A DNA stretch of 33,850 bases from an uncultured Bdellovibrionales bacterium (GTDB taxonomy: Bacteria > Bdellovibrionota > Bdellovibrionia > Bdellovibrionales > Bdellovibrionaceae), in assembly GCA_903926205.1 (NCBI GenBank), contig CAIYID010000017.1, forward strand, positions 1 to 33,850, in the 5' to 3' direction. A program made the position numbers and the translations under genes. Below the pieces are notes generated by a model. That model did no database searches, had not been told where the DNA came from, and saw nothing but the letters and a program-made list of their open reading frames with translations. Shown here piece by piece: positions 1 to 33,850 of the stretch. The stretch's first letter is position 1, and every line of letters starts with the position of its first letter.

Positions 1-505
1 ACATTTAATTGTAGAGGTCTCCAGTTCAGTTCAAAGAGGCGGTTTACCGAAGTCACACATATTCTCCGCTACAGTCCAATGACTTTAAGCCCTTTTTGCC
101 ATGGTAATACCCAAATATTTCTGTATTTTTTTTCCTGAGTGCCTAAATGCCAAAGATGTAATTCTTTAATCTGTGGTAAATCAAATTATGAGCATGACAG
201 AAACACTTTATTTTTTAGACCGATGAACACGAGAGGCTATGCTGATCGACGTTGATGACGGGTTCTCACCAAGTCTCCGAAGCTGCATAACTCTGATGTG
301 TCCAGGGTTGTTACACTTACCCGTTAAAGAAACATTCTTTGAGCTGGGCAAAATAACGCGAAGCGAGCATAACAATCTTGAAAAATGTCAGTGATAAGTT
401 AAGGAAATCCTAGTAGTTTATTCGCTCAACTGGGCTAAGGAGTTAAATTAAGTGAGTGTAATGCTATGAAACAGGCGATGAGACAGGCGAATAGAGATTT
501 TCGTC
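1..505. other. Leader region with no convincing gene
   Basis: No reading frame here looks like a known protein. The longest plus-strand frame from an ATG at 240 stops near 390 (about 51 codons) and has no recognisable motif or good ribosome binding site. A 15-codon frame (466-513) overlaps the start of the next gene; it contains a near-duplicated 12-base unit (ACAGGCGATGAG then ACAGGCGAATAG). The stretch may hold the promoter of the ligase gene, but no clear -35/-10 pair was found. Confidence 0.5.
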
Positions 506-1717
506 ATGCTTGAGTTTTTTCTAGCAGGCTATGTTCTTAGTGCCGTGGTCTCTCAGACAGCTCTCGATTTTTTCATTCTTGTTATGGCTGGATATTGGTT
601 GGCCATGGTTCTACGTCATCGTGAACAATACAAATCATGGGGTTTTTATAAAACTGGAGTCGAATGGGCCATGTTCGGCTACCTAGGCGCCGTGATTGTT
701 AGCTGGTTAATAAACTGGGGCGGAAAAATTGATTATTTATCAGGCCTTCAGAAACTGAATTGGATTTTACATATTTTTCTTTTGCAGTTTATTTTTACCA
801 AAGCACGGTTCTCCGTGACAGGCCTTTGTAAGCTATTAGCCGTAGGCACCTTGATTCCATCCATCTACGCAATTTTTACTTATATTTATGGAGTTAATTT
901 TATTACAGGTCGATTCTCTGACCGGCTTTTGGGTGCTCTCAATAGTGCAACTTATTATGCGCACGCCAATGCCGTTATCTTTGTGTTTGGAATCGCCTTG
1001 CTCGGTTTTATGTGGAAAAAAGTTTCTACATTTTGGAGAATCTTATTGGTTTCTTGCTATTCAATTTTGGGAGTGAGCATCTACTTGACCTTTACTCGTG
1101 GAATCTGGTTATCGATTGTTATGAGCTCGCTGATCATGGTGGCTTTTCATAATTTGAAACTTTTTAAAAAATTTGCAGGCATTTTAATTACGGCGGTTCT
1201 TTTAGGCTTCGTTATTTCCTCTACTTTTAGGGAGCGTATTTTTCATGCCTTTGATACCAGTGTTAATTATGAAAGAGTTGGTTTGCTGAAAGTAAATTAT
1301 GAAATGTGGAAGGACTATCCTATTTTTGGTGTGGGATATGGTGGAAATGCAGCAAGAGTGACTGAATATTGGCAAAAGTTGAATCTTCCAGGAGCACCGC
1401 TGGAAAGCCATGCGCATGATCAATATTTAAATGTTTTATCCTCGACTGGCCTTTTTGGATTTGTATTCTTTTTAGCAGTATGGATTCTTTTTTTAAGAAT
1501 CAGTTGGAATATGATTGCGCAAGCAAAATCAGACGGGAAAAAGAATGAATATATTATTTTATTTGCCTGCACGTGGGCACAGTTAGAATTTGCCATTGCT
1601 TGTCTGACGGATGTGAGCTTTGAATACGCAAAGATTCGGGCCTTAATTGTCATCGTGTGGGCTTTAGTTCTAGCTTTGAGGATCAATTATCAGAGCAAAG
1701 ATTCTCTTGTCAGATAA
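506..1717 (+). CDS. O-antigen ligase / Wzy_C-family membrane protein
   Basis: Very hydrophobic protein of 403 residues with about ten to twelve predicted membrane helices. It carries two hallmarks of the Wzy_C (O-antigen ligase, WaaL-like) family: an FTRG-I-W segment near residue 197, and a large periplasmic loop with PIFGVGYGGN followed near residue 300 by HAHDQYLNVLSSTGLFGF. In this family the loop arginine and histidine help transfer undecaprenyl-linked glycan to an acceptor in the periplasm. The family includes ligases, some polymerases and some protein O-oligosaccharyltransferases; these cannot be told apart here. A separate Wzy-like protein lies at 29730-31130, which favours a ligase role. 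The start at 506 is the first possible one after an in-frame stop at 479, with only a weak AGAG upstream. It is convergent with the next operon. Confidence 0.8.
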   Translation: MLEFFLAGYVLSAVVSQTALDFFILVMAGYWLAMVLRHREQYKSWGFYKTGVEWAMFGYLGAVIVSWLINWGGKIDYLSGLQKLNWILHIFLLQFIFTKARFSVTGLCKLLAVGTLIPSIYAIFTYIYGVNFITGRFSDRLLGALNSATYYAHANAVIFVFGIALLGFMWKKVSTFWRILLVSCYSILGVSIYLTFTRGIWLSIVMSSLIMVAFHNLKLFKKFAGILITAVLLGFVISSTFRERIFHAFDTSVNYERVGLLKVNYEMWKDYPIFGVGYGGNAARVTEYWQKLNLPGAPLESHAHDQYLNVLSSTGLFGFVFFLAVWILFLRISWNMIAQAKSDGKKNEYIILFACTWAQLEFAIACLTDVSFEYAKIRALIVIVWALVLALRINYQSKDSLVR

Positions 1718-1772
1718 GGTCAAGATTTGTTCCAGACTGTTTAACACTAGGTTTCATTTTCAAAACAAAAAT

Positions 1773-2573
1773 TTATAGATTTTTTTTTAAATAACTAAGC
1801 ATGCAATTTTTCCAGGTGACATATGTTGTTCGCCTCCATCTTTCATAGAGGAGAACTCCTGAATGAGGTGGTTTGTCTAAATCAAATTCAAAAACTTCTG
1901 TGAGGTAAATTTGACGAAAAAAGCTGTTAAAAATAAAGTCAGGGTATAATCCCAACCACGACTTAGCTTGAGAAGGATAAAAATAAGGAATCAAAAGTGT
2001 TCGCAAAAAATCCTTAAGACTTCTTTTGATTGCAATCAATTTTGTCTGACTAGTTTTCGGATTTAGAATCGGCTTTCGAACTCGAAAGAATCGCAATTTG
2101 GTATCAGCGCCATTGTAACACCAATATTGAAATAGGCGGGCGCTATAAAATTGTGAAAGGCGATAGCCCAAGCAGAAGGCCGTATCATGGTCGTGGTGGC
2201 CACCCTCGTAGGCGGGTGCAATAACTGAATCAATTGTGAGGTTTGAAAATTTTGATTGAATCGATGATTCAAGCTTTTCCAATTGATACATCAGATGATT
2301 ATCAAAAACTTGAAATTCTTGTCCTAAAAAGAAAATATTTTCATTCGCGACGCCTAAAGAATTTAAGAAATTTTGACTTTCTCTCTGGCGTCGATGGGCC
2401 ATTTTAAGTTCAGAGTTCGTAGTTAAAAATAAGCAAAGCGGCTTTATCCCTTTTTTTAGATCTTCTCTTAACTTTTCAAAAACCATGGCCTCATCATCTT
2501 GGTGAGGAAATAAATAGAGATTGGCTTTGATTTTCGTATCTATTGTCGTGCCTTTGACTAAGTTATAAGTCAT
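1773..2573 (-). CDS. PIG-L (LmbE-like) family deacetylase
   Basis: Protein of 266 residues. The PHQDDE motif at residues 23-28 and the EGGHHDHD segment at about 123-130 are the zinc-binding and catalytic signature of PIG-L/LmbE enzymes, which remove N-acetyl groups from GlcNAc-type sugars or related amides. It is the last gene of a five-gene operon, and its ATG overlaps the end of the GNAT gene by 11 bases, so translation is probably coupled. An acetyltransferase beside a deacetylase suggests exchange of an N-acyl group on one sugar residue; that is inference. The substrate cannot be read from sequence. No signal peptide is evident, so a cytoplasmic location is likely. The length is normal for the family. 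Confidence 0.85.
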   Translation of the reverse strand: MTYNLVKGTTIDTKIKANLYLFPHQDDEAMVFEKLREDLKKGIKPLCLFLTTNSELKMAHRRQRESQNFLNSLGVANENIFFLGQEFQVFDNHLMYQLEKLESSIQSKFSNLTIDSVIAPAYEGGHHDHDTAFCLGYRLSQFYSARLFQYWCYNGADTKLRFFRVRKPILNPKTSQTKLIAIKRSLKDFLRTLLIPYFYPSQAKSWLGLYPDFIFNSFFRQIYLTEVFEFDLDKPPHSGVLLYERWRRTTYVTWKNCMLSYLKKNL

Positions 2574-3636
2574 CGGAGTCGATCCACATTAAATGCCATT
2601 TTGATTCGTCCTTGAAAACTTGCTTATTTAGCTGAGAATTCAAAATTTTAAAAATAATTGAAAAAACCGCGTGAGAGCGTACGAAGCCATTTTCTAAAAA
2701 ACGATATTTTCTCCGGATATAAGGACTGGCCATAGTCACAAGTAAATCACAGTCGGATTTTGCTAGTTGGTAGAGGTAAATAAAAAGATTTTTTAGCCCG
2801 CGCTGATGAGAATTTAAAATCATCAAATCTAAAATGGCTAAACTAGGTATTTCTTGTAGAAGAACTTTTCTGGTGATTGCTAAGCCAACCATCTCATTAT
2901 TTTTGGACAATTTCACGAACTGATATTCAGTTCCTGGAGCACCAGTTCTCCAAGCAAGAAAGGCTTTGTTTTTATTAAGAAAAATTTCTTGTTCATCTGA
3001 CCAAAGTTTAAAAAAAGAATCATAGTCATTGTCCTGCAGAAATGAACCGCGGTTTAAAATTGATGTCTGATAATTCGCGCAAGAAAAACAATTAAATAAA
3101 AAATTATATTGTCGGAGCAGGAAATTAAAAATGATCGAGAGCTTTTTGAGCGGCCCAAGCTTAGTAAATAAAAAATTAAGCTTTACCATCCGTAAGTACA
3201 TTGGCTGCTGAAAGGCGATAAACCAACCGACTTTGAGATGGCCAGGAATGACTTCGGGACGAATGGGGTAGCCAGAGACAAAATCGATTTTATGTTCAGC
3301 TAAATTTTCCGTCGCATAACGACCAAGCTTTGTGAATATACCAGCACCACGATACCCAGGGTGGGTCATGACATCGCAAACCATTCCGCAAGTAAGTTTT
3401 TGATTTTTAACTGTATAATTGAATGGCAGGGCAGCGTAGTAGCCGACCAAATCAGTTCCATCAGTTGCCGAGTACTCATAAGAACTTGGGATGGCCGGAA
3501 ACTTTTGAAATTTCCAGTTGTAATGATCTTCGGACTCTATTGCTGACCCTGCATTTTCAGGAAAGCAAATTGAAAAAAGGCTGCGCTGGGCCTCGTAAAA
3601 TTGAGCTCTGACAAAGGTTTGAAATTTAAGTTCCAA
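2563..3636 (-). CDS. GNAT-family N-acetyltransferase
   Basis: Protein of 357 residues. The segment CDVMTHPGYRGAGIFTKLG near residue 90 matches the acyl-CoA binding turn of the GNAT fold (R/Q-x-x-G-x-G/A, here RGAGIF). The C-terminal half resembles a second GNAT-like domain, as in larger sugar or peptidyl acyltransferases. The start is a TTG directly after the stop of the upstream SDR; a strong GGAGGA eight bases before it, inside the SDR's 3' end, supports this choice. It overlaps the PIG-L deacetylase by 11 bases. The likely role is acylation of an amino sugar, possibly the amine exposed by the neighbouring deacetylase. The exact donor and acceptor are unknown. Confidence 0.75.
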   Translation of the reverse strand: MELKFQTFVRAQFYEAQRSLFSICFPENAGSAIESEDHYNWKFQKFPAIPSSYEYSATDGTDLVGYYAALPFNYTVKNQKLTCGMVCDVMTHPGYRGAGIFTKLGRYATENLAEHKIDFVSGYPIRPEVIPGHLKVGWFIAFQQPMYLRMVKLNFLFTKLGPLKKLSIIFNFLLRQYNFLFNCFSCANYQTSILNRGSFLQDNDYDSFFKLWSDEQEIFLNKNKAFLAWRTGAPGTEYQFVKLSKNNEMVGLAITRKVLLQEIPSLAILDLMILNSHQRGLKNLFIYLYQLAKSDCDLLVTMASPYIRRKYRFLENGFVRSHAVFSIIFKILNSQLNKQVFKDESKWHLMWIDSDDL

Positions 3637-4368
3637 CTAGTTTTGTCCTCCGTTGAGTCCAAGAACTTGCCCTGTCATAAAGGAGGCCTCAGGAGAAATA
3701 AGGTATTTAATCAAGGCGCCAATGTCTTCTTTAAGCCCAAACCGTCCCGCTGGAATTCGAGCCTTAATTTGGGTTTGAAGTTCAGAGGAGACATCGTTAA
3801 TAAGGCCGTAATTAAAATAGCCTAAGGCGACCGCGTTAACGGTGATATTTTTATTCGCTAATTCAAGAGCCAAGGATTTTGTCAGTCCGATGAGACCCGC
3901 TTTAGCTGCGGCATAGTGACTAGCGCCAATGACGCCAGTTTGGCCAACAATGCTGGTGAAATTAACAATGCGGCCCCATTTTTGATCCCGCATGAAAGGA
4001 ATAAATTCCCTTGAACATAAAAAAGAAGATAAAAGATTATTGTCGATCACTTTTCGGAATTCTTCCAAAGTCATCTTCCAAGACATGGCATTGGTTGACA
4101 GACCAGCAACATTTAACAAAGTGCTAACAAGGCCAAGCTTATTTTCAATCGCTAAGCGTAAATCTTTAACAGCTTTTTCGCTTGTTAAGTCGGCATGAAA
4201 AATATATTTCTCCGGATCCAAATCAAATCTCTTTAAGAGGGGTTTAATTTCCAGGGCCGAGGACCTAAAATGAAAAGCAATATTTCGGTGATTGTGTTCT
4301 AAGAGGTACTCTGCGAGAGCTTTTCCAATGCCGCCGTTTGAGCCCGTGATTAATATGACATTATTCAT
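3637..4368 (-). CDS. Short-chain dehydrogenase/reductase (FabG-like)
   Basis: Classical SDR of 243 residues. The N-terminal TGSNGGIGKA (residues 8-17) is the NAD(P)-binding glycine motif, NVAG (residues 86-89) is the structural motif, and the catalytic Ser139, Tyr152 and Lys156 (YAAAK) are all present. The C-terminus MTGQVLGLNGGQ is typical of the FabG group. It overlaps the upstream membrane protein by 8 bases and abuts the GNAT gene, so it is translated within the operon. The family reduces keto groups on acyl carriers or sugars; given the neighbours, a role in making or modifying a sugar or its acyl decoration is likely, but the substrate is unknown. Confidence 0.85.
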   Translation of the reverse strand: MNNVILITGSNGGIGKALAEYLLEHNHRNIAFHFRSSALEIKPLLKRFDLDPEKYIFHADLTSEKAVKDLRLAIENKLGLVSTLLNVAGLSTNAMSWKMTLEEFRKVIDNNLLSSFLCSREFIPFMRDQKWGRIVNFTSIVGQTGVIGASHYAAAKAGLIGLTKSLALELANKNITVNAVALGYFNYGLINDVSSELQTQIKARIPAGRFGLKEDIGALIKYLISPEASFMTGQVLGLNGGQN

Positions 4369-6163
4369 TTGGAACTCCTATTTGATAATCAATTTTTTTC
4401 AATTTAATTAGTTCTTGATCCGTGTGTTGCACTTGAAAGAGGCCTTCTTGCTGTTTTTCAAACAAGGCCCCGTAATCCTTCCACAAAGAACCACCGTCTT
4501 TTGCTACCAGAATGTAATCATAATTATTAATTGAAGTAGCAAATTCATTCAAAGGAACTTTGTGCGTCCATACGTCGGAGGAAGAAGATGGCTCTCCAAG
4601 TGAAGAAGAATCGCAAGATATTAGTCTTGGCATGAGTTCGTATCTCATCATCAGACATTCTAAGCCGGTTGAATATTGCCAAATAAAATAAACTTTGGCG
4701 TTTGGTGGTAATATTGTTCGTAAGCCTTCTGCCTGTTTTTGGATCTCTGCTCTGTTGGTGATTTTAAAGCACGTCGTTTTTCTTTTATAAATGTCATAGC
4801 TGATCGGAGCGAGGAAAATGACTGAAAGTGCATAAGAAAAATTTTGAGACCAGGATCGATTTTTTAACAACTCTTGTGCTTGTAGTATCCATTGAAAAGT
4901 AAAGAATAATACCCAGGAAAGAGTGATTGTTTCGAAATAACGATCAAAACTTGCAAGTGACTTTGCTTCATATTCTCCGAAAATAAATCGATAACAGAAG
5001 GCCAAAAAAATAAAATAACAAAGAATGGAAAAGAAACTATAGGCAAAAAATCTCTTATTCAATTTTCTGAAGATCTTAAAATGAAGAGCTTCGAAAAGCA
5101 AAATGCCGACAAATAAGAACTTAGTAAATTCAGAAAGACAGGCCCTTTCAAACATCTGTGGTAACACTTCTAAAAAGAGACGATCGCTTTTAAAATTTAA
5201 AAGAACTTCAATAATTCTTGGTAGCAAGGATGTATTCTGTTGAAGTACCACAGAAATAGCAGTGTGAGCGAGATAATTGTTCCAACTGATTTTTAAGATA
5301 AAAATGATAAAAAAACTAAGGCTACCTAGGAGTATGAGTTTTGAAGTTTTAGCTTGTTTAAAGCCCCATTCGGCCAGCCAAATGACAAGAGCTAATGATG
5401 AAAATAATACTCCGGTGTGTTTCGTCAGACATAACATGATAAGTGATACCAGTAAAAGTATTGAAGAGGATTTAAAATCAGTCAGACACAAGCTTAAAAG
5501 TGCACTGACAAAAAAGATAGATAGGTCATGATCCACTGACAAGGTAAAGAGTCCCCCTGCTTTTTCGGAAAAGACAAAATAGAAAATCAGTGCGAATAAG
5601 AAAAAAATTATTTGCTTGTTGATCGATTTGGTTTTGTCTTGCGTGATTACCACGGCAGTAGCGCAGAAGTAGAAAAAGGAAATGAAATTAGCAGCAGCGG
5701 CATAGGAGGAACCCTCCTGAGAGGGATCATTGGGGCTTAGTAGCGATAACCATAAAGAAATTCCTGGGATGTAGCTGGCTCCGACGTCGATATGACTGTT
5801 TGTCGGCAATCCAGCTGTCAGTTTTAAATTTTTTAGACTGACGGCCCAATGGGAAAAGTCATCCCAATCATGAAGTTCAATGGACTGGGCAAAAAAAGTT
5901 AATATTCCTAGAATAAGAAAAATAAAGAAATCGAATGAATTGAGATAAATCTTTTTTTTGTAAAATTGATAGGCGACAATTCCTGCCGAGACACCAAAAA
6001 TTATAAACTTTGAAACCCAGAAAAAATTAAAAATAGCGAGAAAATAAATTCCGCAAGTTAGCAAGGCTAGCATTTGCAAGGCATTGAGATATGATTTGCT
6101 AGGATCAGCTTTTTCGCCTGTAGAAAGCCTGAGTAAAAGAAAAAATGAAAAACTTAATAGCAA
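4361..6163 (-). CDS. GT-C-like polytopic membrane glycosyltransferase
   Basis: Large membrane protein of 600 residues with about ten to twelve hydrophobic segments and a soluble C-terminal tail of about 130 residues. The first periplasmic loop carries an acidic DWDDFSHW motif near residue 110, followed by Y-I-P-G, an arrangement seen in GT-C enzymes that use polyprenyl-phosphate sugars. The start is a TTG with AAGGA seven bases upstream, located in the 11-base gap after the GT2 gene. Pairing with that GT2, which has two C-terminal membrane helices, suggests a GtrB/ArnC-ArnT-like scheme: the GT2 makes a lipid-phosphate sugar and this protein transfers it in the periplasm. Acceptor and sugar are unknown. 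The family call rests on topology and one motif. Confidence 0.6.
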   Translation of the reverse strand: MLLSFSFFLLLRLSTGEKADPSKSYLNALQMLALLTCGIYFLAIFNFFWVSKFIIFGVSAGIVAYQFYKKKIYLNSFDFFIFLILGILTFFAQSIELHDWDDFSHWAVSLKNLKLTAGLPTNSHIDVGASYIPGISLWLSLLSPNDPSQEGSSYAAAANFISFFYFCATAVVITQDKTKSINKQIIFFLFALIFYFVFSEKAGGLFTLSVDHDLSIFFVSALLSLCLTDFKSSSILLLVSLIMLCLTKHTGVLFSSLALVIWLAEWGFKQAKTSKLILLGSLSFFIIFILKISWNNYLAHTAISVVLQQNTSLLPRIIEVLLNFKSDRLFLEVLPQMFERACLSEFTKFLFVGILLFEALHFKIFRKLNKRFFAYSFFSILCYFIFLAFCYRFIFGEYEAKSLASFDRYFETITLSWVLFFTFQWILQAQELLKNRSWSQNFSYALSVIFLAPISYDIYKRKTTCFKITNRAEIQKQAEGLRTILPPNAKVYFIWQYSTGLECLMMRYELMPRLISCDSSSLGEPSSSSDVWTHKVPLNEFATSINNYDYILVAKDGGSLWKDYGALFEKQQEGLFQVQHTDQELIKLKKIDYQIGVPNE

Positions 6164-6174
6164 GTCATCGTCCT

Positions 6175-7149
6175 TTAGAGTTCTTTGCTTAAAGGTTTAA
6201 GGGGAACATTGGACATATCGTGGGTTAAAAAAGATAAAAACAATTGAAAGCCAAGAATAATAGTCAGGGTCGAAATCATGACCGTTCCTGTGGGAGTGGA
6301 AGTTTGATTTTGCATATTTTCCATCCAATGATAAGCCCCAAAGATGAATCCAAAACCAATAAACATTATGGAAAGAACAAGTTCGACACTAGCCACGCTG
6401 AAGTCTCTTAAGAAATAATTATAAAAAATTCTTTTTAATAAATTTTTCATGTGCCGTCGAAAAAATGGAAAAATAATCCGAGTTATTTTTAAGTTACTTT
6501 TTTCTTCGCCGTAATGGGCATCCATAGGAAGATCCAGCACGACGGCCCGGGAAATATTAAGTCTAAAGAGAAGATCAGACTCAAAGAAGTAGTCTTTAGC
6601 TATTTTATCAAGCGGCAGCGCTTTAAGCACGCTTTGTTCGATAGCAATAAAGCCGTTGGTCGGATCCATGATTTGGTAGTAGCCACTAGATAGTTTTGAA
6701 ATAAAAGACAGACTGGCATTCCCAATAAGTCTTACGGTCGGCATTTCGGTTAAAGAATATAAATTAAAGAAGCGGTTGCCTTTCACATAATCCGCTCGTT
6801 TTTCAATCAAAGGTGCGATGAGCTTGGGAATTAATTGCGGATTCATTTGGCCGTCACCATCCACTTTGACAACAATGTCTGCATTGAGCTCAAGGGCTTT
6901 CTTGAAGCCGGAAATCATGGCCCCACCTACCCCTTGATTTTGAGGATGAAAGACGACAGTCACCCGTGGGTCTTTGCATTTAGATTTTACAAATTCACCG
7001 GTGTGCTCGGGGCAAGCATCGTCGACAACAATAATGGATTGGACAGATTCACCAATTTTTTCAATGACTGATAAAATTTGTTTTTTTACGCGGTAACTAG
7101 GAATGATGACGGCCACGGTGGGCACCTGACTATAAGTTGTAATTGTCAT
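6175..7149 (-). CDS. GT2 glycosyltransferase, polyprenyl-phosphate sugar synthase type
   Basis: Protein of 324 residues. The N-terminal GT-A domain begins with VAVIIPSYR, then VVDDACPEHTG near residue 42, and the metal-binding VDGDGQM (Asp97, Asp99) that is typical of dolichol-phosphate-mannose-synthase-like enzymes. Two hydrophobic helices close the protein (about residues 250-275 and 287-308), as in GtrB and ArnC. It probably moves a sugar from a nucleotide to undecaprenyl phosphate on the cytoplasmic face, feeding the GT-C-like protein just downstream. It is the first gene of the five-gene minus-strand operon. The start at 7149 gives a complete domain. Confidence 0.82.
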   Translation of the reverse strand: MTITTYSQVPTVAVIIPSYRVKKQILSVIEKIGESVQSIIVVDDACPEHTGEFVKSKCKDPRVTVVFHPQNQGVGGAMISGFKKALELNADIVVKVDGDGQMNPQLIPKLIAPLIEKRADYVKGNRFFNLYSLTEMPTVRLIGNASLSFISKLSSGYYQIMDPTNGFIAIEQSVLKALPLDKIAKDYFFESDLLFRLNISRAVVLDLPMDAHYGEEKSNLKITRIIFPFFRRHMKNLLKRIFYNYFLRDFSVASVELVLSIMFIGFGFIFGAYHWMENMQNQTSTPTGTVMISTLTIILGFQLFLSFLTHDMSNVPLKPLSKEL

Positions 7150-7533
7150 TCTTCGGATTAACTCTTAGGTGCCTTTTTAAGTCAATTGTAAACCCGACTT
7201 AAATACATATGAATTCCGAGAAATTCGATAAATCAGTAAATGGTCGAAAAGAGAAACATAGCAGCATAACTTCATTGTGCTTAAAGTCTCTATCTATGCT
7301 TTGAATTTCTGCTCTGAACTCCGCTTTTTTGAACTTCTCTGATTTATCATTGCCATATGTTTAATATGAAATCGAATCCAGTTGGAGACAGTAAATTTAC
7401 TGACGCTCAGTCATTTTTCAACTGAGGTGAGAACTTCTCTTCAAACTGGGGAAACAATAAGTTTTTGCCTTGCCTATATCGGAATAAAACATCAAACTTT
7501 AAAATTGAAAAATTTCAAAAAACAGGTGTTCAA
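7150..7533. other. Intergenic region between divergent operons
   Basis: This 384-base A+T-rich stretch separates the minus-strand GT2 operon from the plus-strand GMC-oxidoreductase operon, so promoters for both are expected here. No convincing -35/-10 pair at a sensible distance, terminator or known RNA was recognised. Frames reading through 7382-7533 are open but lack a good start and recognisable content. Confidence 0.5.
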
Positions 7534-7947
7534 ATGTCCCCAGCAAGCCCTAAAGAAGAAAATCTCACCAGAGAAGTGGAATATATTTTTAAAAATTTAT
7601 TCCCGAAAAAGGAACTTACTCAAGACATAAAAATTCAATATACACTCTTTGGTAATAAACTTTGCAATACGGGCAATAATGTCAAAATCCGTAAAATAAT
7701 TGATCACAAACTGGATGTGGAAGCCATTGAATTTTTTTTAAGAATCCGTGATCGTGAAAATATTTTAACTCAAAAAATTCATGCTTTGATTTACTTAATT
7801 GAAGTTAAAAAGGATTTCTACGACGAATTTTACGTAGAGAAAGACTTTCTTCTAAAAGGTTTATTTACTCTGATTTATTTTACTCTTAGAAGTATCTATA
7901 AATTTTTTAAAGGATTTATTCAGGTCAGGTTGTATGGAATTATTTGA
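7534..7947 (+). CDS. Small protein of unknown function preceding the GMC oxidoreductase
   Basis: Predicted 137-residue protein, not recognised. The ATG at 7534 is preferred over a possible start at 7465 because AGGTG lies just upstream of it and the reading frame before it has no clear signal. The N-terminal half is charged; the middle has KIHALIYLIE and a FYDEFYVEKDFLLKG segment; the C-terminal part is hydrophobic and aromatic (FTLIYFTLRSIYKFF), perhaps a membrane-associated helix. The gene overlaps the oxidoreductase start by 14 bases, so the two are probably co-translated. By position it might be an accessory subunit, as GMC-type dehydrogenases can have a small partner, but no sequence evidence proves it. 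Confidence 0.6.
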   Translation: MSPASPKEENLTREVEYIFKNLFPKKELTQDIKIQYTLFGNKLCNTGNNVKIRKIIDHKLDVEAIEFFLRIRDRENILTQKIHALIYLIEVKKDFYDEFYVEKDFLLKGLFTLIYFTLRSIYKFFKGFIQVRLYGII

Positions 7948-9508
7948 TGTCATAATAGTTGGCTCTGGCCCTTCAGCAGTTTCAGCGCTGGCGAGTCTTA
8001 AAAATAAGAGGGTTTTAGTTCTTGATGTTGGTATTGTTAGCGATTCAGTGACGCACTCACTTAATGACTCTATTTCCAGTTTAAAAAAGAAAAATGAAAT
8101 TAATTTTTCTGAGGTTATAGGGGATAACTTAGAGAGCCTAAACAATATCAATCACGAATACCTGAGCCCAAAAGTAAAAGCGCCATTGATGAGATATATT
8201 TCAAATAAATTTAACGAATTTAATAAATTTAAAACAAAAAACTTTTTTGTCCTAGGATCCTACGCTAAAGGCGGACTTTCAAACGCTTGGGGCGGCGGCT
8301 CGATGAGGTATACGAATGAGGATTTAGCAGGATTTCCAATTAGCTATGCTGATTTAAAAGAATATTATGATCTGTTAACTGATAAAATCGGGATCGCTGG
8401 AAAAAATGATGATTTACAGGATGAGTTTTTTGCAGAAAAAAATCTTCTCCCTGCGCCTAAATTAAACTTTCTCGCAGAAGCTCTGCTTAAAAAGTACAAA
8501 AAAAAGCTGCGATTCTTTCACAAGAACAATTTATTTATTGGTTTTCCGCGTTCGGCTTATATTACCTCGACGAAAAAAAATCGTGAAATTTATGACTATA
8601 AAGGTTTGGAATTTTTTAAACCATATACAAATTCTATTTATAATTCAAAATTGTTTCTAGAAGAAATTATTAATGAGAATGCAAATATTACTTACGTCCA
8701 CAATAAAATTGTCACTACTTTTGCGGAAAAAGAAAATAGGATTGATGTCATTGCAATGGATATCGAATCCAAATCAAATACAATTTTTTCTACCAAAAGA
8801 CTTATTTTGGCAGCCGGCTGCCTAAATACTTCCCGAATTGTTCTTAATAGTTTTAAGGATTACGAAACCCAACTACCTATGCTAGACAACCTAGTCACCT
8901 ATATTCCTTTTGTAAATTTTAAATTTATCGGCAAAAAAGAAGATAATGAGTTCATTCCCCCTCAACTTATATTATTAACCAAAGATAGTAAAAATAAATA
9001 CCTGTGCTCAATGTATAAGTTAAATGCTACTTTGTGCGGCGATTACCTTATGGATTTTCCTCTTTCCATTAAGGGAACTTTAAGCGCGGTCAAATACTTG
9101 GTGCCTTCTATTCTTATCATGCAGGTTTTTTATCCCGATCATCAGAAATCTAAAAACTTTCTAAAATTAACTAAAGATGGTGTGATAGAGATTAGTTATG
9201 AACAGGAAGAAAAAAGAGGATCTATTGAAAAGAAGATTATCTCTTCTTTTCGAAAATTGGGATTTTATTCTTTAAGTTTTCTAGTAAAAAAATTGCAGCC
9301 TGGAAATAGCTTTCATTATTCTGGAACCCTTCCTATGAAGAAAACTCCTTCAAAGTTTCAAACTGACTCTGAATGCAGACTCTTTGGAACCAAAAATATC
9401 TTTATTGCCGATGGTTCAGTTTTTCCAGTTTTACCTGCAAAGAATAACACCTTTACAATTATGGCCAATGCCATGAGGATCGGTGAAATAGTAAATAAAT
9501 CATTATGA
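7934..9508 (+). CDS. GMC-family FAD-dependent oxidoreductase
   Basis: Protein of 524 residues. It opens with a Rossmann FAD-binding motif (VIIVGSGPSAV, residues 6-16). Around residue 113 is GGLSNAWGGGSMRY, the GMC-type loop near the flavin, and the C-terminus has FHYSGTLPM, then FIADGSVFP and a final N-x-T-FTIMANA block, all characteristic of the GMC oxidoreductase C-terminal domain; the active-site His is expected in the FHYSG segment. Such proteins occur in some polysaccharide clusters, where they oxidise a sugar hydroxyl, but no specific reaction is known for this one. It overlaps the small upstream gene by 14 bases and the next SDR by 4, forming one operon. Codon use is strikingly A-rich compared with genes after 16 kb. 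Confidence 0.82.
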   Translation: MELFDVIIVGSGPSAVSALASLKNKRVLVLDVGIVSDSVTHSLNDSISSLKKKNEINFSEVIGDNLESLNNINHEYLSPKVKAPLMRYISNKFNEFNKFKTKNFFVLGSYAKGGLSNAWGGGSMRYTNEDLAGFPISYADLKEYYDLLTDKIGIAGKNDDLQDEFFAEKNLLPAPKLNFLAEALLKKYKKKLRFFHKNNLFIGFPRSAYITSTKKNREIYDYKGLEFFKPYTNSIYNSKLFLEEIINENANITYVHNKIVTTFAEKENRIDVIAMDIESKSNTIFSTKRLILAAGCLNTSRIVLNSFKDYETQLPMLDNLVTYIPFVNFKFIGKKEDNEFIPPQLILLTKDSKNKYLCSMYKLNATLCGDYLMDFPLSIKGTLSAVKYLVPSILIMQVFYPDHQKSKNFLKLTKDGVIEISYEQEEKRGSIEKKIISSFRKLGFYSLSFLVKKLQPGNSFHYSGTLPMKKTPSKFQTDSECRLFGTKNIFIADGSVFPVLPAKNNTFTIMANAMRIGEIVNKSL

Positions 9509-10356
9509 AGACCACGACCATCTTTATCACTGGAATTAATAGTTTCGTTGGCAGCAATCTCGCTTTGTATTTAAAAAAGAAGGGTTATATTGTTAAGGGA
9601 TCCTTGTCTGATCTTTCTAAGGCGCATTCAGTCAAAAATATCACAAATGTTCTTACTGAAATTAAGTTGGGTTCAGATATCTCCACTCAGTCCATTCCAG
9701 ATGGTATTGATGTTTTAATCTATGCCGCCCATGATAAAAATGAGGCAAAAAATAATATAGAGAGCAATAAAATGCTCTATGAATTAGCTGATAAAAAAGG
9801 TTGTCGCTATCATATTTTCATAAGCTCTATTTCCGCTGATCCGAGCAATACGACAGACTATGGCCGAGTGAAGAGAAATTTAGAAAATTTTTTTAGAAAA
9901 AAAAAGAATACTGCCATTATTCGTCCGGGTCTTGTAATTGGAGCTGGAGGGCTCTATTCCAGCATGGAAAGTTATATTAAAAAAAACCACTTTATTCCAC
10001 TGCCCGATGGAGGAAGATATAAAATGGCAATTATAGAGATGACGGAATTGTCAAAAGCAATAGAAATGCTTATCGAAAAACTAGAACCTGGATTTTTTAA
10101 TTTGTATCAGACTCAATTGGTATCATTAAAGGATATAGTAAGAAAAATTGCACTACTTCACGAAAAAAAAATTCTAATAGTAAATATACCTGTTAATTTA
10201 GCGATGGTTTTTTTTGGCTTATTTAAAAAAATATTAAATTTATTAAGAATAGAAAATAAATTTAGCATTGATAGCATTGCTGGATACAAGCTTTATCAGG
10301 ATCTTCAATTACCCCCGAGTGATCTTAAAAAACTAATTGAGGTTAAAATACAATGA
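9505..10356 (+). CDS. Extended SDR (NAD-dependent epimerase/dehydratase family)
   Basis: Protein of 283 residues. The N-terminal ITGINSFVGSNLA is the nucleotide-binding motif of extended SDRs, followed by a conserved YAAHD and a serine block (ISSISA). The catalytic Tyr and Lys appear in DYGRVKRNLE. A hydrophobic stretch near residue 230 (NLAMVFFGLFKKILNLL) may be membrane-associated. Family members epimerise, dehydrate or reduce nucleotide or lipid-linked sugars. It starts with ATGA overlapping the end of the GMC oxidoreductase gene and overlaps the following methyltransferase by 4 bases. A plausible scheme is oxidation by the GMC enzyme followed by reduction here, that is, epimerisation of one sugar position; this is inference. 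Confidence 0.75.
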   Translation: MKTTTIFITGINSFVGSNLALYLKKKGYIVKGSLSDLSKAHSVKNITNVLTEIKLGSDISTQSIPDGIDVLIYAAHDKNEAKNNIESNKMLYELADKKGCRYHIFISSISADPSNTTDYGRVKRNLENFFRKKKNTAIIRPGLVIGAGGLYSSMESYIKKNHFIPLPDGGRYKMAIIEMTELSKAIEMLIEKLEPGFFNLYQTQLVSLKDIVRKIALLHEKKILIVNIPVNLAMVFFGLFKKILNLLRIENKFSIDSIAGYKLYQDLQLPPSDLKKLIEVKIQ

Positions 10357-11141
10357 TTCAACTTATTATTAACTTACTTCGTGAAAAAGAAATAAGCACT
10401 ATCAACTTAGACTCTCATGAACGACTCGCTTTACATGAAAAAATGCTAGAAAAAAGAAAAATGATTTCTGGAGTTTTTAAAGAATTTTACGATACCTGTA
10501 GCTTTTATAATAAGCATTTTTTTTCAGGCAAAGGCATTGAGCTCGAGATCGGATCTGGAGTTGGACAAATTAAAAAATATTATCCCAATGTGATAACTAG
10601 CGAGGTGATAGATTCCCCTCTTGTTGACCGGGTTATTGATGCGAAGAAGATGAATCTAGAAGATAATTCAGTCAGAGTAATTTATGGCATGAACTGCTTT
10701 CATCATATATCAGAACCTCGTAAGTTTTTTAAAGAATGTGAACGAGTGTTGCAATTGGGTGGTGGTGTTGTTTTGATTGATCCGTACTATGGTTTTTTGT
10801 CCAACCTCTTTTATAAAAGAGCTTTTAAAACTGAATTTTTTGATAAAACACAAGCTTCATGGGAGACCGAAACCAGAGTTATGCTTGATGCTAATCAAGC
10901 TCTTTCGTATGTTGTGTTTATAAGAGATAGAGAGATTTTTTTAAAAGAATTTCCCCATTTGGAAATCATTGAAACGAAGGTTTTAAATAATTACGTTAGA
11001 TATGTTTGTTCTGGAGGATTAAATTTTAAGCAATTGCTTCCTAATTTTTTTATTCCTGTTTTAAAAGCCTTAGAAGCCTTAATGATTCCAGTTAATAAGT
11101 TTTTTGGGTTACATCATGTGATGGTATTGAGAAAGAAGTAG
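10353..11141 (+). CDS. Class I SAM-dependent methyltransferase
   Basis: Protein of 262 residues. Motif I is LEIGSGVGQIKKYYP near residue 64, the acidic residue for the SAM ribose follows at about residue 80, and the later segments NCFHHISEPRKFFKE and GGGVVLIDPYYG fit the methyltransferase-11 (UbiE-like) fold. The likely acceptor is a sugar or lipid-linked glycan in the polysaccharide. It is the last gene of the four-gene operon, and its stop lies one base from the end of the convergent RfbJ-like gene. Confidence 0.78.
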   Translation: MIQLIINLLREKEISTINLDSHERLALHEKMLEKRKMISGVFKEFYDTCSFYNKHFFSGKGIELEIGSGVGQIKKYYPNVITSEVIDSPLVDRVIDAKKMNLEDNSVRVIYGMNCFHHISEPRKFFKECERVLQLGGGVVLIDPYYGFLSNLFYKRAFKTEFFDKTQASWETETRVMLDANQALSYVVFIRDREIFLKEFPHLEIIETKVLNNYVRYVCSGGLNFKQLLPNFFIPVLKALEALMIPVNKFFGLHHVMVLRKK

Positions 11142-11142
11142 A

Positions 11143-11892
11143 TCAAGAAAATTCGGCTAGTATCAATTCATTTGTAATTGATTTTATTTTATAAAATGAG
11201 GCTGTTTCGTGAGTTTGACAACCTGTTTTAAAACGAAAATTATTAGTTAGGGCGTAGTTGATCACCGTTTTATAAGCATTGACGACATCTTTAACGTAAA
11301 TGAAATCCCGCTTTTGATGACCGTATGTCGTGTTAACTAGCGGTTTTTTTTCAACGACAATGTCATTGATCATTGCGGGTGCAAACTTTGAAAGATCGTC
11401 TCCCTCACCGTAAATATGTTCCAGAACTAAGTTGCAGATTTTAATCTTTTTTGAAAAATGAATAAGCCATTGGAGAAATACTTTTTTAGAAAGTGAGTAA
11501 TTGATCAAATGTGAATACGAAAAGTTTTCTTTATTGAAATAGGAATCGGTGTTGATAAAAGTCGATGTCCCATTTTGAATAGCAAGTTCAATCAATTTTA
11601 TCGGAAATAATAAATTTGTTTCAATGGTTTTAAGGGAAGTCGTTTCGTTTCGTCCATACTCTGTCGCCGTATGAATGATAATATCTATCTGACGATTATT
11701 AAAAATTTCTACGAGTTCAACCTGATCAACGTTAAATGTGGAGACGGAAGGGGCGTTAAGTAAATGCTTGATTCTGGCGGTATTTGAAAAAGATCTTTTT
11801 AAGACGATGACTTCGGTATTTGGTAAAGAGGCCAGCATTTCAAGGAGGTGGCTGCCTAAGAAACCGGTCGCACCTGTCAGTAGTATTTTCAT
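11143..11892 (-). CDS. RfbJ-like (CDP-abequose synthase family) NDP-sugar reductase, C-terminally short
   Basis: Extended SDR of 249 residues when started at the ATG at 11892, where MKILLTGATGFLGSHLL begins; GAGG lies about eight bases upstream. Reading further upstream gives no homology. The segments HTATEYG (74-80), INTDSYFNKENFSY (113-126), catalytic Tyr132 and Lys136, LEHIYGEGD and QKRDFIYVKDVVNAY resemble Salmonella RfbJ, which reduces the 4-keto group of CDP-sugars to give CDP-abequose. RfbJ is about 300 residues; here the final 50 or so, after FKTG near residue 222, are replaced by an unrelated tail that ends against the neighbouring operon, so the gene may be inactive. With rfbF and rfbG nearby it suggests a former CDP-dideoxyhexose route. 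Confidence 0.7.
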   Translation of the reverse strand: MKILLTGATGFLGSHLLEMLASLPNTEVIVLKRSFSNTARIKHLLNAPSVSTFNVDQVELVEIFNNRQIDIIIHTATEYGRNETTSLKTIETNLLFPIKLIELAIQNGTSTFINTDSYFNKENFSYSHLINYSLSKKVFLQWLIHFSKKIKICNLVLEHIYGEGDDLSKFAPAMINDIVVEKKPLVNTTYGHQKRDFIYVKDVVNAYKTVINYALTNNFRFKTGCQTHETASFYKIKSITNELILAEFS

Positions 11893-12199
11893 AGCTAGAT
11901 CCTCGAAAATCAATATAAGTCCATTTTGCAATGAACACTTTTTTTTGAAAATTTGCAATTCTTTTGGGCTCTGTTTAGCCAGGCTTGCCTTTGATACCAA
12001 AAGTAAAAGTGAATATAAATCAAAACTAACACAAGGCGTTGCTGCTGGGTTTGACATGGGAGAATCAGGAAAATAAACCAAAGCAGCCCTCACGAAGTTC
12101 AAGAAAATTTCAATCTCATGCCGGGAGTATCGCATCTATCCGCAAAGCTCATTTCGACGAAATCAGAGTTACATCGTTCAATTCAGCGGCCTCAGTCTT
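11893..12199. other. Region upstream of the RfbJ-like gene, no clear gene
   Basis: The stretch contains the GAGG ribosome binding site of the minus-strand RfbJ-like gene at 11901-11904 and presumably its promoter. Open frames run through it on both strands, but none has recognisable motifs. The right-hand side grades into the degenerate start of the Wzy-like fragment. Confidence 0.4.
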
Positions 12200-12724
12200 T
12201 CCCTGCTTTGTTCGATCTTTGTTTGTATTAACAAAAACTGGGGAGTGGACAATTTTTCTTATCTATTATTTACCATTGCTTCTTTTTGTCTTTGTTTTTT
12301 AGTTTTCGGAAGCCATTTTCAGAGTTTTTTTTCTTACTAAATTTTTTATTTTTTCTGGGTTTTTGGGGGAAATCGACCGTGCATATTTTAGCGGGTACGA
12401 ACTTCATTGAACCCATCGGAGGTTTTGGACTCGAAGCCCTGAATTCAGCCATGCTGGATTTTTCTCTAGCGATCTGGCTTTTAATTTTATTTGAGTGGGT
12501 GATTTCAAAAGTTAAAGTGAAAGCGCCCAAGTCACTTCAGATGGGCGCCAAGCAAAATGTATTGATTGGTTTTGTTTTGATACTTGTAATCGCCCTATCA
12601 GTTATAAATTGGAAACTTGGTTTTTTCAGAGCAGGTCTTGCAAGTGAAACAAAAATTCCTTTTCCTTTTGGGACGATTTATATGTGGTTTTTAGGTCCAG
12701 CGTCTGCGGTGTTAACATTTTTTG
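12200..12724 (+). pseudogene. 5' fragment of a second Wzy-like polymerase
   Basis: The plus-strand frame from about 12286 to 12722 encodes membrane segments closely related to the first half of the intact polymerase at 29730-31130. Matching pieces include NFLFFLGFWGKSTVHI against [16 protein letters not shown], and KIPFPFG near the end against NIPFPFG. Upstream, a related segment (LTKTGEWTIFLIYYLPLL) lies in another frame, with the switch in a T-rich run near 12290-12300, so there is a frameshift. Similarity stops at about 12722 (SAVLTFFG), exactly where the IS6-family end begins. The remaining half or more of the gene is gone. It therefore cannot make a working polymerase and marks an earlier or alternative polymerase. 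Confidence 0.75.
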
Positions 12725-12862
12725 GGCTTTGTAACCTTAACCCGATCAAACCTTTCCTGGTCTTGAAGGACCTTCGTTTTATCGGCAAAGTTTTGCCCTA
12801 AAAATTTCAGTGGACCGGCATTGCGTTCAGTTTTTTTATGAATTTTACGATCGAACCAGACA

Positions 12863-13525
12863 TCAGTAGGCTTCGATTGGATCTTGATGCAATAGTGGCA
12901 TGTAGCCTGATTGATTTTTAAAAATCATATGGAGCACTTCAACCCCGGCCAAAATTATTTTTGCTGAATTGAATTTCTTAAATCCCAGCATCCCACGAAT
13001 GTGCATCTTTATGAAACTGTGGTCTTGCTCAACAATATTATTCAAATATTTTCACTGTCTGATTTCAATTTGGTGGCGGTTCTCATTGTTAATCGATTCA
13101 AGTCCAGCAATGTTTGTTCCTGACTTGTCCAAAGTGGCTTTGAGTGGAGCGCCACTCGTGCGAATGGCTTTCTTGAAGAACCGTTTCGCGGCCTTCAGAT
13201 CTCGCTTTGCCGTCAGCAAGAAATCAACTGTGTTGCCGCGCTTGTCAACTGCCTGATAAAGATAGCGATCTTCGCCAGCTATTTTGACATAGGTCTCATC
13301 GACGCGCGAAGAACCGTTCACTGGGAGCTTGTATTTGCGGAACTTTGATTCCAGTTCAGGACCAAACTTCATGATCCATCGATAGATCGACATGTGTGAA
13401 ACGCGTACGCCGCGATCAGGCATGAGCTCCTCAACTTGACGAAGGCTCACTGCATACTTGAAGTAAAAGAAGAGCGCACGCCAGATAATTTCCATTTGGA
13501 ATTGCATGCGTTTTCTGGTGAACAA
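12863..13525 (-). pseudogene. IS6-family DDE transposase with an internal stop
   Basis: In one frame, 221 codons encode an IS6-type transposase: an N-terminal helix-turn-helix region with VSLRQVEELMPDRGV and HMSIYRWIMKFGPE, then the catalytic residues in VDETYVKI (first Asp), TLDKSG (second Asp) and NNIVEQDH (Glu). A single TGA at 13052-13054 interrupts the frame between IEIRQ and KYLNNIVEQD; a one-base change to TGC or TGG would restore it. The protein is otherwise of usual length. All three catalytic residues survive, so the inactivation looks recent. Confidence 0.85.
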
Positions 13526-13654
13526 AAGTATCTCCTGATTTGTTGGAAAATCAGAATAATGGCGGATGGATAACAGCGATAGTCTTGGCGTGGTCTTGAT
13601 AGCTCTATTTTGGGCTTTTGGTCATTCGACTGAGGACCAATTTTTATGGTCTAG

Positions 13655-13675
13655 TTGTGTTTATGTTACAGATCC
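13655..13675. repeat. Right terminal inverted repeat of the IS6-family element
   Basis: Its reverse complement starts GGATCTGTAACATAAACA and pairs with 12725-12745 (GGCTTTGTAACCTTAACC). Core GTAAC and trailing AAC are shared. It lies about 130 bases upstream of the transposase start, as expected for a terminal repeat. Confidence 0.5.
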
Positions 13676-13746
13676 ACTATTGGTATCGAATGAGCTGAAT
13701 GTGAATCAGATCCGGCAACTATAAGGCAGCACGACAAGTTCAGAAT

Positions 13747-14625
13747 TTATAAGACTATATCCTCAGCTGCAACGCTAGATAAATATTTGCCGTAATCATT
13801 CTTTTTCATTGCGTCAGCAAGATCCAACAATTGTTTTTTTTCGATAAATCCCATCCGATAGGCCACTTCCTCGGGGGCCGCAATTTTCATTCCCTGACGC
13901 TGCTCAACTGTTCGAATAAACAATCCCGCGTCCAACAAAGACTCATGAGTCCCAGTATCCAACCAAGCATAACCTCGGCCCATCGTCTTCACACTCAGCT
14001 TTTTCTTCTCCAAATAAATGCGATTCAAATCAGAAATTTCAAGTTCACCACGAATTGAAGGCTTAAGTGATTTTGCATATTCAACCACTTTGTTGTCATA
14101 AAAATAAAGCCCAGTGACCGCAAAATTGGATTTTGGTTTCTCGGGCTTTTCTTCTATGCTGATCGCGTTTTTTGCAGAATCGAATTCAACCACACCGTAT
14201 CGCTCTGGATCTTGGACTTTGTACGCAAAAACCGTAGCCCCTGTGTTTTTCTGAGCACACTCCTGCAACAAAGAGTAAAATCTATCTCCATAAAAAATAT
14301 TATCTCCAAGAATCATCGCACAAGAGGAATTTCCGATAAACTCTTCACCCAAAATGAAGGCCTGGGCTAAACCCTCTGGTGAAGGCTGAACTTTATACTG
14401 AAAATGAATTCCCCAATGCTCTCCTGTTCCTAAAAGTTGCTCAAATCGAGGAGTGTCCTGCGGAGTTGAAATAATCAAAATATCACGAATCCCGGCCAGC
14501 ATCAGAGTTGTCAGCGGGTAATAGATCATTGGCTTATCATAAACCGGCAAGAGCTGTTTTGAAATAGCTCTCGTCGCTGGATATAATCTTGTGCCGGACC
14601 CTCCCGCTAAAATAATTCCCTTCAC
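13747..14625 (-). CDS. rfbA: Glucose-1-phosphate thymidylyltransferase
   Basis: Converts glucose-1-phosphate and dTTP to dTDP-glucose, the first step to dTDP-deoxysugars. The protein has 292 residues, the usual RfbA length, when started at the GTG at 14625; GGGAG lies five bases before it, and the longer frame upstream adds unrelated residues. Signatures include [14 protein letters not shown] at the start, [26 protein letters not shown] near residue 110, [10 protein letters not shown] near 160 and the [11 protein letters not shown] segment near 225. RfbB, RfbC and RfbD are absent from the window. The only user of dTDP-sugars here is the truncated FdtA-FdtB gene at 32362, so its partner genes must lie elsewhere or be lost. 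Confidence 0.95.
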
Positions 14626-14784
14626 GGTATCTCCCAGGAAAATGTTCACAAAATGGCTCACTTCTATGTACGGCAACTTAGTTGATGAACCCCAGAAAGT
14701 TAAATAAAAATCTGTTGCTGATTCCTACTACTCGTGCGCCATGCCTTGCGTTAAAATGAGGTCAAGATAACTCCCCGACGAGCA

Positions 14785-14812
14785 TTGACAACAAGGTTCA
14801 ATTAAATAAAAA
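14785..14812 (+). promoter_or_regulatory. Possible sigma-70-type promoter
   Basis: TTGACA at 14785-14790 is followed after 16 bases by TAAAAA at 14807-14812. It sits in the divergent gap between rfbA and the GT2 pseudogene, 24 bases before the latter's ATG, with GGAGAG in between at 14821. The -10 is a poor match, so this is tentative. Confidence 0.35.
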
Positions 14813-14835
14813 ATGCCGCAGGAGAGAGCCAACTG

Positions 14836-15665
14836 ATGAAAATTGTTTTGATTGTTCCAACCAAAGATCGCCCAAAGGACATTCAAAATCTATTTTCATC
14901 TTTGATCATCCAATCACGAAAACCCGATTCAGTTATTGTAGTCGATGGATCAGATCAGCCAATAAAAAGCACTTTGGAGCAATACACCTCCGAACTTAAT
15001 TTGAACTATATCCCCTGTCGCCCCCCCTCTTTACCTAAACAAAGGAACGTTGGAATAAAAAATCTCCCAGCGGACACTGATTGGGTGGGTTTTCTTGATG
15101 ACGACCTTGTTTTAGAACCCGACGCCCTCGAAAATTTGGAAAAATTGATCATAGAAAAAAATGATCCCAAGTTAAAAGGGGTCGGACTTTGTATTTTAAA
15201 TCAACAATCCTCAAAAATGAAATTTCTGCTTCGTTTTTTTATGATGAGCTCAAAACGACCAGGCACCGTCACAATATCAGGTTATCACACAGCCATTCCT
15301 AGCGTTGAAAAAGACATCGAAACCGATTGGCTCTATGGTGGTGCCACTTTTTGGTCGAAAGACATCTTCGATTCATGGTCGAGGCAAAGGCGAAATGCAA
15401 CAATTATCACCACCAAATTCCAATCTCAAAAGAAGCCAATATCGGTGAGTGGCAAGTGACATCTTGGTGGTACTTCATTGCAAAAAATAAAGGCTACCCG
15501 TTACCTTTTGTGATTTGGGAAATTAGCGGCATGATTATAAAGAGTATCCTCGCCGCTAGCTACTATCGAAAAAAATCCTACGTCCAACGCACTTTGGGAC
15601 ATTTTAGAGGAGTACAAAAAGTATTACTCGGACAGGCCTTAGATAAAAAAGGATTTTCTAAATAA
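14836..15665 (+). pseudogene. GT2 glycosyltransferase with internal deletion and frameshift
   Basis: The first frame (14836 to about 15385) encodes a GT-A fold: VLIVPTKDRPKDI, VVDGSD near residue 35, KQRNVGIKN, and FLDDDLVLEPDALE with its DDD metal motif. It then loses sense after DWLYGGATFWSKDIFDSW. The next frame carries the rest of the protein from VEAKAKC, through VTSWWYFIAKN and a hydrophobic stretch, to the stop at 15663-15665. The acidic segment normally found between these parts (ED-x-D-type) is missing, so a short internal deletion removed it and shifted the frame. GGAGAG nine bases before the ATG is a good ribosome binding site. The enzyme is very probably inactive. Confidence 0.8.
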
Positions 15666-15708
15666 TTATTTTAAACTTCAATAATCTGATAAAAATAGAA
15701 AGAAAAAA

Positions 15709-15927
15709 ATGAACTTTTTCAAAAAAATAAATAAAAAATTTAAACTAATAAATAAAATTAAAAATTCCGTCGCCGATATTTTTTGTTGTTTTTTTCTTCT
15801 GACTTTTCCAAACAAATGGTCCACGCATATTTCTTCAAAATTTAATAGTTTATTCTACACTGTGTCTATAAAAGATAAAAAACTGAATATACTTTCAAAT
15901 TCGGATCTTCTTCTTTATCGATCTAAA
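15709..15927 (+). pseudogene. 5' fragment of a probable FkbM-like methyltransferase
   Basis: About 73 codons from the ATG at 15709 encode a lysine-rich N-terminus, a hydrophobic patch (FCCFFLLTFP), and end in DLLLYRSK. The last residues resemble the stretch just before the TKEP motif of FkbM-family sugar O-methyltransferases, but the motif itself has been cut off. The frame then enters the IS3 fragment and becomes meaningless. The family assignment is weak because only the variable N-terminus survives. Confidence 0.4.
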
Positions 15928-16199
15928 ACGTGCATTTTCTTGCTCAAGCTCTTTCAATCGTTTTGCTTGGTCGGCTCGCATTCCGCCAAACTCAGCTTTC
16001 CATCGCGACAACGTCACTGGCGTGACTCCGATTTTTCGGGCGGTTTCTTCTTGGCTTGCGCCTTTGCTTTGTTCAATTTCTGCGGTTCGCAGATGTTGGA
16101 TGATTTCCTCAGGTGTATATCTCTTTCGTACCATGATCGGGTCCTTTCTTGGCCCAGATCTTATCACAGAACCTGGACCGGTTTAAGACCGGCAGGTCA
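15928..16199 (-). mobile_element. IS3-family (IS407-like) fragment with orfA
   Basis: The minus strand from the ATG at 16134 encodes an IS3 OrfA: YTPEEIIQHLRTAEIEQSKG, a helix-turn-helix in ETARKIGVTPVTLSRWKAEF, and a leucine-zipper-like KRLKELEQENAR. AGGA about eight bases upstream supports the start. Similarity ends after ENAR at about 15928, so the C-terminus of OrfA and all of OrfB are missing. The outer end reads TGACCTGCCGG from 16199 inward, matching the TG start typical of IS407-type ends. It joins the FkbM-like fragment on the left and wecB on the right, so it marks a deletion. Confidence 0.75.
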
Positions 16200-17033
16200 A
16201 TACGAATTCTTGTCTGGCGGTTATTGCCGCAAAAAGAAGAAAGATTCCGATTTTCCATATGGAAGCGGGTAATCGCAGTTTTGATCAACGCGTGCCCGAG
16301 GAAATCAATCGCAAGATTGTCGATCATTTGGCCGATATCAATTTGCCATTGTCAGAACATGCTCGGGGTTATTTAATTCGTGAAGGTTTACCACCAGAGC
16401 GCGTGATCAAAATTGGGACCTGCATGAATGAGGTTCTGAAATATTACATGCCAAAAATTGATGAAAGCCAAATTCTGACCGAGCTGAAAGTGCAAAAGGG
16501 CGAGTACATTTTAGTCAGCCTTCATCGTCAAGAAAACGTGGATTACGAAGAGAATCTTCGCAATATCGTGAAATCACTCGATCTGCTTGCGGAAAAATTT
16601 AAAAAAGAAAGTTTTTGTTTCCACTCATCCGCGCACACGAAAAAGAATGGAAGCTTTGAATTTGAAATCAAACAATAGTCTGGTTGAGTATTTAAAACCC
16701 TTCGGTTTCTTGGATTATAATAAGCTGCAAAAGCATGCTTACTGTGTGGCCTCTGATCGCGGCACCATCACGGAAGAGGCCTGTCTGCTTGAAGTGCCTG
16801 CAATTACGATTCGTAATGCGCATGAGCGTCCTGAAGGCATGGACGTGTGTACGATCATCATGTCCGGCACCAATCCAGAAGATGTGATCAGTGCCGTGAA
16901 TATTGCTGTGAATACGAAGCGTGCACCGATGATTCCTGATTATGCTGTGACCAATGCTTCGGAGCATGTGGTGAAGCTCATTCAAAGCGATCAACATTAT
17001 GTTGATCCTTTTGTTTGGCGAAAGATGATTTAA
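16200..17033 (+). pseudogene. wecB: UDP-N-acetylglucosamine 2-epimerase, truncated and frameshifted
   Basis: WecB interconverts UDP-GlcNAc and UDP-ManNAc. Coding sense begins directly at the IS3 end: TNSCLAVIAAKRRKIPIFHM, then EAGNRSFDQRVPEEINRKIV, so roughly the first 90-100 residues are missing. A single extra A in the run near 16601-16606 shifts the frame after LAEKF; the second frame continues KKKVFVSTHPRTRKRMEAL and then SDRGTITEEACLLEVPAITIR and ERPEGMD, both typical WecB blocks. With one A fewer the two halves read as one protein to 17033. The gene has no start codon of its own and cannot make the normal enzyme. Confidence 0.9.
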
Positions 17034-17063
17034 CGCATCGCTATATAAAAAGCGAGAAAGTCA

Positions 17064-17086
17064 GAATTGTTTTGTATTAACAATTC
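17064..17086. promoter_or_regulatory. Hairpin between the wecB remnant and gmd
   Basis: GAATTGTT and AACAATTC form a perfect 8-bp stem around a 7-base loop (TTGTATT), followed by a T-rich stretch. It could be a weak terminator after wecB or a regulatory palindrome for the gmd operon; the stem is A+T-rich, so its strength is doubtful. Confidence 0.35.
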
Positions 17087-17141
17087 CTATTTTCTCTACT
17101 AAATTCCGCTGATTCAGTTTCATTCAAAAGGAATTTAGATC

Positions 17142-18245
17142 ATGGCATCGACTGCACAAAGTTCTCAAAATAAAGTGGCTCTCATTACGGGTATTACGGG
17201 ACAAGACGGCGCTTATCTTGCCGAGTTTTTGTTGAAAAAAGGCTACACCGTTCATGGTGTCAAACGAAGAACTTCATTATTTAATACCGACCGTATCGAT
17301 CACCTTTTTCAAGACCCGCATGATCAAAATCTGAAATTGATTCTTCATCATGGCGACATGACCGATTCAAGTAGCTTAGTTCATATTATGCAAAAGGTTC
17401 AGCCGGACGAGGTTTACAACCTAGCAGCGCAAAGTCATGTGGCAGTTTCTTTTGAGGAGCCTGAGTACACAGCAAACTCTGATGCCTTGGGTGCTTTACG
17501 ATTGTTGGAAGCGATTCGAATTCTTGGTCTTGAGAAAAAAACAAAATTTTATCAAGCATCTACGTCAGAACTTTATGGACTTGTGCAAGAAACTCCTCAG
17601 AAAGAGACGACTCCATTTTATCCACGCTCGCCCTATGCGGTTGCAAAACTTTATGCTTATTGGATTACCGTGAATTATCGTGAGGCTTACGGCATTTATG
17701 CTTGTAATGGAATTCTATTTAACCACGAATCACCGATTCGTGGAGAGACTTTTGTGACAAGAAAAGTGACGAGGGCGCTGGCTCGAATAAAATTGGGACT
17801 ACAAGAGACTTTATTCATGGGAAATCTGGATGCGAAACGCGACTGGGGACATGCAAGAGACTATGTCGAAATGCAATGGTTGATGCTGCAGCAGCAAAAG
17901 CCTGAAGATTTTGTCATTGCGACAGGCCAACAATTTAGCGTACGCGAATTTATTAGCGAGTCTGCCAAAATCCTTGATATGAAAATTCGTTGGGATGGTC
18001 ATGGCGTGAACGAAAAAGCCTATGATGAAAAAAATCGAGTGATCGTGCAAATTGATCCGCGCTACTTCCGACCGACAGAAGTTGAGACTTTACTGGGCGA
18101 CGCAAGGAAAGCGAAAGCAAAGCTTGGTTGGGAGCCTCAAATTAAATTTCCAGAGCTTGTGAAAGAAATGACTTTGGCTGATTTAGAGTTGGGAAAACGC
18201 GATGAACTCCTTCAGAGCCATGGCCACAAAATTTTACATCGGTAG
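17142..18245 (+). CDS. gmd: GDP-mannose 4,6-dehydratase
   Basis: Makes GDP-4-keto-6-deoxymannose from GDP-mannose with NADP, the first step to GDP-fucose, GDP-colitose and GDP-perosamine. The protein has 367 residues, normal for Gmd. It shows [16 protein letters not shown] (nucleotide-binding motif), [17 protein letters not shown] (substrate contact), [22 protein letters not shown], catalytic Tyr and Lys in [11 protein letters not shown], and [16 protein letters not shown]. The ATG follows AAAAGGAA. It leads a compact operon gmd-colC-colD, with 9 bases before colC, so its product is probably channelled to colitose. The mannose-1-phosphate guanylyltransferase that would supply GDP-mannose is not in the window. 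Confidence 0.97.
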
Positions 18246-18254
18246 ATTTCAAGC

Positions 18255-19187
18255 ATGAATCAAATCAAGAAGATTCTTTTGACAGGTTCAACAGGGATGG
18301 TCGGGAAAAATATTCACGAGCATGCTGAGGCCGTTCATTACGAAATTCTTGCGCCATCGCGAAATGAACTCAACCTTTTGAGTTCTCAATCTGCTCACGA
18401 TTATCTTCAAAGATCTAAACCAGATTTGATCATTCACAGCGCCGGACGCGTTGGTGGAATTCAAGCAAACATGAAAAATCCGGTCTCTTTCTTAGTTGAG
18501 AATTTGGATATGGGACGAAATATTCTTCTTGCTGCTCGCGAAGCAAAAGTGACGAATTTTTTAAATCTTGCAAGTTCCTGCATGTATCCCAGAAATGCAG
18601 AATCTCCACTGACGGAAGATTTAATTCTGAAGGGCGAGCTTGAGCCCACAAATGAAGGCTACGCGCTTGCAAAAATTGCGATCATGAAACTCTGTCAGTA
18701 TCTTCAAAAAGAAGACTCGCACCTTAAATATAAAACCATTGTGCCATGCAATTTATACGGCCGTTGGGATAAGTTTAGCCCCGAACATTCTCATATGGTT
18801 CCAGCCGTCATCTCAAAAATTCATGCAGCGAAGTCAAGCCACGCAAAAACGGTCGAAATTTGGGGCGATGGAACAGCACGAAGAGAATTCATGTTCACAG
18901 GTGACTTAGCAGATCTTATTTTCAGGGCGGTCAGTCGCTTTGATCAGCTTCCTGAGGTCATGAATGTCGGACTTGGACAGGACTATTCAATTCTTGAATA
19001 TTATCAAGCGATCGCCGAAGTGATTGGTTTTCAGGGAGAGTTTTCTTTTGATCTCAGTAAACCTATCGGTATGAAGCGCAAGATGGTGGACGTACAATTG
19101 CAGACAGCTTTTGGGTGGAAACCAAAGATAAGTTTAAAGCAGGGAATTCTGAAGACGTATCAATTTTATTTGGAGAATATTTTATGA
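18255..19187 (+). CDS. colC: GDP-L-colitose synthase (Fcl-like epimerase/reductase)
   Basis: Extended SDR of 310 residues with KILLTGSTGMVGKNI at the start, SSCMYPRNA near residue 107 (including the cysteine used for epimerisation), catalytic Tyr136 and Lys140 in GYALAK, and HSHMVPAVISKIHAAK, then WGDGTARREFMF. GDP-fucose synthase (Fcl) is a close relative. ColC is favoured because TGSTGMVG, the SHM-PAV-KIH segment and the C-terminal GMKRKMVDVQL match ColC as remembered, and colD is directly downstream. ColC epimerises C5 and reduces C4 of GDP-4-keto-3,6-dideoxymannose. The gene ends in an ATGA overlap with colD. An Fcl role cannot be excluded without alignment. Confidence 0.85.
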   Translation: MNQIKKILLTGSTGMVGKNIHEHAEAVHYEILAPSRNELNLLSSQSAHDYLQRSKPDLIIHSAGRVGGIQANMKNPVSFLVENLDMGRNILLAAREAKVTNFLNLASSCMYPRNAESPLTEDLILKGELEPTNEGYALAKIAIMKLCQYLQKEDSHLKYKTIVPCNLYGRWDKFSPEHSHMVPAVISKIHAAKSSHAKTVEIWGDGTARREFMFTGDLADLIFRAVSRFDQLPEVMNVGLGQDYSILEYYQAIAEVIGFQGEFSFDLSKPIGMKRKMVDVQLQTAFGWKPKISLKQGILKTYQFYLENIL

Positions 19188-20347
19188 CGAACTATCCATT
19201 GGCCAGCACCAGTTGGGATGAAAAAGAAATAGCAGCAATTCAAAGAGTGATTGCCTCTGGAAATTATACCATGGGTAAAGAAGTTGCGACCTTTGAGCAA
19301 GATTTTGCAAAATACACTGGTAGCAAATTTTGTGTGATGGTGAATTCTGGATCCTCAGCGAATCTATTAGCGATTGCTGCGCTCATGTATCGAAAAAAGA
19401 ATCATTTCAATATTGGCGATGAAGTTATTGTCCCAGCAATTTCCTGGCCAACAACATTTTATCCGCTCTACCAATACGGACTGAAACTCAAGTTTATTGA
19501 TATTGATTTAGAAACACTCAACTTTGATTTGAATGCACTGAAGGGTGCGATAACAGAAAAAACGAAGGCAATTTTTGCAGTTAATTTACTGGGAAATTCC
19601 AATGACTTTGGGAAAATTCGTGAAATTATTGGCAATCGAAATATTGTTTTGATTGAAGACAATTGTGAGTCCATGGGCGCAGTTTTGAGTGGAAAGCAAA
19701 CGGGTACCTTTGGAGTGATGGGGACCTACAGCGCATTTTTCAGTCATCATATTTCCACGATGGAAGGTGGCATGATTGTCACTGACGATGAAGAGCTTTA
19801 TCATATTTTATTGTCGCTGAGAGCACATGGTTGGACTCGAAATCTTCCCAAGAATAATCTTGTTACCGGAACGAAAAGTGATGAGCCATTTGAAGAGTCT
19901 TTCCGTTTTGTTCTACCCGGATACAATGTTCGTCCGATCGAAATGAGTGGTGCGATTGGGCAAGATCAAATTAAGAAGTTGCCAGATTTTATCAAGAAAA
20001 GAAGAGAAAATGCTTTTTATTTCCAAGAACTTTTTCAGAATCATCCTTATCTTACGATTCAGAAGGAAGTTGGAGAAAGTAGTTGGTTCGGCTTTTCCTT
20101 TGTTATCAAAGAAGGATCAGGAATCAAAAGAAAAGATCTGGTGAAGAAGCTTGAGGCTGCGAAAGTTGAGTGTCGACCTATCGTTGCTGGTAACTTCGCA
20201 AAAAATGAAGTGGTGAAATATTTCAATTATGAAATTCATGGTAAATTGAAGAATGCGCAGTGGATTGATCAGAACGGACTTTTTGTGGGGAATCATCATT
20301 ACGACATCCGCTCGCTCATCAAAAGATTAAGAGAAGTTTTAAATTAA
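19184..20347 (+). CDS. colD: GDP-4-keto-6-deoxy-D-mannose 3-dehydratase
   Basis: PLP-dependent member of the DegT/aspartate-aminotransferase superfamily, 387 residues from the ATG at 19184 (the ATGA overlap with colC fixes this start). At the position where aminotransferases have the PLP-binding lysine it has His188, within FFSHHISTMEGG, which is the hallmark of ColD: the cofactor is held non-covalently and the enzyme removes the C3 hydroxyl using glutamate-derived PMP. Asp159 (LIEDNCESMGA) should contact the pyridine nitrogen, and GESSWFGFSF and ECRPIVAGNF are also ColD-like. Together with gmd and colC it completes a GDP-colitose pathway. Confidence 0.93.
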   Translation: MTNYPLASTSWDEKEIAAIQRVIASGNYTMGKEVATFEQDFAKYTGSKFCVMVNSGSSANLLAIAALMYRKKNHFNIGDEVIVPAISWPTTFYPLYQYGLKLKFIDIDLETLNFDLNALKGAITEKTKAIFAVNLLGNSNDFGKIREIIGNRNIVLIEDNCESMGAVLSGKQTGTFGVMGTYSAFFSHHISTMEGGMIVTDDEELYHILLSLRAHGWTRNLPKNNLVTGTKSDEPFEESFRFVLPGYNVRPIEMSGAIGQDQIKKLPDFIKKRRENAFYFQELFQNHPYLTIQKEVGESSWFGFSFVIKEGSGIKRKDLVKKLEAAKVECRPIVAGNFAKNEVVKYFNYEIHGKLKNAQWIDQNGLFVGNHHYDIRSLIKRLREVLN

Positions 20348-21357
20348 TGAACAAAGCGAAGAAGATACTTTTTGTTTCGATGAAGCATGACTACGGCGAT
20401 CCCGCCCGAGGCTTGTCTTATGATTATAAGAATCTCTTCCTCTCGCTTCAAGGTTTGAATTTTGAAGTAGAGCTTTTTGATTACATCCACGAAATGGATC
20501 GAGTTGGTCGAGAGCAAATGAATGCAAACCTTTTGCAGAAAATCAAAAATGGAAACTATGTGTATACTTTTATTTCTTTTTTTACGGATCAGTTACAATT
20601 TGATTATGTGGAGCAATTCAAAAAATACACAATCTCAATTGGGATTTTTTATGACGATACATGGCGAAGAGAATTTACCATGACTTGGGCAAAGGTTCTT
20701 CATTACTTCACGACGACCGATTTTTTTGGTGAAGAGTTTTATTCAGACCTAGGTATTCGTAACGCCATTATGATGGGCTATGGTTTTTCAGAGATGAGTT
20801 ATTCTCATAATGATTTGCTCAAAAAATATGATGTGAGTTTTGTCGGCGCAGCAAATGCAACACGTCGCTGGTATGTAGAGCAAGTCAGAAGGGCTGGAAT
20901 ACAAGTCGCAACTTTTGGTTTTGGCTGGCCAAACGGCCCTGTCTCTCAGGAAGAACTTGTGAATATATTTAACCAGTCAAAGATTAATTTAAATTTATCG
21001 AACTCGGTCTGTACAGATATTCGCTTTGTTCTGAGTGGATTCCGTCCCTTGATGAACTATTTGCGTTCTAAGAAATCTGGGGAGCAATTGAAGGGACGTC
21101 ATGTTGAGATTTCTGCATGCGGAGGGTTTCAGCTTTCTTTTTATGCCGACGGTATTGAGACACTATATCAGCCAAACAAAGAGATTGCAGTTTACCTTTC
21201 TGTTGATGACCTAATAAATAAAATTAAATTTTATTTGAAGCACGAGGGGGCTCGTCAAAAAATTGCACAGGCAGGATATCAAAAAACAATTGAAAAGTTT
21301 GAGTATAAAAAAAGACTCAATGATTTATTCGAGAGGATCAGGGTATCCAATGGATAA
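20347..21357 (+). CDS. CgeB-like glycosyltransferase (GT-B type)
   Basis: Protein of 336 residues. The N-terminal half has KILFVSMKHDYG and a D-x-T segment (FYDDTWRREF); the C-terminal half has YDVSFVGAANATRRW, then IFNQSKINLNLS, and EISACGGFQLSFYADGIETLY followed by a periodically helical tail. This arrangement fits the CgeB / glycosyl-transferase group-1 type domain used by many spore and polysaccharide proteins. The ATG overlaps the last base of colD, so it belongs to the colitose operon and is the best local candidate for transferring colitose; that is inference from position. The donor and acceptor are not shown by the sequence. Confidence 0.65.
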   Translation: MNKAKKILFVSMKHDYGDPARGLSYDYKNLFLSLQGLNFEVELFDYIHEMDRVGREQMNANLLQKIKNGNYVYTFISFFTDQLQFDYVEQFKKYTISIGIFYDDTWRREFTMTWAKVLHYFTTTDFFGEEFYSDLGIRNAIMMGYGFSEMSYSHNDLLKKYDVSFVGAANATRRWYVEQVRRAGIQVATFGFGWPNGPVSQEELVNIFNQSKINLNLSNSVCTDIRFVLSGFRPLMNYLRSKKSGEQLKGRHVEISACGGFQLSFYADGIETLYQPNKEIAVYLSVDDLINKIKFYLKHEGARQKIAQAGYQKTIEKFEYKKRLNDLFERIRVSNG

Positions 21358-22087
21358 AGTAAAAGAATTTTATTTGAATGGAACCTATTTTGAAAATAAT
21401 CCAAGTTGGGATTCTGGTGATGCTCAGTGGAAGTTTCCAAAATTACAACGCGCATTTTTAAAAATTCCAATAAACGTTGGTGATAAAATAATTGAAATTG
21501 GCTGCGGCGGTGGAGAGCTTTTAAAGCTGTTTGCAAAAAAATATCAAAACTTGCAATTTGAGGGTTGGGATATTGCCCCACAGGCGGAGCGTTTTTGGAA
21601 AACAGATATAAAAAATATTCAGTTTCAAGTTGGTGATTTTATTTTAAATGAACGGAATTCAAAATCCAGAGCAATGTTATTAATTGATGTTCTCGAGCAT
21701 GTTGCAGATCCTGTTAACTTTCTAAGTAGTTTAAGAGATAAGACAGATTATATTTTGATTCATTTGCCATTGGATATGACAAGTATCAATGCTCTTCTCG
21801 ACGGACGATTAATTGAAATGCGATTGAAAGTCGGCCATATTCATTACTTCACACGTCGTCTTGGATTGCAGATGATTAAGGATGCTGGCTTTGAAATTCT
21901 TGAATCTTCCTTCACTCATGCATGGGTTGATTCGCCTCAATTAACGCCAGTTGGGCGGGTATTCAGATTACTGCGCTCAATGATCTCATTTTTTTCACCA
22001 GATTTGAACGCTCGATTATTAGGTGGAGAAACTTTAATTGTTTTGTGTCGTCCTTTGCCAAAGTTACTCAGAAGAGGGGAAGTATAA
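21350..22087 (+). CDS. Class I SAM-dependent methyltransferase
   Basis: Protein of 245 residues from the ATG at 21350, which overlaps the end of the upstream glycosyltransferase by 8 bases; a longer frame upstream is not needed. Motif I is [19 protein letters not shown] near residue 45, an acidic residue follows in [10 protein letters not shown], and [12 protein letters not shown] is the typical post-II segment. A histidine-rich [20 protein letters not shown] follows, as in the Methyltransf_23 type found in sugar clusters. It probably methylates a sugar or a glycan end. It sits between the colitose genes and rfbF. Confidence 0.75.
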
Positions 22088-22088
22088 T

Positions 22089-22859
22089 ATGAAGGCAGTG
22101 ATATTGGCGGGTGGCTTTGGGACTCGAATTAGCGAGGAAAGTATTTATCGACCCAAACCGATGGTCGAAATCTCCGGAAAACCCATTCTTTGGCATATTC
22201 TGAAAATTTATTCTGCTCATGGAATTAATGATTTTATTATCTGCTGCGGTTACAAGGGATATTTTATTAAGGAGTATTTTGCGAATTACTTCCTCCATAA
22301 TTCAAACGTCACTTTTGATATTCAAAAAAATGAAATGAAAGTCCATAAAACAAATTCAGAAGCCTGGAGAATTACTGTTGCAGATACTGGGGAAAATACG
22401 ATGACGGGGGGCCGGATTAAACGTATTTCAGAATATTTAGAGCCCAATGAAGATTTTTGTCTTACCTATGGTGATGGAGTGAGCGACGTCAATATCCGCG
22501 AGCTCATTCAGTTCCACAAAAAACATGGTAAAATTGCGACAGTCACGGCCGTTCAAATTCCCGGGCGATTTGGGGTCCTCAATTTAAGTGGCAGTCAGGT
22601 GACCAGTTTCGTCGAAAAACCACATGGCGATGGCGCCTATATTAACGGTGGTTTTTTCGTTTTAAAGCCAAAGGCTCTTGAATATATTCCAGATGAGTCG
22701 ACAGTTTGGGAGAAAGAGCCTCTTGAAAAATTAGCAAAAGAAAATCAATTGCAGGCATATCAACCTGATGGTTTTTGGCAACCGATGGACACATTACGAG
22801 ACAAAAATATGCTGGAAGATTTATGGAAATCGGGGAAGGCGCCATGGCAGAAGTGGTAA
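22089..22859 (+). CDS. rfbF: Glucose-1-phosphate cytidylyltransferase
   Basis: Makes CDP-glucose from glucose-1-phosphate and CTP. The 256-residue protein has the standard RfbF length when started at the ATG at 22089, after AGAGGGGA. It begins with [20 protein letters not shown], then [33 protein letters not shown], and [10 protein letters not shown] with the metal-binding Asp, and ends near [11 protein letters not shown]. It overlaps rfbG by 16 bases, so the two enzymes are made together. No other cytidylyltransferase was seen. Confidence 0.96.
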
Positions 22860-23920
22860 GTTCATTTTGGAAAAATAAAAAAGTTTTTTTGACTGGTCAT
22901 ACTGGCTTTAAAGGGAGTTGGCTTTCGCTTTGGCTTCAAAATATGGGGGCTGAGTTAACAGGCTATGCACTTGCACCTGCGACGAATCCGTCCTTATTTG
23001 CGGATGCCAAACTTGAGAAAAATATGAAATCGGTGATTGGTGATATTCGGAATTATGATCTTTTGAAAAAGACGCTCACTGAATTTAAGCCCGAAATTGT
23101 TATTCATATGGCCGCTCAACCCCTTGTTCGGTATTCCTATCAAAATCCGATTGAAACATATGCGACAAACGTGATGGGTACAGTTCACTTGCTGGATTCA
23201 GTTCGCTTTTCCCCTTCTGTTCGTGCTGTTGTGAACGTCACAACGGATAAGTGTTATGAAAACAAAGAGTGGATTTGGCCCTATCGTGAAAATGAAAGCC
23301 TTGGTGGATATGATCCCTATAGTAACAGTAAGGCTTGTTCTGAACTTGTGACTTCCGCGTACCGACAGTCTTATTTTCATCCAGAGAAGTATTCGGAACA
23401 TCAGGTGGCAATCGCCTCTGCGCGGGCCGGAAATGTTATTGGTGGTGGGGATTGGTCTACTGATCGCTTGATCCCTGATATCTTAAGGGCGCTGAAGAGC
23501 AGCGCAAATTTACAAATTCGAAATCCGCGAGCAATTCGTCCTTGGCAGCATGTTCTTGAACCACTCAGTGGGTATTTGATCCTCGCTCAGAATTTACATC
23601 AGCAAGGTGCGCGATTCTCTGAAGCATTTAATTTTGGTCCAGCACAAGAAGACGTCAAAGATGTCGAATGGATCACGAAAAAACTCCTCAGTGAATTGGG
23701 GAGTTCCAAGAAAATTGAGATTGTGAAGAGTGATCTTCATGAGGCTCAATATTTAAGTTTGGATTGTGCGAAGGCACAGGCGGTATTGGGATGGAAACCT
23801 AAGTGGAATGTGGGTCTGGCCCTGAGTAAGATTGCTGAATGGAATCGGGCCTACGATGAAAATCCAGTAGGCATTGATAAGATGACCTTAAAGCAAATCG
23901 AAGAGTATATTCGAAACTAA
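22844..23920 (+). CDS. rfbG: CDP-glucose 4,6-dehydratase
   Basis: Converts CDP-glucose to CDP-4-keto-6-deoxyglucose with NAD. The 358-residue protein is standard length when started at the ATG at 22844, where GGGGAAGG lies five to twelve bases upstream. Evidence: [17 protein letters not shown] at the N-terminus, [28 protein letters not shown], catalytic Tyr and Lys in [12 protein letters not shown], and [12 protein letters not shown]. Its 3' end overlaps the convergent ThDP-enzyme gene by 4 bases. The 3-deoxygenation enzymes E1 and E3 that usually follow in dideoxyhexose pathways are not in the window. Confidence 0.96.
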
Positions 23921-25671
23921 GTACTTTCAATTTCGACAGGCTTATAGGAAGGCTCCATTTGGTGGAGTGGCCTTCCAAAGGCTGTTTTGGGATAGATATT
24001 TGTTGAAGAATCGATCATGACTTGTAAGAGGCAGGGGTTGTTCTTCAGCTCTTTCGAAAACATCCACTTCAGAGCAGAATCCACCTCAGAAGTTTTTGCG
24101 ACGGTTTTTGATTGAATTCCGTATGCTGTCGCAACTTTTTCAAAATCAGGAGCAGAGTAACCCCAGACTGTCGATTGATATCTTGATTCAAAATAACTAT
24201 CTTGGAACTGCTTGATCATTCCAAGGCTTTGATTATTCATGACGATAATTTTAATCGGAATATTATTCCTGTAGATCGTTTGAAGTTCTTGAATATTTAA
24301 TTGCATACTTCCATCGCCAACAATAACGACGAATCCACTCTTCAGAGCAAGGGCTCCTCCAATCGAAGCGGGAAGGGAATATCCCATCGCACCCATTCCT
24401 CCAGAGGTGATGAAATATTGTCCTTTGTGAAGTTCGAGCGATTGAGCTGCCCACATTTGATGAGCCCCAACATCCACAGAATAAGAGAGGTAAGGATTAT
24501 ATTTTGAAACTGCGTGCATCAAGACATTGGGATTAATTTGCTCTGGAGATTTTAATGTAAGCTCTTTCGTATCGTGCGACTGAGATTTGTTTTTTGAGAT
24601 CTCAGTCAACCATTCAGGATATTGCAAAGAAATCTTCTTCTGTTGCAAATACTGACAGAACTGATTCAGAAAAAATTGCAGTTCTGCGTGAACCTTGATT
24701 GTTGATTGAACCCTATTATTCAGCTCGCCCTCCTCACAATCGACTTGTATGATTTTTCGATTCGAAAAGAAGCCAACGTCAGCACCTGTTTGTCGAATAT
24801 CCAAACGAGCCCCCAAAACCAAAAGCAGATCAGAATCCGCAATAGCTTGATTGGCCCATCGATTTCCGTACGTGCCAAAAAAGCCAACACGAAGTGGGTT
24901 TTCATAGGGAAGAACGTCAAGTCCCAAGAGTGAAAGACAAACGGGAATTTGAAGATTCGAGATCATCTCCAGAAATAATTCAGCAGACTGCGAAGCGCGA
25001 AGACCTCGACCGGCAAGTATTAGTGGTTTTTTTGCGCTCTGAATTAAAGTCATGATCTTTTCAAAATCAAGATCTGTTGTTTCGGCAGGTTTTGCTTGGG
25101 GACTTTTTCCCTCAAGAGCAGGAATGAGCGCTCGTTGAATATTCATTGGAATATCAATCAGAACGGGGCCTGGTCGTCCTGACATTGCGATTTGAAATGC
25201 CTTATCAAGAATTCTTGGGAATTGATTTGCATCGGAAACTAAATAGGCCGCCTTGGTGATCGGCTTTGCCATACTGATGATGTCAGTTTCTTGAAAGCCG
25301 AGTTGTCGAATGGAGTTGTTTTTTTTAATTTCGTGAGTATTGACCTGCCCAGTAATAAAAATGGCGGGTACAGAGTCAAAATAACATGAACCAATACCCG
25401 TTAAGAGGTTCGTGGCACCAGGGCCGCTTGTCGCTAGTGCAACGCCTGGTTTATTTGAAAGTCGTCCGTAGGCTTCTGCCGCAAAAGAAGCGCCTTGTTC
25501 GTGATGCATTGAAATGATTTTGATTTTTTTCTTTTGTGAAAGGGAATCAAGAATATGAGTAATCATTCCACCGGAAAGCTCGAAGACATGGGTGATTTCT
25601 TTTTGATGTAAATAGTCGGCTAAATAATCTGACAGTTTGATCTCATTTTTGAGTGTGGTCATTTTCTTCAT
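23917..25671 (-). CDS. Thiamine-diphosphate-dependent enzyme, acetolactate-synthase-like (YerE-like candidate)
   Basis: Protein of 584 residues with the three-domain pyruvate-decarboxylase / acetolactate-synthase build. The cofactor-activating glutamate is in MHHEQGASFAAEAYGR near residue 58, GPGATNLLTG follows, and the C-terminal ThDP motif starts at GDGSMQLNIQELQT and ends in the usual double Asn (VMNNQS). The N-terminal VFELSGGMITHILDSL and the block RQLGFQETDIISM occur in a subgroup seen in polysaccharide clusters. Known relatives of this fold include YerE, which adds a two-carbon unit from pyruvate to a CDP-4-keto sugar in yersiniose synthesis. Position next to rfbG and absence of a regulatory ilvH-type gene favour a sugar role over branched-chain amino acid synthesis. 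The start could also be the ATG at 25662. Confidence 0.75.
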   Translation of the reverse strand: MKKMTTLKNEIKLSDYLADYLHQKEITHVFELSGGMITHILDSLSQKKKIKIISMHHEQGASFAAEAYGRLSNKPGVALATSGPGATNLLTGIGSCYFDSVPAIFITGQVNTHEIKKNNSIRQLGFQETDIISMAKPITKAAYLVSDANQFPRILDKAFQIAMSGRPGPVLIDIPMNIQRALIPALEGKSPQAKPAETTDLDFEKIMTLIQSAKKPLILAGRGLRASQSAELFLEMISNLQIPVCLSLLGLDVLPYENPLRVGFFGTYGNRWANQAIADSDLLLVLGARLDIRQTGADVGFFSNRKIIQVDCEEGELNNRVQSTIKVHAELQFFLNQFCQYLQQKKISLQYPEWLTEISKNKSQSHDTKELTLKSPEQINPNVLMHAVSKYNPYLSYSVDVGAHQMWAAQSLELHKGQYFITSGGMGAMGYSLPASIGGALALKSGFVVIVGDGSMQLNIQELQTIYRNNIPIKIIVMNNQSLGMIKQFQDSYFESRYQSTVWGYSAPDFEKVATAYGIQSKTVAKTSEVDSALKWMFSKELKNNPCLLQVMIDSSTNIYPKTAFGRPLHQMEPSYKPVEIEST

Positions 25672-26728
25672 TTCTTTTGAGATAAAATTGAATTGTTTTT
25701 CGTATTCCAGATTTCAACGGCGTCCAAGCTTCAAGATTGAGTTCTGATTTTGCAAGCATTGTTGAGGGAACGTATCTGTTGGTGGGTCGCTGACTGTCGA
25801 CTTTTTCCAGGATGACAATGGAAGGACTGTTAAATTTTCGATAAGACTTAAACTCTGGCTCTTGCCAAACCTCTTGTACCTGTTCTGCTATTTCTTTGAT
25901 CGAAAATGAAAGTTCTGAGCCCACATTGTAGGCCTTTTTGTTGTCTCCAAAAACTAAGAGACGAAGAAGCCAAACAGTCAAATCAGCTGCGTACAGATAC
26001 GAGCGGCAGGCGGTGCCATCGCCCTGAATGGTGATCGGACGATGATGAATGCAATCATTGATAAAGTTACCAATCGCAAAATGTTGATCAAGAGGAAGAT
26101 GGGGGCCGACAAAAGCATAACAGCGGGCGATTGAGACGGATGTCTTGGAATGATCAGCTAATTGTAACACGCTTAATTCGGAATTTCTTTTTCCTGCTGT
26201 ATAAGCATTCGAACTTTCCGTTTCAGCAAAAGATTGTTGGAGCTCAGGTTGATGGACGACAAGAGAATCTTGTTTGCCATAGACGGCGCCCGAACTCAGA
26301 AGAAGCAATTTTTTTGCCTCTGTTTTTTGAGCAAAATCGAGGAAATGCTTTGTCCCTTCTTTGATTGTCGAAAGGAGCTCTGCTTCTAAGTTTGGTTTAA
26401 AATTTGACTGAGAGGGATTGGCACCATGAATGAGATATTGAAAACGAAAATTATCGGTCTGAAAATCTCGGATATCCCCCTTTAAAAAATGAAAAAGTGA
26501 GTTTTTAAAGTGTGGGAATTGATGGATAAAAGAATCAGGGTTTCTGGTTAAACTTGTAACTGAAATACTTGCGCCATGTGTTATGTTGGCATAATGAATT
26601 GCGCCCAGAATCCATTTTCCGAAGAAACCTGTGCCGCCGGTCAAAAAAAGATTTGAGCCACTCATTGTTCTGAACGCAGGTAGAGCGGATTGGTAGATAA
26701 ATTCATAGTCGGCTTCTAAGGGCAGCAT
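25643..26728 (-). CDS. NAD-dependent epimerase/dehydratase family protein (YerF-like candidate)
   Basis: Extended SDR of 361 residues. Before the Rossmann motif LFLTGGTGFFGKWIL there are about 25 residues (DYEFIYQSALPAF), as in a known subgroup beside CDP-sugar genes, which supports the start at 26728 although no good ribosome binding site is visible. LLLSSGAVYGK, a Y-x-x-x-K (AYTAGKRNSE), GDGTACRSYLYAADL and NRYVPSTMLA follow. Its end overlaps the ThDP-enzyme start by 29 bases, so the two are co-transcribed. The likely job is reduction of the ketone left after the two-carbon addition, like YerF; this is inference from context. Confidence 0.75.
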   Translation of the reverse strand: MLPLEADYEFIYQSALPAFRTMSGSNLFLTGGTGFFGKWILGAIHYANITHGASISVTSLTRNPDSFIHQFPHFKNSLFHFLKGDIRDFQTDNFRFQYLIHGANPSQSNFKPNLEAELLSTIKEGTKHFLDFAQKTEAKKLLLLSSGAVYGKQDSLVVHQPELQQSFAETESSNAYTAGKRNSELSVLQLADHSKTSVSIARCYAFVGPHLPLDQHFAIGNFINDCIHHRPITIQGDGTACRSYLYAADLTVWLLRLLVFGDNKKAYNVGSELSFSIKEIAEQVQEVWQEPEFKSYRKFNSPSIVILEKVDSQRPTNRYVPSTMLAKSELNLEAWTPLKSGIRKTIQFYLKRNEENDHTQK

Positions 26729-26789
26729 GTCTGTAAGATTGCTTAGGTTCAGGATTAGTTCAACGTAAACTTTCTCTCAAAATATGGAA

Positions 26790-26814
26790 GAAGCGGGTTG
26801 GCAATAACCGCTTC
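26790..26814. promoter_or_regulatory. Hairpin in the divergent region before the GT2 gene
   Basis: GAAGCGGGTT and AACCGCTTC form a stem of about nine pairs with one bulged G around a GGCAAT loop. It lies 20 bases before the GTG start of the next gene. It may attenuate or stabilise the transcript; a terminator role is less likely at this place. Confidence 0.3.
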
Positions 26815-26834
26815 GTGATTTATTTTGTCCGCCA

Positions 26835-27728
26835 GTGAGCCAAGCCAGCATCGAAATTATTTTAATGTGTTATAATCGACCGCAAATGGCCTTTCAGGCC
26901 CTGGAATCAATATTACGAAGTGCGCCCCCGGGAGTTCGAGTCATTGTGTCGGATAACTCAACCAACGCATCCGTCGAGCAGGCACTCCTTTCCTTCAAAG
27001 AGAGAGGTCTCTACCGTCGACGTGAAAAGTCCTTCAAGGCCTTAGATCATTTTAATCAAGTGATCAGTGAGGTGCAGTCTGACTATTTTATGATGTTTCA
27101 TGATGACGATATTATGATGGAAGATTGCATTCAAAATTTTAACCTTGCGATTGCGAAATACCCTCAGGCAGTGGCGATTGCTATGAATGCTGTGAAAATG
27201 AAAGGCGAAGAACTCAAGGGGCCGTGGCATAACTCACAGCTTAAGGATGATTTTATTCTTAAATCTTTTGATGAGCTGGCAGAAATGTATTTAGATTTTC
27301 GAAAAGAAATAAATCCGTTTCCTGGTTACTTGTATAAAAACTTAGGGGCACAATCCCCTCGAATTTCTCATCGAAATGGTCGGAAATACGCCGACGTGGC
27401 TTTTGTCTTAAATTATATCCAAAGAGGCCCAATTGTTTGGCTGAAAAACCCAGGACTTTATTATCGACAGCATGAAAATAATGATTCCAATGTCATTGAT
27501 CTGAAGGGTGTTGTTTTACTCTCAAAATTTATTCAATCTCGAGCTCAGGCAAAGCGCATTGAAAAGTTCATTTTAGAGTTTAAATTTGGATCGGTCTTTG
27601 CTTGGTGGCGACAAAATATGAATCGAACATTTACAAAGAGAGAGCGGACCTTGTTTTTTGCGATGCTCAAATATTTAGTGAGCCATCCGCGATTTGTATT
27701 TGATAAAGTCATGGCTCAACTAAAATAA
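26835..27728 (+). CDS. GT2 glycosyltransferase
   Basis: Protein of 297 residues starting at a GTG. The GT-A domain shows IEIILMCYNRPQMAFQALES, VIVSDNSTN near residue 37, and FHDDDIMMEDC with the DDD metal motif near residue 93. Residues of the second half (LYYRQHENNDSN near 215) fit an acceptor-binding part. No membrane helix is seen, so it is probably a cytoplasmic sugar transferase. It is transcribed away from the ThDP-SDR pair. A short downstream gene fragment begins ten bases after its stop. Confidence 0.8.
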   Translation: MSQASIEIILMCYNRPQMAFQALESILRSAPPGVRVIVSDNSTNASVEQALLSFKERGLYRRREKSFKALDHFNQVISEVQSDYFMMFHDDDIMMEDCIQNFNLAIAKYPQAVAIAMNAVKMKGEELKGPWHNSQLKDDFILKSFDELAEMYLDFRKEINPFPGYLYKNLGAQSPRISHRNGRKYADVAFVLNYIQRGPIVWLKNPGLYYRQHENNDSNVIDLKGVVLLSKFIQSRAQAKRIEKFILEFKFGSVFAWWRQNMNRTFTKRERTLFFAMLKYLVSHPRFVFDKVMAQLK

Positions 27729-27738
27729 GGTGCACGGT

Positions 27739-27833
27739 ATGCAATATCTGTTTTTGCTTTTTTCGTTCGTTAGCTTTTCATTATTAGCTTATCAGGTGGA
27801 CACGTTTTTGCCTGAAAAAAATAGGGTTCCTCA
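27739..27833 (+). pseudogene. 5' fragment of an unrecognised gene cut by a transposon
   Basis: The ATG at 27739 has AAGGTG six bases upstream and follows the GT2 gene closely, so it was the next gene of the same operon. About 30 codons encode a hydrophobic start (QYLFLLFSFVSFSLLAY) like a signal peptide or first membrane helix, then VDTFLPEKN. The frame then enters sequence that looks like the transposon end (GGGTTCC at 27834). The product cannot be identified from so little. Confidence 0.5.
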
Positions 27834-27848
27834 AAAATATTTGTGGGC

Positions 27849-29441
27849 TTACTCTGGAACCGGCAACTTCCCAAGTTTGTGATATAGCAAGATTTTCAAC
27901 ATTTCCGCCGTCCTAAATCCGTAAGATTTTCTGATAACCACTTTTGCTTTGTTATTTTGGCCCTCAACAGCCCCCAGTGAAATCTGATTTTTCGCTTCAA
28001 ACCAGTTCAATAAAAGTACTTTGTGCGCTCGGAGGGTCTTCGCCACTTTCTTCATCGGCTCAAGTTTGGATCGCATGACTTGCGTGCACCACTGATCCAT
28101 AAACTTCCCTGCCCATGCTGGTGACTGGTAGTCCCAGAAGTTTTGAAAATCTTCTTTTAAAAGATAAGCTCGGATTGTTTTTAAGTTGCAGGCCAGCAAA
28201 TCCTTGAGCTTTACTTTCTGATTGTCAGTCAAGTTTTCTGGTTTTTTTAAAAAACACCAACGGGATTTTTTTAATACAACTTCCTTGCCTTTGCTTGTCA
28301 GCTCTTTGGTTTCCATAGATCGAACTTTATCGACCGCCTCGCTAAGTTTTTGTGCGATATGGAATCGATCCAGGATATTCAAAGCCCCGCTGGCTTTCTT
28401 GCGAACTTCGGAAAAAATAATTGTTTCCAATTCATAGGGAACCTGCGGTAGCCCCTTAAATTGCAATTTCTCACTCTCAAAAACACTCGCAGGCCTCTGG
28501 CCATGAGTTCCATGTTTTCGCTGATTAGCTAAACTCAACTTCAAGTCTGCATGCGCCTGTGCATATTCCATCGTAAACTGACTCTGGTCGAGAGATTCAA
28601 AAAGACGGCGCACAAGTTGAACTGTTCTTTCAACTTTTCCTTTTTTCTGCGGATCACTTGGCGGCAACGCCTCAATCGTAAAGCCATAATAGGAACTAAA
28701 TCTCTCGTATCCTGCATTCAGCAGGGGCTCGTGCTTCGATGCCAAATTTACAAAAACTTTTGGATTGTCCGACGTCACTCTCTTCGGTGTGCCGCCAAGT
28801 TCATCAAACATCGACGTTAACGCCGTCACTGTTGCTGCAAAATCACATTTCTGCATCACACGCACCATCGTGTACCGGCTGTGACCCAAAATCCCGATAA
28901 ATGCCCAGACAGTTTTCGATTTCCCGGAGGGATCTTTGATGTCAAACAGCTTCGCCCAATCCACCTGCAAACACTCGCCAGGAGCGTGAACGATCTCAGG
29001 CGAAGACCGAAGCAGACGATCTGCTTGTAAATGTTGGCGCTCTAAATACCGATAAAAATTGGAACGGGGAACTGAGACTTTTAATTCTTCAAATATTGTT
29101 TGTGGTGACCAACCAAGATCCAATCGCTCCTTGATCCACGCTATTTGCGGCGCAAGGATCTGATCAGTTTCTGCTGGTTTTGATTTTCGCAAATCTTCAA
29201 TCGGAAAAAGTATTTCAGGAAATTGCGGCAAAACTCGTTCCGTTGCCCGGAAAATCAACGGATCATCGCTGATCTTTTCAATAAATCCATATTGCTCGGC
29301 CAAATCCCGAACCTTTATGACGTAGCCTTTACTCTTATCCAAAATTTTTGTGATCGCAGATGCTGACTTGCCGTCGCGAAACATTTCCACAATTTTACGA
29401 TCCACCAAGACTCTCCTAAGTTGAGCTTTTTTTTGTTTCAT
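27849..29441 (-). CDS. Chimeric transposase: IS21 IstA N-terminus fused in frame to ISL3 C-terminus
   Basis: One uninterrupted frame of 530 codons joins two unrelated transposases. Residues 1 to about 345 are IstA-like: an N-terminal helix-turn-helix region, then the DDE core with QVDWAK (Asp161), VTSDNPKVF (Asp225) and KGKVERTV (Glu271), then PYELETIIFSEVRK. From about residue 357 the sequence is ISL3-like: LDRFHIAQKLSEAVDKVR, KKPENLT, then W-C-TQVMRSKLEPMKKVA and VEGQNNKAKVVIRKSYGFR with the ISL3 catalytic-type Glu near 493. The join is near 28390. The usual start of ISL3 with its first two catalytic Asp residues is missing. Functional activity is doubtful. Confidence 0.85.
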   Translation of the reverse strand: MKQKKAQLRRVLVDRKIVEMFRDGKSASAITKILDKSKGYVIKVRDLAEQYGFIEKISDDPLIFRATERVLPQFPEILFPIEDLRKSKPAETDQILAPQIAWIKERLDLGWSPQTIFEELKVSVPRSNFYRYLERQHLQADRLLRSSPEIVHAPGECLQVDWAKLFDIKDPSGKSKTVWAFIGILGHSRYTMVRVMQKCDFAATVTALTSMFDELGGTPKRVTSDNPKVFVNLASKHEPLLNAGYERFSSYYGFTIEALPPSDPQKKGKVERTVQLVRRLFESLDQSQFTMEYAQAHADLKLSLANQRKHGTHGQRPASVFESEKLQFKGLPQVPYELETIIFSEVRKKASGALNILDRFHIAQKLSEAVDKVRSMETKELTSKGKEVVLKKSRWCFLKKPENLTDNQKVKLKDLLACNLKTIRAYLLKEDFQNFWDYQSPAWAGKFMDQWCTQVMRSKLEPMKKVAKTLRAHKVLLLNWFEAKNQISLGAVEGQNNKAKVVIRKSYGFRTAEMLKILLYHKLGKLPVPE

Positions 29442-29527
29442 GCTGATCCCTTCGTTGAGGCGAAGAGAGTCGCATGGAACTCAGGTGGATGTGTTTTCGC
29501 TGCTTATCAATTAAGCATTGAGCCGGT

Positions 29528-29617
29528 CCAAGTACGTGGGATTTACCCCCCAGATACCCAGTCAAAGTGTGTGGGATTTGGTTGCGTCATACCAGTCGAT
29601 TTATGTGGGACTGGACA
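29528..29617. repeat. IS21-type terminal repeats
   Basis: Three copies of a GTGGGA-centred motif occur at 29536, 29571 and 29605 (AAGTACGTGGGATTT, AAAGTGTGTGGGATTTGG, TTTATGTGGGACTGG), spaced 35 and 34 bases. IS21-family ends carry such repeated sites for the IstA transposase. The outermost copy lies at the inferred element end (TGTCC when read from 29617 inward). Confidence 0.6.
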
Positions 29618-29620
29618 ACA

Positions 29621-29758
29621 CTGAGTCAGCTCTTTCCAATGGGTAGAATGGCTCATGTAGACGAATATCGTAGTGCTGTGCAGTTTTTATGCTCTGATGC
29701 TTCATCTTACATGACCGGTCAAAACATCGCTATGGATGGTGGACGCTCTGTTTGGTAA
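29621..29758 (+). pseudogene. 3' fragment of a short-chain dehydrogenase
   Basis: The frame that ends at 29758 encodes [20 protein letters not shown], then [20 protein letters not shown] and a stop. This is the characteristic C-terminal part of classical SDRs (MTGQ-I-x-DGG) of the type seen in surface sugar and flagellin modification clusters. The N-terminal 200 or so residues, with the cofactor motif and catalytic residues, are missing because the mobile element occupies their place. Its end overlaps the convergent polymerase gene by 29 bases. Confidence 0.8.
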
Positions 29759-31130
29759 ATTTATTATTGATGAACGCAGCTGTAAGAACAGTCAAAATCA
29801 TTAAAAATAAATAAAAAAAGTGAATTTTTACATAGTGAATAGGAAATAGACTAATTTGCGACAGACTTGTGGCTGCCCACCAGCAAATGACTGACTTTTC
29901 ATATCCATAGAAGAACTTTTCAATGACAAGTAAGGTGACCATCAGAATCAGTGAAAAAATCGAAAAAGCAAGAATTTGTATTGGAATACTTTTAGCCATA
30001 AATATTAAACCTGCAGGTCCTGGAAACGTATAAAAAAGGTATTGTCCTGGTTTTGGATAATATGATTCAGCAAGTTCTTGATAAATTGAGGTTTGGCTCA
30101 CTTTTTGATTTTCTAATAATATAGTTTTGAATGTTTCATTAGACTCATAGGCCTTTGCGACTAATAAACCCTCGATTCCAAGCCATCTTTCAATGAAGAG
30201 ACCCTTGAGGTGGCTTGTACTTCTTGATGGCATTTGAAGTATACTTCTTGATGGCATTTGAAGTATACTACCTGATGGCATTTGAAGTATACTACCTGAT
30301 AGCTCATTTGAGTAATATTCAGTTCTTAGGTTTGTAATTACCAGCAGTGAAAAAATAAAAAATGCAAAGATAATTACTAAGCTAATTAAAGCTTTGATCT
30401 TATGCTGTCGGTTTTTGAAAATAAGAAGAAAGAGTGGGTAGAAGAAGCTCATAATAGAATTTCGACTTAATGTTGATACAGATACGACGGTCATTCCGAC
30501 TGAGATAAATAGAATATTGATTATTTTGAATCTCTGCGTAAATAAAAAGAACAGAAAAGCACTGCCAACTCCTAAAAACCAAGATAAAAGTGGCCCAAAT
30601 GGAAAAGGGATATTTACTTTTGAAGGAAGTCCGACTCTCAGAAATTCAAAATTCCAATTTAAAACTGCGAACAAAATAGTAATGAAAGTGACTCCAATCA
30701 CCGAGATGTGATCATTTATTTTGGGTTTTTGAAGCGATATTTTTATAATTTTCAGTTTTTTACTAAACAAAGTGAGTACAAGCAGACCCAGTCCGAACCA
30801 ATTGGCTGACTGAATAGCACTGTCGACAAAAGTAAACCCAAACTTTCCATAGGCCTCGCTAAAGACCTCTCCACTTATTATATGAACAGATGTCTTCATC
30901 CAAAATCCTAAGAAGAAAAGAACATTTATTAACGAGAGGAATTCAAAAACAGGCTTTTTAAAACTGAGAAAAAGAACGCTCAGAAATATCAAAGTTAAAA
31001 AGAAGTAATGAGCAAAGCCGACGGTTATTTTAGCGTTCGATGTAACGACAGTGGCAATAAGCAGGCACAGTAACGGTAAAAATACAAAAAAATAACTATT
31101 TCTCATCACAATAGAAAGGCCCTTCATCAC
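29730..31130 (-). CDS. wzy: Wzy-like oligosaccharide repeat-unit polymerase
   Basis: Protein of up to 466 residues with about eleven or twelve hydrophobic segments and no similarity to a nucleotide-sugar enzyme, as expected for Wzy polymerases, which join undecaprenyl-linked repeat units in the periplasm. Between two membrane helices near residues 270-350 there is a larger hydrophilic loop, typical of Wzy, containing three copies of an 8-residue repeat (SILQMPSG). A related truncated copy lies at 12200-12724. The ATG at 31130 has no good ribosome binding site; the GTG at 31109 or ATG at 31106, with AAGGGC upstream, may be the real start. The family call is based on topology, not a defined motif. 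Confidence 0.65.
30219..30300. repeat. 24-bp tandem repeat inside the polymerase gene
   Basis: Three full units at 30219-30242, 30243-30266 and 30267-30290 plus ten bases of a fourth. Units 1 and 2 are identical; unit 3 differs at two bases (ACTTCTT against ACTACCT). The length is a multiple of three, so unit gain or loss keeps the frame and adds or removes eight residues of the loop. Confidence 0.95.
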
Positions 31131-31335
31131 GCATTGTGCAATGAGAATAAGGTACTTGAACTGGCTCTTCTTGGCAAGAGTCAGGCACTATATTGATCAA
31201 ATTGGTGGAACGTGACAATGATCGGTTGAATACATTACTATTGTCGACAAACAAATATGAGCAAGATTTTACAAATTCTGGCAAAGACGATGTCCCGCGT
31301 TTAGTTGAGGTTTGAAGCGGAGAGGTCGTTGCTAT

Positions 31336-32330
31336 TCATCCTACTTTTTGCTCAAAATCAATTTCAATTTCTTGTTTTGTAATTTCTCGAAGAGCCACCC
31401 ATAGTGCCGGTATTCCGCGGAACCCCTTGATCCTTCGCATTCGCTTTTCACTTTGAAGGCAAAACGTAGCGAGCCATCTTTGAAAATGTTCCGAGTTTTT
31501 CCAGTGCTTCACACGACGCATGTCTTCTTCTAAAAGTGAGTTCAAAGATTCAATCGGATTCGTTGTTGAAAAAATCTTCCTCAATTCCCGCGATAATTTC
31601 AGCTCATGCATCGCCAGCAAATCATCCTTGGCTTCCAAATAACTCTCTAGAGCAGATTTGTTCAAATCTCGAAGAATAGATTCCAATTGATCTGATAAAA
31701 TTTTTGCTTCATTCATGTCCCTTGCATCCCGCAGAGCCCAAAACGGACCCTTGGCTTTGTGTGAGCTATCGCCCAAAGATTTCTCGATGTTGCGCCACTT
31801 GTGGACATGGCAACGGATCCTGATGGCTCGTCTTTTCAATTTATCATCACATTGATATTTCAGATTTAGGGCCTTATTCAAGCCACTGCCGCCATCAACG
31901 ATGAACAAAAGACCTTCCTCTGGCAGACCTCGCTTTTCCAAATCATTGAGTAAACTCAAACATGATTGGTGATTCTCAGAACTTGCTTGATAAATTCCTA
32001 AAACATATTTTTATCCATTCGCAGCTACGCCCAAAGCAATAATGACCCGTAATTTGAAAACCTCTTCCCATCAATGAAAACGGCACGGATATCGAGCACC
32101 TGGAGCTTTCGACTTTACAATTCTTCGATCTTTTTCGCAGTGACATTGATCCATTTTCTGGACACCGAACTTTTTGAGACTCCAAAACTTGATGTGATCT
32201 TCTGGAGTCCCCTTTGGTAATCTCGTTGAGAGACTTTCTTCAGGCCTTCGGCAAAAACTTGATCTTGAAACAGGCTCACTCTTTTCGTGAAGATTTAATG
32301 CTACGACACGACATTCCATTATTCTCTTTA
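31336..32330 (-). pseudogene. IS256-family (mutator-type) transposase, decayed
   Basis: Conserved blocks remain in the right order on the minus strand: VFAEGLKKVSQRDYQRGL, SSFGVSKSSVSRKW, the first catalytic Asp in VFIDGKRF, then IIALGVAANG, VLGIYQASSENHQSCLSLLN, the second Asp in FIVDGGSGLNKAL, CHVHKWRN, and the third residue in TTNPIESLNSLL. Lesions are a TAA at 32115-32117, a frameshift near 32053-32062 and a TAA at 32011-32013; the part before VFAEGLKK also seems shifted. The last open part runs from 31959 to the stop at 31336. It lies between the polymerase and FdtA-FdtB and is certainly inactive. Confidence 0.85.
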
Positions 32331-32361
32331 GAAAACTATGCAGATTTGATACTAAGACTGA

Positions 32362-33729
32362 ATGAAAAAGCCTAAATTGATTGATATTCAGTCCTTCAGA
32401 TTGCCAATAGGCGATTTGGGTGTGGTTCAGGCCAAAGAACATCTCGGATTCGTACCACTTCGCATGTATTTTTTAACCAACAGTGCTTCAAAAATAAGAG
32501 GCCAGCATGCCCATAAGGAGCTTAAACAGTTTTTTATAGCTATAAAGGGAAGTTTTCGAATTAAACTTTGCAAGAATGGGGTTTGGACAGAATATTTACT
32601 TAATTCCGCCAAGTATGGATTATTTTTGCCACCAGGTTATTGGAGGCAACTAGTTGATTTTTCTGAAGATGCAGTATGTGTAGTATTAGCTAGCGATGAG
32701 TTTAGTGAAGACGATTATATTCGTAATTTTGAAGATTTTGAAAAATGGGAAACCCGGCAACAAATTGTCCCTTATTTAGACTTAAAGAGAAGCTTGACAG
32801 ATGATGGTTTAAATATAGAAGCCAGTATAATAAAGACTTTGCGAAAAGGAAGTTACATTTTAGGACCAGAGGTCTCAGCTTTTGAGAAGGAGTTTGCTGA
32901 TTTTGTGGACTCTAAGTATTCAATAGGTGTGGCAAGTGGATTGGATGCCCTGACAATTGTTTTAAAAGCTTGGGGAATAGGTCCAGGTGACGAAGTCATT
33001 GTCGCTGCAAATAGTTTTTTTGCATCAGCCCTGGCTATTTCACAAGTCGGAGCCACTCCAATTTTTGTGGATTGCGACGAAGTTCATATGAATTTAAACC
33101 CAAAGTTAATTCCAAATGTAATGACAGAAAAAACAAAAGCTATATTGGTAACCCATCTTTACGGTCATCCCGCGGATATGGATCCAATTTTGAAATTGGC
33201 CCATCAGCATGGAATAAAGGTTTTGGAGGACGCAGCCCAGTCCCATGGTTCCATTTATAAAGGGCGACCATGTGGGAGCATTGGTGATGCAGCAGCATTT
33301 AGTTTCTATCCTACTAAAAACCTGGGCGCCTTTGGTGATGCGGGGGCTATTACAACAAATAGCTCCAAACTTGCACATGATGTACGAACTTTGAGAAACT
33401 ATGGGTCCAGTCAAAAATATTATCATGTTGAAATTGGGTACAACTCTAGACTTGATGAAATCCAGGCAGCATGTTTGCGAGAAAAATTGCACACATTGAA
33501 TAAGTTAAATCAACGCCGCACAGAACTTTCTACGATTTACTCTGGGGGATTAAGGGATCTTCCAGTTTTGTTGCCTGAGGTTGCTGATTGGGCAATAACA
33601 AATTGGCATGTTTATCCAATTCGAGTTGTCTCCGATATTAGAGCAGATTTAATTGAATTTCTTGCTAGGTATGGTATTGGAACTAACATACATTATCCAT
33701 GTGCGATTCCTGGGACTTGTCCCACCTAG
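32362..33729 (+). CDS. FdtA-FdtB fusion: dTDP-4-keto-6-deoxyglucose 3,4-ketoisomerase joined to aminotransferase, C-terminus lost
   Basis: Residues 1 to about 133 are a WxcM/FdtA-type cupin: [20 protein letters not shown] with active-site His49 and His51, and [20 protein letters not shown]. From about residue 135 ([10 protein letters not shown]) comes a DegT/FdtB-type aminotransferase with [20 protein letters not shown], the cofactor Asp290 ([10 protein letters not shown]) and PLP-binding Lys319 ([15 protein letters not shown]). Such enzymes turn dTDP-4-keto-6-deoxyglucose into dTDP-Fuc3N or a relative. The sequence stops at [12 protein letters not shown], where a family member continues for about 50 residues, so the PLP domain is incomplete. 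Two domains are usually separate genes. RfbA lies at 13747; RfbB is absent. Activity is doubtful. Confidence 0.85.
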
Positions 33730-33780
33730 TCGTTAGGGTTTGAAAGTCGGGTTCCCCAGGATATTATCCTGGAACGACTA
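33727..33780. repeat. Nested inverted repeats ahead of the right-edge gene
   Basis: TAGTCGTT (33727-33734) pairs with AACGACTA (33773-33780), and within them CCAGGATATTATCCTGG (33755-33771) is a perfect palindrome with a one-base centre. The structure sits directly where FdtB similarity stops and 30 bases before a gene start, as expected for the end of a mobile element. Confidence 0.6.
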
Positions 33781-33809
33781 AATTCTCTCCGAATGAGAAA
33801 GGAACCCAA

Positions 33810-33850
33810 ATGAAGAAAACCAATATTACGAACATAAGTCAATTGAGCCA
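33810..33850 (+). CDS. Start of an unidentified gene, probably a transposase (cut by the window edge)
   Basis: An ATG at 33810 with GAAAGGA upstream opens a frame (MKKTNITNISQLS) that runs off the window. Only 13 codons are visible, so the family cannot be named. Its position right after the inverted repeats that end FdtB suggests it belongs to a mobile element. Confidence 0.4.
   Translation, partial: MKKTNITNISQLS

Follow-up and report, generated by a model that had tools for sequence, protein, structure and literature searches.

A predicted Gtr-like gene set with a recurrent deacetylase-acyltransferase pair in an uncultured Bdellovibrionales bacterium

The window (the whole stretch of DNA that was analyzed, 33,850 nucleotides of a contig from an uncultured Bdellovibrionales bacterium) contains a compact set of five genes on the minus strand:

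7149-6175, minus strand: GT2, GtrB/DPMS-type polyprenyl-phosphate sugar synthase by sequence, with two C-terminal TM helices
6163-4361, minus strand: GT-C-like multi-TM protein of 600 aa with a C-terminal soluble domain; TTG start
4368-3637, minus strand: SDR, FabG/acetoacetyl-CoA-reductase-like (PF13561, 1.1e-46)
3636-2563, minus strand: GNAT acyltransferase (PF13527, 5.7e-16); TTG start
2573-1773, minus strand: PIG-L family de-N-acetylase (PF02585, 3.3e-12)

The ORF coordinates bear out the tight arrangement described in the sequence-only reading: in gene order, the junctions are an 11-base gap, an 8-base overlap, directly abutting ends (SDR/GNAT), and an 11-base overlap. Shine-Dalgarno-like sequences, AAAGGACGATGACTTG and GGAGGACAAAACTAGTTG, lie just upstream of the TTG starts of the multi-TM protein and GNAT genes, as that reading had also noted, and its identification of the GT2, SDR, GNAT, and PIG-L proteins agrees with the Pfam matches (PF00535, PF13561, PF13527, and PF02585, respectively). 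A Wzy_C protein is encoded separately (506-1717), and several nucleotide-sugar pathways are encoded on the same contig. Upstream of the five genes lies a divergent block that the sequence-only reading left out:

7465-7947, plus strand: 160-aa ORF that opens the block, with no relative among the compared loci
7934-9508, plus strand: GMC-type FAD oxidoreductase (PF05199, 1.1e-11)
9505-10356, plus strand: NAD-dependent epimerase/reductase-like SDR (PF01370, 3.4e-06)
10353-11141, plus strand: class I methyltransferase (PF08241, 2.6e-09)

The GT2 protein (PF00535, 1.7e-21) ends in two hydrophobic segments, and its sole PDB match is the Pyrococcus dolichol-phosphate mannose synthase (1.4e-17); by sequence, it is a polyprenyl-phosphate sugar synthase of the GtrB/DPMS class. 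It falls far below the NCBIfam cut-offs for ArnC-type proteins (28.4 bits; cut-off, 529) and PpgS (49.3 bits; cut-off, 370). It has relatives that are 46 to 58% identical, and the comparison set, gathered with one query, comprises 79 nonredundant loci with close GT2 relatives. GtrA or EamA 4-TM proteins neighbor the GT2 relatives in 51 of these, and large multi-TM proteins are found beside them as well, a number of which match PMT_2, DUF2142, or DUF7657.

PIG-L is present in 10 of the 79 loci, and GNAT accompanies it in all 10, either adjacent or separated by one gene. A single locus has GNAT without PIG-L, and 68 have neither gene; since the loci are related and were gathered with one query, the Fisher value for this co-occurrence is descriptive. 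The PIG-L loci, or cassettes, usually also encode a flippase (GtrA or EamA) and a large protein with many helices, and four of them (L016, L039, L046, and L068) share the contiguous order GT2-GtrA-GNAT-PIGL-GTC. Mapped onto the GT2 tree, the distribution of the pair takes 8 changes, of which at least 4 fall on well-supported branches, and GNAT follows PIG-L in all four supported independent comparisons, which suggests from sequence phylogeny that the pair was gained repeatedly. The tree fixes no position for the window GT2, and a grouping of it with one cassette type was not borne out. The membrane-protein family next to GNAT and PIG-L varies from locus to locus, which would place the pair on the donor side. 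The same deacetylase-acyltransferase pair thus stands beside the same type of GT2 in unrelated bacteria, suggesting that a known kind of glycosylation system has an add-on not yet described. The open literature searched, which for the most part does not include subscription journals, gave no description of a set made up of GNAT, PIG-L, and GtrA. The sequence-only reading had proposed looking for the five genes together in other genomes: GT2, a large membrane protein, GNAT, and PIG-L do recur, but the exact five-gene set has no second instance among the loci and genomes compared.

How the window proteins relate to those of the cassettes differs from gene to gene. Against a cassette PIG-L HMM built without it, the window PIG-L scores 166.6 bits, with the next background protein at 29.5 bits, and it belongs by sequence to the cassette subfamily; the catalytic residues H24, D26, D27, H126, and H129 are invariant. 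Searched for independently of GT2, this PIG-L turns up in few genomes, 4 of 369 in the class to which G336 belongs. Two of the four, G336 and G359, carry the cassettes already recognized as L065 and L059; in the remaining two, the gene lies near ketosynthase genes. As relatives scoring ~185 bits thus lie in ketosynthase clusters too, membership of the subfamily alone does not imply a donor-editing role. Neither plasmids nor phages yielded a match to a cassette PIG-L used as query. The window GNAT lies directly before PIG-L and lacks the DFDAY end of the cassette GNATs; at 49.7 bits to a cassette GNAT HMM built without it and 18 to 23% identity, it is, judged by sequence, only a distant relative. 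Its AlphaFold2 model has a mean pLDDT of 53, with the N-terminal domain alone being fair. The SDR scores ~200 bits, under the cut-offs, against FabG-type NCBIfam models. It is not generally conserved with the cassette, as its one relative elsewhere is in the Haliea locus L036, which also encodes an AMP-binding ligase; the ligase and SDR relative would fit the supply of an acyl group.

Gene content and order, the conserved association of GNAT with PIG-L, and the active-site motifs are direct observations. From them we infer the biochemical functions, namely, the substrates, order of steps, acyl group, flippase, and acceptor. On balance, and with modest confidence, we favor a multicomponent (Gtr-like) system for periplasmic glycosylation in which the donor is edited. 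On the cytoplasmic face, GT2 would take a HexNAc from a nucleotide sugar and load it onto polyprenyl phosphate. PIG-L would strip the N-acetyl group off the lipid-linked sugar, and GNAT would add a different acyl group to the freed amine, possibly a 3-hydroxyacyl group for which the FabG-like SDR may supply the reduction step. The edited lipid sugar would then be flipped by a protein encoded outside the operon, and on the periplasmic side the GT-C-like protein would move the sugar onto a surface glycan. The N-acyl exchange on a lipid-linked sugar suggested by the sequence-only reading fits the recurrent cassette, but the periplasmic site does not hold: PIG-L and GNAT have neither a TM segment nor a signal peptide, and the acyl donor of GNATs is cytosolic acyl-CoA. 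Because both enzymes are soluble, we place the exchange in the cytoplasm, before flipping.

That reading also left out the flippase usual in such systems. The genome has no GtrA (PF04138), and its only EamA proteins, of 306 to 315 aa and on other contigs, are not of the small GtrA/EamA/SMR type; the search covered the GtrA and EamA types, and some Gtr-type systems use Wzx-type or other flippases instead.

Among the alternatives, a doubtful one is that the substrate edited by PIG-L and GNAT is a nucleotide sugar or an intermediate of the adjacent O-polysaccharide pathway, and that GT2 and the membrane protein use the finished sugar or a different one. The nucleotide-sugar pathways on the contig, the PIG-L relatives outside Gtr-like loci, and the distance of the window GNAT from its cassette counterparts are all compatible with it. 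The pair recurs, however, beside a polyprenyl-phosphate sugar synthase, and in the four contiguous loci it lies between GtrA and the GT-C gene. Moreover, the substrates of characterized PIG-L enzymes are GlcNAc glycosides (GlcNAc-PI, GlcNAc-inositol, and GlcNAc-malate), and to our knowledge nucleotide sugars are not among them. It is unlikely that PIG-L merely bares the amine of a lipid-linked sugar destined for lipid A, with GNAT and SDR serving another pathway: deacylation of a polyprenyl-phosphate sugar before GT-C transfer has precedents in the Arn, Francisella, and mycobacterial systems (PMC12748117, PMC9671496), but the constant company of GNAT and the low ArnC-type and PpgS scores of GT2 argue against it.

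The multi-TM protein raises a further alternative, that it is a flippase, a polymerase, or something else, with transfer made elsewhere. It has no match in Pfam, NCBIfam, or PDB; AlphaFold2 gave a mean pLDDT of 36 (two sequences); its profile resembles, among other GT2 membrane neighbors, only c138; and the operon yielded no flippase. Used alone as a query, it found nothing in the genome-collection scan and no match in plasmids. Its motifs are WD[DE][FY] and EAxxLxSFxRY; the acidic WD[DE] motif lies in a 57-aa loop (6 acidic and 2 basic residues), with the RY motif later, an arrangement that fits GT-C enzymes. It also holds the position of predicted GT-C proteins beside GT2 elsewhere, and a Wzy_C protein is already encoded separately. 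The alternative is about as unlikely as the preceding one. Motifs and context accord with the GT-C-like label of the sequence-only reading, although no family or structure match backs it, and the protein is likely a GT-C transferase. A chance neighborhood is rejected, as GNAT and PIG-L recur together beside GT2 in other phyla. The multi-TM gene is also found next to GT2 in G057 and in one locus with it in G134.

The divergent genes at 7934-11141 are the second set of partners that recurs with this GT2. The GMC family is found beside GT2 in nine named loci, in all of which an epimerase-like SDR accompanies it, and in G134, where the methyltransferase adjoining GT2 is 44% identical to that of the window. 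The FAD motif and C-terminal His of the GMC protein are conserved, and it is possibly an oxidase of the lipid-linked sugar. Among the loci compared, only the window has both partner sets, and the GMC oxidase, SDR, and methyltransferase may modify the same donor further. A bolder and rather unlikely reading is that, before it is flipped and transferred in the periplasm, one amino sugar is rebuilt on polyprenyl phosphate by N-acyl exchange, GMC/SDR oxidation or inversion of a hydroxyl, and methylation. In that case, editing of lipid-linked donors would supply glycan diversity in a modular way. A recurrent GNAT and PIG-L pair acting on the donor would itself enable bacteria to alter which N-acyl group a side-chain sugar bears once it has been loaded on the lipid, with neither a new nucleotide-sugar pathway nor a new synthase. 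As an analogy, a sugar is changed on its lipid carrier by a flavin oxidase and an SDR in DprE1/DprE2 and by an SDR epimerase alone in Citrobacter youngae O2 (PMC11127046); the authors of that work state that no other epimerase was known to them from systems adding O-polysaccharide side chains. The GMC-SDR block, with a GMC-type oxidase outside the DprE1 family and a GT2-loaded sugar, would be a further candidate. Both ideas are testable because cassettes are present in culturable Massilia, Cupriavidus, and Pseudomonas, with Massilia sp. Bi118 and Cupriavidus agavae among the environmental hosts.

Of the known systems, the Gtr type (GtrA-GtrB-Gtr*, GtcA-CsbB-YfhO) likewise combines a membrane-anchored GT2 that loads polyprenyl phosphate with a large GT-C-type protein (PMC8035078, PMC11127046), and the cassette relatives likewise carry a GtrA or EamA 4-TM protein. 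The window differs in its deacetylase-acyltransferase pair and SDR and in the absence of GtrA from the genome. ArnC-ArnD-ArnT N-deacylates the loaded polyprenyl-phosphate sugar ahead of transfer by a GT-C enzyme (PMC12748117), as is proposed here, but the window deacylase matches only PIG-L (PF02585) and not the ArnD-type deformylase, its GT2 is not ArnC by cut-off, and a GNAT predicted to re-acylate is added. In mycobacterial PpgS-Rv3779, a lipid-linked HexNAc is deacetylated and then moved by a GT-C enzyme (PMC9671496). The window GT2 misses the PpgS model, and the mycobacterial system has no deacetylase assigned. The NaxD system of Francisella, a paper on which is cited in PMC8149597, likewise combines deacetylation of a lipid-linked HexNAc with transfer of the sugar by a GT-C enzyme; we know of no re-acylation in either galactosamine system. 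GpgS-GpgD-GpgF of Pseudomonas aeruginosa places a glycosyltransferase, a deacetylase, and a predicted flippase in series on lipid-linked GlcNAc (PMC12713373) but uses phosphatidylglycerol, a GT4 enzyme, and a COG3233 deacetylase, with neither GNAT nor GT-C. The locus is best filed as a predicted Gtr-like multicomponent system that would work like ArnC/D/T plus re-acylation.

The window, which is contig C17 (33,850 bases) in its entirety, comes from a genome of 3.34 Mb. It carries a surface-glycan locus that includes two divergent blocks:

1773-7149, minus strand: five-gene operon encoding, in order of transcription, GT2, a 600-aa multi-TM protein, SDR, GNAT and PIG-L
7465-7947, plus strand: 160-aa ORF, first in the plus-strand block
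7934-11141, plus strand: GMC oxidoreductase, SDR and methyltransferase genes

The five ORFs, with their starts and junctions, agree with the sequence-only reading, and the GT2, SDR, GNAT and PIG-L assignments all pass Pfam cut-offs; the 600-aa membrane protein had no matches in Pfam, NCBIfam or PDB. Elsewhere in the glycan locus lie transposase genes or fragments of the IS240/IS6, ISL3 and Mutator types (13052-13525, 27849-29441, 31336-31959). Glucose-1-phosphate cytidylyltransferase and CDP-glucose 4,6-dehydratase genes, each above its NCBIfam cut-off, adjoin genes for an SDR and for a TPP enzyme that resembles acetolactate synthase (22038-26728); together they are reminiscent of pathways for branched sugars of the yersiniose type. 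A single ORF (32362-33729) fuses an FdtA-type sugar isomerase domain to a DegT aminotransferase, as for dTDP-Qui3N or Fuc3N synthesis, and a UDP-GlcNAc 2-epimerase, matched only partially (profile 97-220 of 347) by a short ORF among overlapping ORFs (15709-17033), is possibly a broken gene.

The window GT2, with PF00535 and two hydrophobic C-terminal helices, is of the GtrB/DPMS type, and its sole PDB sequence match is the Pyrococcus dolichol-phosphate mannose synthase (1.4e-17). It reached no named NCBIfam model cut-off (AglJ, 65.8/325 bits; PpgS, 49.3/370; ArnC type, 28.4/529). A polyprenyl-phosphate sugar is its well-supported predicted product.

A single genome-collection scan with a GT2 alignment as the query gave 80 named loci, whose gene families were assigned by BLAST, clustering and HMMs. 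Large multi-TM proteins are frequent beside the GT2 relatives; those scanned matched either PMT_2 together with DUF7024, or DUF7657/7654, or DUF2142, or nothing. GtrA occurs in 24 of the 79 non-redundant loci and an EamA-type 4-TM protein in 27 (either, 51/79), and this layout is that of Gtr-type systems (PMC8035078, PMC11127046).

PIG-L is present in 10 of the 79 loci, all 10 of which also contain GNAT; GNAT occurs without PIG-L once (L038), and 68 loci have neither gene. The Fisher value for co-occurrence (7.6e-12) is descriptive only, because the loci share kinship and came from one query. On the GT2 tree, whose bootstrap has not settled, the pair requires 8 changes, at least 4 of them on well-supported branches; GNAT accompanies PIG-L in 4/4 supported independent comparisons, a number too small for significance. 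The gene orders are as follows:

GT2-GtrA-GNAT-PIGL-GTC (GTC, large multi-TM, GT-C-like protein): L016 (a MAG contig with an unreliable species label, Klebsiella pneumoniae), L039, L046, L068
GT2-(no confident GtrA)-GNAT-PIGL-GTC: L062
GT2-GTC-GNAT-GtrA-PIGL: L065, L081
GtrA-GNAT-PIGL-GT2: L072
GNAT-PIGL-AMP ligase-SDR-GT2-EamA: L036
Cassette interrupted by contig end: L059

Of the N-acyl exchange set proposed from sequence, GT2, GNAT and PIG-L recur together in other genomes; the SDR lies outside the common core. Because the membrane proteins beside the pair belong to several families (c3, c5, c74), GNAT and PIG-L seem to belong to the donor side. The open literature searched contained no description of such a donor module. 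Another PIG-L link to Gtr-like systems is an ORF (L014:12700-14382) that joins a PIG-L domain and a second GT2 domain, near a GT2-EamA-DUF2142 set; L029 and L060 have similar ORFs with weak PIG-L scores.

Against cassette models built without the window, its PIG-L scored 166.6 bits (next background protein, 29.5) and its GNAT 49.7 bits. The PIG-L matches the cassette enzymes in metal-site residues and C-terminal motifs; relatives of about 185 bits occur in the vicinity of ketosynthase genes as well, so subfamily membership alone is no proof of role. The GNAT, at 18-23% identity and lacking the DFDAY end, is related to the cassette GNATs and not clearly of the same subfamily. The SDR resembles FabG and acetoacetyl-CoA reductases, under every NCBIfam cut-off shown; its sole in-cassette relative, in L036, adjoins an AMP-binding ligase, and the two might make a hydroxyacyl donor for GNAT.

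Clear relatives of the membrane protein within the class occur in only two other genomes, G057 and G134. G005 and G104 carry members of c138, a family further removed; in every case a GT2 relative adjoins them or shares their locus. PIG-L of the cassette subfamily was found in 1 of 144 genomes of the class, the window's own. GT2 and the GT-C-like protein are therefore an old pair within the class, and GNAT-PIG-L is a local addition. Locus L021, from a Pseudobdellovibrionaceae MAG of the same order, and L008 in G134 are one and the same; there a fatty-acid-hydroxylase-family, alkylglycerol-monooxygenase-like gene (L008:4160-5266) immediately precedes the GT-C-like gene.

The family and c138 share a WD[DE][FY] motif, which in the window protein sits in a loop of 57 residues (6 acidic, 2 basic), and, further along, EAxxLxSF[DHE]RY. 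The DxD-type motif of GT-C enzymes usually lies in an early periplasmic loop. DxD or a modified DxD is usual in these enzymes (PMC8035078). AlphaFold2 gave no usable model of the membrane protein; motif and context favor a GT-C enzyme.

Read with family knowledge, the observed genes, orders, motifs and recurrent association suggest that GT2 would load polyprenyl phosphate, PIG-L would deacetylate a GlcNAc-type glycoside, and GNAT would acylate the freed amine from acyl-CoA. Since neither PIG-L nor GNAT has a TM helix, and the L036 PIG-L starts almost at the active-site strand, both probably work in the cytoplasm, ahead of flipping. The sugar, acyl group, flippase and acceptor, and action of the GMC set on the same donor, are inferred only.

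The sequence-only reading did not include the block opposite to GT2, in which 4-base overlaps join the GMC, SDR and methyltransferase genes. These three families accompany GT2 in G134 and nine named loci (Pseudomonas, Nitrotoga, Lysobacteraceae, Luteibacter, Azospirillum), and the nine all contain GtrA as well; among surveyed loci, only the window combines them with GNAT-PIG-L. Both the FAD motif and the C-terminal His are conserved among the GMC proteins. At the site that usually provides the second catalytic residue of GMC enzymes, most have His, and the window protein has Asn. The lower G+C of this block (0.32-0.33, versus 0.36-0.42 in the five genes) hints at separate origins. On a Rhizobium leguminosarum plasmid (L119:7769-10512), an SDR gene precedes a GMC relative, close to a GT2 gene, the gene of a 656-aa hypothetical protein and HAD/GHMP-kinase genes. 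An SDR epimerase has been described in a three-component system (PMC11127046). If they act on a polyprenyl-phosphate sugar, the flavin oxidase and SDR of this block would also resemble DprE1/DprE2.

A search of the window's genome for GtrA-family proteins gave none, and its EamA matches are 306- to 315-aa proteins on other contigs; Wzx- or MATE-type flippases serve some multi-component systems (PMC8035078, PMC11127046). The window set is like ArnC/D/T (PMC12748117) and the mycobacterial galactosamine pathway (PMC9671496) as far as deacylation, but by the membership tests applied here it falls outside both. It fits best among Gtr-like multi-component glycosylation systems, as a variant for which the GtrA and EamA searches did not find the flippase, one of the defining parts.
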